Both the position numbers and the translations under genes were made by a program. From Actinomycetota bacterium (GTDB taxonomy: Bacteria > Actinomycetota > Actinomycetes > S36-B12 > UBA5976): a stretch of 64,000 bases of DNA. The stretch lies in NCBI GenBank assembly GCA_026392515.1, contig JAPLBY010000029.1, positions 106,716-170,715 of the forward strand, given 5' to 3'. This document shows positions 1 to 64,000 of this stretch, in pieces. The notes under the pieces are model-generated. The model ran no database searches, was not told the origin of the DNA, and saw only the letters and a list, made by a program, of their open reading frames with translations. The first letter of the stretch is position 1. Each line of letters starts with the position of its first letter.

Positions 1-1
1 A

Positions 2-799
2 CCAACTTCAGCAAAGCCTGGCGATGAAGCGATCATTTTTGCTGATGGATCCATGGAAGGTTTTGTTGGGGGATCTTGCTCTGACTCAACTGTGCGATCC
101 CAAAGCGTTTCCTTACTTGAAGAAGGAAATCCAATCCTGCTTCGCATTGCACCAATGCCTGAGGTTGATACTCAGTCAGGAAAACGAACTGTTCACAACC
201 CATGCCTTTCCGGTGGAACTTTAGAGATATTTTTGGAGCCAATCATGCCCGCACCTGTCGTAGCAATTTATGGAGATAGTCCCATTTCTGGCGCATTGCT
301 AAAGCAAGGCCCTGTTGCTGGTTACGAAGTTGTCGAGTGGAGTTCTGACGTTGACTTGAACAACACTTTTGCAATCATCGTTGCTGCCCATGGTCGCGAA
401 GATGAAACTATGTTGCTTGAAGCGGCAGTCTTAGCTGGCGTTCCTTACGTTGGTTTAGTTGCAAGTCGTAAACGTGGCGCATCAGTAATCGACATGTTGA
501 CATTGACTCCTGAGCAAAAGGCTTCAATCTTTTCTCCAGCTGGTCTTGATATCGGAGCTAAGAAGCCAGATCACATCGCAATTTCAATTCTTGCTGAGAT
601 GGTTCAAGCTGCAGCAAATCAAGCCGAGTCCGCTCCAGCTAAGCCAGCTTTCGAAACTGCAATCGATCCAGTGTGCAATATGACAGTGGCAATGTTGCCA
701 GAATCTATTCACGCAGAAATCGAAGGTCAAACGGTTTGGTTCTGCGCACCTGGTTGCCTTAAGGCTTACTCAGCAAATCCCGCTGCTTACGCCAGTTAA
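2..799 (+). CDS. XdhC/CoxI family protein with C-terminal YHS domain (5' partial)
   Basis: The reading frame is open to the left edge, so the N-terminus is missing. The first residues read GDEAIIFADGSMEGFVGGSC, the N-terminal signature of XdhC/CoxI proteins, which help insert or sulfurate the molybdenum cofactor of xanthine dehydrogenase-type enzymes. The middle (VVAIYGDSPIS, then IIVAAHGREDE and GLVASRKRG) is the Rossmann-like XdhC C-terminal domain. The last 45 or so residues start DPVCNMTV and contain CAPGCLKAY, which is a YHS domain, a small putative metal-binding module. XdhC with a YHS tail is an uncommon arrangement. The stop overlaps the stop of the convergent next gene by four bases. 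No molybdenum hydroxylase subunit is visible here; it may lie to the left. Confidence 0.85.
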   Translation, partial: PTSAKPGDEAIIFADGSMEGFVGGSCSDSTVRSQSVSLLEEGNPILLRIAPMPEVDTQSGKRTVHNPCLSGGTLEIFLEPIMPAPVVAIYGDSPISGALLKQGPVAGYEVVEWSSDVDLNNTFAIIVAAHGREDETMLLEAAVLAGVPYVGLVASRKRGASVIDMLTLTPEQKASIFSPAGLDIGAKKPDHIAISILAEMVQAAANQAESAPAKPAFETAIDPVCNMTVAMLPESIHAEIEGQTVWFCAPGCLKAYSANPAAYAS

Positions 800-1569
800 A
801 GAACTGCAACCTGCATTAACTGCTTGAAAGTTTCTTCACCTTCGCCAGTTATTGAAATCCTTGGGTCTGAACTATCAATGCGTCCCCATAAATAAAGATC
901 CATTGCTTCAGCGTCTCCAGATATGACCAAGCGCGCCGAAGCGTTCACTTGATCAGCAGCGGAAACTGTTGCGGCTTTATCTGTGAACTGCAGATCCCAA
1001 ACCTGAGAACCAGACTTTGTTGTCGCAACAATCGAAACGATTCCAAAATCAACGTTAGGAACTTCTGGCCAAGACCCCATCAGTGGCAGAAAATCTAAAA
1101 CTTCATCCACGCCATCTAGAGCTAAAGCTTCATCAATCTTGGTGATAGCGCCAACTGCCTGTTCGACATCAATGCGATGGATTACGGTTTCATGTGCCAT
1201 GCGGCGAAACCAAAAATCGACTGATTGGTCGCTGTGGTGCCAGGACCAAGTTGCGCGTTCAGGGCGATTAATGTCCAAGGCTTTAGTGATGGCATCAAAT
1301 CCCCAAGACATGAATTCCATGAAGTCTTCGGTGCGGGGATAAGGCGCTAGATGTTCTTTGTTTTCCGCCTGACTTCCAGTTTCAACAACAAATGCCTGAC
1401 CAAGGTAGACGTGCGCCATGTGTTTGGCTAAGTCCTTCGTCGTCCAACCTGGACAACTTGGGACTTCAACTGGAGTTCCAGGTATTGCTGCGGCCAATAG
1501 TCGGTAGTCAGCATTTAAGTGAATTAAGTATTGTTCTCTCGAAAGTTCGGTTCCGGCTACAGATCTCAT
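796..1569 (-). CDS. Maleylpyruvate isomerase family, mycothiol-dependent (DinB-like fold)
   Basis: A 257-residue protein with the N-terminal four-helix pattern of the MDMPI family: VPSCPGWTTKDLAKHMAHVY near residues 37-56, containing a conserved metal-ligand-type His, and HETVIHRIDVEQA near residues 126-138. The C-terminal half fits the MDMPI_C domain. Characterised members use mycothiol, the actinobacterial thiol, to isomerise maleylpyruvate, but most homologues have unknown substrates, so this could be another mycothiol S-transferase. It stands alone, convergent with the XdhC-like gene and divergent from ffh. The start is ATG at 1569; a GTG two codons further in is possible. Confidence 0.8.
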   Translation of the reverse strand: MRSVAGTELSREQYLIHLNADYRLLAAAIPGTPVEVPSCPGWTTKDLAKHMAHVYLGQAFVVETGSQAENKEHLAPYPRTEDFMEFMSWGFDAITKALDINRPERATWSWHHSDQSVDFWFRRMAHETVIHRIDVEQAVGAITKIDEALALDGVDEVLDFLPLMGSWPEVPNVDFGIVSIVATTKSGSQVWDLQFTDKAATVSAADQVNASARLVISGDAEAMDLYLWGRIDSSDPRISITGEGEETFKQLMQVAVL

Positions 1570-1599
1570 GTGCCTAAGCCTACGGATTAGACTTTGAAC

Positions 1600-3102
1600 A
1601 TGTTCGCATCCTTATCAGATCGCCTCGGCGCCACCTTTAAGCAATTGCGTGGCAAGGGACGACTAACCGAGAACGACATTGATGAGACTGTAAGAGAAAT
1701 TCGCATCGCACTACTTGATGCCGACGTCGCACTGCCGGTAGTCCGCGAGTTTTGCGCCCGAATCAAAGAGCGCGCACTTGGATCTGAAGTATCCGCAGCC
1801 CTTAATCCAGCGCAACAAATCATCAAGATCGTCAATGAGGAATTGATTGGAATTCTGGGTGGCGAAACCAGGCGACTAAAGCTTGCTAAGAATCCTCCGA
1901 CCGTGATTTTGCTTGCCGGCCTACAAGGAGCTGGTAAAACCACACTTGCTGGAAAACTTGCGGCACACCTGCGATCGCAAGGTCATCAACCAATGTTGGT
2001 TGCAGCTGACTTGCAGCGACCAAATGCAGTTGATCAATTGAAAATTGTTGGCGAGCAATCAAACACAGTTGTATTTGCTCCCGAGCCAGGTAATGGTGTT
2101 GGCGATCCAGTTAAAGTAACTCGCGATGCAATGAAGTTTGCTAAAGACAAACTTCATGATGTTGTAATTGTCGATACTGCCGGACGCCTATCTATTGATA
2201 GCGAATTAATGGATCAGCTAGCGAAAGTTAAAGCTGAAGCTAAGCCAGATGAAACACTCCTGGTAATCGATGCAATGACAGGTCAAGATGCGGTCAACAC
2301 TGCTGAGACTTTTGCTCGCGACATTGGAATTGATGCAGTTGTCCTAACAAAGCTTGATGGTGATGCTCGTGGTGGCGCGGCGCTTTCAGTTGCAACCATC
2401 ACAGGTAAGCCGATCATGTTTGCCTCAACGGGTGAGAAGTTAACTGACTTTGAAGTTTTCCATCCAGATCGTATGGCTTCCAGAATTTTGGACATGGGTG
2501 ATTTGCTAACTCTGATTGAGCAGGCAGAACAAACACTTGATAAAGATCAAACCGAAAAGTTCGCCAAGAAAGTTAAAGACGGTGAAGACTTCACGCTGAC
2601 CGACTTCATGCAACAGATGCAACAGATTCGCAAAATGGGATCTATGACAAAGATGCTTGGCATGTTGCCAGGTATGGCTGAAATGAAAAAGCAGATTGAA
2701 AATGTTGACGAGCGCGAGATTGATCGCGTCGAAGCAATCATTTCTTCAATGACTCCTGCTGAGCGCGAAGATCCGAAATTACTTAATGGATCACGACGTG
2801 CTCGCATCGCTAAGGGATCAGGTATGCAAGTTAGCGATGTAAATACTTTGATGGACCGCTTTGTCGTTGCGCAAAAAATGATGAAGCAAATGGCTAAGGG
2901 TGGCTCAGTTCCTGGCATGCCACCAATGCCAGGAATGCCCGGCATGCGTCCGCAACAAAAGAAAGTTCAAAAACCAGGCAAGGGTGCAAAGAAATCAGGT
3001 AACCCAGCTAAACGAGCAGCTCAAGATTCAGGAATTGAATTCGAAGAGCCAAGTGCAACGCTTACTGAGATACCGAGTGCGTTCCGAGACTTTCTGACAT
3101 AA
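1600..3102 (+). CDS. ffh: Signal recognition particle protein Ffh (SRP54 GTPase)
   Basis: Ffh binds signal sequences of nascent membrane proteins and, with 4.5S RNA and FtsY, delivers ribosomes to SecYEG. The 500 residues show an N domain (MFASLSDRLGATFKQLRGKGRL), the GTPase P-loop GLQGAGKTT at about 107-115, DTAGR at 192-196 and TKLD at 250-253. A methionine-rich M domain follows, and then a basic Gly/Met/Pro-rich tail. I start at ATG 1600 because homologues begin MF-SLSDRL; an in-frame TTG lies two codons upstream. It leads the block containing rpsP, rimM and trmD, although a convergent gene overlaps its 3' end. Confidence 0.97.
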   Translation: MFASLSDRLGATFKQLRGKGRLTENDIDETVREIRIALLDADVALPVVREFCARIKERALGSEVSAALNPAQQIIKIVNEELIGILGGETRRLKLAKNPPTVILLAGLQGAGKTTLAGKLAAHLRSQGHQPMLVAADLQRPNAVDQLKIVGEQSNTVVFAPEPGNGVGDPVKVTRDAMKFAKDKLHDVVIVDTAGRLSIDSELMDQLAKVKAEAKPDETLLVIDAMTGQDAVNTAETFARDIGIDAVVLTKLDGDARGGAALSVATITGKPIMFASTGEKLTDFEVFHPDRMASRILDMGDLLTLIEQAEQTLDKDQTEKFAKKVKDGEDFTLTDFMQQMQQIRKMGSMTKMLGMLPGMAEMKKQIENVDEREIDRVEAIISSMTPAEREDPKLLNGSRRARIAKGSGMQVSDVNTLMDRFVVAQKMMKQMAKGGSVPGMPPMPGMPGMRPQQKKVQKPGKGAKKSGNPAKRAAQDSGIEFEEPSATLTEIPSAFRDFLT

Positions 3103-3448
3103 CTTTGGGGTCTTCGACTTGAATCACTACTGAGTCGAAATGATTCCCCAGTAAGTTAAATCGAATTGTGTGGTCTGCAAGCTTCGCCCGAACATTCCAA
3201 AAATGTGTCACACCATGGCGCTGACGATAGGTTCCAGCAATCACACCAAACCCATAAGTTTGGGAAAACGTGTAGGTACCTGGAGCCCGGAAACCTTTGC
3301 ATTCCTTTAGGATTTCTGCTCCGGTATCTATCGAGACAATGTGCTCAAGGGGAATAGTTATGTCCTTGCGGGAGGCATTTAGAAACTTGTCCCAGGTGGA
3401 AAACTCAATAACGACCGCTGATTCAGTCACAGAAACCCTGGGAAACAT
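3062..3448 (-). CDS. Conserved-looking hypothetical protein, possibly PH-like
   Basis: A 128-residue frame antisense to the end of ffh, sharing 41 bases with it. It fills an otherwise empty stretch and has a normal composition. The pattern of short beta-type segments (SAVVIEF, DITIPLEHIVSID, GTYTFSQTYGFGVIAGTYR, THFWNVRAKLADHTIRFNL, DSVVIQVEDP) recalls small bacterial PH-like domain proteins of actinobacteria. I cannot assign a function. The overlap with ffh means the last dozen codons are constrained by ffh. A transcript reaching its stop would run into ffh. Confidence 0.6.
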   Translation of the reverse strand: MFPRVSVTESAVVIEFSTWDKFLNASRKDITIPLEHIVSIDTGAEILKECKGFRAPGTYTFSQTYGFGVIAGTYRQRHGVTHFWNVRAKLADHTIRFNLLGNHFDSVVIQVEDPKVMSESLGTHSVSQ

Positions 3449-3661
3449 AGTTCCAGTTTAGATCAACAAAACAGCCACAATTCCAGAGGAATTCCCTCAA
3501 TTTCCTGATTTTTGCCTTGTCTGGCATGATTTATCAAGTAATCCCGACTTGGAAGCCGGCCCTCTACCCGCAACCTTGTTGGATTCATAGACATTAACTA
3601 GTTGCGCCCCCGCTGCAACAACGGTTTTATGTCACACCAATTATCAGGAGAAATAAAACTC

Positions 3662-4222
3662 GTGGCCGTAAAGATCAAACTTAAGCGCATGGGCAGCATC
3701 CGCAACCCGCAATACCGCGTAGTAATTGCCGACGCCCGTACTGCTCGCGATGGCCGTGCCATCGAAGAAATCGGTTTGTACCATCCAAAAGAAGAACCAA
3801 GTCTTATCAAGATCAATTCAGATCGCGTTCAGTACTGGCTAGGCGTTGGCGCACAGCCAACTGAGCCAGTAATGGTGCTGTTAAAGATCACTGGTGACTG
3901 GCAGAAGTTCAAGGGCCTTCCAGGCGCCGAAGGAACTTTGCGAGTCAAAGAAGCAAAGGTAGAAAAGAACACCAAGTTTGCTGAGACCGTTGCAGCTGTT
4001 GCTAACGAACCACGCACACCAACAATTCGTCCAAAGGTTGAGAAGCCGGTCGAAGAGGTAAAGGTTGAAGAAGTTGCTGCCGCTCCAAGTGAAGAAGTAG
4101 CTGCTGAAGTTAGCACCGAAGCAACAGCTGAAGCTGTAATCGGAAATGTTGAAGAAGTTGTAGAAGAAACAGTTGAAGCAATTGCAGAAGATGCTGCCGA
4201 AGCTGTAACCGAAGAGGCCTAA
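3662..4222 (+). CDS. rpsP: 30S ribosomal protein S16
   Basis: The N-terminus [20 protein letters not shown] and the following [15 protein letters not shown] and YHPKEEPS are diagnostic for S16. I start at GTG 3662, preceded by AGGAG at 3646-3650, rather than at an upstream start that would add about 20 residues not seen in the family. The core is about 90 residues; a roughly 80-residue tail rich in Glu, Ala and Val follows. Actinobacterial S16 proteins often carry such acidic or charged tails. It opens the rpsP-khpA-rimM-trmD operon, with a three-base gap to the KH gene. Confidence 0.97.
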
Positions 4223-4225
4223 GCA

Positions 4226-4462
4226 ATGCTTGACGAGACTTTAGAACACCTCGTTAAAGGAATTGTTGACCATCCAGACGATGTTGTCGTTCGCGAGAAC
4301 AACCGTCGGGGCGCAACACTTGAGGTCAAGCTCAATCCTGAAGACATGGGTCGGGTAATCGGCAAAGCCGGTCGCACCGCAACAGCACTTCGCACTGTCG
4401 TAAACGCATTGTCCGACAAGGGCAATGTGCGTATCGACATTCTTGACGTCGACGGAAGGTAA
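4226..4462 (+). CDS. khpA: KH-domain RNA-binding protein KhpA
   Basis: A 78-residue single KH domain. The GxxG-type loop is seen in EDMGRVIGKAGRTATALR at about residues 38-55, and the C-terminus IDILDVDGR is typical of the YlqC/KhpA family. KhpA pairs with KhpB (Jag) to bind RNA and affects cell-wall and division gene expression in Gram-positive bacteria. Its place between rpsP and rimM is conserved across many phyla and supports the call. The gene sits 3 bases from both neighbours, so translation is probably coupled. Confidence 0.93.
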   Translation: MLDETLEHLVKGIVDHPDDVVVRENNRRGATLEVKLNPEDMGRVIGKAGRTATALRTVVNALSDKGNVRIDILDVDGR

Positions 4463-4465
4463 TAA

Positions 4466-5002
4466 ATGCAGCTCGTAATCGGGCGCATTGGCCGAGCACA
4501 TGGCGTGCGCGGCGACCTTTTCGTTGAACCAATGACAGATGAACCAGATCATCGCTATGCAGATGGAACGGTTTTGATGACTTCTGATAACACCACGCTC
4601 ACTGTGGCCACCTCAAAGTGGCACAGTGGGCGTTTTGTTGTTCACTTCGCGGGAATTGAAGATCGCACCGCAGCCGAAGCCTTGCGCGGCCAGACTTTAA
4701 CCATCGATGTCGATCCAACCGAACTACCTGAAGATCCGGATGAGTTTTACGATCATCAACTCGTTGGACTTGATGTAAAGCTCGAGGACGGTTCCTTAGT
4801 TGGAGTCGTTGGGGAAGTTATTCACTTACCAAGCCAGGACTTACTTTCCGTTAAACGCGAGGGTGACACCGAGGTTTTGATTCCCTTTGTGATGGAATTT
4901 GTGCCCGAGATTGATCTAGAGACAAGAACAGTAACAATCACCCCGCCACCCGGATTGCTTAACGAGCTTGAGGCAATAGTCGTAAGGGATGGGGAAGTTT
5001 GA
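4466..5002 (+). CDS. rimM: Ribosome maturation factor RimM
   Basis: RimM binds S19 and assists maturation of the 30S head. The 178 residues start VIGRIGRAHGVRGDLFVEPMTDEP, the RimM N-terminal barrel. The PRC-barrel domain follows (EFYDHQLVGLDVKLEDGSLVG at about 93-113, then LIPFVMEFVPEIDLETRTVTITPPPGLL). The stop TGA overlaps the ATG of trmD (ATGA), the usual coupling in this operon. Confidence 0.96.
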   Translation: MQLVIGRIGRAHGVRGDLFVEPMTDEPDHRYADGTVLMTSDNTTLTVATSKWHSGRFVVHFAGIEDRTAAEALRGQTLTIDVDPTELPEDPDEFYDHQLVGLDVKLEDGSLVGVVGEVIHLPSQDLLSVKREGDTEVLIPFVMEFVPEIDLETRTVTITPPPGLLNELEAIVVRDGEV

Positions 5003-5694
5003 TGTTGATGTTTGATGTCATCACAGTTTTCCCGGATTACTTAAAGCCACTCGAGCTTTCGCTTATGGGCAAAGCAATCGAAGACGGTTTGATTTCCGTC
5101 AACGTTAAAGACTTGCGTGATTACACATCCGACAAACATCAGACAGTTGATGATTCCCCGTATGGTGGCGGACCAGGAATGGTTATGAAGCCTGAACCAT
5201 GGGGAGAGGCATTAGATCAATTCACTAGAGCTGAAACCATTTTGATTATCCCAACACCATCTGGAAAACCATTTACTCAAGCCCTTGCAACCGAGCTATC
5301 TACTGCAAACCACATTGTCTTTGCCTGCGGTCGTTATGAAGGCATTGATTCCCGAGTATCGGAGCATTACAAGACCAAGATTCGAGTCGAGGAAGTTTCA
5401 ATAGGTGATTACGTGCTTGCCGGTGGAGAAGTTGCCGTGCTTGTAATGGTTGAGGCGATTGCCCGACTTGTTCCAGGTGTACTTGGAAATCAGGAAAGTT
5501 TTGCAGACGATTCATTTGCTGTTGGTGCGATGGAAAATTTGTTAGAGGGTCCGATCTACACTCGACCACCAGTTTGGCGAGATTTAGAAGTTCCCCAAGT
5601 TTTGACTTCAGGGGATCACGCCAAGATATCCGCTTGGAAGCACGAGCAAGCTAAATTGCGCACTGCGCAGAATCGTCCAGACTTAGCTGAGTAA
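5002..5694 (+). CDS. trmD: tRNA (guanine37-N1)-methyltransferase TrmD
   Basis: TrmD methylates G37 of tRNAs reading CNN codons, preventing +1 frameshifts. It shows FDVITVFPDYLKPLELSLMGKA, the SPOUT knot region RYEGIDSRV and VSIGDYVLAGGE (about residues 111-143), and LLEGPIYTRPP near 183-193. It is 230 residues from ATG 5002; ATG 5008 and TTG 4999 are alternatives. The 3' end overlaps the antisense methyltransferase-like gene by 12 bases, so the usual trmD-rplS continuity is broken here. Confidence 0.96.
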   Translation: MLMFDVITVFPDYLKPLELSLMGKAIEDGLISVNVKDLRDYTSDKHQTVDDSPYGGGPGMVMKPEPWGEALDQFTRAETILIIPTPSGKPFTQALATELSTANHIVFACGRYEGIDSRVSEHYKTKIRVEEVSIGDYVLAGGEVAVLVMVEAIARLVPGVLGNQESFADDSFAVGAMENLLEGPIYTRPPVWRDLEVPQVLTSGDHAKISAWKHEQAKLRTAQNRPDLAE

Positions 5695-6552
5695 TTGCAC
5701 CATTGGGTCGCCATAGACATATTCGTTCAAGACGTAATTGATTTCAGGTAGCGACAAGGCTTCGGTGTAAGCGGTATTCATAAAGAATTTTGAAAAGTCA
5801 GAGTTCTCAATGGCTTTTTTGGCCCTTGGATGATTGAACTTCAAATACATCTGAGTTGTGACTTTCTTGCGTTCGAAGTCAGTTGTTAGTTTTCCGCAGT
5901 TGTATCCAAAGAGTGTCATGGCTGCATCAGCAAGTTCTGGCGTAGTGCGCTCAATAATTCCCATGTCTTTAACTTTGACTATTGGTCGTAGCTTCGTCTT
6001 GCGCTCCCAGTACTGAACGCAAGTGCGCAATCGATTTTTAGCATGAGCGTCGTATCCATTGACATCAACATAATTGATGGTCAAGTCATCATCACGAACT
6101 AAATGAAAGCTTTGATCCAGACGATTTTGCACCGACCATTTTCGCCAGGATCTAGGCACAACAAAAACGATTAAATCTGAAACTTGCGCAGCTTTGTTGA
6201 AGAACGGAATTGATAACGAGTTGTTCCGCCCAAACGGGGGATTAGTAACAGTTAGTAAACCTTTTTGATTAATCTCTTGATCCAGAAAATCGCCCAGTGT
6301 GATCTTTTGGTGATGAGGCTCTATGTCAAAACTAATTACCTTTTTCAAGCCATGTGCTTTTGCCGCATCGATAAAAGCGCCAGTGCCACCGGCAGGTTCA
6401 AGCAGAATTCTCCCCGATAAATCACCGATTCGTTTTTTCACATTGCGCATGACTTGATCCGCAATTTCTGGCGGGGTATAAAACTGTTCCTTGCCAGTAA
6501 CTCTGGGGTTACCAAGCCGCACTTTGTTAAGTTGCGGGTCTGACGGTGGCAT
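5683..6552 (-). CDS. Solitary N6-adenine DNA methyltransferase-like protein
   Basis: An AdoMet-dependent methyltransferase fold. KEQFYTPPEIADQVM is typical of the region before motif I in N6-adenine methylases, EPAGGTGAF (about residues 52-60) is motif I, and TNPPFGRNN (near 103-110) is the NPPF catalytic motif of amino-methyltransferases. No restriction endonuclease or specificity subunit is adjacent. The start is uncertain: ATG 6552 gives about 289 residues, while ATG 6585, ATG 6612 or a GTG at 6639 would extend it. It lies antisense between trmD and rplS, overlapping the trmD end by 12 bases. It could be an orphan DNA methylase or act on RNA. Confidence 0.75.
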   Translation of the reverse strand: MPPSDPQLNKVRLGNPRVTGKEQFYTPPEIADQVMRNVKKRIGDLSGRILLEPAGGTGAFIDAAKAHGLKKVISFDIEPHHQKITLGDFLDQEINQKGLLTVTNPPFGRNNSLSIPFFNKAAQVSDLIVFVVPRSWRKWSVQNRLDQSFHLVRDDDLTINYVDVNGYDAHAKNRLRTCVQYWERKTKLRPIVKVKDMGIIERTTPELADAAMTLFGYNCGKLTTDFERKKVTTQMYLKFNHPRAKKAIENSDFSKFFMNTAYTEALSLPEINYVLNEYVYGDPMVQLLS

Positions 6553-6673
6553 GAGGAAGCTTTCGGTAGGTGGTGCTCTAAGCATATATATGCACCCACT
6601 GATTCGTGGCATTCTGACGGTAATTTGCTGGAAACCCACTAGTTATGGCAAACTCAACTTTGTTGGAACGTAG

Positions 6674-6695
6674 CAGCACCGCCACAGGGGTGCTG
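6674..6695 (+). promoter_or_regulatory. Hairpin in the rplS 5' leader
   Basis: CAGCACC (6674-6680) and GGTGCTG (6689-6695) form a perfect 7-bp stem with an 8-base loop about 80 bases before the rplS start. Ribosomal protein leaders often carry autoregulatory stems. Whether this one binds L19 is unknown. It lies outside the antisense methyltransferase gene. Confidence 0.4.
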
Positions 6696-6775
6696 AAACA
6701 TTAAGTTCTAAACAAACCCGGCAAGAACCATTTATTGGGCTTTCGACCTGCGGCGACATGTCCTTCGGAGTAATA

Positions 6776-7126
6776 ATGCATTTTCTAGACGATGTAGACG
6801 CAGCATCCCTGCGCACTGGAATTCCAGATTTCCGTCCCGGCGACAACGTAAAAGTTCACGTTCGAGTTGTTGAAGGAACCCGTTCCCGTATTCAGATTTT
6901 CCAGGGCGTTGTAATCCGTCGCCATGGTGGTGGACTTCGTGAGACTTTCACAGTCCGCAAAATCAGTTTTGGAACCGGTGTTGAGCGTACTTTCCCGCTT
7001 CACTCACCAATTGTTGAATTGATCGAATTGGTCAGCCGTGGAGATGTCCGTCGCGCCAAGCTTTACTACCTTCGTGATCTACGCGGCAAGAAGGCAAAGA
7101 TCAAGGAATTGCGCGACAACGTTTAA
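6776..7126 (+). CDS. rplS: 50S ribosomal protein L19
   Basis: L19 sits at the 30S-50S interface. The 116 residues [20 protein letters not shown], then [44 protein letters not shown] and [20 protein letters not shown] are textbook L19. I start at ATG 6776, with GGAG at 6767-6770 and spacing 5; an upstream in-frame ATG would add MSFGVI, which homologues lack. A strong terminator follows directly, so rplS is a short unit here, separated from trmD by the antisense methyltransferase. Confidence 0.97.
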
Positions 7127-7134
7127 TTCTTTAC

Positions 7135-7176
7135 AAATTAGCGGGCTCACTTACTAGTGAGTCCGCTAATTTTTTG
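7135..7176 (+). terminator. Rho-independent terminator after rplS
   Basis: The arm AAATTAGCGGGCTCACT is complemented, apart from one G-T pair, by AGTGAGTCCGCTAATTT, with a short TACT loop and a run of T. It ends the rplS transcript 24 bases before lepB. Confidence 0.9.
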
Positions 7177-7199
7177 TTTAAAAGTATGATTAAAGAACT

Positions 7200-7847
7200 A
7201 TGGGTCACAAAAAGGACAAGCCAAAAAAGCAGCCTAGTCTGGTGCGCGAATTAGTGACCGTTGTAGGAACTGCTTTAATCCTTTCAATTTTGGTTCGCAC
7301 TTTTCTAATCCAAGCTTTTTATGTTCCTAGCGCTTCCATGGAAGATACTCTCCAGGAAAATGACCGCATAATTGTGTCAAAGATTTCTACGCAATTCACT
7401 GGTGTCAATCGTGGAAATGTAATTGTCTTCCATGACCCAGGTGGTTGGCTCGGCGCGGGATTCCCTAATCCTTATGACACTCCAGTTGGTCGTGTACTCC
7501 AAGCAATCGGAATCGTGCCAGCTAACTCTGGAAATGATTTAGTTAAGCGCGTCATTGGTGTTGCTAATGACACAGTTAAATGCTGTGACACTCAAGGTCG
7601 AATAGTTCTAAACGGCGTTGGAATGGACGAGCCGTACATTAAAGAAGGCGCAACCACTGATCAGGTAACTTTTGAAGTCCTTGTTCCCGAAGGTCATGTT
7701 TTTGTAATGGGCGATAATCGCGGCAACTCCGAAGATTCTCGCTTTCACTTAGACAAGAACAACGGCATGGTGCCAGAAGAAGAAATCATTGGTCGAGTTG
7801 CCATGCGCATTTGGCCAATTGGTCGCATTGGTGGGATTGAAAATTAG
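7200..7847 (+). CDS. lepB: Signal peptidase I
   Basis: This membrane serine protease removes signal peptides from exported proteins. It has a basic cytosolic N-terminus and one transmembrane helix at about residues 17-38 (VTVVGTALILSILVRTFLIQAF). The catalytic Ser46 lies in PSASMEDTL and the catalytic Lys116 in DLVKRVIG. The box GDNRGNSEDSR lies at about 174-184. At 215 residues it has the common actinobacterial size. The rnhB start overlaps its last codons. Confidence 0.95.
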   Translation: MGHKKDKPKKQPSLVRELVTVVGTALILSILVRTFLIQAFYVPSASMEDTLQENDRIIVSKISTQFTGVNRGNVIVFHDPGGWLGAGFPNPYDTPVGRVLQAIGIVPANSGNDLVKRVIGVANDTVKCCDTQGRIVLNGVGMDEPYIKEGATTDQVTFEVLVPEGHVFVMGDNRGNSEDSRFHLDKNNGMVPEEEIIGRVAMRIWPIGRIGGIEN

Positions 7848-8526
7848 TTCGGCAGCACCAACTCTTGAATTAGAGCGGGAGTTGTTTTCAACTGGCGTTA
7901 AATACATTGCAGGTGTCGATGAAGTTGGACGTGGCGCACTTGCTGGACCGGTTTCAGTTGGGGTGGCAATTGTTTCGGCCGAGACCTCGCAAGTCCCAGC
8001 TGGCTTAAGAGATAGTAAACAAATCAGTCGAACTGCCCGAGAGAAATTGATTGAACCGGTTTCGGCTTGGGTAGTTGAATATGCAATTGGGCATGTGGCA
8101 GCCAGCGAAATTGATGAGATTGGAATTGTGCCAGCGCTTCGTTTGGCTTGGGTGAGGGCTCACCAACAGTTAAGTATCAAACCGGATCATGTAATTCTCG
8201 ATGGCAAACATAATTGGCTACTCGAACCCGAATCCGATTTATTCACAACGCCCATTTCGGACATTGTGGTTCCGGTGACTATGAAGATTAAGGCGGATGC
8301 ATCGTGCGCCTCAGTGTCCGCGGCAAGCGTCTTGGCCAAAGTAGCTCGGGATGAATTGATGCGGGAAGCTGCTCTGATTTATCCAGACTTTGGTTGGGAA
8401 GGAAACGTTGGCTATGGATCTAGCGACCACATGGCTGCCATCGCCCGCCTTGGCCCAACTGACCTACATCGCAAGTCTTGGAAATTACCTAGTGGCCCGA
8501 GTGAATCTGACCCAGTCACCGCATAG
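7837..8526 (+). CDS. rnhB: Ribonuclease HII
   Basis: RNase HII cleaves RNA at RNA-DNA junctions and removes misincorporated ribonucleotides. AGVDEVGRGALAGPV near residue 25 carries the first catalytic Asp and Glu. ILDGKHN and KADASCASVSAASVLAKVARD carry the later acidic residues, and the YPDFGWEGNVGYGSSDH end is typical. I prefer a TTG start at 7837, overlapping the lepB stop. A GTG at 7831 is equally possible, and the start is uncertain by a few codons. Confidence 0.93.
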   Translation: MKISSAAPTLELERELFSTGVKYIAGVDEVGRGALAGPVSVGVAIVSAETSQVPAGLRDSKQISRTAREKLIEPVSAWVVEYAIGHVAASEIDEIGIVPALRLAWVRAHQQLSIKPDHVILDGKHNWLLEPESDLFTTPISDIVVPVTMKIKADASCASVSAASVLAKVARDELMREAALIYPDFGWEGNVGYGSSDHMAAIARLGPTDLHRKSWKLPSGPSESDPVTA

Positions 8527-8535
8527 GCTAATTAC

Positions 8536-8841
8536 ATGTCAGCGGATGAGTTAGAGCGTTATGAATCCGAGATGGAGCTTGAGCTTTATCGGGAGTACCG
8601 CGATTTAGTCCACCTCTTTAGCTACATAGTTCACACTGAGCGTCGAATGTATTTAGCAAATGGTGTTGATGTTCAAGTTCGCACTAATGATGCTGGCGAT
8701 GTTTACTTCGAAGCCACACTTACTGATGCCTGGATCTGGGACATGTATGGCCAGGCAAGATTTGTTAAGAAAGCTCGCGTCTTAACTTTCAAAGATGTCA
8801 ATGTCGAAGAGCTATCAAAGCCTGACATGGAGGTTCCTTAA
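8536..8841 (+). CDS. DUF2469 family protein
   Basis: A 101-residue acidic protein starting MSADELERYESEMELELYRE and running through DLVHLFSYIVHTERRMYLANGV and TDAWIWDMYGQARFVKKARVLTFKDVNVEEL. This is the strongly conserved actinobacterial DUF2469 family (mycobacterial Rv2901c type), always found between rnhB and yraN. Its function is not established. The conserved slot and length make the family call secure. Confidence 0.92.
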   Translation: MSADELERYESEMELELYREYRDLVHLFSYIVHTERRMYLANGVDVQVRTNDAGDVYFEATLTDAWIWDMYGQARFVKKARVLTFKDVNVEELSKPDMEVP

Positions 8842-8918
8842 GTCTTTCCACATATTGATTTAGTTCACAGAAACTAGATTCTCACGCTTAACTTCTTTAA
8901 ACCTTTCACCATGTACAG

Positions 8919-9278
8919 GTGCATCTTAAAAACAGTGAACTTGGAAAAATCGGCGAAGACATTGCCACGATCTATTTGCAGGACATGGGTTATGAAATCC
9001 TGGGACGTAACTGGAGATTTAAACGCGTCGAACTCGACATAATTGCGCAAAAGGATTCCACGTTAGTTTTCTGTGAAGTCAAGACTCGTCGATCGATAAG
9101 CCACGGAATTCCAAGTGATGCAATTACACCGCTCAAGCTCCAGCACATTAGGACTGCAGCGCTCCATTGGCTAAGTAACAACCAGTCCCGACATCAAGGG
9201 ATTCGTTTCGATGCCATCAGCGTGATCTATTGCGAAAGTCAGCCACCAACCATTAGCCATGTCAAAGGGATCGAATAA
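8919..9278 (+). CDS. yraN: UPF0102 family endonuclease-like protein YraN
   Basis: A 119-residue protein with a restriction-endonuclease-like core. GKIGEDIATIYLQDMGYEIL is followed by VELDIIAQKDSTLVFCEVKTRR (about 38-59), which contains the D-(x)n-ExK pattern of this fold. The family is widespread and of unproven function, possibly in DNA uptake or recombination given its place beside comM and dprA. It starts at GTG 8919. The stop overlaps the comM ATG (TAATG). Confidence 0.9.
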   Translation: MHLKNSELGKIGEDIATIYLQDMGYEILGRNWRFKRVELDIIAQKDSTLVFCEVKTRRSISHGIPSDAITPLKLQHIRTAALHWLSNNQSRHQGIRFDAISVIYCESQPPTISHVKGIE

Positions 9279-10801
9279 TGACTCTGGCTAGAGCATGTGG
9301 TGTTGTGATCAACGGTGTTGAAGGTTTAGTTGTCGATATCGAGGCTTACCTAAGTCAGGGCCTTCCGGGTATGGCAATTGTTGGACTCCCTGACACTGCA
9401 GTTGGCGAAGCTCGGGATCGAGTTCGCGCTGCGGTTCAAAACAGTGAATTGTCCTGGCCATCAGAACGACGAATCACCGTTGGCCTGTCACCTGCATCAG
9501 TTCACAAACGAGGTGCATCACTTGATCTAGGTATTGCACTTTCAATCTTGTCAGCGCACTCGCAAATCCCAGAAATGACTAAAACCATTGTGATTGGCGA
9601 ACTGGCCCTTGATGGCCAAGTACGACCAGTTAAGGGAGTTCTGGTTGCTGCGCTCTGTGCTTACCGCCGTGGCTATGACACTTTGATAGTTCCGCAATCA
9701 CAAGTTAATGAAGCGCAATTAGTTCCTGACTTGAAAGTCGTTGGCGTTAAGAGTTTGTCGGATGCGGTCGCGTATCTACGTGGGGAAGGTGTATCTGGTG
9801 ACTTGCCCGAACCAATTGAGTTTGTCAACGAACCCATTCCAGATTTAAGTGAAGTGCGCGGACAATCAAATGCCCGTCGGGCGCTAGAGGTGGCAGCTGC
9901 CGGTGGTCACCACTTGGCATTCTTGGGGTCACCTGGGGTTGGCAAAACTATGTTGGCCCAGCGATTGCCTGGCTTGTTGCCTAAGTTAACTGACGATCAA
10001 GCAGTTGAAGTAACTGCAATCTATTCAGCAGCTGGTGCCTTGAGCGCTGGGCAAGGATTAATCAGAACACCACCATTTCAAGCGCCACATCACACCACTA
10101 CTAAAGCTGCCTTGATTGGTGGCGGTAGCAACGCAGTGCGCGTTGGCATGGTGACCATGGCAAACCATGGCGTGCTTTGTTTAGATGAAGCAGCTGAGTT
10201 TGAGCGTTCAGTTTTGGATGCGTTGCGTCAACCACTTGAATCAGGCGTAGTCACAATCGCAAGGTCTGGATTTCAAACCGTCTTGCCTGCAAAGTTTCAA
10301 CTGGTTCTGGCATCCAACCCTTGTCCATGTGGGAAGTTCATTGGCACGGGCGCGCAATGCAGTTGCTCATCACAAGTACGTCGCCGATATTTCTCTCGGC
10401 TTTCTGGGCCGCTGTTAGACCGCATTGATCTGCGAGTAACCCTGGAGCGGCCAAGTTTGGCCGAACTTGATCCCAGTTCCGGCGAACTTGAAGGCACTGA
10501 TGTAGTTGCTGCGCGAGTTGCTCAGGCCAGAGAGCGCGCTGCACATAGATATCGCAATGAACCTTGGAATATCAATTCCCAAGTGCCTGGCCCAATGCTG
10601 CGCCGAAGATATCCAGTTTCCGATGAGGCACGTGAACTACTTGCAAATGATTCACTCGAGATTTCGGCACGCGGCGCAGATCGAATCCTTCGAGTTGCTT
10701 GGACAATTGCTGATCTACGTGGGCATGACATTCCAAACGAGACCGACATCGCTGCAGCGCTTATGTACCGAGATGGCAATGGTTCATGGCAAGCCAGTTA
10801 A
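9278..10801 (+). CDS. comM: YifB/ComM family Mg-chelatase-like AAA+ ATPase
   Basis: The ComM helicase promotes branch migration during natural transformation in some bacteria. The N-terminal Lon-like domain reads GLPGMAIVGLPDTAVGEARDRVRAA. The AAA+ part has Walker A LGSPGVGKTMLAQRLPGLLP at about 217-236, Walker B CLDEAAEF near 305, and the zinc-type cluster NPCPCGKFIGTGAQCSCSS around 349-367. The C-terminal Mg-chelatase domain follows. It overlaps dprA by 16 bases; yraN-comM-dprA is a conserved DNA-processing operon. Confidence 0.94.
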   Translation: MTLARACGVVINGVEGLVVDIEAYLSQGLPGMAIVGLPDTAVGEARDRVRAAVQNSELSWPSERRITVGLSPASVHKRGASLDLGIALSILSAHSQIPEMTKTIVIGELALDGQVRPVKGVLVAALCAYRRGYDTLIVPQSQVNEAQLVPDLKVVGVKSLSDAVAYLRGEGVSGDLPEPIEFVNEPIPDLSEVRGQSNARRALEVAAAGGHHLAFLGSPGVGKTMLAQRLPGLLPKLTDDQAVEVTAIYSAAGALSAGQGLIRTPPFQAPHHTTTKAALIGGGSNAVRVGMVTMANHGVLCLDEAAEFERSVLDALRQPLESGVVTIARSGFQTVLPAKFQLVLASNPCPCGKFIGTGAQCSCSSQVRRRYFSRLSGPLLDRIDLRVTLERPSLAELDPSSGELEGTDVVAARVAQARERAAHRYRNEPWNINSQVPGPMLRRRYPVSDEARELLANDSLEISARGADRILRVAWTIADLRGHDIPNETDIAAALMYRDGNGSWQAS

Positions 10802-11856
10802 CCGATCGGCAAGCTCGATTAATCATTTCCATTGCCGGTGAACCAGGTGATGAGCGAGTAGGTCAAGCGGTTGCTGAGTTTGGCGCCGCTGATGCAGTTG
10901 AGCGATGGGAGAGTGGCTACGGCGCAGATGCCATGTGTAAATCAATAGATCGAGTTTTAAACTCGCCTTTGATTGAACAGGCAGTTAAATCTTTGAACTC
11001 AGTGCGGGGAAGGTTTATAACTCCAGCAGATGATGAGTGGCCAGATTCACTTGATGATCTAGACACTGCAGCACCAGTTGGACTTTGGTGCACTGGTGGT
11101 GGTTCGCTCGCTGAAATCTCAAATCAAAGCTTGGCGGTTGTCGGTGCTCGCTCCGCAACTGCATATGGTCATCGCATTGCATACGAATTGGGGATACAAG
11201 GTGCGAAGGAAAACGTGGGAATCATTTCCGGTGCGGCTTATGGAATCGATGCCGCAGCCCATCGCGGATCGTTAGCTGGGAAAGGCCTCACCATTGCAGT
11301 TTTAGCTTGTGGAGTTGATGTGGCATATCCCGCTTCGCATCGAGGATTACTTTCCACAATCACAGACACTGGTGTTGTTGTCAGTGAAGCGCCACCTGGG
11401 GCTAAACCCCACAAACATAGATTCTTGATCAGGAATCGATTGATAGCTGCGCTATCCCAATCCACAGTTGTAGTTGAAGCTGCGCTACGGTCTGGTTCAC
11501 TCTCCACATCCAATTGGGCTCACGTCCTTAACCGACAGATCTGGGGGATACCTGGTCCAATTACTAGTGCCACGTCGGCTGGAGTGCATGCTGCGATCCG
11601 AGACAACATGATGAAGATTGCCACCAGTGCAGACGAGATCTTTCAAGACTTCAAGTCCCCAACACTTCCCGTACAACTTGGATTATTAGATGGCGCCATA
11701 GTTGGTTTGATTTCCCAAAGCCCCAGATCCACCCATGAACTTGCTATTCACTTTGGCACAGAAGTTGATTTCCATGACCTCCAAGCCGCGTTGATGTTAT
11801 TGGAAGTTCGAAAACTAATCTCGCTATCAAATCAAGGCTGGAAACTAGTCAAGTAA
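10786..11856 (+). CDS. dprA: DNA-processing protein DprA
   Basis: DprA binds incoming single-stranded DNA and loads RecA. The Rossmann-like core is clear: LAVVGARSATAYGHRIAYELG at about 115-135, ISGAAYGIDAAAHRGSL (148-164), VLACGVDVAYPASHRGL, and HRFLIRNRLIAALSQSTVVVEAALRSGSLSTSNWA near 210-245. The GVHAAIRDN segment and a C-terminal winged-helix-like end complete the 356 residues. It starts at ATG 10786 inside the 3' end of comM. Confidence 0.95.
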   Translation: MASQLTDRQARLIISIAGEPGDERVGQAVAEFGAADAVERWESGYGADAMCKSIDRVLNSPLIEQAVKSLNSVRGRFITPADDEWPDSLDDLDTAAPVGLWCTGGGSLAEISNQSLAVVGARSATAYGHRIAYELGIQGAKENVGIISGAAYGIDAAAHRGSLAGKGLTIAVLACGVDVAYPASHRGLLSTITDTGVVVSEAPPGAKPHKHRFLIRNRLIAALSQSTVVVEAALRSGSLSTSNWAHVLNRQIWGIPGPITSATSAGVHAAIRDNMMKIATSADEIFQDFKSPTLPVQLGLLDGAIVGLISQSPRSTHELAIHFGTEVDFHDLQAALMLLEVRKLISLSNQGWKLVK

Positions 11857-11921
11857 AAAGTCTTGGCAGCGTAAGGCCCAATGTTCTTGCTATTTTGCGC
11901 CAGGCTTGCAACGGTAGAGGT

Positions 11922-12857
11922 ATGAATAGCACCGAGTTGGCGAATGTTAGCGCAAGCTTCCATTCAGCAAGTGCTCGCTTCATTCAGTACGTTGAGCTTG
12001 AGTTGGGTAGAAGTCCAAATACTTCCAAGGCGTATCGAAAAGATCTCGATAACTTGTTTTTGTTCGTGCAATCTCGTGGCTGCCAGGAATTGCAAGATAT
12101 TGGAATTGTGGAGTTGCGCGGTTGGCTTGCTAGCCAGAGGGTGGCCGGGCTTTCTTCAGCAACCATTGCGCGCCGCGCAACATCGATCCGAATGTTCTTT
12201 GCCTGGGCAACTCACACCAAATTGATTTCGGAAGATCCAGCGAGCGCTTTGGTGATTCCTAAAGTCAGTAAAAAGTTGCCTCACATTTTGCAACAAAACC
12301 AAGCTGAGAATTTAATGGATCGCGCAGCCTTGCGGGCAGATGACAATTCGCCAACTCACATTCGCGACCAAGCTATGTTGGAACTTTTGTATGCAACTGG
12401 CATTCGTGTTGGCGAATTAGTTGGACTTGATATTCATGACCTTGATCCAACTCGCAGAACTATTCGAGTTCTTGGTAAAGGTTCCAAAGAACGCGTTGTA
12501 CCTTTCGGCGCAATCGCAGAAAAAACTGTCGAGAAGTATTTAGCAATTGCTCGCCCCGCACTTGCAAATGATTCAAGTGGTGCTGCGCTGTTCTTAGGTT
12601 CGCGCGGTAAACGAATTGATCAACGAGTTGTTCGCACTATGGTGCACGAAGTTTTATCTAGCCTTGAAGGTGTGCCAGATCTCGGGCCGCATGGTTTGCG
12701 ACATTCAGCTGCTACGCATCTGATTGAAGGTGGCGCAGACATCAGAGCAGTACAAGAAATTCTCGGTCACTCAAGTTTGGCAACCACTCAGCTCTATACG
12801 CACGTGTCTATGGACCGACTCCGCGCTGTGTTTGAGCAAGCACACCCACGAGCGTGA
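11922..12857 (+). CDS. xerC: Tyrosine recombinase XerC
   Basis: A site-specific recombinase that with XerD resolves chromosome dimers at dif. The SAM-like N-terminal domain (FIQYVELELGRSPNTSKAYR) precedes the catalytic core: Arg in ATGIRVGEL, Lys in GKGSKERVV, HGLRHSAATH, the second His in ILGHSSLATT, and the nucleophile Tyr in TQLYTHV. About 311 residues from ATG 11922, which follows GGTAGAGG; a TTG at 11895 would add nine residues. Its chromosomal position, between dprA and the rpsB-tsf operon, matches actinobacterial XerC rather than a mobile integrase. Confidence 0.93.
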   Translation: MNSTELANVSASFHSASARFIQYVELELGRSPNTSKAYRKDLDNLFLFVQSRGCQELQDIGIVELRGWLASQRVAGLSSATIARRATSIRMFFAWATHTKLISEDPASALVIPKVSKKLPHILQQNQAENLMDRAALRADDNSPTHIRDQAMLELLYATGIRVGELVGLDIHDLDPTRRTIRVLGKGSKERVVPFGAIAEKTVEKYLAIARPALANDSSGAALFLGSRGKRIDQRVVRTMVHEVLSSLEGVPDLGPHGLRHSAATHLIEGGADIRAVQEILGHSSLATTQLYTHVSMDRLRAVFEQAHPRA

Positions 12858-12889
12858 GCGAGTGGGTACAAGTAAACACTGTCGAGGGC

Positions 12890-13396
12890 TTAAGTCTTAG
12901 GAAGTAACCGCACGCGCTTTTGAACTAGCGAAAGTGGATTCAAGTATTTCTCACCCTGAAGTAATCCCCAATGTAAACAACTAACTGTTGCTTGAGATGA
13001 GCAGTGACTTTCACCCGCGCTTAGCGTTCCAATCACATCACCAACTCGAACTCGCGATCCAACAGTTACCGAGGCAATGACGGGTTCGTAAGTTGTTCGA
13101 AGTTTTCCGTGCTTGATTACAACCACACCTTTGCCAGCAACTAGACCAGCAAACGTAACTACGCCATTGCCAGCGGCTAAAACTTGATCGCCACTTTGCC
13201 CAACCAGATCAACACCGCGATGACCTGGCAGCCAATTCTGGGCAGGGCGATTAAAGCCAGCACTGAGCGATGCTGGCTTCAATGGCCAGTCCCACTGCTT
13301 TGCCCCATGGGCTGGACTGGGCTGAGTTAAACCGGCAGTCAGAACTATCACCAAGGTGAAAACCCTAAGCATTGGGCGAAAAACCACAGATTCCAT
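12890..13396 (-). CDS. M23 (LytM-type) peptidase, secreted
   Basis: A 168-residue protein with a signal peptide (FTLVIVLTAGLTQPSPAHG, cleavage near residue 31) and an M23 domain: WDWPLKPASLSAGF, then HRGVDLVG carrying the His and Asp zinc ligands, GVVTFAGLVAGKGVVVIKHG, and SCLHWGLLQGEKYLNPL. The usual HxH motif reads CLH, so the first His is missing; many actinobacterial relatives also show CLHWG. It may be a non-catalytic amidase activator or use another ligand. It is divergent from rpsB. Confidence 0.87.
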   Translation of the reverse strand: MESVVFRPMLRVFTLVIVLTAGLTQPSPAHGAKQWDWPLKPASLSAGFNRPAQNWLPGHRGVDLVGQSGDQVLAAGNGVVTFAGLVAGKGVVVIKHGKLRTTYEPVIASVTVGSRVRVGDVIGTLSAGESHCSSQATVSCLHWGLLQGEKYLNPLSLVQKRVRLLPKT

Positions 13397-13491
13397 AGGA
13401 CAAGGATCGCCTTGATCCGATAGGACCCCAATCCCGCCAAGCCAACTGTGGAATGGCCCAGGCTGTGGTTTTTAGGACACCAAAACCCCCA

Positions 13492-13669
13492 TAAACTAGG
13501 GGTTGCACCTAGCAATAGGTGACTTCACAGGTTCAACAAAGTGAATCGTTAGACCATCGGTCCTGGCAACGGGCGGTCTCCGACACGAGAACCAAGGATG
13601 ACTTCAACCGAAGTCATACAAACCGCAATGAGGTTGGTTAACGCCAGCCTAAGAAATAGGAGTACAACC
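13492..13669 (+). promoter_or_regulatory. rpsB promoter region and structured 5' leader
   Basis: A TAAACT at 13492-13497 could be a -10 box, with a poor -35. The leader then holds CACCTA-GCAA-TAGGTG (13506-13521), a 6-bp stem closed by a GNRA tetraloop. GACC-ATC-GGTC follows around 13551-13562, then GGTCTC/GAGAACC (13575-13593) with one bulge. AGGAG at 13658-13662 serves rpsB. Autoregulation by S2 is plausible, but no known motif was matched. Confidence 0.45.
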
Positions 13670-14494
13670 ATGGCCGTCGTATCGACGCGACAGCTGCTGG
13701 ATAACGGTGTTCACTTCGGACACCAGACCCGCCGCTGGAACCCAAAAATGAAGCGCTTTATTTTCACTGAGCGCAATGGCATTTACATCATCGATTTGCA
13801 GCAGTCACTTGCTTACATTGACCGCGCATACGAATTCGTTCGTGAAACCGTAGCTCACGGTGGCACCGTTCTTTTCGTAGGCACCAAGAAGCAGGCTCAG
13901 GAAGCAATTGCAACTGAAGCTGCTCGCGTTGGTATGCCATATGTAAACCACCGTTGGTTAGGTGGAATGCTTACAAACTTCCAGACCGTTTCAAAGCGTA
14001 TTTCTCGCATGAAGGAACTAGAACAGATCAACTTTGATGATGTTGCTGGTTCAGGTCTGACCAAGAAAGAACTTCTAGTTCTTCGTCGCGAAAAAGAAAA
14101 GTTGGAACTTGTTCTAACTGGTATTCGTGACATGCAGAAACTTCCAAGTGCAATTTGGGTTGTTGACACAAACAAAGAGCACATTGCAGTTGGCGAAGCT
14201 CACAAGCTAAACATCCCAGTTGTTGGCATTCTTGATACAAACTGTGATCCAGATGTTGTGGACTACCCAATCCCAGGAAATGACGATGCACTTCGCGCTG
14301 TTGGTTTGCTAACTCGCGTAATTGCAGATGCAATTGCTGATGGCTTGATGGCACGCGCTGGCGGTGCAGTTGCTGGTGCACCTGCAGACGCAGCAGTTGA
14401 GCCACTTGCTGACTGGGAAAAGGAACTTCTAACTGGAACTGCAGACGCAGCACCAGCTGAAGCTCCAGCTGCCGAAGCACCTGCTGCTGAATAA
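13670..14494 (+). CDS. rpsB: 30S ribosomal protein S2
   Basis: The 274 residues begin [20 protein letters not shown] and show [47 protein letters not shown] and [22 protein letters not shown], all S2 signatures. ATG 13670 is chosen because AGGAG lies 7 bases upstream and homologues begin here; an in-frame ATG 72 bases upstream lies within the leader. The C-terminal tail is an Ala/Pro/Glu-rich extension. It is followed by a 12-bp hairpin and then tsf. Confidence 0.97.
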
Positions 14495-14500
14495 GCATTC

Positions 14501-14532
14501 GTAACTGCGGGCGTAACTTTGCCCGCAGTTAC
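14501..14532 (+). terminator. Perfect 12-bp stem-loop between rpsB and tsf
   Basis: GTAACTGCGGGC (14501-14512) pairs perfectly with GCCCGCAGTTAC (14521-14532) around an 8-base loop. No T run follows, so it may be an attenuator or an RNA processing or stability site, not a classical terminator. It would allow different S2 and EF-Ts levels. Confidence 0.6.
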
Positions 14533-14583
14533 AACTCTCGTTATCCAATACCTACTGACCCCAAAACTAAAAGGAAATAAATC

Positions 14584-15396
14584 ATGTCTATTTCAGCCGC
14601 GGACGTAAAGAAACTTCGCGACATTACTTCAGCCGGAATGATGGAGTGCAAGAAAGCACTTGAAGAATCAAACGGTGACTTCGATAAGGCTGTGGAGCTA
14701 CTACGTATCTCTGGAGCTGCAAAAGCTGCAAAGCGTGGTGCTGAGCGTGAAACTTCAGCTGGCATCGTGGCTCAAAATGCAGGCGTTCTAGTTGAATTGC
14801 TTTGCGAAACTGACTTCGTAGCAAAGAGCGAAGACTTCCTAAAGCTAGGTGACGAAATTGCAGCTGCAGTTAAGTCATCCGGCGCTAAGGATTCAGCCGC
14901 CGCCGCCGCACTAACTCTTGGTAGCGGAAAGACTGCGGAACAAGCAGTTGCAGACATGGCTGTAGTTATTGGCGAAAAGATCGAACTCGGTCGCGTTGCC
15001 AATCACGAAGGTGACGTTGCGGTTTACATGCACCGTCGCTCGGCAGACTTGCCACCAGCTGTTGGGGTTTTGGTTTCCTATTCAGGATCTGAAGATGCTG
15101 CTCGCAGCGCTGCCATGCAGATCGCTGCGATGCGCCCAAGTTACTTAACTCGGGATGAAGTTCCGGCAGATGTAGTCGAAAACGAAAAGCACATTGCTAT
15201 GGAAACTGCCAAAGAAGAAGGCAAGCCAGAAGCTGCCCTTCCAAAGATTGTGGAAGGCCGCGTAAATGGTTTCTTCAAGGACAACTGTCTACTAGAGCAG
15301 TCCTCAGTTATCGATAACAAGAAGTCTGTTAAGCAGGTTCTGGAAGAAGCCGGAACAAGCATCACAAGCTTCACCCGAATTGAAATTGCTGGCTAA
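14584..15396 (+). CDS. tsf: Elongation factor Ts
   Basis: EF-Ts exchanges GDP for GTP on EF-Tu. The UBA-like N-terminus (SAADVKKLRDITSAGMMECKKALEESNGDFDKAVELLR) and LLCETDFVAKSEDFLKL (about residues 73-90) are diagnostic. The 270-residue length and the C-terminal dimerisation domain are normal for actinobacteria. AAGGAAA precedes ATG 14584. A stem-loop follows the gene. Confidence 0.97.
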   Translation: MSISAADVKKLRDITSAGMMECKKALEESNGDFDKAVELLRISGAAKAAKRGAERETSAGIVAQNAGVLVELLCETDFVAKSEDFLKLGDEIAAAVKSSGAKDSAAAAALTLGSGKTAEQAVADMAVVIGEKIELGRVANHEGDVAVYMHRRSADLPPAVGVLVSYSGSEDAARSAAMQIAAMRPSYLTRDEVPADVVENEKHIAMETAKEEGKPEAALPKIVEGRVNGFFKDNCLLEQSSVIDNKKSVKQVLEEAGTSITSFTRIEIAG

Positions 15397-15413
15397 CTAG
15401 CAATCTCTAACCT

Positions 15414-15471
15414 CTTTTGGCGCTACCTCCCGTCTGTGATCCAGCCGGTGGGATAGCGCCAAAAGTATTTT
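15414..15471 (+). terminator. Stem-loop after tsf
   Basis: CTTTTGGCGCTA and TAGCGCCAAAAG form a 12-bp outer stem, with an inner TCCC/GGGA pairing and a short T-rich tail (TATTTTGT). It probably ends the rpsB-tsf transcript before pyrH. Confidence 0.7.
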
Positions 15472-15549
15472 GTAGGGAAGTTTTGTGAGGACCATATTTT
15501 GGTGGGGTCTGTGCAGACTTTTTCGGGTAAGTAAGGCAAGATTAAGGGC

Positions 15550-16305
15550 GTGAGTACATCTGATAAATCCATCTGGCCTGGTGTTCCAAAAGGTGGCTGG
15601 AAGCGCGTACTTCTAAAGCTTTCCGGTGAAGCCTTTGCTGGTGAAGGAAAACTTGGCGTAGATCCAGATGTCGTTAATGACATTGCTCGCCAAATTACTG
15701 AAGTTGTTAAAACCGGCGCCGAAGTTGCTGTTGTAATCGGTGGTGGCAACTATTTCCGTGGTGCCCAGCTAGCTGAGCGCGGTATGGATCGAGCCCGAGC
15801 TGACTACATGGGTATGCTCGGCACCGTCATGAACTGCCTAGCGCTTCAGGATTTCCTCGAGAAGCAAGGTGTTGCAACTCGAGTTCAAACTGCAATCCCA
15901 ATGAGCCAAGTTGCCGAGCCTTACATTCCCGGTCGCGCCGTGCGCCATTTGGAAAAGGGTCGTGTAGTTATTTTTGGCGCCGGACTTGGCACTCCTTACT
16001 TCAGTACGGATAGTTGCGCCGCTCAGCGCGCACTTGAAATTGGCTGCGAAGTTGTATTGATGGCCAAGGGTGTCGATGGGGTTTTCGATGACGACCCTCG
16101 CACCAATCCAGCCGCTAAGCGCTATGAAAACTTAAGTCACGATGATGTCTTATCTCAAAACCTGAAAGTCGCTGATGCAACGGCAATTAGCCTCTGCCGC
16201 GACAATGATTTACCTATTGTGGTTTTCAATTTGCTAGTAGATGGCAACATTGCTCGCGCAGTTCGTGGAGAACAAGTCGGAACCCTAATTAAGACCAGTC
16301 GCTAG
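15550..16305 (+). CDS. pyrH: UMP kinase
   Basis: Phosphorylates UMP to UDP. The amino-acid-kinase fold is visible: [15 protein letters not shown] near residues 19-33, [36 protein letters not shown] (59-95), [37 protein letters not shown], and a C-terminal [22 protein letters not shown]. It starts at GTG 15550 with only a weak SD (AAGGG immediately before), so it may be leaderless or start-coupled. It lies 15 bases before frr. Confidence 0.96.
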
Positions 16306-16320
16306 AGGATTTGAGTAGAC

Positions 16321-16878
16321 ATGATTAACGAAACCCTAAAAGATGCCGAAGAAAAAATGGCAAAGGCAACTGAAGTTACTCGAGAAGAGTTCACCACAAT
16401 TCGTGCTGGCCGAGCTAACGCCGCTTTGTTCTCAAAGATCCTGGTTGATTACTACGGAACGCCAACACCGATTCAACAAGTGGCTTCGATCCAGACTCCA
16501 GAACCTCGCGTAGCTGTTATCACTCCATTTGATAAGACCGCACTAGGCGCAATTGAACGTGCGATTCGTGATTCTGACTTAGGTGTTAACCCATCCAATG
16601 ATGGCGCAATCGTTCGGGTGCCATTCCCACAGCTAACTGAAGAGCGTCGTAAGGAATTCATTAAGGTTGCCAAAGCTAAGGCTGAAGATGCTCGAATTGC
16701 AATTCGCAACATTCGACGCAGCGCCAAAGAAGCTCTAGAAAAAATGGCGAAAGATGGCGATGCTGGTAAAGATGACGTGGCTCGCGCTGAAAAAGCTTTA
16801 GAGGATTTAACAACAAAGGCTGTCGCCCATATTGACGACATGCTTAAGCACAAAGAAGCTGAACTTCTAGAGGTCTAG
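16321..16878 (+). CDS. frr: Ribosome recycling factor
   Basis: With EF-G it splits post-termination ribosomes. The 185 residues include [34 protein letters not shown] (24-57), [29 protein letters not shown] and [29 protein letters not shown], all standard RRF. pyrH-frr-cdsA is a conserved operon; cdsA starts two bases after the stop. Confidence 0.97.
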
Positions 16879-16880
16879 TT

Positions 16881-17705
16881 ATGACTTCTAATCAAACTGA
16901 TTACGGTAAAGCCGGAAGAAATTTACCGGTAGCTACTGCAGTTGGTCTTGGACTTCTAGCCACAGTTATCGCATCACTGTTTATTGACGTTCGATTCTTT
17001 GCCATTCTGGTTGCTTTTGCAGCAATGCTTGCAGTCCGAGAATTAAGCAAAGCACTTGCCATCGGGCTATCTGATCGCATGAGCATCCTGCTACAAATCT
17101 TGGCGCCTGCAATCGTGGTATCAGCTGCAGTCTCTGGAGTCGAAGGTTTACTAGCTGCTTTCGTAGCAAGTGCATTATTAGTTCTCGCCGTTCGTCTACT
17201 TGATGGCCAAGAAGCATACGTTCACCATGTAACCCGCTCGATCTTTACTTTGGTTTATGCTCCATTGCTTGCCGGCTTTGCAGTTTTGCTTTCCACGCAA
17301 GAAGACGGAGCCTGGAAAGTGCTGGTATTCATCTTGCTAACTGCTGCCACTGATTTAGGTGGCTACGCGGCCGGTGCTATTTTTGGCAAGCATCCAATGG
17401 CGCCAAAAATTTCTCCAAAGAAATCTTGGGAAGGCTTTGTCGGTGCACTAGTTCTCCAGCTAATTGTTGGAGTAGTGCTATGGATTTATGTATTTGATCA
17501 ACCCTGGTGGGAAGGCGCAATTGTTGGTTTTGTGATGATGCTGACTGCAACCATCGGCGATCTAGTCGAATCGATGATTAAGCGAGACCTTGGAATCAAG
17601 GACATGGGATCTTTACTGCCTGGACATGGTGGCGTAATGGATCGCTTGGATTCGTTAGTCATTAATGCCTTCATGGCGTGGCTGCTCTTTGGATTTTTTC
17701 TCTAA
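16881..17705 (+). CDS. cdsA: Phosphatidate cytidylyltransferase
   Basis: Makes CDP-diacylglycerol from phosphatidate and CTP. It is a 274-residue polytopic membrane protein with several hydrophobic helices ([34 protein letters not shown]-like segments, [15 protein letters not shown]). The C-terminal signature [32 protein letters not shown] contains the catalytic acidic residues. Its position after frr and before rlmN is the actinobacterial order. Confidence 0.95.
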   Translation: [274 protein letters not shown]

Positions 17706-17732
17706 CTAGCAATGTGCCCGTAGGCTAAAGGC

Positions 17733-18839
17733 ATGCCTGCACCCGGTGAATTGATCATGGTCGAACCAAAGCGACCAAAGCCACCTAAACATTGGTCCGA
17801 TTGGACTGTTGAAGAGCGCAAGGCTCAAGTAATTGAACTTGGATTACCAGGTTTTCGGGCAGATCAGTTTTCCCGTCAGTGGTACCAGCGCCTTAACAAT
17901 GACACAGCTTCCTGGACTGATGTGCCAGCAGATATGCGCGAGGCTGTAAAGGACTTACTGTTTCCGGATTTAATGACAAGTATTCGCGAACTTAAATGCG
18001 ATAACGGAACTACGGTTAAGCAAGTTTGGAAACTCTTCGATGGTGTTCTTGTCGAGAGTGTTCTAATGCGATACACCGATCGAACCACGATGTGCATTTC
18101 CTCCCAAGCAGGTTGCGGCATGAACTGCCCGTTCTGCGCTACGGGTCAGAGCGGTTTAACTCGCAACTTATCTACTGCTGAAATTGTGGAACAAGTACTG
18201 GCAGGTGCACGCTCACTTGCTAAAGGCGAAATTGAAGGTGGCATTGGCCGCGTTAACAATCTTGTGTTTATGGGCATGGGTGAACCTATGGCCAATTACA
18301 ACAGCGTCATCGGCGCAATTCGCCGTCTAACCGAGCCTGCGCCTGCCGGCTTTGGCATGTCAGCGCGTGGAATCACAGTTTCAACCGTTGGGTTAGTTCC
18401 TCGTATGCGTCAGTTAGCTGAAGAAGGCATCCCGGTAACACTTGCCGTTTCGTTACATGCTCCAGATGATGAGCTGCGCGACACTTTGGTTCCAATCAAT
18501 ACTCGGTTTAAGGTGCAAGAAGTTTTAGATGCTGCTTGGTATTACGCAGACAAAACTGGCCGTCGAATTTCAATTGAATACGCAATGATCAAGGACATTA
18601 ATGATCAGGCTTGGCGCGCCGACTTACTTGGCGAGAAACTTGCCGGCAATCTGGTACACGTGAATTTGATTCCACTAAACCCAACCCCTGGTTCTAAGTG
18701 GACGGCCTCACGCCCAGAGGACGAAGATGAATTTGTACGTCGCTTAAAGAGTCATGGCGTGCCTGTTACCGTGCGTGATACTCGCGGCCGTGACATTGAT
18801 GGTGCTTGTGGCCAGCTTGCGGCAGCAACTAAGAACTAA
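17733..18839 (+). CDS. rlmN: 23S rRNA (adenine2503-C2)-methyltransferase RlmN
   Basis: A radical-SAM enzyme methylating A2503 of 23S rRNA and A37 of some tRNAs. The iron-sulfur motif [13 protein letters not shown] lies at about residues 128-140. [27 protein letters not shown] and the C-terminal [15 protein letters not shown], which carries the catalytic Cys, complete the picture. The start at ATG 17733 (MPAPGEL) matches the N-terminus of actinobacterial relatives. In many actinobacteria dxr follows rlmN; here an acyl-CoA synthetase does. Confidence 0.96.
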
Positions 18840-18893
18840 TACTTTCTGACACCTTCTGGCTCGCTCACAACTCATTAGTGGTAGACACTTCCT

Positions 18894-20774
18894 ATGAGCA
18901 GTTACCAGCAGGCCTACGATCAAAGCTTGAGTGACCCGGCTGGATTCTGGGGCGAAGCTGCCAAATTGGTGAAGTGGGATAAACCTCCAAAGGTAATTTT
19001 GGATGACAGTAACGTTCCGCTGTATCGCTGGTTTTCCGATGGCATGTTGAACACTTGCTACAACGCACTGGATCGTCACGTTATTGATGGTCGGGCGGAT
19101 CAACCGGCCGTAATTCACGAAAGTGCAATTACCGGTAAGTCAGCGATTTTGACTTACGCCCAAATGCTTGAAAAGACAGCTCGGTTTGCCGGCGCCCTGC
19201 GTATGGCAGGAGTTGAAAAAGGGGATCGGGTTGTTATCTACATGCCGATGGTGCCCGAAGCCCTAATTGCCATGTTGGCCTGTGCCAGATTGGGCGCAGT
19301 TCATTCAGTTGTGTTCGGTGGATTTGCTCCAGCTGAGCTCGCAGCCCGAATTGATGATGCAAAGCCAAAGGTAATCGTGTCAGCCTCATGCGGTCTAGAA
19401 CCAACTCGAGTTGTGGAATACAAGCCAATGCTTGATGAGTCAATCGCACTTGCAACTCACAAACCAAGCCGATGCATAATCCTGCAGCGCGAGCAACACC
19501 CAGTTGAACTTGGTCCACTTGATATGGACTGGAAAGATGCCATGGCTATGGCAGAGCCTGCCGAATGTGTTTCGGTTGCAGCTACTGACCCGCTTTACAT
19601 TTTGTATACCTCGGGCACAACGGGAAAACCTAAAGGTATTGTGCGCGACAATGGTGGTCACGCCGTTGCGCTGACTTGGTCGATGAAAAATGTCTACAAC
19701 ATCGAAGCTGGTGATATGTGGTGGTCTGCGTCAGATGTTGGCTGGGTGGTTGGACATTCTTACATCGTTTATGCACCACTATTTGCTGGAGCAACCACGA
19801 TTGTCTTTGAAGGCAAGCCGGTTGGTACACCAGATGCCGGAACTTTCTGGCGAGTGATTGAAAAATACGGGGTCAAAGGATTGTTTACTGCGCCAACTGC
19901 GATTCGGGCAATTCGCAAAGAAGATTACAACGCAGATTTCATCAAGAGTGCAGATCTATCGAAATTTGAAAACCTATTTCTTGCGGGTGAGCGCTTGGAT
20001 CCTGATACTTATCATTGGGCAACGGAAAATCTCGGCGTCCCTGTGATTGATAACTGGTGGCAAACTGAAACTGGTTGGCCGATTGCGTCTAACTTGCGAG
20101 GTCTTGAACCAATGCCAATTAAGCCAGGATCGCCAACGGTTGCGATTCCTGGTTATGAAATAAGAGTGCTTGACGAATCAGGCAATGAGTTGCCGGCTGG
20201 AACTGAAGGCAACATCGCGATCACTTTGCCATTACCACCTGGAACTTTGCCAACACTGTGGGGAGATGACCAGCGTTACATCGATTCCTATCTAACCGTT
20301 TTCCCAGGAATGTATGCCAGTGGTGATGGTGGCTACATTGACGAAGATGGATACGTCTACATCATGGGTCGTACTGACGATGTAATCAATGTTGCTGGTC
20401 ATCGACTAAGTACTGGTTCACTTGAAGCTGTAGTGGCAACACACGAATTAGTAGCCGAATGCGCAGTGATAGGTGTGGCTGATGCAATCAAGGGTCAAAT
20501 TCCAAAAGCTTTCGTAGTTCTTAAGGCTGGTGCTCAGGTCGATGCCGAAGAATTGCGCAAACAAATTGTGGCACTGGTTCGAAAAGAGGTTGGACCAGTA
20601 GCTGCATTAAACGAAGTAGTAGTTGTACCTGGGTTGCCAAAGACCCGGTCTGGCAAAGTTCTTCGCAAGACTATGCGGGGGATTGCAGATGGCAAACACG
20701 TGGATATCCCAAGCACAATCGAAGATGCATCTATTTTGGACATTTTGCGCCCATTACTAAGAGTCGAATCCTAA
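18894..20774 (+). CDS. prpE: Propionyl-CoA synthetase-like acyl-CoA ligase
   Basis: An AMP-forming ligase of 626 residues that activates a short-chain acid with CoA and ATP. The P-loop motif TSGTTGKPKGIVRDNGGHAVAL (about 240-261) matches the PrpE/ACSS3 branch better than acetyl-CoA synthetase. WWQTETGWP (near 386), the MGRTDDVINVAGHRLS hinge, and the acylatable Lys in PKTRSGKVLRKT (about 582-593) are all present. It is a single gene with no methylcitrate genes nearby, so propionate is likely but acetate or other short acids are possible. Confidence 0.85.
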   Translation: MSSYQQAYDQSLSDPAGFWGEAAKLVKWDKPPKVILDDSNVPLYRWFSDGMLNTCYNALDRHVIDGRADQPAVIHESAITGKSAILTYAQMLEKTARFAGALRMAGVEKGDRVVIYMPMVPEALIAMLACARLGAVHSVVFGGFAPAELAARIDDAKPKVIVSASCGLEPTRVVEYKPMLDESIALATHKPSRCIILQREQHPVELGPLDMDWKDAMAMAEPAECVSVAATDPLYILYTSGTTGKPKGIVRDNGGHAVALTWSMKNVYNIEAGDMWWSASDVGWVVGHSYIVYAPLFAGATTIVFEGKPVGTPDAGTFWRVIEKYGVKGLFTAPTAIRAIRKEDYNADFIKSADLSKFENLFLAGERLDPDTYHWATENLGVPVIDNWWQTETGWPIASNLRGLEPMPIKPGSPTVAIPGYEIRVLDESGNELPAGTEGNIAITLPLPPGTLPTLWGDDQRYIDSYLTVFPGMYASGDGGYIDEDGYVYIMGRTDDVINVAGHRLSTGSLEAVVATHELVAECAVIGVADAIKGQIPKAFVVLKAGAQVDAEELRKQIVALVRKEVGPVAALNEVVVVPGLPKTRSGKVLRKTMRGIADGKHVDIPSTIEDASILDILRPLLRVES

Positions 20775-20827
20775 AAATCAACCCAAATAAACGTTAATTG
20801 GTAGGTCACAAGTCATAGGGTTGAGCC

Positions 20828-21535
20828 ATGGCTCTTTCAACTACAACACGTAAATCTCTATTCGGAATCAACGCACTAAGTGCTTGGATCGGTTTAGGTA
20901 TGTCAACCTTCATCGAGCTCTTTGGGCTTGTTGAACCATTAGATACAGGCGAAGCCCCAGTTACCTCGCTGTTTGGTCACACTGGTGACTATGCATCAGG
21001 TCTGGCGGGCGCACCAGAGCGACTAATTGACTTGTTTAGCTACTTCACAATTTGGAGCCAAATTGTGGTTGGTGTTGTAATGACGCTGCTGTACTTAAAT
21101 CCAGGGCGCGATGGAAAACTTTTCAAGGTTTTCCGTATCGACAGCATCTTGATGATCACTGTTACTGGCGTGGTTTACAACTTGCTGCTTGGCCCGAATT
21201 ACCCACCACAGGGACTTAATCAAATCTCCAGCCCAATTCAGCACACCATAACTCCGCTAATCACGGTGCTGGTGTTTGTTATTGCTGGGCCACGAGGTTG
21301 GTTCACACTTAAGAACGTCGCAGCCGCTTTGGTTTTGCCAATCATTTATGTTTTCTACACGCTCTTCCGTGGCGCAATTATTGGCAAGTATCCATATGAC
21401 TTCTTTGACGTTGTGTCATTTGGATATGCCTACGTATTGACTTTCGTTATGGGAATTCTGTTCGCTTCGATAGTTGTCGCTGGCATCTATTGGGGCATTG
21501 ATAAAGCGTTAACCCGTAAACCAAAGAACGTATAA
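20828..21535 (+). CDS. Pr6Pr family integral membrane protein
   Basis: A 235-residue protein with about six membrane helices, including SAWIGLGMSTFIELFGLV, WSQIVVGVVMTLLYL, SILMITVTGVVYNLLLG, ITPLITVLVFVIAGP, ALVLPIIYVFYTLFRG and LTFVMGILFASIVVAGIYWGI. The QHTITPLI and YPYDFFDV motifs fit the Pr6Pr (FAR-17a/AIG1-like) family seen in actinobacteria. Function unknown. It lies eight bases before the TM2 protein and probably shares its transcript. Confidence 0.75.
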   Translation: MALSTTTRKSLFGINALSAWIGLGMSTFIELFGLVEPLDTGEAPVTSLFGHTGDYASGLAGAPERLIDLFSYFTIWSQIVVGVVMTLLYLNPGRDGKLFKVFRIDSILMITVTGVVYNLLLGPNYPPQGLNQISSPIQHTITPLITVLVFVIAGPRGWFTLKNVAAALVLPIIYVFYTLFRGAIIGKYPYDFFDVVSFGYAYVLTFVMGILFASIVVAGIYWGIDKALTRKPKNV

Positions 21536-21543
21536 GGAGCAAA

Positions 21544-21831
21544 ATGTCAGACAACAATGCCGGCTTCACACCACCACCAGCACCACCTGTTGGCTTCTCA
21601 GAAGTAACAAAGCTTGATCCGAATGAAAGCAATAAGACTATTTTGCCGATTGTTTTGTTCTTGATCCTGTTGCCAACTGTTCATCGCTTCTACGTAGGAA
21701 AAATTGGAACCGGATTACTTTTCTTCTTCACTGTTGGTGGACTTGGAATTTGGTGGATTTACGATGTAATCATTTCCATCACCGGAAACTTCACAGATAA
21801 GCAAGGGCGAAAGATTACTCGCTGGACCTAA
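21544..21831 (+). CDS. TM2 domain-containing protein
   Basis: A 95-residue protein with a Pro-rich N-terminus and two membrane segments joined by a short turn (IVLFLILLPTVHRFYVGKIGTGLLFFFTVGGLGIWWIYDVI), the TM2 domain. The family is broad and without a fixed function. AAGGAGC precedes the ATG. It ends just before a bidirectional terminator. Confidence 0.85.
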   Translation: MSDNNAGFTPPPAPPVGFSEVTKLDPNESNKTILPIVLFLILLPTVHRFYVGKIGTGLLFFFTVGGLGIWWIYDVIISITGNFTDKQGRKITRWT

Positions 21832-21848
21832 ATACCAGGATTTGAATC

Positions 21849-21886
21849 AATAAAAATGCCCCCGATCGCTCGGGGGCATTTTTATT
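21849..21886. terminator. Bidirectional terminator between TM2 gene and acyl-CoA dehydrogenase
   Basis: AATAAAAATGCCCCCGA pairs perfectly over 17 bp with TCGGGGGCATTTTTATT around a TCGC loop. A and T runs on both sides let it serve both convergent genes. Confidence 0.95.
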
Positions 21887-21893
21887 TGGTTTA

Positions 21894-23078
21894 TTAGGCC
21901 TTGTAGTCGGCGTAAGCAGCAATTCCGGTAAGTGCTTGACCAACAACTAAGGTGTGGATTTCGTTTGTACCTTCGTAGGTGTAAACGCTTTCCAAGTTAT
22001 TCATGTGGCGAATGATTGGGTATTCCAGCGTGATGCCAGATCCACCAAGCATTGAACGGGATTCGCGAGCGACTTCAAGAGCCATACGAACGTTGTTCTT
22101 CTTGCCAACGCTGACCTGCTCCGGACGCAGTAAGTGCTGATCCTTTAGTTTTCCAAGATGAGCAGCTAGCAACATTCCATTACCGGTTGCAATTGCCATG
22201 TCAGCAATCTTTTGCTGTGACAACTGGAAGGCGGCAAGTGGGCGATTGAACTGATGACGGTTCAACTGGTAATCAATTGCGGTTTCTAAGCAATCGCGAG
22301 CCGCCCCAACAACACCAAACAAGATTCCAAAGCGGGCTTCGGATAGGCAGGAAAGTGGGCCACGAAGTGTCTGTACTTCAGGAAGTACTGCAGAGGCTGG
22401 AAGGCGAACATTTTCGAATACCAATTCACTGGTGATCGAAGCGCGTAGTGACATCTTGTGCTTTACCAAGTTGGCTTTGAAGCCTGGGGTATTGGTTGGA
22501 ACTACGAAGCCTTCAATGCCGTTATCGGTGTGAGCCCAAACGATTGCAACATCTGCAATGTTTCCGTTTGTAATCCACATTTTTGAGCCGTTAAGAATCC
22601 AGTCATCACCATCACGTTTAGCATTGGTGCGCATTTCACTTGGGTTAGAGCCAGCATCAGCTTCAGTTAGACCAAAGCAACCAAGTGCTTCGCCAGCTGC
22701 CATGCGTGGCAACCATTCTTGCTTCTGCTCTTCGGAACCGAACTTGTGAATTGCAAACATTGCAAGCGATCCCTGGACAGAAACGAATGAACGAAGACCT
22801 GAGTCACCGGCTTCAAGTTCAAGGCAAGCTAGACCATAAGAAGTAGCGTCTGTACCAGCACAGCCGTAACCCTCAAGGTGCATGCCGAACATACCCATTT
22901 GGCCGATTTCCTTTGCCAACTCGCGAGCAGGGAACTCGCCATCTTCAAACCACTGGCCAACGTGTGGCTTAATGCGGTCATCGACGAACTTACGGACTGC
23001 ATCGCGCATTGCAAGCTGTTCATCATTGAACAGGCTGTCGATTGCGTAAAGCTCAAATGGATGTTGTGGCGCGGCCAT
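21894..23078 (-). CDS. Acyl-CoA dehydrogenase, glutaryl-CoA dehydrogenase-like
   Basis: A flavoenzyme of 394 residues. GCFGLTEADAGSNPSEMRT is the FAD/substrate loop, KMWITNGNIADVAIVWA follows, and the C-terminal MLGGSGITLEYPIIRHMNNLESVYTYEGTNEIHTLVVGQALTG closely fits glutaryl-CoA dehydrogenases, with the catalytic Glu in YEGT. It would convert glutaryl-CoA to crotonyl-CoA in lysine or tryptophan breakdown; another acyl-CoA is possible. I start at ATG 23078, which follows AGGATACCC; the 17-codon upstream extension runs into operator sequence. Confidence 0.85.
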   Translation of the reverse strand: MAAPQHPFELYAIDSLFNDEQLAMRDAVRKFVDDRIKPHVGQWFEDGEFPARELAKEIGQMGMFGMHLEGYGCAGTDATSYGLACLELEAGDSGLRSFVSVQGSLAMFAIHKFGSEEQKQEWLPRMAAGEALGCFGLTEADAGSNPSEMRTNAKRDGDDWILNGSKMWITNGNIADVAIVWAHTDNGIEGFVVPTNTPGFKANLVKHKMSLRASITSELVFENVRLPASAVLPEVQTLRGPLSCLSEARFGILFGVVGAARDCLETAIDYQLNRHQFNRPLAAFQLSQQKIADMAIATGNGMLLAAHLGKLKDQHLLRPEQVSVGKKNNVRMALEVARESRSMLGGSGITLEYPIIRHMNNLESVYTYEGTNEIHTLVVGQALTGIAAYADYKA

Positions 23079-23097
23079 TGGGTATCCTATCGTTGGA

Positions 23098-23130
23098 ATT
23101 GGATCCAATTTATCACAGATTGGATCCAAT
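23098..23130. promoter_or_regulatory. Two identical 12-bp palindromic operators upstream of the acyl-CoA dehydrogenase
   Basis: ATTGGATCCAAT, a perfect palindrome, occurs at 23098-23109 and again at 23119-23130. The copies are 21 bp apart, or two helical turns, so a repressor would bind the same DNA face. Read on the minus strand, a TTGAAG -35 and a TGATAA-like -10 flank and overlap the copies. From memory, the sequence equals the operator reported for the GntR/FadR-family repressor VanR. No such repressor gene is in the window. Confidence 0.8.
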
Positions 23131-23168
23131 CTTCAAGCACCCTAACCAGGTGATTGGTCCTTAATTTA

Positions 23169-24005
23169 CTAGGAAATCGTCAGCAAAATTACGGCGATAC
23201 CAGCGCCATAGAGGCCAATAACCTGGTGACGCTCCAAGCGTTCCTTCAGGAAGATCCGAGCCAGTAATACCGTAATCGCTGGATACAGGGCCGCGATAAC
23301 CGAGATGATTACCAGCTGGCCACGCTGGGAAGCGAGCATAAAGGTAGTGCCGCCCCAAACATCCAAAGCACCAGAGGCCATTGCTCGCTTGGTATCAACT
23401 GGCTTACCTGCCATTGATTTCCAGAGCACTAAAGCCGTGATGCAAAAAATCACCATAGTTAAAGATCGTGCGGTGATTACTGGAGAAAGCCCAGACCCAA
23501 TTGGCGCGCTACCAACACTTAACAAGAATCCAGCAAAACCGAATCCACCAAAGACAGCGTAAATAGCTGCAGTTTTAGTAAGTGGGTGAGTGGCGTCAAC
23601 AGTTGAACGACTCACGAGCACAATCGAAGCCATAGCAAGTAGTGCCCCGATTGATCCAGTTACTGTTAACCGCTCACCGCGAAACAAGCCAACGCTAAAT
23701 GGAATAATTACCGCGACAAGCGCAGTAATTGGTGCGACCGCGCCCATTGGACCTAGTCCCAGAGATTTCAAAACAAATATGTATCCGATAACGCCAAATA
23801 GTCCGGCGGATAAACCGGCAGTAACTGCTTCGCGACTAAAGTCGGCGCCCAGAAATGGTGCAGCAATCAGCAGCGAAACTAAACCAGCGCCAACCGTGAT
23901 TGGTAGAACTTTAAACAGCGGACTGGTTCTGGTTGCAAGTCCACCAAAATAGTCACCGAAGCCATATGCGAGCGCGCACGCAAAGGCAAGCAGGACGGCA
24001 GACAT
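23169..24005 (-). CDS. EamA/DMT family transporter (copy 1)
   Basis: A 278-residue membrane protein with about ten helices in two EamA repeats: ALAYGFGDYFGGLATRTSPLFKVLP at the start and LDVWGGTTFMLASQRGQLVIISVIAALYPAITVLLARIFLKERLERHQVIGLYGAG near the end. Members export or import metabolites such as amino acids. It has the same length and many of the same motifs as the neighbouring copy 2, and lies 19 bases downstream of it, so this looks like a tandem duplication. Substrate unknown. Confidence 0.85.
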   Translation of the reverse strand: MSAVLLAFACALAYGFGDYFGGLATRTSPLFKVLPITVGAGLVSLLIAAPFLGADFSREAVTAGLSAGLFGVIGYIFVLKSLGLGPMGAVAPITALVAVIIPFSVGLFRGERLTVTGSIGALLAMASIVLVSRSTVDATHPLTKTAAIYAVFGGFGFAGFLLSVGSAPIGSGLSPVITARSLTMVIFCITALVLWKSMAGKPVDTKRAMASGALDVWGGTTFMLASQRGQLVIISVIAALYPAITVLLARIFLKERLERHQVIGLYGAGIAVILLTIS

Positions 24006-24024
24006 AAGACTTCGAGTCTATGGC

Positions 24025-24861
24025 TTAGCTTGTGGCCAAAAGCACTACAGCCGCACCAGCACCAAACAAGCCGATAAGTTGATGTCGTTCCATACGTTCG
24101 TGCAAAACAACGCGAGCAAGAAGCACGGTAAATGCTGGGTAGAGAGCGGCAACCACGGCCACAAGCACTAAGTCACCAGCGCGGGTTGCCATCATGAAGG
24201 TAGCCCCACCAACAACATCAAGTGCGCCTGAAGAAATTGCGAGCTTGTAATCAATCGCTCCATCGCGAATCGTCTTCCATTTTGCGATTGCGATAAAAAT
24301 GAAAATTCCACCCGTGACTAATCGGCCCACGATTACTGGTGCTAACCCACTGTCATCAGGCCCACCACTAATTCCAAGTAGGTAACCAGCAATACCAAGA
24401 CCAGCGATGATTGCCACAATTACAGCTTTTGCAGTAACTGGGTGAGTGGCATCAGCAGTTGAGCGACTTACTAAAACAATTGAAATGAAGGCTAAGCCGG
24501 CACCAATAAATCCGACAGTCGAAAGTGTTTCACCACGCAGAAAACCAACTGCAAAAGGAATGATTGCTCCGATTACTGCCGAGATTGGGGCGACCACACT
24601 CATCGGACCAAGGGCAAGTCCATACATGATGAAGATGTAACCGATAGTTCCAGAAAGACCAGCTGCAACACCAGCGACAATGGCGCCTTGACTAAAGGTT
24701 GCCCCAAAGAATGGAACTGCAAGGCCAAGCGTCACAATTCCAGTTGCAACGATGATTGGCAGAACTTTCCAAATTGAACCTCGACGAGTTGCCAAGCCAC
24801 CCCAGAAATCAGCAACGCCATAACTTACGGCGCAAATGAGCGCCAATACGATCGCGGTCAT
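24025..24861 (-). CDS. EamA/DMT family transporter (copy 2)
   Basis: Also 278 residues. It shares with copy 1 the segments SYGVADFWGGLATRRGSIWKVLP, SIVLVSRSTADATHP and LDVVGGATFMMATRAG, and the C-terminal ALYPAFTVLLARVVLHERMERHQLIGLFGAG. The start lies three bases downstream of the stop of the FAD oxidoreductase gene, so both transporters belong to the amine catabolism operon. An export role for an amine or amino acid intermediate is inference. Confidence 0.85.
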   Translation of the reverse strand: MTAIVLALICAVSYGVADFWGGLATRRGSIWKVLPIIVATGIVTLGLAVPFFGATFSQGAIVAGVAAGLSGTIGYIFIMYGLALGPMSVVAPISAVIGAIIPFAVGFLRGETLSTVGFIGAGLAFISIVLVSRSTADATHPVTAKAVIVAIIAGLGIAGYLLGISGGPDDSGLAPVIVGRLVTGGIFIFIAIAKWKTIRDGAIDYKLAISSGALDVVGGATFMMATRAGDLVLVAVVAALYPAFTVLLARVVLHERMERHQLIGLFGAGAAVVLLATS

Positions 24862-24864
24862 GAA

Positions 24865-26247
24865 TTACTGTCCTAAGAGTTTGGAAACTACGCCCGCAAG
24901 TTTTGAGGGTTTGCCAGTTTTGTCTTCAGCGTGATCTGCTCGAGACATAATCTGCAATCCAGCATTTGCACCAATCCACCGAAGCGGCTCAACTTCCCAA
25001 TTAGGGGACTTGTGATTTACCCAAGGAAGTTTGGTAATTGGAGTTTCTTGGTTCGTGATTAAGTCTGCAAGAGTTCGGCCAGAAAGGTTTGTGGTGCCGA
25101 CACCGTCACCTACATAGCCACCAGCCCAAGCAATTCCAGTTTTGCGATCAAGACCAGCTGATGCCATCCAATCGCGAGCTACACCAAGTGGCCCACCCCA
25201 AGTGTGAGTTACTTTGGCGTCAGCTACTACTGGGAACAGCTCAGCTAATACGCCAAGTAGCGCAGGATGAACTTCGCTGTGCTGGTCGTATTCATCTTTG
25301 ATTGAGGAGCCGAAGTGATATGGCGCACCGCGGCCGCCAAATGCAAAACGATTGTCTGCAGTGCGTTGACCATAAATGATTAGATTTCTAAAGTCACGAA
25401 AAGTTTCGCGTTGAGCTAAACCAATCTGATCCCAAACCTGCGCACTTAATGGTTCAGTTGCCATCATCAAGGAATAGATCGGAACTATCTTTCGCTTCTG
25501 GCCTTCGAGTGACTTTGTGTAACCCTCAGTTGCTCGCACCACGTATCGAGCGCTGATTACGCCACCAGTCGTAAATACTTTGCCTGACTCAATCTTGGTT
25601 GCTGCAGTATGTTCATAAATTGTGGCGCCGCGCTTTTCAACCAGATTTGCCAGTAAGCGAACTAACTTAGCTGGATTGAGCGCAGCGACGTGTGGTGTGT
25701 AAGTGGCACCGAAGAGATTGGTTGCTTGGGCGCGCTCTTTAGCTTCGCCTGCACTTAACAATGCATAGTGCTCAGCGCCGTAGCCCCATTCCTCCCAATG
25801 GTGAATGTAATCTTGCGCGCGCTGCCACTGCAGCGGAGTGCGAGCAAACGAAATAGTTCCACCGCGCTGCCATTCGCAGTCGATGCCTTCGGCCTTTACT
25901 ACATTTTCAACTTCAGTCACAGTGTCATGCATGGCATCTTGCATGGCGCGAGCAGATTCACGGCCATGAATGCGACCAAGTTTGTCGATCTCGGTAGGGA
26001 AGTAAGCCGAACACCAACCACCATTACGGCCAGAAGCACCATAGCCGGCAACTTCAGCATCAATGATTGCAATGTTCAGATTTGGGTCGCGCTGTTGCAA
26101 GTAATAAGCCGTCCAAAGTCCGGTGTAACCAGCGCCAACAATGGCCACGTCAACATCAATGTCTGAGTGCAGCGCGTAGCGAGAGGAAGTTGCCAACTCT
26201 TCGGGCAACGTGTTCCACCATAAGGACTTTGATCGGTAATCAGTCAT
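24865..26247 (-). CDS. FAD-dependent amine oxidoreductase (PuuB/DAO-like)
   Basis: A 460-residue member of the D-amino-acid-oxidase superfamily. The ADP-binding motif DVAIVGAGYTGLWTAYYL lies at about residues 33-50, followed by GYGASGRNGGW, the flavin-contacting motif typical of gamma-glutamylputrescine oxidase and glycine/sarcosine oxidase relatives. The C-terminal WAGGYVGDGVGTTNLSGRTLADLI is the second FAD contact. The likely reaction is oxidation of an amine to an aldehyde with release of ammonia and peroxide. Context (class III aminotransferase, semialdehyde dehydrogenase) favours a polyamine-type substrate. A related gene lies at 30639. Confidence 0.82.
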   Translation of the reverse strand: MTDYRSKSLWWNTLPEELATSSRYALHSDIDVDVAIVGAGYTGLWTAYYLQQRDPNLNIAIIDAEVAGYGASGRNGGWCSAYFPTEIDKLGRIHGRESARAMQDAMHDTVTEVENVVKAEGIDCEWQRGGTISFARTPLQWQRAQDYIHHWEEWGYGAEHYALLSAGEAKERAQATNLFGATYTPHVAALNPAKLVRLLANLVEKRGATIYEHTAATKIESGKVFTTGGVISARYVVRATEGYTKSLEGQKRKIVPIYSLMMATEPLSAQVWDQIGLAQRETFRDFRNLIIYGQRTADNRFAFGGRGAPYHFGSSIKDEYDQHSEVHPALLGVLAELFPVVADAKVTHTWGGPLGVARDWMASAGLDRKTGIAWAGGYVGDGVGTTNLSGRTLADLITNQETPITKLPWVNHKSPNWEVEPLRWIGANAGLQIMSRADHAEDKTGKPSKLAGVVSKLLGQ

Positions 26248-26259
26248 TTTGCTTCCTTG

Positions 26260-26925
26260 CTAACGCTTCCATTTTTTGATGTAGTTCGGAGTTGGAATGT
26301 TCTTTTCAGTTGTCATTGGATCAGCCACAGGTTCGCCAAAAACTTCCTTCATCGGAACGTAACCTGCCCAAATGTTTGAGTAAATCGGATCCGTTAAATC
26401 ACTTGGCACATCATCTGGATCGCCTTCGCTCACCTTGCAGGAAACCTCATCGAGATTCAGTGCGAGCATAAGTGTTGCCTTGGATTCCTTTGGCGCAGCT
26501 TTTCGAGCTTCGTCAGTGCGACCTGGAAGCAAGTGATCCGTGATTCGAATCAGTGCAGCTTCTTTGTCTTCGCCTTCAAGAACTTCACAAGATCCCAGTG
26601 CAATGACGCATCGGTAATGCATGCTGGATTCAAAGGCGCTACGTGCTAACACCATGCCATCGAGCAAAGTGACCGTGAAGCAGCAAGCTTGACCTGCTGC
26701 CAAATTCTTAAAGAGCCTCGATGCGGTTGATCCATGAAATAGCACTCGGTCGCCATCGCGGGCATAGCCAACTGGCATTACGAATGGTTGACCATCTACG
26801 ACGCAAGAAACGTGAGCTACGAGACCCGCATCGAGAATTGCATAAACTTCAGCACGATCTTTAACTGCTTTTTCAGGAAAGCGACGGACCGAAGTTCGGT
26901 CCGTCGCTCCTACTGGATTAGTCAT
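26260..26925 (-). CDS. Pyridoxamine 5'-phosphate oxidase family protein (FMN split barrel)
   Basis: A 221-residue protein. AEVYAILDAGLVAHVSCVVDGQPFVMPVGYARDGDRVLFHGSTASRLFKNL is the FMN-binding split-barrel core of the PNPOx-like family, with HYRCVIALGSCEVLEG later. Many members bind FMN, F420 or haem and are not true PNP oxidases. Its ATG overlaps the stop of the aminotransferase (TAATG), so the two are co-translated. A role handling PLP or peroxide next to PLP and FAD enzymes is only a guess. A long palindrome lies in its first codons. Confidence 0.78.
   Translation of the reverse strand: MTNPVGATDRTSVRRFPEKAVKDRAEVYAILDAGLVAHVSCVVDGQPFVMPVGYARDGDRVLFHGSTASRLFKNLAAGQACCFTVTLLDGMVLARSAFESSMHYRCVIALGSCEVLEGEDKEAALIRITDHLLPGRTDEARKAAPKESKATLMLALNLDEVSCKVSEGDPDDVPSDLTDPIYSNIWAGYVPMKEVFGEPVADPMTTEKNIPTPNYIKKWKR
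26880..26908. repeat. Perfect 14-bp inverted repeat inside the start of the FMN-barrel gene
   Basis: AGCGACGGACCGAA and TTCGGTCCGTCGCT are exact reverse complements separated by one base. In the mRNA this gives a GC-rich hairpin of about 13 bp with a tiny loop, located about six codons after the ATG. It could limit translation or transcription downstream of the aminotransferase, or be a DNA operator. Confidence 0.8.
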
Positions 26926-28313
26926 TAGAGAATCTTTTGTCCTTCAGTGAGAACGTGACGCAAGATTTGCTCCATCTCATCGAACTGCTCTTGACCACAA
27001 ATCAGTGGTGGAGCCAGCTGGATTACCGGGTCGCCACGATCATCAGCGCGGCAATACAGTCCATTTTCGAACAATGCCTTAGATAGGTAGCCGCGAAGCA
27101 AACGCTCGCACTCATCATCATTGAAGGATTCCTTAGTGGCCTTGTCCTTAACAAGTTCAATGCCATAGAAGAAGCCTTCGCCACGAACGTCACCAACAAT
27201 GTCAAGGTCCTTAAGTTTTTCAAGAGTCTGACGGAATTGGTTTTCGTTGTCGCGAACATGTTGATTGATGCCTTCTTTGTCGAAGATATCAAGGTTTGCC
27301 AAAGCAACAGCTGCGGAAACTGGGTGACCACCAAAGGTGTAACCATGTGCGAAGTAAGTGTTGCCCTTCTTGAATGGTTCGAATACTTTGTCGCCAACTA
27401 GCATTGCGCCGATTGGGGAGTATCCCGATGTCATACCCTTTGCAGTTGTGATGATGTCAGGATCAACACCGAAACGCTTCATTGCAAACATGTCGCCAAT
27501 ACGACCGAATGCACAGATCGTTTCATCTGCAACCATCAATACGTCGTACTGATCGCAGATTTCGCGCACGCGCTCTAGGTATCCCGGTGGTGGTGGGAAA
27601 CATCCGCCTGAGTTTTGAACTGGCTCAAGGAATACCGCAGCTACTGTGTCAGCGCCTTCGAAAAGAATTGCTTCTTCGATGCGATCTGCAGCCCAACGAC
27701 CGAATGCTTTGATGTCATCGGCGTGATACTCAGCGCGGTAGAAGTTCGTGTTCGGTACGCGGAAACCACCTGGGGTTAACGGTTCGAAATACTTCTTGGC
27801 ATCTGGAATACCAGTGATTGCCAAAGCACCCTGTGGTGTGCCGTGATATGCAACTGCGCGACTGATGACTTTATGCTTCATTGGCTTGCCAGTTAGCTTG
27901 TAGTACATCTTTGCTGCTTTCCAAGCTGACTCAACGGCTTCGCCACCACCAGTAGTGAAGAAGACGCGGTTCAACGAAGATGGCGCGTAACTGATTAGGC
28001 GCTCAGCAAGTTCAACTGCCTTTGGATGGGCATAGGACCAAAGTGGGAAGAAGGAAAGTTCCTGCATCTGCTTGGCTGCAGCTTCAGCAAGTTCGCGACG
28101 GCCATGGCCAATCTGAACTGTGAACAAACCAGCTAGACCATCAAGGTACTTACGGCCTTGTTCGTCATAGATGTATGCACCTTCACCACGAGTGATGATT
28201 GGAACTTCGCCACCATTTTCATATGTGGAGTGACGAGTGAAGTGCATCCATAGCCGATCGCGCGCCATGTCTGATAATGCGGAGTTAGTTGTTCTATCTT
28301 CTAGTGCTGTCAT
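26925..28313 (-). CDS. Class III aminotransferase, putrescine/omega-amine type
   Basis: A PLP enzyme of 462 residues. LWMHFTRHSTYENGGEVPIITRGEGAYIYDEQGRKYLDGLAGLF at the N-terminus and FFTTGGGEAVESAWKAAKMYY resemble putrescine-pyruvate and omega-amino acid:pyruvate transaminases. VADETICAFGRIG carries the PLP-pairing Asp, and the Schiff-base Lys is K292 in TTAKGMTSGYSPIGAM. It probably moves the amine of putrescine, cadaverine or a related compound to pyruvate, producing an aldehyde for the dehydrogenases in this window. It heads the leftward operon and lies 19 bases downstream of the Lrp-type regulator. Confidence 0.85.
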   Translation of the reverse strand: MTALEDRTTNSALSDMARDRLWMHFTRHSTYENGGEVPIITRGEGAYIYDEQGRKYLDGLAGLFTVQIGHGRRELAEAAAKQMQELSFFPLWSYAHPKAVELAERLISYAPSSLNRVFFTTGGGEAVESAWKAAKMYYKLTGKPMKHKVISRAVAYHGTPQGALAITGIPDAKKYFEPLTPGGFRVPNTNFYRAEYHADDIKAFGRWAADRIEEAILFEGADTVAAVFLEPVQNSGGCFPPPPGYLERVREICDQYDVLMVADETICAFGRIGDMFAMKRFGVDPDIITTAKGMTSGYSPIGAMLVGDKVFEPFKKGNTYFAHGYTFGGHPVSAAVALANLDIFDKEGINQHVRDNENQFRQTLEKLKDLDIVGDVRGEGFFYGIELVKDKATKESFNDDECERLLRGYLSKALFENGLYCRADDRGDPVIQLAPPLICGQEQFDEMEQILRHVLTEGQKIL

Positions 28314-28332
28314 TACGTATCCAATGTTTTAG

Positions 28333-28791
28333 TTAGCGGGTTCCCCATGTATAGCTCTGCTTGCGCAGTTTCAAATACATGAATGTTTCCGTGCGGCGGA
28401 CCCCAGGAATCGCACGAATTTTACGATTGATCACTTCAAGAAGTGCCTCGTCGTCTTCACAAACAACTTCGAGGATTATGTCGAAACTGCCTGCTGTCAG
28501 GATGATGTAGCTGATCTCATCCATAAGTGAAAGCACATCTGCGACGGCTTCCATGTCTCCATCAACTTCTATGCCGATCATCGCTTCGCGATTAAAACCA
28601 ACTTGAAGTGGATCCGTAACGGCAACGATTTGCATAACTCCGGTTTCCAGGAGTTTGCTCACCCGTTGGCGAACTGCAGCTTCCGACAATCCAACGGCCT
28701 TACCGATAGTTGCGTAAGGGCGTCGACCGTCTTGCTGAAGTTGCTCAATGATGGCTTTGGAGACATCGTCGAGCACAGCAACTTTAGACAT
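28333..28791 (-). CDS. Lrp/AsnC family transcriptional regulator
   Basis: About 152 residues: an N-terminal winged helix (DDVSKAIIEQLQQDGRRPYATIGKAVGLSEAAVRQRVSKLLETGVMQIVAVTDP) and a C-terminal RAM ligand domain (AMIGIEVDGDMEAVADVLSLMDEISYIILTAGSFDIILEVVCED). The start at ATG 28791 gives the usual length; a GTG at 28815 would add eight residues. Lrp/AsnC proteins sense amino acids or amines as oligomers. Divergent from the semialdehyde dehydrogenase and upstream of the aminotransferase operon, it most likely controls both. Confidence 0.9.
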   Translation of the reverse strand: MSKVAVLDDVSKAIIEQLQQDGRRPYATIGKAVGLSEAAVRQRVSKLLETGVMQIVAVTDPLQVGFNREAMIGIEVDGDMEAVADVLSLMDEISYIILTAGSFDIILEVVCEDDEALLEVINRKIRAIPGVRRTETFMYLKLRKQSYTWGTR

Positions 28792-28831
28792 GTGTCTAGT
28801 TTCAAGGGTTTTCACAGAAAAAACAAGTGAT

Positions 28832-28868
28832 TTCGTAGTATTTTTTCAAAATTGATACGAATTTCGTA
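28832..28868. promoter_or_regulatory. Candidate Lrp operator: inverted repeat plus half-site
   Basis: TACGAA-T-TTCGTA (28856-28868) is a perfect inverted repeat in AT-rich DNA. A second TTCGTA half-site lies at 28832-28837, 31 bp away, close to three helical turns. Lrp-type proteins bind phased degenerate palindromes like this, and the position next to the regulator gene suggests autoregulation. Confidence 0.55.
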
Positions 28869-28898
28869 GATTTTTACAGATTTTGGTCAAGATATCGC

Positions 28899-28920
28899 AA
28901 AAAAGCCCCTGACAACAGGG
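28899..28920 (-). terminator. Leftward terminator-like hairpin in the divergent region
   Basis: On the minus strand CCCTG-TTGT-CAGGG is followed by GC and six T. It would stop leftward transcription before the Lrp operator, either insulating the regulator from antisense transcripts of the dehydrogenase promoter or acting as an attenuator. The stem is only five base pairs. Confidence 0.4.
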
Positions 28921-28999
28921 TCATTCCTTGGGTATTGTTTAATGAATTATCCAGGCCCAACGGTCCTTAAAACCGACTGTCTTTTAAAAGGAAGATCCC

Positions 29000-30340
29000 A
29001 TGAGTCACTATCAAGTTCTTAACCCAGCAACCGGTGTAGTTGAACAAGAATTCGCCACCGCCACAGATGCCCAGTGCAACGAAGCAATTGCTGCTGCAGA
29101 CAACGCGCACAAGGCTTGGAGCAAAGTTTCAATCGCGGACCGCGCCGCAATTGTGCATCGCATTGGACAGCTACACATTGATCGTCAAGATGAACTTGCT
29201 GCGATTATCAATCGCGAAATGGGTAAGCCATTGGCCGATGCTGCTGGCGAAGTTGAATTCTCTGGTTTCATTTATCAGTACTACGCAGACAACGCAGCAA
29301 CTTTGCTTGCGGATACTCCGATCGAACTTTCCGGTGGTGAAGGAACCGCAGTAATGCGCAAGTCTTCAGTTGGTGCGCTGCTTGGAATCATGCCGTGGAA
29401 CTTCCCGGCTTACCAGGTTGCTCGATTTGCTGGACCAAACCTTGTGGCAGGCAACACCGTTATTTTGAAGCATGCTCCACAATGTCCGGAATCAGCATTA
29501 GCAATTGTGAAGATTTTTGCAGATGCAGGTGTTCCTGAAGGTGTTTATGTAAACCTGTTTGCATCCAATGAACAAATTGCAGACATGATTCCTCACCCAG
29601 CAATTCGTGGTGTATCGCTAACTGGTTCAGAACGTGCAGGCGCAGCAGTTGCTGAAATCGCAGGCCGTCACCTAAAGAAGTGCGTACTTGAACTTGGTGG
29701 CTCGGATGCATTCATCCTGCTTAGCACCAAGGACATGGACGCAGTTATCGAATCTGCAGTTATGGCTCGTATCGATAACACTGGCCAGGCATGTAACGCT
29801 GCAAAGCGCATGGTTGTCGTTGATGGGCTTTATGACGAATTCGTTGACAAGTTCACTTCAGCGATGATGGCTGCTGAAATTTCTAGCCCACTTAGCTCAG
29901 TACGAGCTGCCGAAATCCTTGAAGAGCAAGTTAACCGCGCAGTGAAGCAGGGCGCAAAGCTGGCAAGCGCAGGCCCACGTAACGGTGCATTCTTCCCAGC
30001 AGGCGTACTAACTGAAGTTTCTACGGATAACGAAATTTTCCGGGAAGAACTATTTGGTCCAGTTGCCCAGATTCACCGTGCAAAGGATGAAGCTGATGCA
30101 ATTCGCATTGCTAACGATTCTCAATTCGGATTGGGTTCATACCTATTCACAACAGATGACAAGCAAGCCCTTCGAGTTGCAGATGCACTTGATACCGGAA
30201 TGGTTTACGTCAATGGTGTGGGTATGGATGCGCCAGAACTTCCATTTGGTGGAACTAAGCGATCTGGCTTTGGCCGCGAACTTGGTCCTTTAGGTATTGA
30301 AGAATTCCTAAACAAGAAGCTCATCCGCATCAACGGCTAA
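29000..30340 (+). CDS. NAD(P)-dependent succinate-semialdehyde dehydrogenase-like ALDH
   Basis: A 446-residue aldehyde dehydrogenase of the short GabD/Sad type. GIMPWNFPAYQVARFAGPNLVAGN (about 129-152) is the cofactor site, LELGGSDAF holds the general base Glu231, and NTGQACNAAKR holds the nucleophile Cys265. FREELFGPVA and ELPFGGTKRSGFGREL are conserved. In this context it probably oxidises succinate semialdehyde from the GABA/putrescine route to succinate. AAAAGGAAG precedes the ATG, and a terminator follows. Confidence 0.87.
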   Translation: MSHYQVLNPATGVVEQEFATATDAQCNEAIAAADNAHKAWSKVSIADRAAIVHRIGQLHIDRQDELAAIINREMGKPLADAAGEVEFSGFIYQYYADNAATLLADTPIELSGGEGTAVMRKSSVGALLGIMPWNFPAYQVARFAGPNLVAGNTVILKHAPQCPESALAIVKIFADAGVPEGVYVNLFASNEQIADMIPHPAIRGVSLTGSERAGAAVAEIAGRHLKKCVLELGGSDAFILLSTKDMDAVIESAVMARIDNTGQACNAAKRMVVVDGLYDEFVDKFTSAMMAAEISSPLSSVRAAEILEEQVNRAVKQGAKLASAGPRNGAFFPAGVLTEVSTDNEIFREELFGPVAQIHRAKDEADAIRIANDSQFGLGSYLFTTDDKQALRVADALDTGMVYVNGVGMDAPELPFGGTKRSGFGRELGPLGIEEFLNKKLIRING

Positions 30341-30350
30341 TCAATTACCT

Positions 30351-30386
30351 AAAAATAGGCATCTCTTAATTGAGGTGCCTATTTTT
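30351..30386 (+). terminator. Rho-independent terminator after the semialdehyde dehydrogenase
   Basis: AAAAATAGGCATCTC pairs with GAGGTGCCTATTTTT (one G-T pair) around a TTAATT loop. A and T tracts flank the stem. Confidence 0.92.
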
Positions 30387-30435
30387 ATGCCCAAAATTTA
30401 TTACCTTGATGCCTGCATCTATTCAATTCTCTGCT

Positions 30436-30441
30436 TACAAT
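30436..30441 (+). promoter_or_regulatory. Candidate -10 box for the structured leader
   Basis: TACAAT is a good -10 match. The -35 is weak: CTGCAT at 30413-30418 gives a 17-base spacer. Transcription would start near 30448 and give a leader of about 190 bases before the FAD oxidase start. Confidence 0.45.
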
Positions 30442-30447
30442 GAAAGA

Positions 30448-30629
30448 GCAAGGGGATCACCTGTAGAGGTGGCCGATTGGCACTAGGAACATAAGGCCTA
30501 GAGCGCATATAGAAGGGGACTGGTGGGATCCGGATTCGCAAAAATGCGAATACCGACAGAAAACAATGCTGGCGATTTTTGCCAGACACATCTGATCACC
30601 AGTGAGCCCCCTCTCACCCAATCGTTTGG
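30448..30629 (+). ncRNA. Candidate structured regulatory leader RNA (possible riboswitch)
   Basis: This non-coding leader has nested, perfect pairings. A 5' hairpin is CACCT-GTAG-AGGTG (30458-30471). The outer helix is CGATTGG (30474-30480) with CCAATCG (30618-30624). Inside it are CTAGG/CCTAG (30483-30501) and a long helix GGGG-ACTGGTG (30515-30525) with CACCAGT-(GAG)-CCCC (30597-30610). That helix closes a multi-way junction holding CGG-ATTCGCA-AAAA-TGCGAAT-A-CCG (30531-30555) and CTGGC/GCCAG (30569-30585), joined by the purine-rich ACAGAAAACAATG. The outer 3' strand can alternatively pair as CCAA-TCGT-TTGG, masking a GGA that lies 8-10 bases before the next start codon. I could not match a known riboswitch class. 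Confidence 0.6.
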
Positions 30630-30638
30630 ACTTTTGCA

Positions 30639-32060
30639 ATGGTTTTTTCACACACACCTTCACCACATGTTTTGCCATCCCTGGCTGATGTCTGGGAAGG
30701 CTCTTATTGGCTCGATGATGAAGTTGAGCCAGAACATGATTCATCTCGAGTCGTTGGCAATTTAACTGCTGACCTATTAATTGTTGGCGGCGGATTCACA
30801 GGACTGTGGGCTGCGATCGAAGCCAAAGAACACAATCCAAACTTGGATGTGGTTTTAGTTGAAGGTAACGCAGTAGCACGTGGAGCATCTGGCCAAAACG
30901 GTGGCTTCGTTGCCGCGTCCCTGACACACGGTTTTTCCAATGGGCTAGATCGTTGGCCAGATGACATTGCCAAGCTGACAAAACTTGGCCAACAAAACTT
31001 AAATGAAATGGAACAGTTTGTAATCGATCGCAAAATCGATTGTGACTGGATGCGCGTTGGCGAAATGGATGTTGCCACCGAGGAATACCAAGTGACTGAA
31101 CTTCAAGAGTTTGTTGAAGTAGCAAAACCTTATGGCGAGGAATTGGTTTGGTTAGATCAAGCCGAAACTCGACGTCGTCTAAATTCACCTACCTACCTTG
31201 GCGCATTGTTTGATCCAGATAGTGTCGCAATTTGTGACCCAGCTCGCTTGGCTTGGGGACTTCGCGATGTGGCACTTTCACTCGGAGTTCGAATCTATGA
31301 ACACAGCAAAGTAGTTGACTTAGATGAGCGCGGCGATCGGGTTACTGCAAAAACTGAATTCGGTAGCGTTACGGCTCCAAAGGTTTTGCTTGCAACTAAT
31401 GCCTTCCCGCCGCTACTTCGTCGCCTTAAGTATTTGATCGTTCCGGTTTATGACTCAGTTCTAGTTACCGAACCATTAAGCGAGCAACAACGTCGCGACA
31501 TAGGTTGGGCAGGCAATGAAGGCGTCAGCGATACCGGCAATCAGTTCCATTACTACCGCCCAACTGCAGATGGTCGAATTCTTTGGGGTGGATACGACGC
31601 GACCTATCATTTCCGCAGTGGCTTTGGGGTTCAGCATGAGCACTCAACTAAGTCTTGGCCAAAATTAGCCGATCACTTCTTCTCAACGTTCCCGCAGCTT
31701 GAAGGTTTGCGTTTTGAGTATGCCTGGAGCGGAGCAATCGACACTTGCACCCGCTTTAGTGCGTTCTGGGGAACTGCAATGGATGACAAAGTTGTTTATG
31801 TCGCTGGCTACACCGGACTTGGTGTTGGAGCCTCACGGTTCGGCGCCCAAGTATCAATCGACAAGTTGCTAGATCGCGATACAGATCGCCGCAATCTTGA
31901 AATGGTTAACACTTTGCCAATTCCATTCCCACCTGAACCATTTAAGTCAGCTGGAATTAACTTCACCCGCTGGTCACTTGATAAAGCAGATCGCAATCAA
32001 GGTAAACGAAACATTTGGTTACGCACGCTCGATCGATTTGGTATGGGATTCGACAGTTAA
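30639..32060 (+). CDS. FAD-dependent amine oxidoreductase (second PuuB/DAO-like)
   Basis: A 473-residue relative of the 24865 gene, though clearly diverged. LTADLLIVGGGFTGLWAAIEA (about 43-63) is the ADP-binding fold and ARGASGQNGGFVAASLTHG the flavin-contacting motif. The C-terminal YAWSGAIDTCTRFSAFWG and YVAGYTGLGVGASRFGAQVSIDKLL complete the family pattern. It has no good SD and starts right after the structured leader, whose alternative hairpin could hide the ribosome entry region. It is co-transcribed with an HDAC-like deacetylase 29 bases downstream, suggesting amine release then oxidation. Confidence 0.82.
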   Translation: MVFSHTPSPHVLPSLADVWEGSYWLDDEVEPEHDSSRVVGNLTADLLIVGGGFTGLWAAIEAKEHNPNLDVVLVEGNAVARGASGQNGGFVAASLTHGFSNGLDRWPDDIAKLTKLGQQNLNEMEQFVIDRKIDCDWMRVGEMDVATEEYQVTELQEFVEVAKPYGEELVWLDQAETRRRLNSPTYLGALFDPDSVAICDPARLAWGLRDVALSLGVRIYEHSKVVDLDERGDRVTAKTEFGSVTAPKVLLATNAFPPLLRRLKYLIVPVYDSVLVTEPLSEQQRRDIGWAGNEGVSDTGNQFHYYRPTADGRILWGGYDATYHFRSGFGVQHEHSTKSWPKLADHFFSTFPQLEGLRFEYAWSGAIDTCTRFSAFWGTAMDDKVVYVAGYTGLGVGASRFGAQVSIDKLLDRDTDRRNLEMVNTLPIPFPPEPFKSAGINFTRWSLDKADRNQGKRNIWLRTLDRFGMGFDS

Positions 32061-32089
32061 TCTCTGGCTCAAGTTGTAAAGTCAAAGAC

Positions 32090-33190
32090 ATGGCGACTGG
32101 ATTTGTTTGGGAAGAGCTTTATGGCTGGCACAGCACCGGCTCTAACACTGGACAAATTCCTTCAAGTTCCATAGTCCAGCCATATCAACACTTTGAAAGT
32201 CCGGAAACTAAAGTTCGATTCGCCTCATTAGTTGAAGTCTCAGGACTGGCCAAAGACTTGGTCCGCATTCCTGCAATTCCGGCCACAGAAGAAGACCTGC
32301 TGCGGGTTCATACCCAAGAGCATCTGGATCGAATCAAGCGAGAAAGTCTAAATCCAAAAGGTGGTGACGCCGGAGATGGCGATTCGCCATTTGGATCGGG
32401 TGGATTCGAAATTGCAGCTCTTGCCGCAGGTGGAGCAATAGCTGCGCTGCGGGCTGTGGTTTCTGGCGAAGTTAACAATGCCTATGCGTTAGTGCGCCCA
32501 CCTGGACATCATGCAATTGCGTCAATGGGAATGGGTTACTGCATGTTTGCAAACGCAGCAATTGCAATTGAGAATGTCCGCGCAACTATGGGCGTACAAC
32601 GAGTTGCGATTGTGGATTGGGATGTGCACCACGGAAATGGAACGCAGGACATCTATTTCTCAGACCCAGATGTCTTGTGCATTTCGATCCATCAGGACAA
32701 TTTGTATCCAGCAAACAGCGGATTAGTTGATGAGATCGGTGACGGATTGGCTGCCGGTTCAGTAATCAATATTCCGTTACCTGCTGGCTCTGGAATCGGT
32801 GCCTACAGCTCGGCATTTGACAGAGTAGTTTTGCCAGCGATTCGTCGATTTAATCCTGATGTAATCGTGATCACTTCTGGTTTTGATTCGAGTGCATTCG
32901 ATCCACTTGCCCAGATGCTGCTAACTGCTGCAGGCTATAGCGAGCTAACCAAGAAGATACTTCAACTTGCAGATGAAGTTTGCTCCGGTCGAGTCATGAT
33001 GACACATGAAGGTGGATACTCGCCGGTTTATGTACCTTATTGTGGGCTTGCAGTTCTTGAGGAGATGTCTGGTATCAAAACTGGCATGAATGATCCGTAC
33101 GGACACGCCTTTGAGAATTTGCCAGATCAGAAACTTTCGGCTGCTCAAGCGGATCGCATATCTCAAGTAGTAGCGACCCACGCTTTGTGA
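32090..33190 (+). CDS. Histone-deacetylase-like (class II) amidohydrolase, copy 1
   Basis: A zinc amidohydrolase of 366 residues related to acetylpolyamine amidohydrolases and class II HDACs. YALVRPPGHH lies at 132-141. The zinc ligands fall in DWDVHHGNG (Asp178, His180) and SGFDSSAFDPL (Asp266), and MTHEGGYSPVYVPYCG carries the catalytic Tyr region. The N-terminal YGWHSTG is shared with copy 2. I start at ATG 32090, matching copy 2 exactly in length. The substrate is probably an N-acylated amine. It is convergent with the LuxR-type gene, whose stop lies four bases away. Confidence 0.88.
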   Translation: MATGFVWEELYGWHSTGSNTGQIPSSSIVQPYQHFESPETKVRFASLVEVSGLAKDLVRIPAIPATEEDLLRVHTQEHLDRIKRESLNPKGGDAGDGDSPFGSGGFEIAALAAGGAIAALRAVVSGEVNNAYALVRPPGHHAIASMGMGYCMFANAAIAIENVRATMGVQRVAIVDWDVHHGNGTQDIYFSDPDVLCISIHQDNLYPANSGLVDEIGDGLAAGSVINIPLPAGSGIGAYSSAFDRVVLPAIRRFNPDVIVITSGFDSSAFDPLAQMLLTAAGYSELTKKILQLADEVCSGRVMMTHEGGYSPVYVPYCGLAVLEEMSGIKTGMNDPYGHAFENLPDQKLSAAQADRISQVVATHAL

Positions 33191-33194
33191 TTAT

Positions 33195-34205
33195 TTAGTC
33201 GAATCTCTTTACTTGGCCAAGAATCAATCCCTCAGTGATTGCTCTGGCAGCGGCTGCAGCGCGATTTGGCGCACCTAACTTATCGAGAATGTGTTCAATG
33301 TGAGATCCAACGGTTCGCGAACTGATTTGCAATGCGGCGCCAATTTCCAAGTTAGATAAACCATTTGCCGCCAGAGTTAAGACTTCGAGTTCACGATGTG
33401 TAAGAGGGCCAACATCTGCGACATCTAGCGAGATAACTGCGGACATTGGTTGGTTATCACCGCGGCATGGCATTACCCGAATTCTAAACATGTCGTCATT
33501 GAGATCTTGTGGCCAGATAAATGAGCTCCAGGAATTCATGCTGGCATTTTGATGTGCGTAGGAAATCAAATCGCTACCCGGTTTAAACAAGTCATGATCA
33601 GGCAATCCAGGAAGCGCAATCGGATTGCCATCAGCGCTGATACCAACGGCGGATTGTCCAGAACCAATCAACATAGAAAGCCATTTTCCTGATTGAGTTT
33701 GATCCGCCATGTTGGCTAGCACGCTACAAAGACTGCTGATTGCATCCCGAGCTATATCTGAAGGGTGCTCTGGTGATGTTGTTGAGAGATTGATGACTCC
33801 AGTAACTCGACCATCTGTGGTTCGAAGGCACATAGTTAAGCCCTCGCTATATCCAGCAGGAACTAGTACGTCTCCTACTGCCCAGTTATCAAATGGATCA
33901 CCAGGTAGATCCTTCATTCGAACTGGTCTTCCGGTGATTGGAAGGGCAAGCGCCTTCATTAGTTCAGTGAACCTTTGACTATGTAAATGGCTAAGTACGT
34001 CAGAGTCATAACCAACGCTTGCCAGCGGAGTAACTTCTCCAGTAATTGGATGCAAGGTGTTTATCTCCGCGGCATCAAATGGAATGAGTTTGCGAAGTTC
34101 TTCAAAAACTGCACTTGCCCTAGCTGCTTGCGGAGCCTGCTCCGATGCAACTGCTGCCACGCGTCCTACGACGTCCATGGCCTGAGTAAGCGAAGGGCTT
34201 GACAT
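33195..34205 (-). CDS. LuxR-type regulator with N-terminal sensor domain
   Basis: A 336-residue protein. The C-terminal 60 residues are a LuxR/GerE helix-turn-helix: GPLTHRELEVLTLAANGLSNLEIGAALQISSRTVGSHIEHILDKLGAPNRAAAAARAITEGL. The N-terminal two thirds look like a GAF-type sensor (AEINTLHPITGEVTPLASVGYDSD, then VLVPAGYSEGLTMCLRTTDGRVTGVINLS). It is divergent from the ABC importer operon and convergent with the deacetylase, so it is the obvious local regulator of amide uptake. The inducer is unknown. Confidence 0.85.
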   Translation of the reverse strand: MSSPSLTQAMDVVGRVAAVASEQAPQAARASAVFEELRKLIPFDAAEINTLHPITGEVTPLASVGYDSDVLSHLHSQRFTELMKALALPITGRPVRMKDLPGDPFDNWAVGDVLVPAGYSEGLTMCLRTTDGRVTGVINLSTTSPEHPSDIARDAISSLCSVLANMADQTQSGKWLSMLIGSGQSAVGISADGNPIALPGLPDHDLFKPGSDLISYAHQNASMNSWSSFIWPQDLNDDMFRIRVMPCRGDNQPMSAVISLDVADVGPLTHRELEVLTLAANGLSNLEIGAALQISSRTVGSHIEHILDKLGAPNRAAAAARAITEGLILGQVKRFD

Positions 34206-34366
34206 AACGAAATAGTGGCAGAATTAAAGAGTTCTTGTACCTATTATTCGGAACCTAATCATTGGCTGTAATCAAATTGTTGCCTGAAATGACCATTTGG
34301 AGTCTTTAAGAAAACCTTTAATTTGCAGGATTTTTTGGCCAAATCTCGATATCGTGCAATAAATAT

Positions 34367-34402
34367 CCGCCATTTGACGGATAACTCAATGGCGGCATTA
34401 AG
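34367..34402 (+). promoter_or_regulatory. Promoter with overlapping inverted repeat for the amide importer operon
   Basis: CCGCCATT (34367-34374) and AATGGCGG (34388-34395) are perfect inverted 8-mers 13 bases apart. They overlap or abut a TTGACG -35 (34374-34379) and a CATTAA -10 (34396-34401) with 16-base spacing. A regulator dimer bound here would control the importer operon; the divergent LuxR-type protein is the first candidate. Confidence 0.6.
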
Positions 34403-34420
34403 AGCACTATTGACCCAATT

Positions 34421-34439
34421 GAGCGCGTACCTCGCGCTC
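34421..34439 (+). promoter_or_regulatory. Hairpin just upstream of the importer operon ribosome-binding site
   Basis: GAGCGCG-TACCT-CGCGCTC forms a 7-bp stem ending 12 bases before GGAGG (34452-34456), in the expected 5' untranslated region. It could stabilise the mRNA or affect initiation. Confidence 0.5.
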
Positions 34440-34462
34440 CCTGTCATGCGTGGAGGACGAAA

Positions 34463-35770
34463 GTGATTCGATCCAAGACATCAATAAGGGTTGCCAGTTT
34501 GGCAGCCGCGGCAGCATTACTTGCTGCTTGTGGTGGCGGTTCTGGGGATGCCTCAGCAACCGGTGCTGCAACAGCCGCTGCACCAACAGGTGAACCGATT
34601 GTTATCGGTGCACCATTTGCACAGTCCGGTCCGGCAGGTATTGCGGATCATAAAGATTGCTGGAACGGAACAGATCTTGCAATCGAAGAAATCAATAATG
34701 CTGGTGGTGTTAATGGTCGTCCACTTGAATTAAGTGTTACCGACATCGACATTCTTACTCCAGAAGGCATTACAGCAGCTTTCCAGAAGCTAGCTGCTGA
34801 AAAGGTTTCTGCAATTCAATCTGCGTTCGTCATTATTCCGCCTCCAGCACTTGATGCTGCAGCGGCATACGGCGCACCTTACATGAGTGGCGACACCAAC
34901 ATTGATGCTCAGAAGCTGGCAACAGCTGATACTGCAAAGTACGGAAACTACTTCACCGATCCTGCCGAGACATACTACGGCTCCGGTTTTGTAACTTTCC
35001 TTACCCAGCTTTCTGATAGCGGATCTTGGACACCAAGTAACAACAAGGTCGACATTATTCGTGGCGACACTGCTTACAACAAGAACATCGCTGACGCTAC
35101 AGAAGCGGCAATTGCGGCTTCAGGTGGCAAGTGGGAACTTGGTCAGATCATTGACATCACAGCAGGCACAAAAGACTGGGGTCCAGTAATTGCTAAGTTG
35201 CAGGCAAACCCTGCCGGCGCAATCATGGTTGATCACTGGATTGGTGCAGAACTTGCTTCCTTCTCACAGCAGTTTGCTGGAGATCCAGTAGCAGATTCAC
35301 TTGTCTACCTACAGTACGGACCGTCACAGCCAGAGTTCTTGCAGATCGCAGGAGCCGCAGCTGAAGGTTTCGTATGGGGAACTGTGATTGGTGTTGGAAA
35401 TACTTCCGATCAGGACAAGGCATTCCGCGCTGCGTACCAAGCTAAGTTCGGCGTAGACGACGTATCTATGGGTATGGTCTACACCGGATGGTGCTACGAC
35501 ACAGTTAACGTATTGGCAAATGCTTGGAAGAATGTTGACCCAGCAGACTTTGCTGCAGTTAACGAGTACATCAAGGCAAATCCATACGATGGCGTAACTG
35601 GCCACTTGGACTTCTCCAAGCAGGCAGTGCTTATCTACCCAACTGTAGAAACCGATCCTGCAAAGGGTGTTACACATTACTTCTACCAAGTTCAGGGCGG
35701 TCGTCACACGACAATTGCTCCTGACGGCGATGCTGAAGCAGCATTCGTTAAGCCAGCTTGGATGCAGTAA
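34463..35770 (+). CDS. ABC transporter substrate-binding lipoprotein (branched-chain/amide type)
   Basis: A 435-residue exported lipoprotein. The signal peptide ends in lipobox LAAC with Cys23, followed by a Gly/Ala linker. GEPIVIGAPFAQSGPAGIADHKDCWNGTDLAIEEINNAGGVNGRPLEL is the start of a type I periplasmic-binding fold, the class that binds branched-chain amino acids, urea or short amides. It starts at GTG 34463 with GGAGG six bases upstream. As the first gene of an operon ending in amidohydrolases, it probably captures an N-substituted amide (inference). Confidence 0.9.
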   Translation: MIRSKTSIRVASLAAAAALLAACGGGSGDASATGAATAAAPTGEPIVIGAPFAQSGPAGIADHKDCWNGTDLAIEEINNAGGVNGRPLELSVTDIDILTPEGITAAFQKLAAEKVSAIQSAFVIIPPPALDAAAAYGAPYMSGDTNIDAQKLATADTAKYGNYFTDPAETYYGSGFVTFLTQLSDSGSWTPSNNKVDIIRGDTAYNKNIADATEAAIAASGGKWELGQIIDITAGTKDWGPVIAKLQANPAGAIMVDHWIGAELASFSQQFAGDPVADSLVYLQYGPSQPEFLQIAGAAAEGFVWGTVIGVGNTSDQDKAFRAAYQAKFGVDDVSMGMVYTGWCYDTVNVLANAWKNVDPADFAAVNEYIKANPYDGVTGHLDFSKQAVLIYPTVETDPAKGVTHYFYQVQGGRHTTIAPDGDAEAAFVKPAWMQ

Positions 35771-35774
35771 TCAA

Positions 35775-36506
35775 ATGCAAGTACTAGCTTGTTCCAACAT
35801 TGCACTTGAACTAGGTGGTCGTCAGATCCTTAGTGACGTGAACTTAAGTGTTGGTCAAGCAGAAGTAGTTGGTCTTGCCGGTCCCAATGGGGCCGGCAAG
35901 ACCAGCCTTTTTGAAGTTCTCTCTGGTCGAAATTTGAATCACCAGGGAAAAGTTGAACTCAATGGTGTGGACATAACTTCACTTTCCATGCAAGAAAGAG
36001 TCAAACTCGGACTGGTGCGAACTTTTCAACGCCCAGTTGTTCCAGCCACACTTACTGTTGGCGAAACCCTGAAAGCTGCTCGCAAGGCTTTTGATCCAAA
36101 GCCAAGTCGACTAAGAATGGAATGGGTTGCTGAATTTGTTCACTTAAATGCACCTATGAATACTCCAACAGGGGGATTAGAAACCCTCGAACGACGCAAG
36201 CTAATGCTTGCCTGTTTGCTTGCCCGAGAACCAAAAATTGTTTTGCTAGATGAGCCGGCATCAGGATTAACCGGATCTGAGATTGATGAAATTGATTTGA
36301 TAGTCAGGAAACTTGCGCAAGAGTATGGAATATCTGTGCTCTTGATTGAACATCGACTGGAGTTACTTGCAATGGTTGCTTCTCGAGTACTCGTTTTGGA
36401 TGTTGGCGAAATCATTGCCGAAGGTCCACCAGATTCGGTCTTTAAGCAACCAGCTGTGCGGGCTGCGTACTTCGATGTCCCAATAGAAAGCGCAGTGGGT
36501 GCATAG
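35775..36506 (+). CDS. ABC transporter ATPase, LivG-like
   Basis: A 243-residue ATPase. The Walker A GPNGAGKTSLFEVLSG lies at about residues 37-52. TPTGGLETLERRKLMLACLLA stands in the position of the signature motif, but the usual LSGGQ is replaced by the degenerate PTGGLE. Walker B is PKIVLLDEPASGL, and IEHRLELLAMVASRVLVLDVGEIIAEG holds the switch His. The start ATG 35775 follows the preceding stop by four bases. It pairs with the LivF-like ATPase. A non-canonical signature is worth noting because it could make the two ATP sites unequal. Confidence 0.88.
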   Translation: MQVLACSNIALELGGRQILSDVNLSVGQAEVVGLAGPNGAGKTSLFEVLSGRNLNHQGKVELNGVDITSLSMQERVKLGLVRTFQRPVVPATLTVGETLKAARKAFDPKPSRLRMEWVAEFVHLNAPMNTPTGGLETLERRKLMLACLLAREPKIVLLDEPASGLTGSEIDEIDLIVRKLAQEYGISVLLIEHRLELLAMVASRVLVLDVGEIIAEGPPDSVFKQPAVRAAYFDVPIESAVGA

Positions 36507-36508
36507 AT

Positions 36509-37225
36509 ATGAGTCTTCTTGAAATGCGGGAAGTTTCCTCCGGGTATGGAACCATGCGGGTAATCCATGGCCTCAACTTCACAATTGATCCTGGCGAGAG
36601 AATTGGACTTGTTGGCCTAAATGGTCATGGTAAAACCACGTTGATCAGCACAATTGTCGGAATGACTGGCTGGCAAGATGGCTCGATTGAGTTCATGGGG
36701 CAACAAATTGGTGGTCGCCGTTCGCATGGTGTTGGACGAAATACTCCAAAGATTGTTCGCTCTGGAATTGCCATTGCACCACAGGGTGATGCGATTTTCC
36801 CTGGACTTACCGTTGAAGAAAATTTGGCCAGTGGTGCCTACACCGAAGGTGCATGGAAAACTCGCAAACAGAGGCGAGATGCAATTTTAGAAGTCTTTCC
36901 ACCACTACGCACGAGATTGAAGCAATCAGCGGGCACACTTTCCGGTGGTGAACGCCGAATGGTTTCAGTGGGACGTGCGCTTATGGCAGATGCAAAACTA
37001 TATCTTGTTGATGAGCCATCTCTCGGTCTTGCGCCAAAAATTTCGATTGGTTTAGTAGATGCACTTTGCAAAATTGATTTAGGCGATGGAGCGATGTTGA
37101 TTGCAGAGCAAAACTTACCTTTGTTATCTGGTAGATGTGATCGCATTTTAGGAATGCACGCCGGTGAACTTAAGGAAGACGTTGGCGAAGCATTTGGCGA
37201 TATTCCTCCGGCAGCGGAGATGTAA
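36509..37225 (+). CDS. ABC transporter ATPase, LivF-like
   Basis: A 238-residue ATPase. VGLNGHGKTTLISTIVGMTGW is Walker A (about residues 33-53), APQGDAIFPGLTVEENL the Q-loop region typical of LivF, LSGGERRMVSVGRALM the signature, and LYLVDEPSLGLAPK Walker B. It is tightly packed in the operon, with its stop overlapping the next ATG (TAATG). Confidence 0.9.
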   Translation: MSLLEMREVSSGYGTMRVIHGLNFTIDPGERIGLVGLNGHGKTTLISTIVGMTGWQDGSIEFMGQQIGGRRSHGVGRNTPKIVRSGIAIAPQGDAIFPGLTVEENLASGAYTEGAWKTRKQRRDAILEVFPPLRTRLKQSAGTLSGGERRMVSVGRALMADAKLYLVDEPSLGLAPKISIGLVDALCKIDLGDGAMLIAEQNLPLLSGRCDRILGMHAGELKEDVGEAFGDIPPAAEM

Positions 37226-38124
37226 TGATTGAGTTAATCGCAAGCGGTTTAGTTCTAGCCTCTATGTACGGTCTAGTAGCTGTCGGAATTTCACTTACCT
37301 GGTCCAGTGTTGGAATGTTAAATCTGGCACAGGGATTTGTTTTTACCTTTGGTGGCTATGTGGCATTTTTGTTTGCGCAATACATGGCAAAGAATTTCAG
37401 CATTCGTGACGGCGTACTGCTCTCGCTAGGCGTGGTATTGCTTGGCATGATTGGCTCAGCGATTGCCGGACTGATAGTTGGGGGACTCGCATTTTTACCA
37501 CTTCACGATCGAGTTAATTTCCCAGTTCGTGGATTGATTGCAACTTTAGCTATCAGCATTATGGGCACTCAAATCTTCATGCTGATCTTTGGTCCACAAA
37601 GCAAACCACTTCCGCAAATTTTTGGAATTAAGCGACTTAAGATTGGCGAGTTCAGCATTGCCTACGGCCAAGTTGGAACAATAGTGGTTGCAACAGTCGT
37701 ACTGCTTATTGTGACTCTTTGGATGAGACGAAGTCGTCGCGGACTTCAAATGCGCGCCATGATGATGAACCCACTCGGCGCAAATATGGTTGGTGTTTCA
37801 GTTCGAACTACTGGAATGATCGCGCTTGCAATTAGTGGCGCACTTGCGGGCCTAGCTTCGGTCTTGCTGGGACAAATCTTCTTTGTTAGTCCGACATCAG
37901 GCGTGCAACCACTCATTGTTGGCTTAATCATTTCCCTTGCAGGTGGACTTGGATCAATGCCAGGAACAGTTTTAGCTGCAGTGCTACTCGGATTCGCAGA
38001 AGCCGTAACTGCCCGCTACACCGAGCAATCTTTCGTTCCTTTTGTTCAGTTCGCTCTCGTGATTGCGATTTTGACTTTCAAACCACGAGGACTTGGTGGG
38101 GTATTGGAGGATGTTCGTGAGTAA
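37225..38124 (+). CDS. ABC transporter permease, LivH-like
   Basis: A 299-residue membrane protein of the branched-chain permease family. GLVLASMYGLVAVGISLTWSSVGMLNLAQGFVFTFGGY is the family N-terminal signature, and GALAGLASVLLGQ followed by GGLGSMPGTVLAAVLLGFAEAV is the coupling-loop region. About eight helices are expected. It overlaps the next permease by eight bases. Confidence 0.9.
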   Translation: MIELIASGLVLASMYGLVAVGISLTWSSVGMLNLAQGFVFTFGGYVAFLFAQYMAKNFSIRDGVLLSLGVVLLGMIGSAIAGLIVGGLAFLPLHDRVNFPVRGLIATLAISIMGTQIFMLIFGPQSKPLPQIFGIKRLKIGEFSIAYGQVGTIVVATVVLLIVTLWMRRSRRGLQMRAMMMNPLGANMVGVSVRTTGMIALAISGALAGLASVLLGQIFFVSPTSGVQPLIVGLIISLAGGLGSMPGTVLAAVLLGFAEAVTARYTEQSFVPFVQFALVIAILTFKPRGLGGVLEDVRE

Positions 38125-39640
38125 ATACGAAGTCGGACGTCGACGCCTTATTCCTCGTTGGCCAGTAAGAACCAGTTCACTTTTTCACCGGGTCAGAGTG
38201 CCCGGAACCAAGCGCTCACTGTTGCGATTTGAAGGAAGATACAACCCAAAGACATTGCAGCGGGAGTTAATTCTTAGAGATAAGAAACCGCTGTTTTGGA
38301 TGGTAGGTCTATTTGCATTGGCTGCAATTCCAATTGCCGTTGGACAGCAATTAGTTTTTTCAATTTTTGGCAGCATTTGCTTTTTTGCCGCAATTAACGT
38401 TTTGTGGACATTGATTATTGGCACCGCAGGTCTGCAATCTTATGCAAGTTTGGCGACAGTTGGTGTGGGTGCGTATGCAGCTACATACCTAAGCATCACT
38501 TATGGAATTCCTTGGCCAATAATGCTTATCGCTGGAACATTGTTTGGCGCCCTGATGGGATTCATCATTAGCGTCCCGGCCCGAAGACTTGATGGACTCT
38601 ATTACGCACTGTTGACAATTGGAATTTCCGAATTTTTGCGAAGTTACATTACGCAATCAGAATCTCTCGGCGGTCAATTCAATGGAGCACTTTTTGGTGC
38701 CGATCGCATTGTGTCGGAAGAGGCAATGCAAACTTCTTCAGGGCAGACAATCTCTTACTTAGTTTCATTTTTTGTGCTCTTGATTTCGTTAGCTATCTTC
38801 CGATTGGTTAGTGGCGGAAGAATTGGAATCTTGCTTCGTACTGCACAGTCTTCTAAAGAAGATGAATCGTTTGCTGCCGCAATTGGCATTGATTTTCAAC
38901 GAGCTCGACTCTTTGTTTTCTTGATTTCATCTGCCGCACTTGGTTTTGTTGGAGCTTTTTATGCAACAAACCAAGGTGGCGCCTCACTAAGTTTGTTTAG
39001 CTTGGACCAGATGTTGTTGCTTTTGGCGATGATCGTGATCGGCGGACTAGGTAAGGCTGAAGGCGCAGTAGTTGGCACAGTCATTGTGGTCTTCCTAAAT
39101 CAATGGTTCACTTCATGGGGTCCATGGCGAATCGTTCTTGTTGGATTCCTAATGTTGGCCTCTGTGCTTTACACCAGAAATGGTCTGTTTGGCCTTCGTC
39201 AACAGTTAATTGAAATTAGAGAAAGACGAAAAGCACTGTCGCGAGCGACTCGCACCACTCGATACGGCGCTTTCTTGCCAGAGCAGGGACCGGAAATTTC
39301 TGACAAGGGCGTTATTGCTGAGCGAGAGTTTGAGCGGGCAATTAGAGATCAATTACGCGATTGGATTACGCCAGAGATCATCGAAGAGCATCGATTAAGT
39401 CCACTGGGTCAGCATTCCGATCACTTAGAGCGGATCCTTAATTACTTTAGAAAGCAACCAATTAGTAATAAATATGTCGTTTACTGTGAATCAGCATTCC
39501 AGGCTTACCGTGTTGTAGCTTTAAGCGGCATCCCCGGTGTACCGCCACGATTAGTCGACGACAAAACCTACTCAAATCTTGACGAGGCATACCATGCGGT
39601 ATTTCTTCGTCGCATCAACGACCTAAAGTCACAGCACTAG
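38117..39640 (+). CDS. ABC permease (LivM-like) fused to a dimethylformamidase small-subunit-like domain
   Basis: 507 residues from GTG 38117, which has GGAGG (38106-38110) six bases upstream. Residues 1-57 are a basic cytosolic extension. Residues 58-360 form a LivM-type permease (AINVLWTLIIGTAGLQSYASLATVGVGAYAATYL, then GGLGKAEGAVVGTVIVV). After the last helix comes a soluble tail; about residues 395-507 include TPEIIEEH, HSDHLERILNYFRKQP (from His433), KYVVYCESAFQAYRVVALS and, at the end, EAYHAVFLRRINDL. As I remember it, the small subunit of N,N-dimethylformamidase (DmfA1) contains a very similar NYFRMQP, KYYIYSE, DAYRIA, HAVFLRRIEDV series. The large-subunit gene follows 14 bases later and no separate small-subunit gene exists, so the fusion would tether the enzyme to the importer. 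Confidence 0.8.
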   Translation: MSKYEVGRRRLIPRWPVRTSSLFHRVRVPGTKRSLLRFEGRYNPKTLQRELILRDKKPLFWMVGLFALAAIPIAVGQQLVFSIFGSICFFAAINVLWTLIIGTAGLQSYASLATVGVGAYAATYLSITYGIPWPIMLIAGTLFGALMGFIISVPARRLDGLYYALLTIGISEFLRSYITQSESLGGQFNGALFGADRIVSEEAMQTSSGQTISYLVSFFVLLISLAIFRLVSGGRIGILLRTAQSSKEDESFAAAIGIDFQRARLFVFLISSAALGFVGAFYATNQGGASLSLFSLDQMLLLLAMIVIGGLGKAEGAVVGTVIVVFLNQWFTSWGPWRIVLVGFLMLASVLYTRNGLFGLRQQLIEIRERRKALSRATRTTRYGAFLPEQGPEISDKGVIAEREFERAIRDQLRDWITPEIIEEHRLSPLGQHSDHLERILNYFRKQPISNKYVVYCESAFQAYRVVALSGIPGVPPRLVDDKTYSNLDEAYHAVFLRRINDLKSQH

Positions 39641-39653
39641 AAGGAGAAATCAA

Positions 39654-41954
39654 ATGGCACAAGTATCAGTAACTGGCTACACAGATAAACCAAGTGTGGT
39701 TGAGGGCGAAACCATTTCCTTCTATGTCACGGCTGACAACGCAACTGAGGCGCAAGTAGATATCGTCCGATTGATTCATGGCGATGAGGACCCTAAAGGT
39801 CCAGGCTTTCAAGAAGAAGTTGTTCAGTCAGATTTTTCCGGGAAAAAGCCAGTAAAAAAACAGTTTGTTGATCTAGGAAACGCAGTTCGCGTTAAGGATC
39901 CGTCAGGAAAACTGGACCTAACTGATTCCTTCTCAATGTCATCGTATGTGTTTGCCACTACGCCCGAAAAGGGACGCCAAGTACTTTTAGGCAAGTTCTC
40001 GTTGCATGAAACAGCGGGATACGCAATGGGTCTTGATCCAGAAGGAAGACTGGCTTTTTGGATTGCAAATGGCAACGATACTGACGAAATTGTTTCACAA
40101 GTTCCATTAGCGCATCACACTTGGTACTTTGTCGCTGTTTCATTTGATGCAAAGTCTGGAAATACAATCTTGCATCAAGAGGCAATTGTTAATCCTTACA
40201 ACGGCCGCTTGGGCTTGGTAGCTCCGTTTGATCACACTTGTTCAGTTGAACAGAATCTTCGCCTAAAGATCAAGAGCGCTACGACGGATTTCATGTGGGC
40301 GGCAGCCTCAAATTCGGCTACTGTGCGAGGACCATATAAGGACCTTTTGTTCAATGGAAAGATTGACCGATCCAATGTTTGGAATCGCGCCCTGAGTCTT
40401 GCTGAGATTAAGTCGCAATGCTGTGCTGATCCCGTCTCAGAGGGGTTAATCGCAGCTTGGGACACAACCGAAGGCTATGGCGAAAACGGAATCGGTGACA
40501 CTGTCATTGACGTGTCTTCAAACCAGCTACACGGAGAAGGTGTCCAACGTCCAATTCGAGCTATGACTGGATACAACTGGTCTGGCAAACACGATGACTG
40601 GCGCGTAGCACCTAAAGAATATGGTGGCATTGCATTCCATGATGATTCAGTAATTGATTGCGAATGGGACGAGACATTTAGTTGGACTGTGCCAGCAGGT
40701 CTAAAGAGTGCCGCTTATGCCGCGCGGATTCGAATTGGCGACGTTGAAGATCACATTCCATTCTTTGTTCGAGCCGCAAAGCCAAAGGCGAGAATTTTGT
40801 ACTTGTATCCAACGAGCTCTTATCTTGCGTATGCAAACGAAATGATTGTGCACCATGTTCCAGTTGCTCAGGCGATTGGATCTCATCCGGCAGTGCTGAC
40901 TAAAACCGAAGCCGACTATTTCCAGGATCCCAAGTACGGGCGTTCAACATATGATCACTACGCCGATGGTGAAGGCGTGTGTTACACATCATGGCTACGA
41001 CCAATTCTGAACATGCGTCCAAAATGGCGCTCGTCAGCAATTGGTACAACGTGGCAATTCCCGCGTGACTTATCGGCCACTGCCTGGATGGAGCATGAAG
41101 GTTATGACTTTGAAATCGCCACAGACCATGACTTAATGCGCGAAGGTCTTGATTGGCTAAAGAACTATTCCGTAATCATTACTGGATCACATCCGGAGTA
41201 CTGGAATGAATTCGGGCTAAATGTATTAGAGGAGTACATCTCAACTGGTGGTCGCTTGATGTACATGGGTGGCAATGGCTTCTACTGGGTCATCTCTTAC
41301 CGTGATGGCGAACCAGAAATCATGGAAGTGCGAAAAGGTGAAGCTGGAATGCGCGCCTGGCAAGCCGAACCTGGTGAGTACTACCACGCAACTTCTGCTG
41401 AACGCGGTGGCATCTGGCGCAATCGCGGTCGAGCCCCACAGAAGTTAACCGGCGTCGGGTTTACAACGCAAGGATTTGATGCCTGCCATCCTTACTACCG
41501 AATGCCAGATAGCTATCACAAATCAGTATCTTGGATTTTCGACGGAGTTGAAGGTGAAAAATTTGGTGATCATGGTCTAGCTCTTGGTGGCGCCGCTGGC
41601 CTAGAAACTGAACGTTATGACTTGCTATTGGGAACCCCGCCGCACACTAAGTTGCTGGGCTCCTCAACTAACTGGTCTGACAACTATCCAGGCGTCCACG
41701 AAGACATCATGTTCCATCATCCGGGATTGCTTGGTACTCAAAACCCTGCAGTAAGAGCAGATATGACTTACTTCACTGCAGGAAACAACGGCGCTGTATT
41801 TTCAACTGGCTCAATTGCGTGGACTAGTGCATTACCGAGCTTTGGATATCAAAATGATGTCGCCCGAATCACCAAGAATATTCTTGATGCATTTTCCAAG
41901 CCGGGTGAACTTCCAGGCGGGGCATGGACTGAAGACGAAAAGTCGTGGCGTTAG
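39654..41954 (+). CDS. N,N-dimethylformamidase large (beta) subunit family protein
   Basis: A 766-residue protein. The N-terminal 60 residues are a beta domain, residues about 65-290 a LamG/concanavalin-like region (LDLTDSFSMSSYVFAT, WYFVAVSFDAKSGN, IDRSNVWNRALSLAEI). From about 365 the catalytic domain typical of dimethylformamidase follows: ARILYLYPTSSYLAYAN, TYDHYADGEGVCYTS, VIITGSHPEYWNE. From memory, the characterised enzyme binds iron through two Tyr and a Glu, with a His nearby; the matching residues here are Tyr393, Tyr433, Glu515 and His513. It hydrolyses N-substituted formamides to amine plus formate; the natural substrate is unknown. AAGGAG precedes the ATG. Confidence 0.87.
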   Translation: MAQVSVTGYTDKPSVVEGETISFYVTADNATEAQVDIVRLIHGDEDPKGPGFQEEVVQSDFSGKKPVKKQFVDLGNAVRVKDPSGKLDLTDSFSMSSYVFATTPEKGRQVLLGKFSLHETAGYAMGLDPEGRLAFWIANGNDTDEIVSQVPLAHHTWYFVAVSFDAKSGNTILHQEAIVNPYNGRLGLVAPFDHTCSVEQNLRLKIKSATTDFMWAAASNSATVRGPYKDLLFNGKIDRSNVWNRALSLAEIKSQCCADPVSEGLIAAWDTTEGYGENGIGDTVIDVSSNQLHGEGVQRPIRAMTGYNWSGKHDDWRVAPKEYGGIAFHDDSVIDCEWDETFSWTVPAGLKSAAYAARIRIGDVEDHIPFFVRAAKPKARILYLYPTSSYLAYANEMIVHHVPVAQAIGSHPAVLTKTEADYFQDPKYGRSTYDHYADGEGVCYTSWLRPILNMRPKWRSSAIGTTWQFPRDLSATAWMEHEGYDFEIATDHDLMREGLDWLKNYSVIITGSHPEYWNEFGLNVLEEYISTGGRLMYMGGNGFYWVISYRDGEPEIMEVRKGEAGMRAWQAEPGEYYHATSAERGGIWRNRGRAPQKLTGVGFTTQGFDACHPYYRMPDSYHKSVSWIFDGVEGEKFGDHGLALGGAAGLETERYDLLLGTPPHTKLLGSSTNWSDNYPGVHEDIMFHHPGLLGTQNPAVRADMTYFTAGNNGAVFSTGSIAWTSALPSFGYQNDVARITKNILDAFSKPGELPGGAWTEDEKSWR

Positions 41955-41980
41955 GCTCGCAATATCTTTAAGGAGTAGTA

Positions 41981-43081
41981 ATGACAACTGGTTATGTATG
42001 GGAAGAGCTTTACGGCTGGCACGATACGGGTACGGCGGCTGGGTTACTAACTCCTGGTCTTGATGTCCAGCCTTACCAACACTTCGAGAGTGCTGAAACG
42101 AAGGTTCGCTTGGCATCCTTACTTGAAGTTTCTGGCCTAACCAAGAGTCTGAATCGGATTTCAGCTGTTCCAGCGACCGAAGAACAAGTCTTGCGAGTTC
42201 ATACCAAGGATTATTTAGAGCGCATTAAAGCCGAAAGCGCTCAGCCTAAAGGCGGAGACTGTGGCGATGGCACCTCACCATTTGGACATGGATCTTTTGA
42301 AATTGCGTTACTTGCTGCAGGTGGTGCGATTGAAGCAACTCGCGCAGTAGTAAACGGCACGGTTCGTAATGCCTACGCTCTTATCCGTCCGCCAGGTCAT
42401 CACTCCCGACCAACTACGGGAATGGGATTTTGCATTTTTGCAAATGCTGCAATTGCAATTAAGTTTGCGCAAGCCGAACTTGGCGTCAAGCGAGTTGCAA
42501 CTGTTGACTGGGATGTTCACCACGGCAATGGCACTCAAGAAATTTTCTACAGCGATCCAAACGTGCTAACTATTTCGTTGCATCAAGATGGATTGTTCCC
42601 GGCGAACAGTGGAAACATCGCAGATAGTGGTGAAGGAGACGGTGACGGCTTTGCAATCAATGTGCCACTTCAGCCAGGTTCTGGAAACGGAGCTTATCTC
42701 GAGGCAATTCAACGAGTTGTAGTACCAGCGTTGCGCAAATTTAAGCCAGAGTTGATCGTTGTTCCTTCGGGCTTTGACGCCAGCGCTGCTGATCCCTTAG
42801 GCCGCATGCAAGTAACCCCAACTGGTTACCGAGCGATGACGCAAGAGTTAATGGCAATTGCAGACGAAGTGTGTGACGGCAAAATCATCATGACTCACGA
42901 AGGTGGCTATTCACCGTTTTACGTTCCGTACTGTGGCTTAGCGGTACTCGAGACACTCTCTGGCGTAAAAACGGGGATCGAAGACTCAATTACTCCGACC
43001 TGGGATGCTTTGCCTGGCCAAGAGTGCCAGCCGGAACAGTCTGCCCGAATCGGCCAAGTAGTCAGCGCCTTTAATCTCTAA
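41981..43081 (+). CDS. Histone-deacetylase-like (class II) amidohydrolase, copy 2
   Basis: Also 366 residues, aligned with copy 1 without shifts at the motifs: zinc ligands Asp178 and His180 in DWDVHHGNG and Asp266 in SGFDASAADPL, RPPGHH at 136-141, and MTHEGGYSPFYVPYCG. YGWHDTG near the N-terminus is conserved in class II relatives. It ends the importer operon, 26 bases after the dimethylformamidase-like gene, with AAGGAG before the ATG. The two copies flank the importer, one in each transcript, suggesting related but different acyl-amine substrates. Confidence 0.88.
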   Translation: MTTGYVWEELYGWHDTGTAAGLLTPGLDVQPYQHFESAETKVRLASLLEVSGLTKSLNRISAVPATEEQVLRVHTKDYLERIKAESAQPKGGDCGDGTSPFGHGSFEIALLAAGGAIEATRAVVNGTVRNAYALIRPPGHHSRPTTGMGFCIFANAAIAIKFAQAELGVKRVATVDWDVHHGNGTQEIFYSDPNVLTISLHQDGLFPANSGNIADSGEGDGDGFAINVPLQPGSGNGAYLEAIQRVVVPALRKFKPELIVVPSGFDASAADPLGRMQVTPTGYRAMTQELMAIADEVCDGKIIMTHEGGYSPFYVPYCGLAVLETLSGVKTGIEDSITPTWDALPGQECQPEQSARIGQVVSAFNL

Positions 43082-43165
43082 ATCCTTAAAGCGATGCGAT
43101 ATATCCCTTACTTATAGGGGTTTCTTCAAAGACTGGAAACTTGTCTGCCGCTAGCCTTATGCTGT

Positions 43166-43181
43166 TCGAACAAATGTTCGA
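43166..43181. promoter_or_regulatory. LexA (SOS) box
   Basis: TCGAAC-AAAT-GTTCGA is a perfect copy of the Gram-positive/actinobacterial LexA operator. It lies ten bases before the ATG of the DUF6504 gene, so it controls the four-gene mutagenesis operon that follows. Confidence 0.92.
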
Positions 43182-43191
43182 AAGGCTTGAT

Positions 43192-43500
43192 ATGTCCCGC
43201 AACTACGGTGCCAGCTCTAAATCCCTGGCTCATGTGAACACCGATACCGATGGTGCGCCGAATTGGTTTAGTTGGCGTGGCCGCAGGTATGTCGTGCTGG
43301 CAATTTTGTTCAGCTGGCTTGAAACTGCTCCTTGGTGGCGCACTCGTCAAACTCGAGAGTGGCAAGTCTGGCGCATTGAAGCAGCCGATCAGGCTACCCA
43401 AAACAATTCCGGCGCCTGTGACACTGACACGCCTAACTCCGGCGTGTATGACATAGCAAATAGCGATCAACGCTGGTTCATCCGTCGCGTAATGGATTGA
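43192..43500 (+). CDS. DUF6504 family protein
   Basis: About 102 residues. GAPNWFSWRGRRYVVLAILFSWLETAPWW, WQVWRIEA, GVYDIANSDQRWFIRRVMD is the pattern of the actinobacterial DUF6504 family, which occurs beside translesion polymerase genes. I start at ATG 43192, after the LexA box, with AAAGG at 43181-43185; an upstream ATG at 43174 lies inside the box. The function is unknown, but SOS control and the neighbours point to damage-induced mutagenesis. Confidence 0.82.
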   Translation: MSRNYGASSKSLAHVNTDTDGAPNWFSWRGRRYVVLAILFSWLETAPWWRTRQTREWQVWRIEAADQATQNNSGACDTDTPNSGVYDIANSDQRWFIRRVMD

Positions 43501-43542
43501 TTTTTAACTAACAGATTTTTTATCAGAGTTATTGGAGGAAAC

Positions 43543-44028
43543 ATGAGTGCTCAAACAACAGACGAAGTGCAAGTGACGGTAGCCAGCATTGATTTGCTCG
43601 GTGGCGCATTGCGCAGCCTGGATGCGGCAATCACATCATCACGGGCAGGCGAGAAATACGTTGCTGCGCATCTTGCTGCCTTGCGTGCTGCTGCAGCTTT
43701 ATTAGCGGCTTACGCCAGACCAAATAGTCGCCGGCCGACAAGCGTGTGGACTTTGGTAATTAAGGTGGCTCCCGAGTTCACTGAATGGGCGCAGTACTTT
43801 GCAGCCGGTGCAGGCAAGCGCGCTGCTGCTGAAGTCGGTCTTGGCGGCGCAGTCACACCACGGGAAGCAGATGACTTAGTTCGAGACGCACATGAATTCA
43901 TCGATTTAGTTTCTGAAAAACTTGGCGTCTCAAGACAACTTACTTTGCCAACTAACGTCGCTGCCCAAGCTGCGATTCCAAATAATGTAATTCCACTAAA
44001 ACGCCGTACTGCAGCGACCGCTAAGTAG
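43543..44028 (+). CDS. SAV_6107 family HEPN domain protein
   Basis: A 161-residue mostly helical protein (ASIDLLGGALRSLDAAITSSRAGEKYVAAHLAALRAAAALLAAYA, then APEFTEWAQYFAAGAGKRAAAEVG). It fits the SAV_6107 HEPN family of actinobacteria, which sits before DnaE2 or Pol IV genes. GGAGG precedes the ATG. HEPN domains often bind nucleic acid or act as RNases, but I see no clear RxxxxH motif, so catalysis is doubtful. A structural partner of the mutasome is a reasonable guess. Confidence 0.82.
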   Translation: MSAQTTDEVQVTVASIDLLGGALRSLDAAITSSRAGEKYVAAHLAALRAAAALLAAYARPNSRRPTSVWTLVIKVAPEFTEWAQYFAAGAGKRAAAEVGLGGAVTPREADDLVRDAHEFIDLVSEKLGVSRQLTLPTNVAAQAAIPNNVIPLKRRTAATAK

Positions 44029-44043
44029 GTTGCAAAGCAAGTT

Positions 44044-47000
44044 ATGGTTCAAGACTTTATTCATCTGCATGTGGCATCAGCATTATCTATGCGCTATGGC
44101 ACAAGCACGCCACAAGACTTAGTGGTTCGCGCAGCTGAATTTGGTCAATCTGCACTGGCGTTAACAGATCGAGAAACCGTAGCTGGCGCAGTCAGTTTTA
44201 TCCATGCCTGTGCCAGTGCAAATGTCTCACCAATCCTTGGCGTTGATATCGCACTAGAAACGCCACAGCCATACTTGCCAACTCCAGCACATGGGGGAAA
44301 GTGGGTTAAACCAGAGCGACCACGAATAACTCTGTTGGCACACGACAAACTCAGTTGGGCTGGTTTGTGTGCTGTTATTACGGCAGCCCATAGAGACTCT
44401 CGAGAAGATCCCGAAATTGATCGGCAAGAATTGTTACAACTGGCTGGTGAGCATGGACTTATCGCATTACTCGGACCGCGATCTGACGTTGGCTACAACA
44501 TCCTTAATCGCAGACCAGATCGAGCTTTAGATCATTTGCGAACTTGGCAAGATCATGGAGTTCGGACTTACTTAGAAATTGCTACCCATCATCAAAATCC
44601 AGATGGTTCAAATCTTTCAGACACTTTCGCAGCTCGAATGTTGCAGTGGGCGATTGTGCATAGAACTCAAGCGGTTCTAACGAATCTGGTTAGGTATTGC
44701 GATCCTAAAGATTCTCGAATCGCAGATGTACTCGATGCTTCCCGTCGGCAGGTTGCGCTATCAAATCAACCCACAACCAGCCAAGCATTCTTGGCTTCAA
44801 GCCAACACATGAACGCTATTGCGCAGCGAGTTTCCAGTTTGGTTGGTGATCCTCGGGACATTGGACAAGCGCTGCTTCGGCAAACTGTGGCACTTGGTCA
44901 CGAATGCGTAATCGATCCGCAAGCAGATCTAGGGATGAATCAGGTTTACGTTCCCGAGTTATCAAAGTTATTGCCAGGTGAAACTCGAAGCGCTGACAGC
45001 ATTTTGCAAGAAAGATGTGAAGTTAGTTTTTCCAACTATCTAACTGACAATGCCGTTACTCGCAACGATGATCTTCGCGCTACTCGAGAGCGCCTGGATT
45101 CTGAGTTATCGGTAGTTAAGCAAATGGGTTTGGCCGGATACGTGTTAACAGTTGCCCAAGTTGTGGACATGATTCGAGCCATGAAAGTTCGAGTCGCAGC
45201 TCGAGGTTCAGGAGCTGGAAGTTTCATCAACCATTTGTTAGGAATCTCTGGGGTAGATCCGATCAAACACAATCTATTAATGGAACGTTTTGTTTCCACA
45301 CTTCGTCCAGGTTTACCTGACATTGACATTGATGTTGAGTCAGATCGAAGAATCGAAATTTATCAAGCGATCTTTGACCGATTCGGAGATCAACGAACGA
45401 CTTGCGTTTCGATGCGCGAAACTTACCGAGTCCGGCATGCGATTCGCGATGTTGGCGCAGCCATGGGCATGCCGCCAGGAGAGATAAATACGTTTGCGAA
45501 ATCTTTCCCACACATCAGAGCCCGTCACATCCGAAGTGCTCTAGCGGAATTGCCAGAACTGCGGCGAAGTGGAATTGGGGTGCGAGCGGCTCGAGGCGAT
45601 CTAGACCAATTCTTGGATTTAGTTGAAGGACTAGATGGACTACCTAGACACACTGCATTACATCCATGCGGGATCGTGCTGTCAGATCTGTCATTACTGC
45701 AACGCACCCCAGTTCAGCCAAGCGCTCAAGAATTTCCGATGTCGCAATTTGATAAGGACGATGTTGAACACATGGGGTTACTCAAACTCGATGTCCTTGG
45801 AGTTCGAATGCAGTCAGCTTTGGCTTATGCCATTGATCAGGTTTACCGAGTTCAAGGACCTGACGCTTATGGCGCAGACTCAACTGGAAAAATCAATCTT
45901 GAATCAGTGCCACGCGATGATCCAAAAACGTTTGAGTTAATTCAAAGCACTAAGACTTTGGGTTGCTTCCAAATTGAATCACCTGGACAACGAGAGTTAA
46001 TTGGAAAGTTTGCTCCAGTTTCATTTGGTGACTTAATAACTGACATCTCACTATTTCGGCCAGGGCCAGTTAAAAGCGACATGATCACGCCATTTCTGCG
46101 AGCTCGACAAGGTTGGGGTCTGACTGACTATATGCACCCAGATTTGAAAGAGATCCTGACTGAAACCAGTGGGGTAGTTGTTTTTCACGAACAAGTAATG
46201 CGAATTGTTTCAGTCATGACAGGTTGCTCACTTGAAGCTGCTGATTTAATCCGCCGTCGTATGGGGGATTATGAACAACTCGATGAAATCCGGGAATGGT
46301 TTTATAAGGCTCTGCAAAATAGAAACTATGAACTCTCAGTAATTGAACAAGTTTGGGATGTGTTGCGGGCATTTGCTTCCTTTGGATTTTGTAAAGCGCA
46401 TGCCGCCGCTTTTGCGCTTCCTACATATCAATCAGCTTGGTTTAAGACGCATCATCCCGCAGCTTTCTTGGCTGGCGTACTAACGCACGATCCAGGCATG
46501 TATCCCAAGCGACTCATTGCTGATGACGCCCGAAGCTTTGGAGTTGAAATTCTTGGGCTTGATGTCAATGCTTCAAAGGACACCTATCTAGTTGAACTAA
46601 CTAATTCAGGTAGCCAAGGAATTCGAATTCCACTGTCTGAAGTTAAGGGAATTAGTGAGCAAGAAGTTGCTGACATCATTTCTGTCCAACCATATTCTTC
46701 ATTGGCTGACTTTGTGATTCGCAGCAAAACGTCTCGGCCAATTGTGGAACGCATAATTCTGGCTGGTGGATTTGATGTACTTCATGATCCGTTAGTTTCT
46801 AGACGCGACTTGCTATTTCATGCAGCTGAATTGAGTGCTGAACTTAAGTTAAAGCGAACTGCGCGATCTCGGATAGAAAACCAAATTTCATTAGGCATGC
46901 AAGAGACGGCCTGGATTCCTGAACCAACTGGATTGCCGGCGCTCTCACTTGCAGATCGGGTTAAGTACGAGATCGAAGTTTTAGGTATTGATGTGAGTGC

Positions 47001-47535
47001 TCATGTCATGAGCTTTTACCGCCAAATGCTAACTGAGTTAAACGCAGTTCCAGCTGATCAACTATTAACAGTTCGCTCACAATCCAGTGTGCTGATTGCT
47101 GGAGTTAAAGTTGCCACCCAAACTCCACCGATTCGTTCCGGAAGACGAGTTGCATTCATCACGTTAGAAGATTCAACTGGCCCAGTTGATGCAACTTTCT
47201 TTGAAGAAGCTCAAGATCAATATGCAGCCACACTTTTTCATTCTTGGTTGCTTTTAGTCAGCGGCACAGTTCGTCGAACCGGTCCGCGTGGAGTTTCGAT
47301 ACTTGGCAATGGTTGCTGGGAGTTATCCGAGGTTTACCAACATTGGAAACGTGGGGGAGTTAAAGCAGTTCAGGAGTTAATTCAAAATGTTCCAGTTCAT
47401 CAACTAGATCCAGTAGCCCCAACTCAAATTTGGGAGCATGCAAGTGGATTTAGATCATCGCCATACGCAGACGTTCGACCCGCAGGGTCGGATATCGCAA
47501 GATCTATGCGATCAGCCGCAAAGATGGCACCATGA
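44044..47535 (+). CDS. dnaE2: Error-prone DNA polymerase III alpha subunit (DnaE2-like)
   Basis: A 1163-residue C-family polymerase. The PHP domain at the N-terminus is degenerate (HLHVAS and TDRE where active PHP domains have HLHVHS and TDH). The polymerase core keeps the catalytic acids in PDIDID (Asp426, Asp428 and Asp430 region) and LLKLDVLG. SFGFCKAHAAAFA and an OB fold (VLIAGVKVATQTPPIRSGRRVAFITLEDSTGPVD) follow. SOS control and neighbours support a translesion role. It overlaps dinB by four bases (ATGA). The length is somewhat above typical DnaE2, so a divergent DnaE is the alternative. Confidence 0.87.
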   Translation: MVQDFIHLHVASALSMRYGTSTPQDLVVRAAEFGQSALALTDRETVAGAVSFIHACASANVSPILGVDIALETPQPYLPTPAHGGKWVKPERPRITLLAHDKLSWAGLCAVITAAHRDSREDPEIDRQELLQLAGEHGLIALLGPRSDVGYNILNRRPDRALDHLRTWQDHGVRTYLEIATHHQNPDGSNLSDTFAARMLQWAIVHRTQAVLTNLVRYCDPKDSRIADVLDASRRQVALSNQPTTSQAFLASSQHMNAIAQRVSSLVGDPRDIGQALLRQTVALGHECVIDPQADLGMNQVYVPELSKLLPGETRSADSILQERCEVSFSNYLTDNAVTRNDDLRATRERLDSELSVVKQMGLAGYVLTVAQVVDMIRAMKVRVAARGSGAGSFINHLLGISGVDPIKHNLLMERFVSTLRPGLPDIDIDVESDRRIEIYQAIFDRFGDQRTTCVSMRETYRVRHAIRDVGAAMGMPPGEINTFAKSFPHIRARHIRSALAELPELRRSGIGVRAARGDLDQFLDLVEGLDGLPRHTALHPCGIVLSDLSLLQRTPVQPSAQEFPMSQFDKDDVEHMGLLKLDVLGVRMQSALAYAIDQVYRVQGPDAYGADSTGKINLESVPRDDPKTFELIQSTKTLGCFQIESPGQRELIGKFAPVSFGDLITDISLFRPGPVKSDMITPFLRARQGWGLTDYMHPDLKEILTETSGVVVFHEQVMRIVSVMTGCSLEAADLIRRRMGDYEQLDEIREWFYKALQNRNYELSVIEQVWDVLRAFASFGFCKAHAAAFALPTYQSAWFKTHHPAAFLAGVLTHDPGMYPKRLIADDARSFGVEILGLDVNASKDTYLVELTNSGSQGIRIPLSEVKGISEQEVADIISVQPYSSLADFVIRSKTSRPIVERIILAGGFDVLHDPLVSRRDLLFHAAELSAELKLKRTARSRIENQISLGMQETAWIPEPTGLPALSLADRVKYEIEVLGIDVSAHVMSFYRQMLTELNAVPADQLLTVRSQSSVLIAGVKVATQTPPIRSGRRVAFITLEDSTGPVDATFFEEAQDQYAATLFHSWLLLVSGTVRRTGPRGVSILGNGCWELSEVYQHWKRGGVKAVQELIQNVPVHQLDPVAPTQIWEHASGFRSSPYADVRPAGSDIARSMRSAAKMAP

Positions 47536-48758
47536 GCCGTTCGCAATTGAACCGAGGAAACTCGGCGCGCAATCCCCAAGGGGACGACGCCGGCTGCAAT
47601 ATTCTGCACATCGATATGGATGCCTTCTTCGCGCTAGTTGAAGTTCGAGAAAACCCAAGCCTAGCGGGCAAGCAAGTAATTGTTGGATACGACGGCAACC
47701 GCGGTGTTGTACTGTCAGCAACTTACGAAGCCCGAAAACTAGGGGTTCATTCCGCGATGCCAATGTCACGGGCGCTACGCCTAGCACCCAATGCAATTGT
47801 TGTAGAGCCAGATCACGAGAAGTATTCCGAAGTATCTGAAAACGTAATGGCAATCTTTGAATCGATAACTCCATTGGTCCAGCCACTTTCGGTTGATGAA
47901 GCCTTTCTAGATATCTCAGGCGCTCAAAAACTTATGGGAACTCCAAGTCAGATTGGCGAAGTGATTAGAGCGCGGGTAAGTGACGAGCAGGGGATAACTT
48001 GTTCAGTCGGCGTAGCTTCAACCATGTTTGTAGCAAAGCTGGCAACTAACTTTGCAAAACCTGATGGTTTACATGTTGTGCCCGCTGACAAAGTAATTGA
48101 GTTCTTACACCCACTACCAATTGGCGCACTTTGGGGCGTTGGCGAAAAAACTGCAGAACAACTTTCTCGACTCGGACTAGTTAATGTCTCTGACATTGCA
48201 AACACTCCAGTTAAAACCTTGGCACGAGTAGTTGGCCAAGCCGCAGCTGAGCATCTGTACGAATTGTCTTGGGGGCGAGACCCACGAACAGTTACACCAA
48301 ACCAAGCAGAAAAAAGCATTGGTGCAGAGCGAACCTTTGAATCAGATATTGATGATCCAGAAGAAATTCTGGCCCAGATTCTGGATTTGAGTAATAAGGT
48401 CGCAAAACGATTGCGCGCTGCGAACTACTTTTCTCGCACCATCACAATCAAAGTCAGATTCGCAGACTTCACTTCAGTAACTCGAAGTAAGTCACTGCCG
48501 TCATCAACTGACTTAGCAACTGATATTTACGCGACCAGTAAAAGCCTGTTTGAAGCCATGCATTTACAGCGAGCTCGAATTCGGTTAGTTGGAGTGCGGG
48601 CTACCGGACTAGTTCCAACCAGCGAATCCTCAGTTCAGCTGGAGTTTTCGGAGCGGGACTCAGGTTGGCGGGAGGCCGAAGAAGCAATGGATCAGGTCTC
48701 TTTGAAGTTTGGGAACTCCGCGGTGAAACCAGCCCGATTAATCAAGCCAGAATCATAG
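47532..48758 (+). CDS. dinB: DNA polymerase IV (Y family)
   Basis: A 408-residue translesion polymerase. HIDMDAFFALVE (Asp28) and SVDEAFLDISG (Asp122, Glu123) supply the catalytic metal ligands. VGVASTMFVAKLATNFAKPDG and the little-finger region EKSIGAERTFESDI are typical of Pol IV. Because the catalytic residues are intact it is a real polymerase, unlike ImuB, which takes this place in many actinobacterial mutasomes. No obvious QLPLF-type clamp motif is seen at the C-terminus. Confidence 0.92.
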   Translation: MSRSQLNRGNSARNPQGDDAGCNILHIDMDAFFALVEVRENPSLAGKQVIVGYDGNRGVVLSATYEARKLGVHSAMPMSRALRLAPNAIVVEPDHEKYSEVSENVMAIFESITPLVQPLSVDEAFLDISGAQKLMGTPSQIGEVIRARVSDEQGITCSVGVASTMFVAKLATNFAKPDGLHVVPADKVIEFLHPLPIGALWGVGEKTAEQLSRLGLVNVSDIANTPVKTLARVVGQAAAEHLYELSWGRDPRTVTPNQAEKSIGAERTFESDIDDPEEILAQILDLSNKVAKRLRAANYFSRTITIKVRFADFTSVTRSKSLPSSTDLATDIYATSKSLFEAMHLQRARIRLVGVRATGLVPTSESSVQLEFSERDSGWREAEEAMDQVSLKFGNSAVKPARLIKPES

Positions 48759-48876
48759 GATTTTGCCTCAGAATTCATAAGAATCAGCCAAGATCGGCCA
48801 AATCGGGCATTAAAGTTTCGTAAACTTCAAACCAGACGTAGTCTTAGTTATAGGCACTAGTTATAAGGGGGCGCAC

Positions 48877-49245
48877 ATGGCACTATCGGATCGCGAGCAG
48901 CAATTGCTCGAACAAATGGAGCGCGCTTTAGCTAGTGAAGACCCAAGATTTGCCTCTGCACTCGGTGGGTCAATGACTAATCGAATTGCAACTAAGAGCA
49001 TCGGAATTGCGGTACTCGGAGTAGTCGTTGGAATTGGCAGTCTGCTAGCTGCTGTATCCCTATCTATTCCAGCACTTGGCGTAGTTGGTTTCTTGGCGAT
49101 TGTGTCCGGTTTTTACTTTGCAAACTTGGGCGCAAAATCCAGCCCAGCAGCCGGAAAGCCAGGAACCTCAAGTAAGGCCTCAACATCTGGCGGATTTATG
49201 CAAGGTCTAGAAGATCGCTGGGACCGTCGCCAAGACAACGGGTAA
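48877..49245 (+). CDS. DUF3040 family membrane protein
   Basis: A 122-residue protein starting MALSDREQQLLEQMERALASEDPRFASAL, the DUF3040 signature, followed by two membrane helices (GIAVLGVVVGIGSLLAAVSL, ALGVVGFLAIVSGFYFANLG) and a basic tail. The family normally sits between the Pol IV gene and mraZ in actinobacteria, which supports the call. Function unknown. A run AAGGGGG precedes the ATG. Confidence 0.88.
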   Translation: MALSDREQQLLEQMERALASEDPRFASALGGSMTNRIATKSIGIAVLGVVVGIGSLLAAVSLSIPALGVVGFLAIVSGFYFANLGAKSSPAAGKPGTSSKASTSGGFMQGLEDRWDRRQDNG

Positions 49246-49282
49246 GTAAGCGCTCAAGTTCGGGTTAGGGCATTATTTAGTT

Positions 49283-49804
49283 ATGACTATTCACAAAGCT
49301 GACATTGGAAATTTTGCCGAAGATTTTATTGTTGGAGACGTTTACCAACATCCGCTAGGTCGCACAATCACTGAAGCTGATTCAACCTGGTTCACCTTGT
49401 TAACCGTTAACACGAACCAGAATCACTTCAATGAGCACTATGCCCAGATGAATCCGATCGCTGAAGGTCGAATCATTGTGAACTCTGGCTTCACTGTCGC
49501 TCTTGTGCTTGGTATGTCGGTACTTGATATGAGTCAGCATGCAGTTGCCAACCTTGGTTGGACAGACATCAAACTAACTGCGCCAGTTTATGTTGGCGAT
49601 ACTTTGTACGCCGAAAGTAAAGTGCTTGAAATGCGCAGTTCATCATCACGTCCAGACTTTGGAATTTTGACCATGCGCACCCGCGGAATTAATCAAGATG
49701 GCACCGAAGTTATGTCTTGGGTTCGCTCTGTCATGATTCCAAAGCGCTCATCGGGAATTGGCCAGAACTACTTCCCAGAGGCCAACACCGGTCCGATCGA
49801 ATAA
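49283..49804 (+). CDS. MaoC family dehydratase
   Basis: A 173-residue hot-dog-fold protein. GRTITEADSTWFTLLTVNTNQNHFNEHYA (about residues 27-55) holds the Asp and His catalytic motif of MaoC/hydratase-2 enzymes, and DIKLTAPVYVGDTLYAESKVLEMR is the following core. Such proteins hydrate enoyl-CoA or dehydrate mesaconyl/beta-methylmalyl-CoA-like substrates. Substrate not predictable. It lies three bases before the next gene. Confidence 0.85.
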   Translation: MTIHKADIGNFAEDFIVGDVYQHPLGRTITEADSTWFTLLTVNTNQNHFNEHYAQMNPIAEGRIIVNSGFTVALVLGMSVLDMSQHAVANLGWTDIKLTAPVYVGDTLYAESKVLEMRSSSSRPDFGILTMRTRGINQDGTEVMSWVRSVMIPKRSSGIGQNYFPEANTGPIE

Positions 49805-49807
49805 AGT

Positions 49808-50620
49808 TTGCGTAGATTTTTTGGGTTCTTAGTTACCGTTGGAGCTCTTGCCCTAGCTGGATTAGTTGGATTCTCGTTAGTTAATTCGTGGTTGAATCCA
49901 GAACCATTAACTATTGAAAATGTTGATGGCCGACCTGTTATTACAGCCACCCAACCGGCATTGGCGCCATTTAATTTTGAACTCGACAACAGTGGATATG
50001 ACATCAGTTATCCGCAATGCAAAGGTGAGTTACCAAGCAAGTTTGTGGGCTACGCAATTATTGGCCTGAATGGTGGCAAGCCATTTAGTGAAAACAAATG
50101 CTTTCAAAAACAATGGGATTGGGCACTAGCTAAGGATGCCGTTGCCGTTTACATAAACACGGCTGACCCGGGTGACGAATCCCCAGTTCGCTATGGAAAG
50201 AAAATCGCGAAAGACACATTGAAGCGGTTGAATAAACACGACATCAAGACTGGTACGCCAGTTTGGTTAGATGTGGAAACTTACAACACTTGGAGTGGTG
50301 CGGACCGCGCAGTTCAAGTACTAACTGAATTGGCTATTGATTTAACAGCCGCCGGTTATCCCGTTGGAATTTACGCGCCTCCAGTGCACTGGTTTGAAAT
50401 CACCGGCAATGCCAACGTTGGAATGCCGCTTTGGTTAGCCATTGGTCCTTACCCCGATGTGGAAAGTGGGGTAGTAGCAGCCAAGGCTGCTTGCAACGAA
50501 AATGCTTTTGGCGGCAAAGCCCCCGATATGGTTCAGTTTGTGGCAACCGTTGACGGCGTTGCGTTAGATCGAAACATCATTTGCACTAGTCCAGTTGGAC
50601 TGGTTGCCCCAACTAGGTAG
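49808..50620 (+). CDS. Membrane-anchored glycoside-hydrolase-like TIM-barrel protein
   Basis: 270 residues with an N-terminal membrane anchor (FLVTVGALALAGLVGFSLV). The domain after it (GYDISYPQCKG, VGYAIIGLNGGKPFSENKCFQKQWDWA, TPVWLDVETYNTW, AAGYPVGIYAPPVHWFEI, PLWLAIG) recalls GH25/DUF1906-like barrels, with an Asp-x-Glu at WLDVETY. It probably acts in the cell wall outside the membrane; hydrolytic activity is unproven. It starts at TTG 49808 with a weak SD, coupled to the MaoC gene. Confidence 0.72.
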   Translation: MRRFFGFLVTVGALALAGLVGFSLVNSWLNPEPLTIENVDGRPVITATQPALAPFNFELDNSGYDISYPQCKGELPSKFVGYAIIGLNGGKPFSENKCFQKQWDWALAKDAVAVYINTADPGDESPVRYGKKIAKDTLKRLNKHDIKTGTPVWLDVETYNTWSGADRAVQVLTELAIDLTAAGYPVGIYAPPVHWFEITGNANVGMPLWLAIGPYPDVESGVVAAKAACNENAFGGKAPDMVQFVATVDGVALDRNIICTSPVGLVAPTR

Positions 50621-52124
50621 TAGTTGCTTCGTAGGTATCGTCATCTGGATAAGGGAACCACTCGGGATCCGCCTCTGCAGTCGGGGCAATCATTACCATC
50701 TTTGAATTTCTGAAAAGTTCAAGGCCTTCAGCGCCTAACTCACGTCCCGTGCCAGTTAGCTTGCGGCCACCGAATGGGATCGCATCGTTGTCATTTAATG
50801 GCGTATTGACCCAGACAATTCCGGTTTCGATTTCGTTTACCGCGCGAAAAGTTTCCTCTAGATCATTGGTGTAAATGTTGGCGCCAAGTCCAAGATCTGA
50901 ATCGTTAGCAAAAGCTATCGCTTGATCAAGGTCCGTGACTTTGCAAATAGGTGCAAGTGGACCAAAGCATTCGCCATGCATAACATCCATGTCGTGAGTT
51001 GTCTTTAACACTGTCGGCTCATAGAACCAACCAGTTGTGTGGTTTGCAGATCTAGTCCCGCCGCAAACTACCTCAGCGCCCTGTTCGATTGCTCGAGCAA
51101 CAATCTTTTCAAATCTTTCTAACTCGCGCTGTGAAGACATTGGTCCGATGTCTATCAAGTCAAGGCCGCTACCAACGCGAAGTGCTTTCGCATGTATGGC
51201 AAGTTTTGAAACGAAATCATCATAAACATCTTCGTGAACATAAAAACGTTCCGCAGAAGTACAAACTTGACCGCAGTTTAGAAATGCGGCGAAGGCTGCA
51301 CCGCGCGCTGCAGTATCGATGTCAGCAGACGGCATGACAATAAACGCATCGTTACCAGAAGCTTCAATCAGAGCCGGTTTGAACTGAAGAGCTGCAGTAG
51401 TAGCAACAGCTTGCGCTGCTTTAACACTTCCAGTGAAGGCAATTGCATGAGTGTCTTTATGGCCGACTAGTTCCTGCCCAGTTTGAGCACCACCAGTTAA
51501 AACTTGAACTAGACCACTTGGCAGATGATCAAATGCTGCCATGGAATAAAGCAAAGTAAGTGAAGTAATTTCGGATGGCTTAATGATCACGGCGTTACCA
51601 GCTGCAAGTGCCGCCGCTACTTGCCAACCTGCAAGCAGCAGAGGGAAGTTGTAGGGAACGATAGACACCACTGTGCCAACTGGTTCTTTGAGAACCATAT
51701 GAATTTGGCCTGCGATTGCAGGTCCAGCTACGCGACCTTGCTCATGTCTGGCAATTTCGGCGTAGTACCTAAATGAGGATGCTGCTGCGCCACCTTCCCA
51801 GTTAGATTCACGAAACGGTTTCCCCATTTCGCGGGTAAGGCATTCGCCGGTCTCAACGGAAAGTTCAATCATGCGATCTGCCACAAGGTGCATTGCATTT
51901 GCGCGATCTAGTGCGCTCATTGCCCACCATTGCTTTTGTGCTGCATTGGCCGCAACTACTGTTTCATCAACCTCGGCTTTGGTGGCATGTGCGTATTGCC
52001 CAACAACTTCTTCAGTAGCGGGATCAATTAAGTCGATTAGTTCGCCAGAACTTGGTTGCCATTGGTTGGCAATGTAGTTGTGTCCGGAAAGATCGCGCAT
52101 TCGCTTTTGCACTGCGGTGGTCAT
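50613..52124 (-). CDS. NAD-dependent aldehyde dehydrogenase (aminoaldehyde/betaine-aldehyde type)
   Basis: A 503-residue aldehyde dehydrogenase. SIVPYNFPLLLAGWQVAAALAAGNAVIIKPSE is the cofactor region, IEASGNDAF holds the general base Glu254, and NCGQVCTSAERF the nucleophile Cys288. Relatives act on aminobutyraldehyde, betaine aldehyde or lactaldehyde. It might oxidise the aminoaldehyde from the amine oxidases elsewhere in this window (inference). It is inserted leftward between DUF3040 and mraZ, and its stop overlaps the convergent glycosidase-like gene by eight bases. Confidence 0.87.
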   Translation of the reverse strand: MTTAVQKRMRDLSGHNYIANQWQPSSGELIDLIDPATEEVVGQYAHATKAEVDETVVAANAAQKQWWAMSALDRANAMHLVADRMIELSVETGECLTREMGKPFRESNWEGGAAASSFRYYAEIARHEQGRVAGPAIAGQIHMVLKEPVGTVVSIVPYNFPLLLAGWQVAAALAAGNAVIIKPSEITSLTLLYSMAAFDHLPSGLVQVLTGGAQTGQELVGHKDTHAIAFTGSVKAAQAVATTAALQFKPALIEASGNDAFIVMPSADIDTAARGAAFAAFLNCGQVCTSAERFYVHEDVYDDFVSKLAIHAKALRVGSGLDLIDIGPMSSQRELERFEKIVARAIEQGAEVVCGGTRSANHTTGWFYEPTVLKTTHDMDVMHGECFGPLAPICKVTDLDQAIAFANDSDLGLGANIYTNDLEETFRAVNEIETGIVWVNTPLNDNDAIPFGGRKLTGTGRELGAEGLELFRNSKMVMIAPTAEADPEWFPYPDDDTYEATTT

Positions 52125-52143
52125 TTCAGCTCCCAGGTAACTA

Positions 52144-52164
52144 CTGGGTCAGATTTGCCCAGTT
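52144..52164. promoter_or_regulatory. Inverted repeat upstream of the aldehyde dehydrogenase
   Basis: ACTGGG (52144-52149) and CCCAGT (52159-52164) flank nine bases, and the arms extend imperfectly to GTAA/TTAC. It lies 20-40 bases before the minus-strand ATG, so it is either an operator or a leader hairpin. Confidence 0.35.
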
Positions 52165-52284
52165 ACTTGACTCTATAAAGGCTTAAATCCAGGCGAAAAC
52201 TCGGGGATAACTCACAAAACTCTGGTTTTTCAAAAATACCCCCATTTCCCTCCACCCTTAAAACATTGGTTAAATGGTCAATAT

Positions 52285-52312
52285 TTGTTAAAGATGAGAA
52301 ATTTGGTATCTA
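52285..52312 (+). promoter_or_regulatory. Candidate mraZ (dcw cluster) promoter
   Basis: TTGTTA (52285-52290) and TATCTA (52307-52312) are separated by 16 bases in an AT-rich stretch about 90 bases before the mraZ start, upstream of the MraZ-type repeats. Confidence 0.5.
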
Positions 52313-52325
52313 AATTAGGTTGACA

Positions 52326-52370
52326 GTGGAGCAAAAGGGAGTAATCTGGGACAACGAGGTGACCTGGGGA
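52326..52370 (+). promoter_or_regulatory. MraZ-box-like direct repeats
   Basis: GTGGA, AGGGA, TGGGA, AGGTGA and TGGGGA recur at spacings of about 8-11 bases. MraZ is known to bind several TGGGA-like direct repeats at one helical turn in its own promoter. The position between promoter and mraZ fits autoregulation of the division cluster. Confidence 0.6.
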
Positions 52371-52401
52371 AGGGTTGCCATTGGTTTGGGTGGTGATTTA
52401 G

Positions 52402-52824
52402 GTGTTCTTAGGTACCCACACCCCGAAACTGGACGAAAAAGGCCGCCTGATCCTGCCGGCTAAATTCCGCGAACCTCTAACTGATGGCCTAGTTATGACT
52501 AAAGGCCAAGAACGATGTGTCGTTATCTGGCCAACTGAGCAATTTGATGTTTACGCAGAAGGCTTGCGTACCCGCTCCCAGAACAACGAAAAGGTTCGCG
52601 CCTACACCCGTGTTTTCTTCTCTTCTGCTTTTGATGATTCAGCTGACAAGCAAGGCCGCATCACAATCCCAGCTCCACTTCGTGAGTGGGCCGGTCTTGA
52701 TCGCGAACTTGTTGTAGTTGGCGCTGATACCCGTGTTGAAGTTTGGGCAACTGTTGCTTGGAACCAGTACTTGGCAGAACAAGAACCAGGTTTTGCCTCA
52801 CTTGATGAAGACATAATGCCATGA
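52402..52824 (+). CDS. mraZ: Transcriptional regulator MraZ
   Basis: A 140-residue protein with two AbrB-like MraZ repeats: FLGTHTPKLDEKGRLILPAKFREPL near the start and FFSSAFDDSADKQGRITIPAPLREWAGL near residues 72-99. It is the DNA-binding repressor of its own division and wall cluster. It starts at GTG 52402, which directly follows an in-frame TAG, so no longer N-terminus is possible; GGTGGTGA serves as SD. The stop overlaps the ATG of a 52-codon ORF. Confidence 0.96.
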   Translation: MFLGTHTPKLDEKGRLILPAKFREPLTDGLVMTKGQERCVVIWPTEQFDVYAEGLRTRSQNNEKVRAYTRVFFSSAFDDSADKQGRITIPAPLREWAGLDRELVVVGADTRVEVWATVAWNQYLAEQEPGFASLDEDIMP

Positions 52825-52979
52825 CCTTAAATCGTTCTTTTTCAACCAAGTCAGCAGTGACAACAATTGATGCTGCTTTTGGCCTCTGGCCGTTGACTCG
52901 ATCCTGGCGCACCTTCCCCGGTGCCAGGCTCTCCAACGGCCAGGGACTAAAGGCAGTAACAAGATCTGATGTGGCGTAA
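52821..52979 (+). CDS. Small ORF of 52 codons between mraZ and rsmH
   Basis: It begins with an ATG overlapping the mraZ stop (ATGA) and ends with TAA overlapping the rsmH ATG (TAATG), so it would be translationally coupled at both ends. The peptide starts MTLNRSFSTKSAVTTIDAAF and is basic, with no membrane helix or motif that I recognise. A strong stem-loop lies within it. It may be a true small protein, or it may only keep ribosomes moving through the structured spacer. Confidence 0.55.
   Translation: MTLNRSFSTKSAVTTIDAAFGLWPLTRSWRTFPGARLSNGQGLKAVTRSDVA
52886..52943 (+). promoter_or_regulatory. Long stem-loop in the mraZ-rsmH spacer
   Basis: CTGGCCGTTG (52886-52895) and CAACGGCCAG (52934-52943) are perfect 10-bp arms. 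Nested inside, CCTGG-CG-CACC pairs with GGTG-CCAGG around TTCCCC. There is no T run, so control of rsmH translation or RNA processing is more likely than termination. Confidence 0.7.
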
Positions 52980-53932
52980 TGACCACATTTACGCACGAAC
53001 CAGTTTTGCGTCAGCGCTGCTTAGATTTACTCGCTCCGGCAATTAGTGCAAACAACGCAGTATTAGTTGATGCCACTCTTGGTCTTGGTGGGCATACCGA
53101 GTCAGCTTTAACTGAATTTCCAAACCTTCGAGTCATCGGGATCGATCGCGATCCTGAAGCACTTGCCATGTCACAAGAACGACTAGCGCGATTCGCACCA
53201 CGTGTTGATTTTGCTTTGGCAGTTTATGACGAGATTCCTGAAGTCTTAGCAAACTTAAACATCGAACATGTTCAGGGCATTTTATTTGACCTTGGAGTTT
53301 CTTCGATGCAACTCGATAAAGATCAGCGTGGATTTACATACTCCCGTAATGCGCCACTAGACATGCGCATGGATGGCACAACTGGCCAAACCGCAGCTGA
53401 CATCGTTAACAATTACGACTTTGCAAACCTGGCTCGAATTCTTCGCGAATATGGTGAAGAAAGATTTGCGGCTCGGGTTGCAGATGCAATCATTCGCGAG
53501 CGCGAAGTAAAGCCATTTACAAACAGTGACCATTTGGTAACAGTGGTTCGCGACGCAATTCCAGCGGCAACTCGTCGCACCGGCGGCAATCCTGCCAAGC
53601 GCACATTCCAGGCGCTGCGAATTGAAGTTAATGACGAACTTGCAGTTTTGGAACGCGCTATACCGGCTGCGCTTGATTGCTTGGCACTTGACGGACGAAT
53701 TGTGGTGCTTTCGTATCACTCACTTGAAGATCGCATTGTGAAAAATGCACTTCGCGTTGGCACGGAATCTAAGACCCCAATTGAAATGCCGATTATTCCT
53801 GAGTCAGATAAGCCTTGGCTTCAGTTGTTAACTCGTGGCTCCGAATCAGCAAGCGATGACGAGATCACGGAAAACTCACGCGCAACTTCGGTTCGCTTAC
53901 GCGCAGCCCAAAGAATTGGGGTGGCCGCATGA
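52979..53932 (+). CDS. rsmH: 16S rRNA (cytosine1402-N4)-methyltransferase RsmH (MraW)
   Basis: Methylates C1402 in the ribosomal P site. The 317 residues begin FTHEPVLRQRCLDLLAP, with AdoMet motif VDATLGLGGHTESAL (about 29-43), FDLGVSSMQLDKDQRGFTYSRNAPLDMRMD and YHSLEDRIVKNALR. It is the second conserved gene of the dcw cluster and overlaps ftsL by four bases. Confidence 0.97.
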   Translation: MTTFTHEPVLRQRCLDLLAPAISANNAVLVDATLGLGGHTESALTEFPNLRVIGIDRDPEALAMSQERLARFAPRVDFALAVYDEIPEVLANLNIEHVQGILFDLGVSSMQLDKDQRGFTYSRNAPLDMRMDGTTGQTAADIVNNYDFANLARILREYGEERFAARVADAIIREREVKPFTNSDHLVTVVRDAIPAATRRTGGNPAKRTFQALRIEVNDELAVLERAIPAALDCLALDGRIVVLSYHSLEDRIVKNALRVGTESKTPIEMPIIPESDKPWLQLLTRGSESASDDEITENSRATSVRLRAAQRIGVAA

Positions 53933-54426
53933 GCGCAGTACCAGCTCGCACTCCAGCCCTAGCTCCGATTCCTCGCAAATCTCGCACTATGCGAAAGCTT
54001 TCATTAGTTAAGCCGATGATGAAGCCAATCGTTTCTCCAATTGCCCAAGCCATTCCAGTAGGTTTACCACAAGGCCGCGCCAGTAGCCGAACTTTCCTAT
54101 TTGTAATAATCGGAATGATCGTCGCTGGCATGATGACACTTTTGTATGTGAATACTCTGGCCGCCCAAGCTTCATTCCAAAACCACGCGCTACAGATTCA
54201 ACTAAGTCAGATGACCGCAGAAGAACAACGGATTGCAAGCTTCGTTGCTGCCGGAGAATCTCCAGGTAATTTGATTGTTACTGCGCAGAACATGGGAATG
54301 GTTCCTGCCCAAACTCCAGTTTTCCTTCGCCTTTCAGATCGCGAAATTCTAGGTAAGGCGGTTGTCGCAGTAGCGCCAGCAGTACCTGTTGCACCTGCAG
54401 CGCCAGTTGTACCGGCGGCGCAATGA
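53929..54426 (+). CDS. ftsL: FtsL-like cell division protein
   Basis: A 165-residue bitopic membrane protein. It has a long basic cytosolic N-terminus, one helix (TFLFVIIGMIVAGMMTLLYV at about 55-74), a short coiled coil (LQIQLSQMTAEEQRIASFV), and an Ala/Pro/Val-rich tail. Sequence conservation in FtsL is low; the call rests on topology and the position between rsmH and ftsI. Its stop overlaps the ftsI ATG. Confidence 0.8.
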   Translation: MSAVPARTPALAPIPRKSRTMRKLSLVKPMMKPIVSPIAQAIPVGLPQGRASSRTFLFVIIGMIVAGMMTLLYVNTLAAQASFQNHALQIQLSQMTAEEQRIASFVAAGESPGNLIVTAQNMGMVPAQTPVFLRLSDREILGKAVVAVAPAVPVAPAAPVVPAAQ

Positions 54427-56237
54427 GTACCCCAACTTCACAACAGCGTCCTAATCCACAGAGACCGCAACGGCCGCAGAATTCTAAGCAACGTTATGAA
54501 CCAACAGGTCCAGTTATGGTTCCGCTCGAAAGCCCTAGTAAGAGAATACGCTTTGTAACTTTCTTGTTCCTAGTTGTCATGTCACTTTATATGGCACGGT
54601 TAGTGGAACTTCAGGTTGTTCGTGGACCAGAACTTGCCGCAACTGCGCAAAACTCTAGGCTGCAGACACTGACTCTTCCTGCTTTGCGTGGAAACTTCAC
54701 CGACAGTGACGGAGTTCCAATTGCAACTACGGTTATGGCACGCAATGTAACAGTTGATCCAAAACTAATCACAGACCCAGCTGGAACTGCTGCAGCACTC
54801 TCGCCGATTCTAGGAATACCAGTTGAGACGATTGTCGCTTCACTAACGGTTGATTCAAGATTCTCGTACGTTGCTAAGCGAATCACACCAGATACTTGGA
54901 AATTAGTTGCCGAACTTGGTATCCCTGGTGTTTTTAGTGAACCAACTACTAATCGGGTTTATCCAAATGGAAATCTAGCTGCCAGCGTTGTTGGTTATGT
55001 TGGCGCTGAAGGCACTGGTCTAGGCGGACTTGAATTTGGGCTCAATGAACAGTTGATGGGTCAAGACGGCAAGTTAACTGTTGAGCGAGTTAATGGTCGC
55101 GAAATTCCAGCGAGTGAACGACAGAGCATTGATCCAGTCAATGGACTTTCAGTTCGTCTCACGATTGATTCCAATTTGCAAGCAATGCTAGAAAAATCCC
55201 TGGGAGATCAGGTTGTTGCAACCGGCGCTGAAGGTGGCGTTGCAGTGATTATGGAACCTGGAACCGGAAACATCTTGGCAATGGCAACGTACCCAACGTT
55301 TGATCCAAACAATCCATTTGCAACAGACGATAAAGCGAAGCGCAATACAACCGTGACGGACGTTTTTGAGCCAGGTTCAACCAGCAAAGTTATGACGATG
55401 GCTTCAGTAATTGAAGAAGGCGGCGCTAATCCTGCAACTCAGTACTCCGTCGAAAATCGAATCAGTCGCAGTGGAACTTCATTTAAAGATTACGTGGATC
55501 ATCCAACTTTGAGGCTTACCTTGGCCGGAGTACTAGCTAAATCAAGCAACATCGGAACGATTATGGCTTCTGAATCAATCGGTGAAAAGAAACTATATGA
55601 GTACCTCCAGAAATTTGGTATTGGTCAATCAACAGGTATGAATTTTCCGGGAGAAAGCGGCGGAAAGCTTCCTGATATCAATAATGAAAACGAATGGTCA
55701 GACACAACTTTCCCGACGTTGGCTTTTGGACAGGGCTTATCTGTCAATGCCGTTCAAACAACGAGCGTTTTTGCAACGATTGCCAATGATGGGGTTCGAA
55801 TGTTGCCCCGACTAATTGCTGGCTATTCGAATACTGAAGGTGTTTACGAGCCGACGATGATTGACGAAGGTGTTCGAGTCGTTAGCCCAGAGACTGCAAA
55901 GACTGTGCGGGAAATGCTAGAAGGCGTGGTTTCGGAAGATGGAACTGCCAAGAACATGCAGATTCCTGGATACCGTGTCGGTGGAAAAACTGGTACTGCA
56001 AACCGATACGACGAAGCCACCGGCGGCTATAGCGGTTACACATCTTCATTCATTGGTATGGCACCAGCAGAAAAACCAGCACTCGTTATGAGCGTAAGCA
56101 TTCACAACCCAAAGATAAGTACTTACGGAAGCGTTGTTGCTGGACCAGTTTTCAAAAAAGTTATGACTTATGCCCTTGCTCACAAGAAGGTTCCACCTTC
56201 AACAACTAAGCCTCCCAAGCTTCCAGTTGAGTGGTAA
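54423..56237 (+). CDS. ftsI: Penicillin-binding protein 3 / FtsI transpeptidase
   Basis: The septal peptidoglycan transpeptidase of 604 residues. A basic N-terminal tail precedes a single membrane helix (FVTFLFLVVMSLYMARLVELQ). The catalytic motifs are STSK (Ser319, Lys322), SSN in AKSSNIGTIM, and KTGT starting at Lys522. The dimerisation-domain motif RGNFTDSDGVPIA lies near residue 90. Clearly FtsI and not a class A PBP. Confidence 0.95.
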   Translation: MSTPTSQQRPNPQRPQRPQNSKQRYEPTGPVMVPLESPSKRIRFVTFLFLVVMSLYMARLVELQVVRGPELAATAQNSRLQTLTLPALRGNFTDSDGVPIATTVMARNVTVDPKLITDPAGTAAALSPILGIPVETIVASLTVDSRFSYVAKRITPDTWKLVAELGIPGVFSEPTTNRVYPNGNLAASVVGYVGAEGTGLGGLEFGLNEQLMGQDGKLTVERVNGREIPASERQSIDPVNGLSVRLTIDSNLQAMLEKSLGDQVVATGAEGGVAVIMEPGTGNILAMATYPTFDPNNPFATDDKAKRNTTVTDVFEPGSTSKVMTMASVIEEGGANPATQYSVENRISRSGTSFKDYVDHPTLRLTLAGVLAKSSNIGTIMASESIGEKKLYEYLQKFGIGQSTGMNFPGESGGKLPDINNENEWSDTTFPTLAFGQGLSVNAVQTTSVFATIANDGVRMLPRLIAGYSNTEGVYEPTMIDEGVRVVSPETAKTVREMLEGVVSEDGTAKNMQIPGYRVGGKTGTANRYDEATGGYSGYTSSFIGMAPAEKPALVMSVSIHNPKISTYGSVVAGPVFKKVMTYALAHKKVPPSTTKPPKLPVEW

Positions 56238-56242
56238 GCGAG

Positions 56243-57718
56243 ATGACCCGACCAAAGACTGATGGTTCCGAGCTTTCGCAACTCGCCACTTTAGTATCGG
56301 GAACTTGCGTAGGTGACGCAAAAGTTTTTGGAGTCACCCACAACTCCAAGTCTGTCCAAGCGGGCGATCTTTACGTTGCCTTACTTGGTGCAAACAACCA
56401 TGGAATTGATTTTCTTGATGAAGCGGTCGCAAATGGTGCAGTAGCCGTGGCATCAGATTCACGCGGTGTGGAGATAGCTAAGCAAAAAAGTATCCCTACT
56501 ATTGAGCTATCAAATGCCAGAGAAGATATGGCGAAATTGGCGGCTGAAGTTTATGGCCACCCGGAACGAAAACTAACTCTCACGGGAGTGACTGGAACCA
56601 ACGGAAAGACCACTACAACCCACATTATGCGTTCCATTTTTTTAGATGCGAAAAAGCATGTTGGTGTTATCGGAACCCTGGGCACTTACTTGGACGAAGA
56701 GCACTTGCCTGGCGCTCGAACTACACCTGAGTCCACGGATCTATATGCAACATTGGCAGTGATGGCGGAACGCGGAATCACTCACGTATTCATGGAAGTT
56801 TCCAGTCACGCGCTTGCCCTTAATCGGGTAACAGGAATCAAATTTGATGTAGCAATTTTTACAAATCTAACCCAGGATCACTTAGATTTTCACGGCTCAA
56901 TGGAAAACTACTTTGCAGCTAAAGCGCTTTTGTTTACTCCAGAGTTTTCCAAGCAAGCAATTGTTTGCACGGATGACGAGTGGGGAATCAAACTCGCAGC
57001 TCAAGTCAAAATTCCGGTAATCACGATTGGTGCCAACGGCGCTTGGAAAACTTCTCAACCAAATTCGAGTTCTATCGGAATGACCACACAGGACATTGAA
57101 ATCCAAAACTCTGATTCAATCTCACTTTCGGTTAACATGCTTGGGTCATACAACGCCACCAATGCCGCATGCGCGCTAGCTGCCAGTCAGATTCTGGGTC
57201 TACCGATTGCCGCGAGTCTTGAATCATTAAAGAACGTCCGATCAATCCCAGGCAGACTAGAGAAAGTCGCTATCGATAGTCCTGGCACCGCAGTCGTGGA
57301 TTATGCACACACACCTGATGCAGTAGCAACTGTGCTGACCGTAATTAGAGACGCAAATCCAAACAAAGTGATTACGGTTATTGGTTGTGGTGGTGACCGT
57401 GATTCCTTGAAGCGACCATTGATGGGCAAAGTCGCGGCGCAGCTTTCAGACGTAGTCATCATTACTGATGACAACCCAAGGTCAGAGGATCCAGCAACTA
57501 TCCGAAAGTCTGTTGTTGATGGCACAAAGAATGGCTCTGCTCAAGTGTTTGAGGTTAGTGATCGCAGGGTAGCAATATCACAAGCACTGAAGCTCGCTGA
57601 AGCAGGTGACGTGATCGCAGTACTTGGCAAAGGGCATGAAACTGGCCAAGAGATTTCTGGCAAAGTATTTCCGTTTGATGATCGTGTTGTCGTGAGAGAG
57701 GAATCCAAGAATGTATGA
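56243..57718 (+). CDS. murE: UDP-MurNAc-tripeptide synthetase MurE (meso-DAP type)
   Basis: Adds the third residue to the stem peptide. ATP site TGVTGTNGKTTTTHIMRSI lies at about 115-133, and FMEVSSHALALNRVTG and FTNLTQDHLDFHGSMENYF follow. DDNPRSEDP in the C-terminal domain is the DNPR motif, which indicates meso-diaminopimelate as substrate. I start at ATG 56243; a GTG at 56231 overlaps the ftsI end and is possible. Confidence 0.95.
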   Translation: MTRPKTDGSELSQLATLVSGTCVGDAKVFGVTHNSKSVQAGDLYVALLGANNHGIDFLDEAVANGAVAVASDSRGVEIAKQKSIPTIELSNAREDMAKLAAEVYGHPERKLTLTGVTGTNGKTTTTHIMRSIFLDAKKHVGVIGTLGTYLDEEHLPGARTTPESTDLYATLAVMAERGITHVFMEVSSHALALNRVTGIKFDVAIFTNLTQDHLDFHGSMENYFAAKALLFTPEFSKQAIVCTDDEWGIKLAAQVKIPVITIGANGAWKTSQPNSSSIGMTTQDIEIQNSDSISLSVNMLGSYNATNAACALAASQILGLPIAASLESLKNVRSIPGRLEKVAIDSPGTAVVDYAHTPDAVATVLTVIRDANPNKVITVIGCGGDRDSLKRPLMGKVAAQLSDVVIITDDNPRSEDPATIRKSVVDGTKNGSAQVFEVSDRRVAISQALKLAEAGDVIAVLGKGHETGQEISGKVFPFDDRVVVREESKNV

Positions 57719-59114
57719 CCTAACACTTGGACAAATCTGTGACATTGTTGGCGGCACATTGATTGGTGATCCTGCCATCAAAGTGTCAGGAATTTCCATC
57801 GATTCACGATCCTGCGCTTTTGGAGATTTGTTTGCAGCGATAGTTGGCGAACGGGTTGATGGTCATGACTATGTGGGTCAGGCAATTAGCAATGGAGCCA
57901 GCGCACTATTAACTTCCAAGCAAGTCGAAGGCTCTCAGGTAATAGTTCCGGCTTCACCCGATGCCCTAGACCCAGTCATTTATGCCATCGCAAAGATTTC
58001 AAAACATGTCAGATCCCTGATGCGTGGCGTAGAAGTGATTGGCATTACCGGTTCATCTGGCAAAACTTCAACCAAAGACATGATTGGCCAAGTCTTGTCC
58101 CATGCTGCAACAACACATGCACCAGCAGGCTCTCAAAATAATGAACTCGGATTACCTTTAACTTTGCTTTCAGCGCCCCAAGATGTGAAGTACCTTGTCA
58201 CCGAAATGGGAATGCGCGGACTTGGCCACATAACTTACCTTTGCGAATTAGCTAAACCTACGATCGGTGTCATTACTAATGTTGGCCGCGCTCACATTGG
58301 TGAAGTTGGAAGTATCGAAGGCATTGCAAAAGCTAAATCTGAATTAGTGAAAGCGATACAACCTTCTGGCGTAGTTGTTCTCAATGCTGATGACGAGCGA
58401 GTCATGGCTATGCGTGAATTCACCGAAGCAACGGTATTCACATATGGTTACTCAAGCGTTGCTGATGTAAGGGCAGAAAACCTTCAGCTAACGGCTTATG
58501 GCAGCTACACCTTTGATTTGGTTTATCGTGGCGAACGGATTCCAGCATCGATTCCGATGCTTGGTGAACATAACGTACTCAATGCACTAGCTGCCGCTGC
58601 TGTTGGAATTTCAGTTGGAATGGAAGTCACGGATATCGCGCGAGCGCTAACTACGCTTAAGCTGATGAGTAAGTGGCGAATGGAAGTTCATCAAATACCG
58701 GGGAATGTAACCATCATTAATGATGCCTACAACGCTAATCCAGAATCGATGTCTGCCGCTTTAGAAACATTGACGGCAATCCCTGCAGCCGGCAAAAAAT
58801 TTGCTGTTTTAGGCAAGATGCACGAACTCGGTGACGACAGTGACGCGATCCATGCGCAAATCGCAAAACTGGCAATCGAGCTAGGCGTATCAAAGGTGGT
58901 GGCCGTAGGCGAGGCAGCTAAGGCCTATGGATTGCCTGAGACCATAGTCCAAAAATCGGTGTGGTTACCCGACTTTGATAGCGCCTGCGACTACATTGTT
59001 AAAGAAGTTAATTCTGGTGACATTCTGTTGTTTAAGGCTTCACGCGCTGAACAATTTGAAGTGCTTGCCGATCAGATTGAAGTTGTTTTGCGCGCGAAGT
59101 GGGGCCAACAGTGA
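57711..59114 (+). CDS. murF: UDP-MurNAc-pentapeptide synthetase MurF
   Basis: Adds D-Ala-D-Ala to the UDP-MurNAc tripeptide. GITGSSGKTSTKDMIGQVL (about 113-131) is the ATP loop, GSQNNELGLPLTLL a MurF motif, MGMRGLGHITYLCELAKPTIGVITNVGRAHIGEVGS the central region, and INDAYNANPESMSAAL the C-terminal site. GAGAGGA precedes ATG 57711, which overlaps the end of murE. Confidence 0.96.
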   Translation: MYDLTLGQICDIVGGTLIGDPAIKVSGISIDSRSCAFGDLFAAIVGERVDGHDYVGQAISNGASALLTSKQVEGSQVIVPASPDALDPVIYAIAKISKHVRSLMRGVEVIGITGSSGKTSTKDMIGQVLSHAATTHAPAGSQNNELGLPLTLLSAPQDVKYLVTEMGMRGLGHITYLCELAKPTIGVITNVGRAHIGEVGSIEGIAKAKSELVKAIQPSGVVVLNADDERVMAMREFTEATVFTYGYSSVADVRAENLQLTAYGSYTFDLVYRGERIPASIPMLGEHNVLNALAAAAVGISVGMEVTDIARALTTLKLMSKWRMEVHQIPGNVTIINDAYNANPESMSAALETLTAIPAAGKKFAVLGKMHELGDDSDAIHAQIAKLAIELGVSKVVAVGEAAKAYGLPETIVQKSVWLPDFDSACDYIVKEVNSGDILLFKASRAEQFEVLADQIEVVLRAKWGQQ

Positions 59115-60178
59115 AGCTTGTAGTGCTAGCTGGTGCGTTAGCAACACTGTTGTCCCTAATCGGAACCCCGTTACTTATTAATTTGCTACGCAATCGCGGA
59201 ATTGCCCAAGCAATTCGGGAATCTACCGAAGATGTTAACTATCCAGAACATGGCAGCAAGCGTGGTACTCCGTCAATGGGTGGAGTGGCCATTGTTGGTT
59301 CAGTGGTTCTTGCATATTTCTTGGCGCACTTGATCATGATGCGACCACCAACAGCATCAGGTTTGCTGGCAATCTATTTAATGGTTGCTCTGAGCTTGGT
59401 TGGTCTGGCCGACGATTATTTGAAAATCTTCAAACAACGAAGCACTGGAATTCGGGCTCGAACAAAACTTCTAGGACAAGCAGTAGCTGCCCTTTCATTT
59501 GGCTACCTAGCTATGCAGTTCCCAGACGAAGGTGGAAATGTTCCAGTAAGTAATGCAATCTCGTGGGTAAGAGATACCGATTGGATTTTGCCATCGGCAT
59601 TTGTGCTGTTATGGATCTGGTTCTTGGTCACTGGTATTACAAATGGCGTTAACTTAACGGATGGCTTGGATGGACTGGCAATCGGCGCAGCGCTACTTTC
59701 ATTTGTCGCCTACACCGTGATGTCGATTTGGCAGTATGGCCAAAGTTGTTTTTGGGGCGAGATTCCCCGCTGTTACACGGTTCGGGATCCACTTGATCTA
59801 GCGGTGTTCGCAGCTGCGACTGCTGGCGCCTGCTTTGGTTTCTTGTGGTGGAACTCAAGTCCAGCGCGAATCTTTATGGGTGATACTGGCTCTCTTGCAC
59901 TTGGTGGTGGACTCGCAGCACTTGCATTAATGACCAGAACCGAATTACTACTTGGCTTAATTGGTGGTCTATTCGTATTGATCACGCTTTCAGTGATTGC
60001 CCAAGTTGGTTCATACAAGCTAACTGGTCGCCGAGTTTTGCGAATGGCGCCGCTACATCATCATTTTGAAATGAAGGGCTGGCCAGAAGTATTAATCGTG
60101 GTTCGCTTCTGGATTATTCAGGGACTTTGTGTTGGTGCTGGAATGGCGTTGTTCTACGCGGAATGGGTTCGGCAGTAA
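59111..60178 (+). CDS. mraY: Phospho-MurNAc-pentapeptide transferase MraY
   Basis: Makes lipid I at the membrane. 355 residues with about ten helices. SKRGTPSMGGVAIV (near 50-63), the Asp pair in GLADDYLKIFKQRSTGI, GVNLTDGLDGLAIG, and MAPLHHHFEMKGWPE are MraY signatures. The start at GTG 59111 overlaps the murF stop (GTGA) and gives the usual N-terminus; a GTG 12 bases upstream is less likely. Confidence 0.95.
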   Translation: MKLVVLAGALATLLSLIGTPLLINLLRNRGIAQAIRESTEDVNYPEHGSKRGTPSMGGVAIVGSVVLAYFLAHLIMMRPPTASGLLAIYLMVALSLVGLADDYLKIFKQRSTGIRARTKLLGQAVAALSFGYLAMQFPDEGGNVPVSNAISWVRDTDWILPSAFVLLWIWFLVTGITNGVNLTDGLDGLAIGAALLSFVAYTVMSIWQYGQSCFWGEIPRCYTVRDPLDLAVFAAATAGACFGFLWWNSSPARIFMGDTGSLALGGGLAALALMTRTELLLGLIGGLFVLITLSVIAQVGSYKLTGRRVLRMAPLHHHFEMKGWPEVLIVVRFWIIQGLCVGAGMALFYAEWVRQ

Positions 60179-60183
60179 AAACT

Positions 60184-61623
60184 ATGACTTCCCTGAATCT
60201 TGATGAGTTAAACCGCACCAGTGATTGGTCGCAAGTTCGAGTTTGTGTTGTTGGCCTTGGTGTTGCCGGATTTGCTGCTGCTGATGCCTTAGTGAACCTG
60301 GATGCAACAGTAATTGTCATTGATGCTGAATCCGGTGAACGACAGAAAGAGCGAGCCGTAATTTTAGAAATCTTGGGCGCTGAAATTCGACTAGGCGATG
60401 ACACCCAACTTCCAAATGACATCGATTTACTTGTGCTTTCTCCGGGGGTGTCACCACTTTCTCCAATCGTTAAAGCAGCACAAGCTGCGGGAGTGGAGAT
60501 TTGGGGAGAGCTTGAGCTTGCTTGGCGACTTCGCGACCCAGCTCATCTGGCTCCTTGGTTGTTGGTCACTGGAACAAATGGAAAGACCACTACGACTTTG
60601 ATGCTGGAATCCATTTTGTTAGCCGCTGGAAAACGAACCATTGCGGCCGGAAACATCGGTCGATCCCTGGTCGAAGTTGTTATGGATCCAACCCCGTGGG
60701 ACGTACTTGCTATTGAGGTGGGTGCACCGCAGCTACCATTCGTTCACTCAATTTCACCCCAGGCAGCAGTTTGTTTGAATCTGGCACAGGATCACCTGGA
60801 TATTTTTGGAACCTTTGAGGCATATCGCGATGCAAAAGCAAAAATATATGAACGATGCCAAGTGGCAGCAATCTTCAACGTTGCCGATGCCGAAACCATT
60901 CGCATGGTAGAGGAGGCAGAAGTAATTGAAGGATGTCGTGCAATCGGTTTTTCAACCGGAATTCCTGACATCTCAATGCTTGGTGTCGTCGAAGAATTTC
61001 TCGTTGATCGTGCATTTCTAGAAAACCGTCGCGAAGCAGCCCTGGAACTTGCCGAGATAACGGACTTGGCAATTCCAGCTGTGCATAACATTGCAAACGC
61101 ATTAGCTGCTAGTGCACTAGCACGCGCCCATGGCATTGAAGCCAGAGCAATTCGCGACGGCTTGCGGTCATGGCAACCAGCTCCGCATCGCATTGCTCAT
61201 GCCGGACAAGTTGCTGGCGTTGACTACATCGATGATTCCAAAGCAACCAATACTCATGCCGCGGCTACCTCATTGACTGCCTATAAGTCAGTCGTTTGGA
61301 TTGCTGGGGGAATGGCAAAAGGTCAGGATTTTGACGAATTAGTCCTCGACAATGCCCATCGAATGCGAGCGGTTGTGCTTTTGGGCGTAGATCAAGATTT
61401 GATCGCGGCCGCCTTAAAGCGACACGCTCCGAATGTCCCTATTCATCGGGTTGAAAGCAAGGAAACTAATGCAATGGAGTTAGTTGTGGCGCTCGCAGCC
61501 GAGGCGGCACAACCAGGAGACACCGTACTTTTGGCACCTGGCTGCGCTTCTTGGGACATGTTTAAGGATTATTCAGCCCGAGGCGATGCATTTACTGCCG
61601 CAGTTAAGGGACTCAAGTCATGA
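60184..61623 (+). CDS. murD: UDP-MurNAc-L-alanine:D-glutamate ligase MurD
   Basis: 479 residues. RVCVVGLGVAGFAAADAL is the N-terminal UDP-binding domain, LLVTGTNGKTTTTLMLESIL (about 124-143) the ATP loop, IGRSLVE and NLAQDHLDIFGTFEAYRDAKAKIY the central domain, and YIDDSKATNTHAAATSL plus LLAPGCASWDMFKDYSARGDAF the C-terminal domain. ATG 60184 lies six bases after mraY. ATG 60163, inside the mraY end, is an alternative. The SD is weak. Confidence 0.94.
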   Translation: MTSLNLDELNRTSDWSQVRVCVVGLGVAGFAAADALVNLDATVIVIDAESGERQKERAVILEILGAEIRLGDDTQLPNDIDLLVLSPGVSPLSPIVKAAQAAGVEIWGELELAWRLRDPAHLAPWLLVTGTNGKTTTTLMLESILLAAGKRTIAAGNIGRSLVEVVMDPTPWDVLAIEVGAPQLPFVHSISPQAAVCLNLAQDHLDIFGTFEAYRDAKAKIYERCQVAAIFNVADAETIRMVEEAEVIEGCRAIGFSTGIPDISMLGVVEEFLVDRAFLENRREAALELAEITDLAIPAVHNIANALAASALARAHGIEARAIRDGLRSWQPAPHRIAHAGQVAGVDYIDDSKATNTHAAATSLTAYKSVVWIAGGMAKGQDFDELVLDNAHRMRAVVLLGVDQDLIAAALKRHAPNVPIHRVESKETNAMELVVALAAEAAQPGDTVLLAPGCASWDMFKDYSARGDAFTAAVKGLKS

Positions 61624-62789
61624 CCGCAACCAGACCAGTTAAACGCAATAGTCCTAATGGCGGACTGTCTGCTCGGCTAGAACATCCAATGGTGCATTAC
61701 CAAATTCTTTTAGGTGCTACCGGATTTTTACTCGCACTTGGCATTGTCATGGTCGCATCCGCTTCAAGTGTTTTTTCATACCAACAGAACAATGGTAATT
61801 CGTGGGCACTTGCAACTAGACAGTTGATTTTCGCTGCAATAGGCGTCTTCTTAATGATGGCAGTTTCAAAAATGCATGTTGATGCGATTCGCCGGTGGGC
61901 GCCACTCTTCATGGTCGTAGTCGGCGTGCTTTTAGTTGCTGTGTTATTAATTGGAACTGCAGTTCATGGACAGAAGAACTGGATTGAATTTGGTGGTCCC
62001 TTTCGAATTCAACCTTCAGAATTTGCCAAACTTGCGATCATTATGTGGGGCGCAGATATTTTGGATCGCAAATACCACTTACTTGAACAACGAAATCATT
62101 TATTGATTCCAGTGTTGCCCGTTTGCGTCACAGTGCTTTTGTTAGTTGTTTTGCAGGGTGACTTGGGAACTGCAATGGTAATGATGCCAATTATGGCTTC
62201 GCTACTTTATTTTGTTGGAGCCCCAAGAAAATGGTTCCTGGTAATGGGTGCCGTAGGTCTGGCTGGGATCGCAGCTTTATCGTTTGCAGCTCCTTATCGA
62301 ATGGCTAGATTCACCTCTTGGTTAGATCCATATGCAGATGCGCAAGGAACTGGCTTTCAGGTAATTCATGGTCAGCAAGCTCTGGGCTCTGGTGGTTGGT
62401 GGGGTGTTGGTCTTGGTGGCTCCCGCGAAAAATGGGGCACTCTTCCGGAAGCACACACTGACTTCATTTACGCAGTTCTAGGCGAAGAACTTGGAATCAT
62501 CGGGACCATTTTGGTTCTGGTGATATTCACTGCAATTGCAATCGTGGGATTGCGAATCGCTAGAAACACTAATGAGGCATTCATTCAAATCGCTTCACTC
62601 GGAATCTTCGCTTGGATTGTGACCCAAGCCTTGGTGAACATCGGTGCGGTACTTGGCATTCTTCCTATTACCGGTGTGCCATTACCTTTGGTTTCCTATG
62701 GTGGATCGTCTTTGATTCCAACTTTGCTTGCTATGGGAATTCTGATGGCATTTGCAAAGCACGAGGCGTACATGCAGGAACAAAAATAA
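61620..62789 (+). CDS. ftsW: Lipid II polymerase FtsW (SEDS family)
   Basis: A 389-residue SEDS-family membrane glycosyltransferase for the septum, working with FtsI. About ten helices are visible. QKNWIEFGGPFRIQPSEFAKLAIIMWGADIL, then QGDLGTAMVMMPI and the C-terminal GVPLPLVSYGGSSLIPTLLAMGIL are signatures. The ATG overlaps the murD stop. FtsW rather than RodA because of the dcw location. Confidence 0.95.
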   Translation: MTATRPVKRNSPNGGLSARLEHPMVHYQILLGATGFLLALGIVMVASASSVFSYQQNNGNSWALATRQLIFAAIGVFLMMAVSKMHVDAIRRWAPLFMVVVGVLLVAVLLIGTAVHGQKNWIEFGGPFRIQPSEFAKLAIIMWGADILDRKYHLLEQRNHLLIPVLPVCVTVLLLVVLQGDLGTAMVMMPIMASLLYFVGAPRKWFLVMGAVGLAGIAALSFAAPYRMARFTSWLDPYADAQGTGFQVIHGQQALGSGGWWGVGLGGSREKWGTLPEAHTDFIYAVLGEELGIIGTILVLVIFTAIAIVGLRIARNTNEAFIQIASLGIFAWIVTQALVNIGAVLGILPITGVPLPLVSYGGSSLIPTLLAMGILMAFAKHEAYMQEQK

Positions 62790-62805
62790 TGACATGGAAG
62801 ATTGC

Positions 62806-63879
62806 GTGAACATAGTTCTCGCTGGCGGCGGAACTGCTGGCCACATTGAACCTGCACTTAACTTGGCTGATGAGTTAATGGCCATGGATCCAACCGTAAA
62901 CATCACAGTTCTTGGAACTTCACGCGGACTTGAAGTCGACTTAGTGCCAGCTCGTGGATACAAACTTGAACTGATCCCAGCTGTTCCGCTACCTCGTAAA
63001 TTAAGCGGTGATCTGGTTACGCTGCCGACTCGATTGCGGTCAGCCATAAAGCAAACTCGGGATTTGCTTCATGAATTGCAAGCAGATGTAGTTGTTGGTT
63101 TTGGTGGCTACGTTTCGATTCCGGCATACCTTGCTGCCCGCGGGGAAGTGCCGATTGTTGTTCATGAAGCTAATGCTCGCGCCGGCCTGGCCAATCGAGT
63201 TGGCGCCCGATTCGCTGATGCCGTAGCTGAAACGGTTCCAGATAGTTTGCCAAGAGCTCAGCTCATTGGAATCCCGTTACGCAAGGCCATTGAAACTTTG
63301 GATCGCAAAGCCACCCGCAATCAGGCCCGGCAGCATTTTGGGATTTCAGGTGATGCGGTTTGCGTTTTAGTTTTTGGCGGCTCACAAGGATCAGTCAAAC
63401 TCAACTCTGTAATTGAGGACTGCCTTAAGGCAGACATATTTGATGATGTAGTTGTTTTGCATTCGGTTGGATTAAAGAACGAGTTTGCCCAGGCAGAGTC
63501 GGATCGTTACCGACCGCTTAACTACATAGATCGCATGGATTTGGCATATGCAGCTGCTGACTTTGTAATTGGGCGAGCTGGCGCGATGACAGTTGCCGAA
63601 CTCACCGCTGTTGGTTTACCTGCCTGCTTTGTTCCGCTCCCAATTGGAAATGGTGAACAAAGCCTTAATGCCACTCCAGTCGTTGCAGCTGGTGGCGCGC
63701 TTATGATTTCAGACCTTGAGTTCAATTCGGAATATGTTCGAGATCAAATTTTGCCTGTGATTTCAAATTCAACAAAGTTAAACGAAATGGCTAAGGCTAG
63801 TTCTTCACTTGGACATAAAGATTCGGCAGCAGACCTTGCTAAATTGGTTTTATCGGTTGCGGGAAAGGCCAAATCTTGA
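62806..63879 (+). CDS. murG: UDP-GlcNAc:undecaprenyl-PP-MurNAc-pentapeptide GlcNAc transferase MurG
   Basis: Converts lipid I to lipid II on the inner membrane face. [23 protein letters not shown] is the N-terminal donor/acceptor loop, [51 protein letters not shown] and [25 protein letters not shown] are MurG motifs. GTG 62806, with GGAAG at 62796-62800, is preferred; ATG 62794 would add four residues. The stop overlaps the murC start. Confidence 0.95.
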
Positions 63880-64000
63880 GTTACCTGAATGGTCGAGTTC
63901 ACGTTGTTGGTATCGGTGGAGCGGGCATGAGTGGAATCGCTCGCGTTTTACTAGCCCGAGGAATTGAAGTATCCGGAAGCGATGCAAAAGATTCTCGTCG
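63876..64000 (+). CDS. murC: UDP-MurNAc:L-alanine ligase MurC (3' partial)
   Basis: The first 41 codons of murC run to the right edge. [20 protein letters not shown] is the N-terminal nucleotide-binding motif of MurC, and [12 protein letters not shown] is typical of what follows. The start is TTG 63876, overlapping the murG stop. murG-murC is the expected order. Confidence 0.92.

What the first reader, a model, noticed from the sequence alone, without database searches (positions are those of the whole stretch)
38117..39640. An ABC importer permease that appears to carry the dimethylformamidase small subunit as its own tail
Seen: the LivM-like permease continues, without a stop, into a roughly 110-residue soluble tail, and the dimethylformamidase-like large-subunit gene follows 14 bases later with no separate small-subunit gene. 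Family knowledge (from memory): the small subunit DmfA1 of N,N-dimethylformamidase contains an NYFRMQP, KYYIYSE, DAYRIA, HAVFLRRIEDV series, which the tail parallels in order and spacing. Inference: the hydrolase is docked on the cytosolic face of its importer through this tail, so substrate is cleaved as it enters. I know of no described transporter-tethered amidohydrolase of this type.
Basis: partly seen in the sequence, partly recalled or inferred. Interest (0 to 1): 0.93.

Follow-up and report, generated by a model that had tools for sequence, protein, structure and literature searches.

The report
Importer carrying its enzyme's missing subunit
A bacterial nutrient importer carries, as its own tail, a domain that matches the small subunit of an amide-cutting enzyme whose large subunit is encoded by the very next gene, so the enzyme is likely held at the membrane and would cut its substrate as it enters the cell.

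The parts
34463..35770 (+). substrate-binding protein of the importer (Peripla_BP_6)
   Evidence: PF13458 E=3.6e-28; 3h5l_A E=4.5e-48
35667..36506 (+). LivG-type ATPase (open frame; the true start is uncertain)
   Evidence: PF00005, PF12399; best NCBIfam model LivG, below its cut-off
36509..37225 (+). LivF-type ATPase
   Evidence: PF00005 E=1.3e-28; best NCBIfam models LivF and UrtE, below cut-off
37225..38124 (+). LivH/UrtB-type permease
   Evidence: PF02653 E=4.5e-33
38117..39640 (+). LivM-type permease fused to a DMFase small-subunit tail, 507 aa
38279..39178 (+). membrane part, residues 55-354, ten predicted helices with both ends predicted cytosolic
39179..39289 (+). helix and low-confidence linker, residues 355-391; no internal ribosome-binding site here, unlike relatives outside Actinomycetota
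   Evidence: pLDDT 63-72 over residues 371-400; internal TTG387 has SD energy -1.7
39290..39637 (+). small-subunit tail, residues 392-507
39641..39653 (+). 13-base gap with the ribosome-binding site of the large subunit
   Evidence: sequence; SD energy -8.8
39654..41954 (+). DMFase-type large subunit, 766 aa, with the Fe ligands Y393, Y433, E515 and H513, N541, E651, F687 in place
33195..34205 (-). LuxR-type regulator related to DmfR of Paracoccus aminophilus
   Evidence: 28% identity over 326 columns, E=1e-25
41981..43081 (+). histone-deacetylase-like amidohydrolase
   Evidence: PF00850; 1zz0_A E=2e-112; also dimethoate hydrolase 9gkw and propanil hydrolase 9gku
32015..33190 (+). second histone-deacetylase-like amidohydrolase (open frame; start uncertain)
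   Evidence: translation resembles the 41981 gene by eye; no NCBIfam match; not searched against Pfam

Best explanation
The gene at 38117-39640 encodes a LivM-type ABC importer permease that ends in a domain matching the small subunit of N,N-dimethylformamidase, and this tail likely docks the large subunit encoded by the next gene, so that the importer would double as a subunit of the hydrolase and the substrate would be cut as it enters. Shown: the fusion, both homologies, the active-site residues, the operon order, its conservation and its co-occurrence with the importer. Predicted: ten membrane helices with the tail on the cytosolic side. Inferred: the tail binds the large subunit as the free small subunit does in the Paracoccus enzyme, where the large subunit alone was inactive and the active-site entrance lies between the two subunits (PMC7686228); because no other small subunit was found in this genome, the enzyme would be active only when attached to the importer. 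Inferred for relatives outside Actinomycetota: an internal ribosome-binding site in the linker makes the same gene give a free small subunit as well. The substrate is an amide of unknown identity; I do not claim that it is DMF.
For: Tail homology by sequence and fold. Large subunit with the seven checked residues. 79 of the 80 best loci fused, large subunit in 80 of 80, all four other importer genes upstream on the same strand in 63 of the 79 (the rest include short contigs), gap to the large subunit at most 120 nt in 71 of 79. Large-subunit tree: the fused type with its few unfused members separates from the rows that hold Paracoccus DmfA2 (85 against 33 of 118 rows, SH-aLRT 99; 50 against 32 after thinning to 82 rows without some long or partial ones, 100, mixture model), which fits one fusion. 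Fused tails in the six loci that also carry a free small-subunit gene are 89% identical on average (15 pairs) against 61% for the free copies, 82% for the permease core and 82% for the large subunit, so the tail is kept although a free copy exists. The five unfused members of the clade show no importer gene of this type in the DNA held; four have a luciferase-like monooxygenase nearby, as expected if tethering pays only when the substrate is imported. A DmfR-like LuxR gene flanks the operon.
Against: No protein-level test. The predicted interface could not be inspected: the joined model has pTM 0.87, but no coordinates or PAE were returned, and the large subunit alone makes up about 83% of it. 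In the Paracoccus enzyme two small subunits serve two large ones, so an enzyme dimer would have to bridge two importers or be half filled. Two distant loci (L178, L198) have a branched-chain-type importer upstream of a free, unfused small subunit, so fusion is not needed for import-coupled use in general. The five unfused clade members show that the tether can be lost. A free subunit in relatives means that part of their enzyme need not be tethered.
Confidence: 0.75

Rival explanations
1. The fusion is a fixed-ratio or folding device: the tail is needed only so that enzyme and importer are made and regulated together, and the position at the membrane gives no delivery of substrate.
For: The operon already couples the genes; relatives outside Actinomycetota also seem to make a free small subunit; no path between permease and active site was tested.
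Against: Where a free small-subunit gene exists the fused tail is still the better conserved copy (89% against 61%); the unfused members of the clade lack the importer.
Confidence: 0.3
2. The tail is released by proteolysis in the linker, so that the enzyme is an ordinary soluble DMFase and the fusion is only a polyprotein.
For: The linker is predicted with low confidence (pLDDT 63-72 at residues 371-400).
Against: The linker length is constant (15-16 positions between the two profiles in 82 of 82 fused genes measured), and relatives seem to meet the need for a free subunit by an internal start instead.
Confidence: 0.1
3. The tail is a sensor that regulates the importer (trans-inhibition) and no longer serves the enzyme.
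For: C-terminal regulatory domains on ABC importers are known (recalled: MetN, ModC).
Against: It keeps the fold and the most conserved motifs of free small subunits, the large subunit is present in 80 of 80 loci, and no other small subunit was found in the genome.
Confidence: 0.07
4. Assembly or frame artefact: a lost stop codon in one MAG.
For: The window comes from a draft of 40 contigs.
Against: 238 proteins at E<=0.001 of fused length; 79 of 80 loci; few amino acid changes at saturated synonymous change in the tail (dN 0.046, dS 2.2 against L039).
Confidence: 0.005

Closest known systems
N,N-dimethylformamidase of Paracoccus (DmfA1/DmfA2, PDB 6lvb; PMC7686228)
   Same: both subunits by sequence and fold, the 2-Tyr-1-Glu iron site residues, and a DmfR-like LuxR regulator
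   Different: there the small subunit is a separate gene (dmfA1 directly before dmfA2 on pAMI2 of P. aminophilus) and no importer is annotated in the stretch that I fetched; here the small subunit is the tail of the permease
LivHMGF / UrtABCDE branched-chain amino acid and urea importers
   Same: one binding protein, two permeases, two ATPases in one operon; PF02653, PF00005, PF13458
   Different: no Liv or Urt model listed by NCBIfam reaches its cut-off; the LivM-type subunit has an enzyme-subunit tail
N-acetyl-(R)-beta-phenylalanine acylase (PDB 8i5a, 8huy)
   Same: homologous large subunit (E about 1e-108)
   Different: known to me only from the molecule names; I did not read its paper or check for a small subunit
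Nested small subunits from internal in-frame starts: Cas11b inside cas8b (PMC11899642, abstract and outline read); Rpn (PMC10327210, seen in a search listing)
   Same: one gene, full-length protein plus a C-terminal small product from an internal start; applies to relatives outside Actinomycetota
   Different: here the full-length product is a membrane transporter and the small product an enzyme subunit; the window's own lineage lacks the internal start
Transporters with a fused enzyme domain (recalled: peptidase-containing ABC exporters)
   Same: an enzyme held on a transporter by covalent linkage
   Different: here the fused part is a non-catalytic subunit that would recruit the catalytic chain, and transport is inward

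Membership tests
N,N-dimethylformamidase (two-subunit, Fe) | large subunit homologous over its whole length | tested here: met
   6lvb_A E=2.7e-193, residues 2-752 of 766
N,N-dimethylformamidase (two-subunit, Fe) | iron ligands Y399, Y440, E521 and catalytic H519, N547, E657 | tested here: met
   all present in the window protein; residues named from PMC7686228, main text read whole
N,N-dimethylformamidase (two-subunit, Fe) | small-subunit fold present | tested here: met
N,N-dimethylformamidase (two-subunit, Fe) | small subunit as a separate chain | tested here: not met
   tail of the permease; no other copy found in the 94%-complete genome
N,N-dimethylformamidase (two-subunit, Fe) | hydrolysis of DMF | not testable with these tools
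   pocket residue F693 is F in the window but Y in 53 of 69 fused-type rows
LivHMGF/Urt-type ABC importer | binding protein, two PF02653 permeases, two ATPases in one operon | tested here: met
   order SBP-LivG-LivF-LivH-LivM
LivHMGF/Urt-type ABC importer | score above a curated Liv or Urt model | tested here: not met
   all listed ones below cut-off
Gene with a nested start for a free small subunit | Shine-Dalgarno and start codon at the domain border | tested here: not met
   window and 15 other actinobacterial rows: 0 of 16; relatives outside Actinomycetota without a free gene in the operon: 60 of 60
Gene with a nested start for a free small subunit | free protein is made | not testable with these tools
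   needs a blot or ribosome profiling

The most novel reading that the evidence does not exclude
A transport-and-hydrolysis machine in which the importer is itself an obligatory subunit of the enzyme. In relatives outside Actinomycetota one gene is programmed to make two forms of that subunit: a membrane-tethered one and, from a ribosome-binding site hidden in the linker peptide K-G-G-E-x-M, a free one. When a paralogous gene takes over the free form, the hidden site is erased by synonymous changes while the tether is kept; in the window's lineage only the tethered form remains, so the enzyme would exist only at the importer's mouth.
Probability: 0.65. Interest if true: 0.88.

Novelty: new variant of a known kind. 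Interest (0 to 1): 0.82.

Why it matters
Whether bacterial importers hand substrate directly to the first catabolic enzyme is usually argued from weak, transient contacts (my general knowledge). Here the contact would be covalent and built into the enzyme's own quaternary structure, at the subunit that lines the active-site entrance, so delivery can be tested by cutting one linker. The family offers natural controls: fused only, fused plus nested free subunit, fused plus separate free gene, and unfused without importer. It also shows a likely route of gene fusion, in which the small subunit's ribosome-binding site became a linker and went on working.

Tried and rejected
Pfam on the tail alone gave no family; the newer Pfam accession PF26354 is attached to fused and free homologues in the protein database, but its name was not available to me. 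No paper on the fusion was found by: 'dimethylformamidase' (13 papers; the main text of one read whole, passages of two), 'dimethylformamidase'+'permease' (1 paper, passages read, they concern other permeases), 'ABC transporter permease fused'/'amidase'/'tethered' (listing), five transporter-metabolon terms together (0 papers), 'DMFA2' or 'ABC transporter permease' (8 of 1,560 listed) and channelling terms (listing). The library is open-access only, so this does not show that nobody has noted it. The AF2 read-through model was meant to show the interface, but no coordinates or PAE are returned, so it is only weak support. An internal start in the window was looked for and rejected (TTG387, energy -1.7; TTA in L039). 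A long frame that seemed to fuse the tail to another protein in L166 is most likely an upstream extension across a luciferase-like gene on the other strand. A possible fusion of small and large subunit in L163/L200 rests on an 18-bit match and was not pursued. That the substrate is an acetylated polyamine was considered from the neighbouring genes and left open. dS values were near saturation or not computable, so no dN/dS ratio is claimed.

Full report
THE GENE. The frame 38117-39640 encodes 507 residues. Residues 97-349 are a branched-chain-type ABC permease domain (PF02653). The rest of the importer lies directly upstream on the same strand: binding protein, two ATPases and a LivH/UrtB-type permease. 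No Liv or Urt model listed by NCBIfam reaches its cut-off, so the substrate cannot be read off the family.

THE LARGE SUBUNIT. The next gene starts after 13 bases with its own ribosome-binding site and matches 6lvb_A at E=2.7e-193. The residues checked from the Paracoccus paper are all present: Y399, Y440, E521, H519, N547, E657 and F693 (window Y393, Y433, E515, H513, N541, E651, F687). [quoted passage not shown] In the window's genome no second small subunit was found (best other match 25 residues at E=0.03) and one large subunit. The assembly is 94% complete.

HOW WIDESPREAD. A protein search with the tail finds 238 proteins of fused length at E<=0.001 (120 listed) and 33 short ones, some of them fragments. 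A scan of one genome per species (84,980) found 151 loci, of which the best 80 by similarity to the window's tail were kept: by record title 14 Actinomycetota, 46 Alpha-, 15 Beta- and 3 Gammaproteobacteria (one of them a MAG titled Klebsiella, perhaps misnamed), 1 Desulfobacula and 1 without rank. The fusion is present in 79 of 80 and the large subunit in 80 of 80; all four other importer genes lie upstream on the same strand in 63 of the 79 (several contigs are too short to show them); the large subunit's domain starts within 120 nt in 71 of 79. In draws over whole classes it is rare: the small-subunit family occurs in 36 of 385 genomes of the class of the Rhodobacter genome; loci of 30 of these 36 genomes were returned and annotated, and two genomes are fused, one being the genome on which the draw was centred. 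In the class of the Methylobacillus genome it occurs in 9 of 369; only the centre was seen fused, one locus being cut by a contig end. Of 195 relatives of the window's genome 31 have some match to the large subunit, among them 4 of the 23 of the same genus, the window's own included. Fused genes also lie on plasmids of Rhizobium, Agrobacterium, Ensifer and Aminobacter.

ONE CLADE. In a tree of 118 large subunits, the fused type with a few unfused members (85 rows) separates from Paracoccus DmfA2 and other free-subunit enzymes (33 rows) at SH-aLRT 99. The mixture model on 82 rows, after leaving out some long-branch, partial or near-identical rows and thinning the fused ones, gives the same split at 100. 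The tool warns of long branches, so details inside are unsure. The extra free subunits in fused loci form one group of 8 nested among fused tails (SH-aLRT 99, 104 rows, few columns): they seem to come from a fused tail.

WHEN IS THE TAIL FREE? Five members of the fused-type clade are unfused: L093, L166, L194, L195, L196. None shows an importer gene of this type in the DNA held (L093). Four of five have a luciferase-like monooxygenase nearby, L194 also a cytochrome P450; L093 has a beta-lactamase-fold hydrolase. In these the amide would be made or released inside the cell rather than imported; that is inference. Against a strict rule, two distant loci (L178, L198) have a branched-chain-type importer upstream of a free small subunit, and in Methylobacterium sp. 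DM1 a LivM-like gene (97 bits) lies downstream of the free-subunit enzyme (L125).

THE TAIL IS KEPT EVEN WHEN A FREE COPY EXISTS. In six loci with both directly in line (L079, L084, L095, L102, L112, L117) the fused tails are 89.0% identical on average over 15 pairs, the free copies 61.3%, the permease core 81.6% and the large subunit 81.5%.

A HIDDEN START IN RELATIVES. At the linker/tail border relatives outside Actinomycetota mostly read E-K-G-G-E-(V/A/I/P)-(M/V/L)-P-E-E or E-K-G-G-E-M-L-P-E-E. The codons form a Shine-Dalgarno sequence (typically AAR GGR GGY GAR) followed at once or after one codon by ATG, GTG or TTG, within a few residues of where free small subunits begin in alignment A1 (the Paracoccus subunit is some ten residues longer). 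I collected 116 fused genes with a tail score of at least 100, 85 after removing identical tails, and sorted them by hand from titles and neighbours: 16 actinobacterial, 9 with a free small-subunit gene in the same operon, 60 without. With a start codon required and a duplex energy to the anti-SD of at most -7.1 kcal/mol, the site is present in 60 of 60, 0 of 9 and 0 of 16. That cut-off was set after seeing the values (several of the nine reach -6.9 to -7.0); at -9 it is 54 of 60, 0 of 9, 0 of 16, and at -10.5 51 of 60, 0, 0. L106 has a free small subunit in a separate, oppositely oriented pair and was counted among the 60; it keeps the site. The site beats every in-frame start inside the permease core in 57 of 60 genes (4 of 9, 0 of 16 in the other groups); of 1581 such background starts 6 reach -9. 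The first glycine codon is never GGC in the 60 (GGA 33, GGG 21, GGT 6) although GGC makes up 59.5% of the other glycine codons of these genes (1e-26 if rows were independent, which they are not), and it is GGC in 9 of 9 with a free gene. In other Gly-Gly pairs of the 60 genes the first codon is GGC in 159 of 205. A scan of codon bias along the 60 genes without prior choice of site ranks four overlapping windows at the junction first of 105. The nine genes with a free copy are related, so they stand for one or two losses, not nine. At protein level, of 120 listed fused hits 24 have the GGE motif with Met or Val, 94 do not by the pattern used and 2 were not parsed; 84 of the 94 are of the R/K-Y/H-x-x-(F/Y)-L type seen in the actinobacterial loci, 2 read KGGD-V-M, and 8 of other types (such as P0088, P0097, P0112) also lack it, for which I have neither DNA nor lineage. 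So the hidden start is not shown to be universal outside Actinomycetota. The window has TTG387 with energy -1.7 and no motif, while its real starts have -9.3 and -8.8.

REGULATION AND SUBSTRATE. A LuxR-type gene related to DmfR (28%, E=1e-25) flanks the operon; DmfR activates dmfA1-dmfA2 in the presence of DMF (PMC4543880, passages). Downstream lies an HDAC-like amidohydrolase whose solved relatives include dimethoate and propanil hydrolases; upstream are an aldehyde dehydrogenase, two DAO-type FAD oxidoreductases and a class III aminotransferase. An amide that gives an amine fits; nothing shows that it is DMF.

VERDICT. The new part, a nested ribosome-binding site in the linker of relatives, is strongly supported by sequence statistics and untested at the bench.

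Noticed in passing
L107:10403-12730 and 13235-15571; L110:10342-12708 and 13186-15507; L123:9579-11921 and 12001-14322; L109:10233-12929 and 12926-15193: In the four of four fused-permease operons that I found with two large-subunit genes on one strand, one copy has lost active-site residues (for example Y399F, H519R, E657A in L107 and L110; E521A, E657A in L123) and the other keeps them, which suggests active/inactive pairs of large subunits.
   Followed up: partly
L166, L194, L195, L196: Unfused members of the same enzyme clade lie near luciferase-like monooxygenases (L194 also a P450) and show no importer of this type: possibly a pathway in which the amide arises inside the cell.
   Followed up: partly
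window 21894-32060: Genes for an acyl-CoA dehydrogenase, two EamA transporters, two DAO-type FAD oxidoreductases, a class III aminotransferase, an Lrp/AsnC regulator and an aldehyde dehydrogenase stand next to the operon: probably an amine degradation cluster.
   Followed up: partly
window 32015-33190 and 41981-43081: Two histone-deacetylase-like amidohydrolase genes frame the operon (the first judged by eye only).
   Followed up: partly
L178:3-6475, L198:6543-14823: A distant importer of the same general type precedes a free, unfused small subunit and a large subunit: a second, apparently separate association of importer and enzyme.
   Followed up: no
L125:12890-13681: A LivM-like permease gene (97 bits) lies about 600 bases downstream of the free-subunit DMFase genes on the Methylobacterium sp. 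DM1 plasmid, annotated there only as hypothetical protein.
   Followed up: no
large subunit residue F693 (window F687): The pocket phenylalanine is F in the window but Y in 53 and F in 12 of 69 fused-type rows, which may mean different substrates.
   Followed up: no
L075:10346-11590: About 1.2 kb separates the fused gene and the large subunit in Methylobacillus arboreus; content not examined.
   Followed up: no
window 52864-52969: An mraW RNA element (Rfam RF01746, 68.5 bits) is the only Rfam match at the gathering threshold in the window.
   Followed up: no
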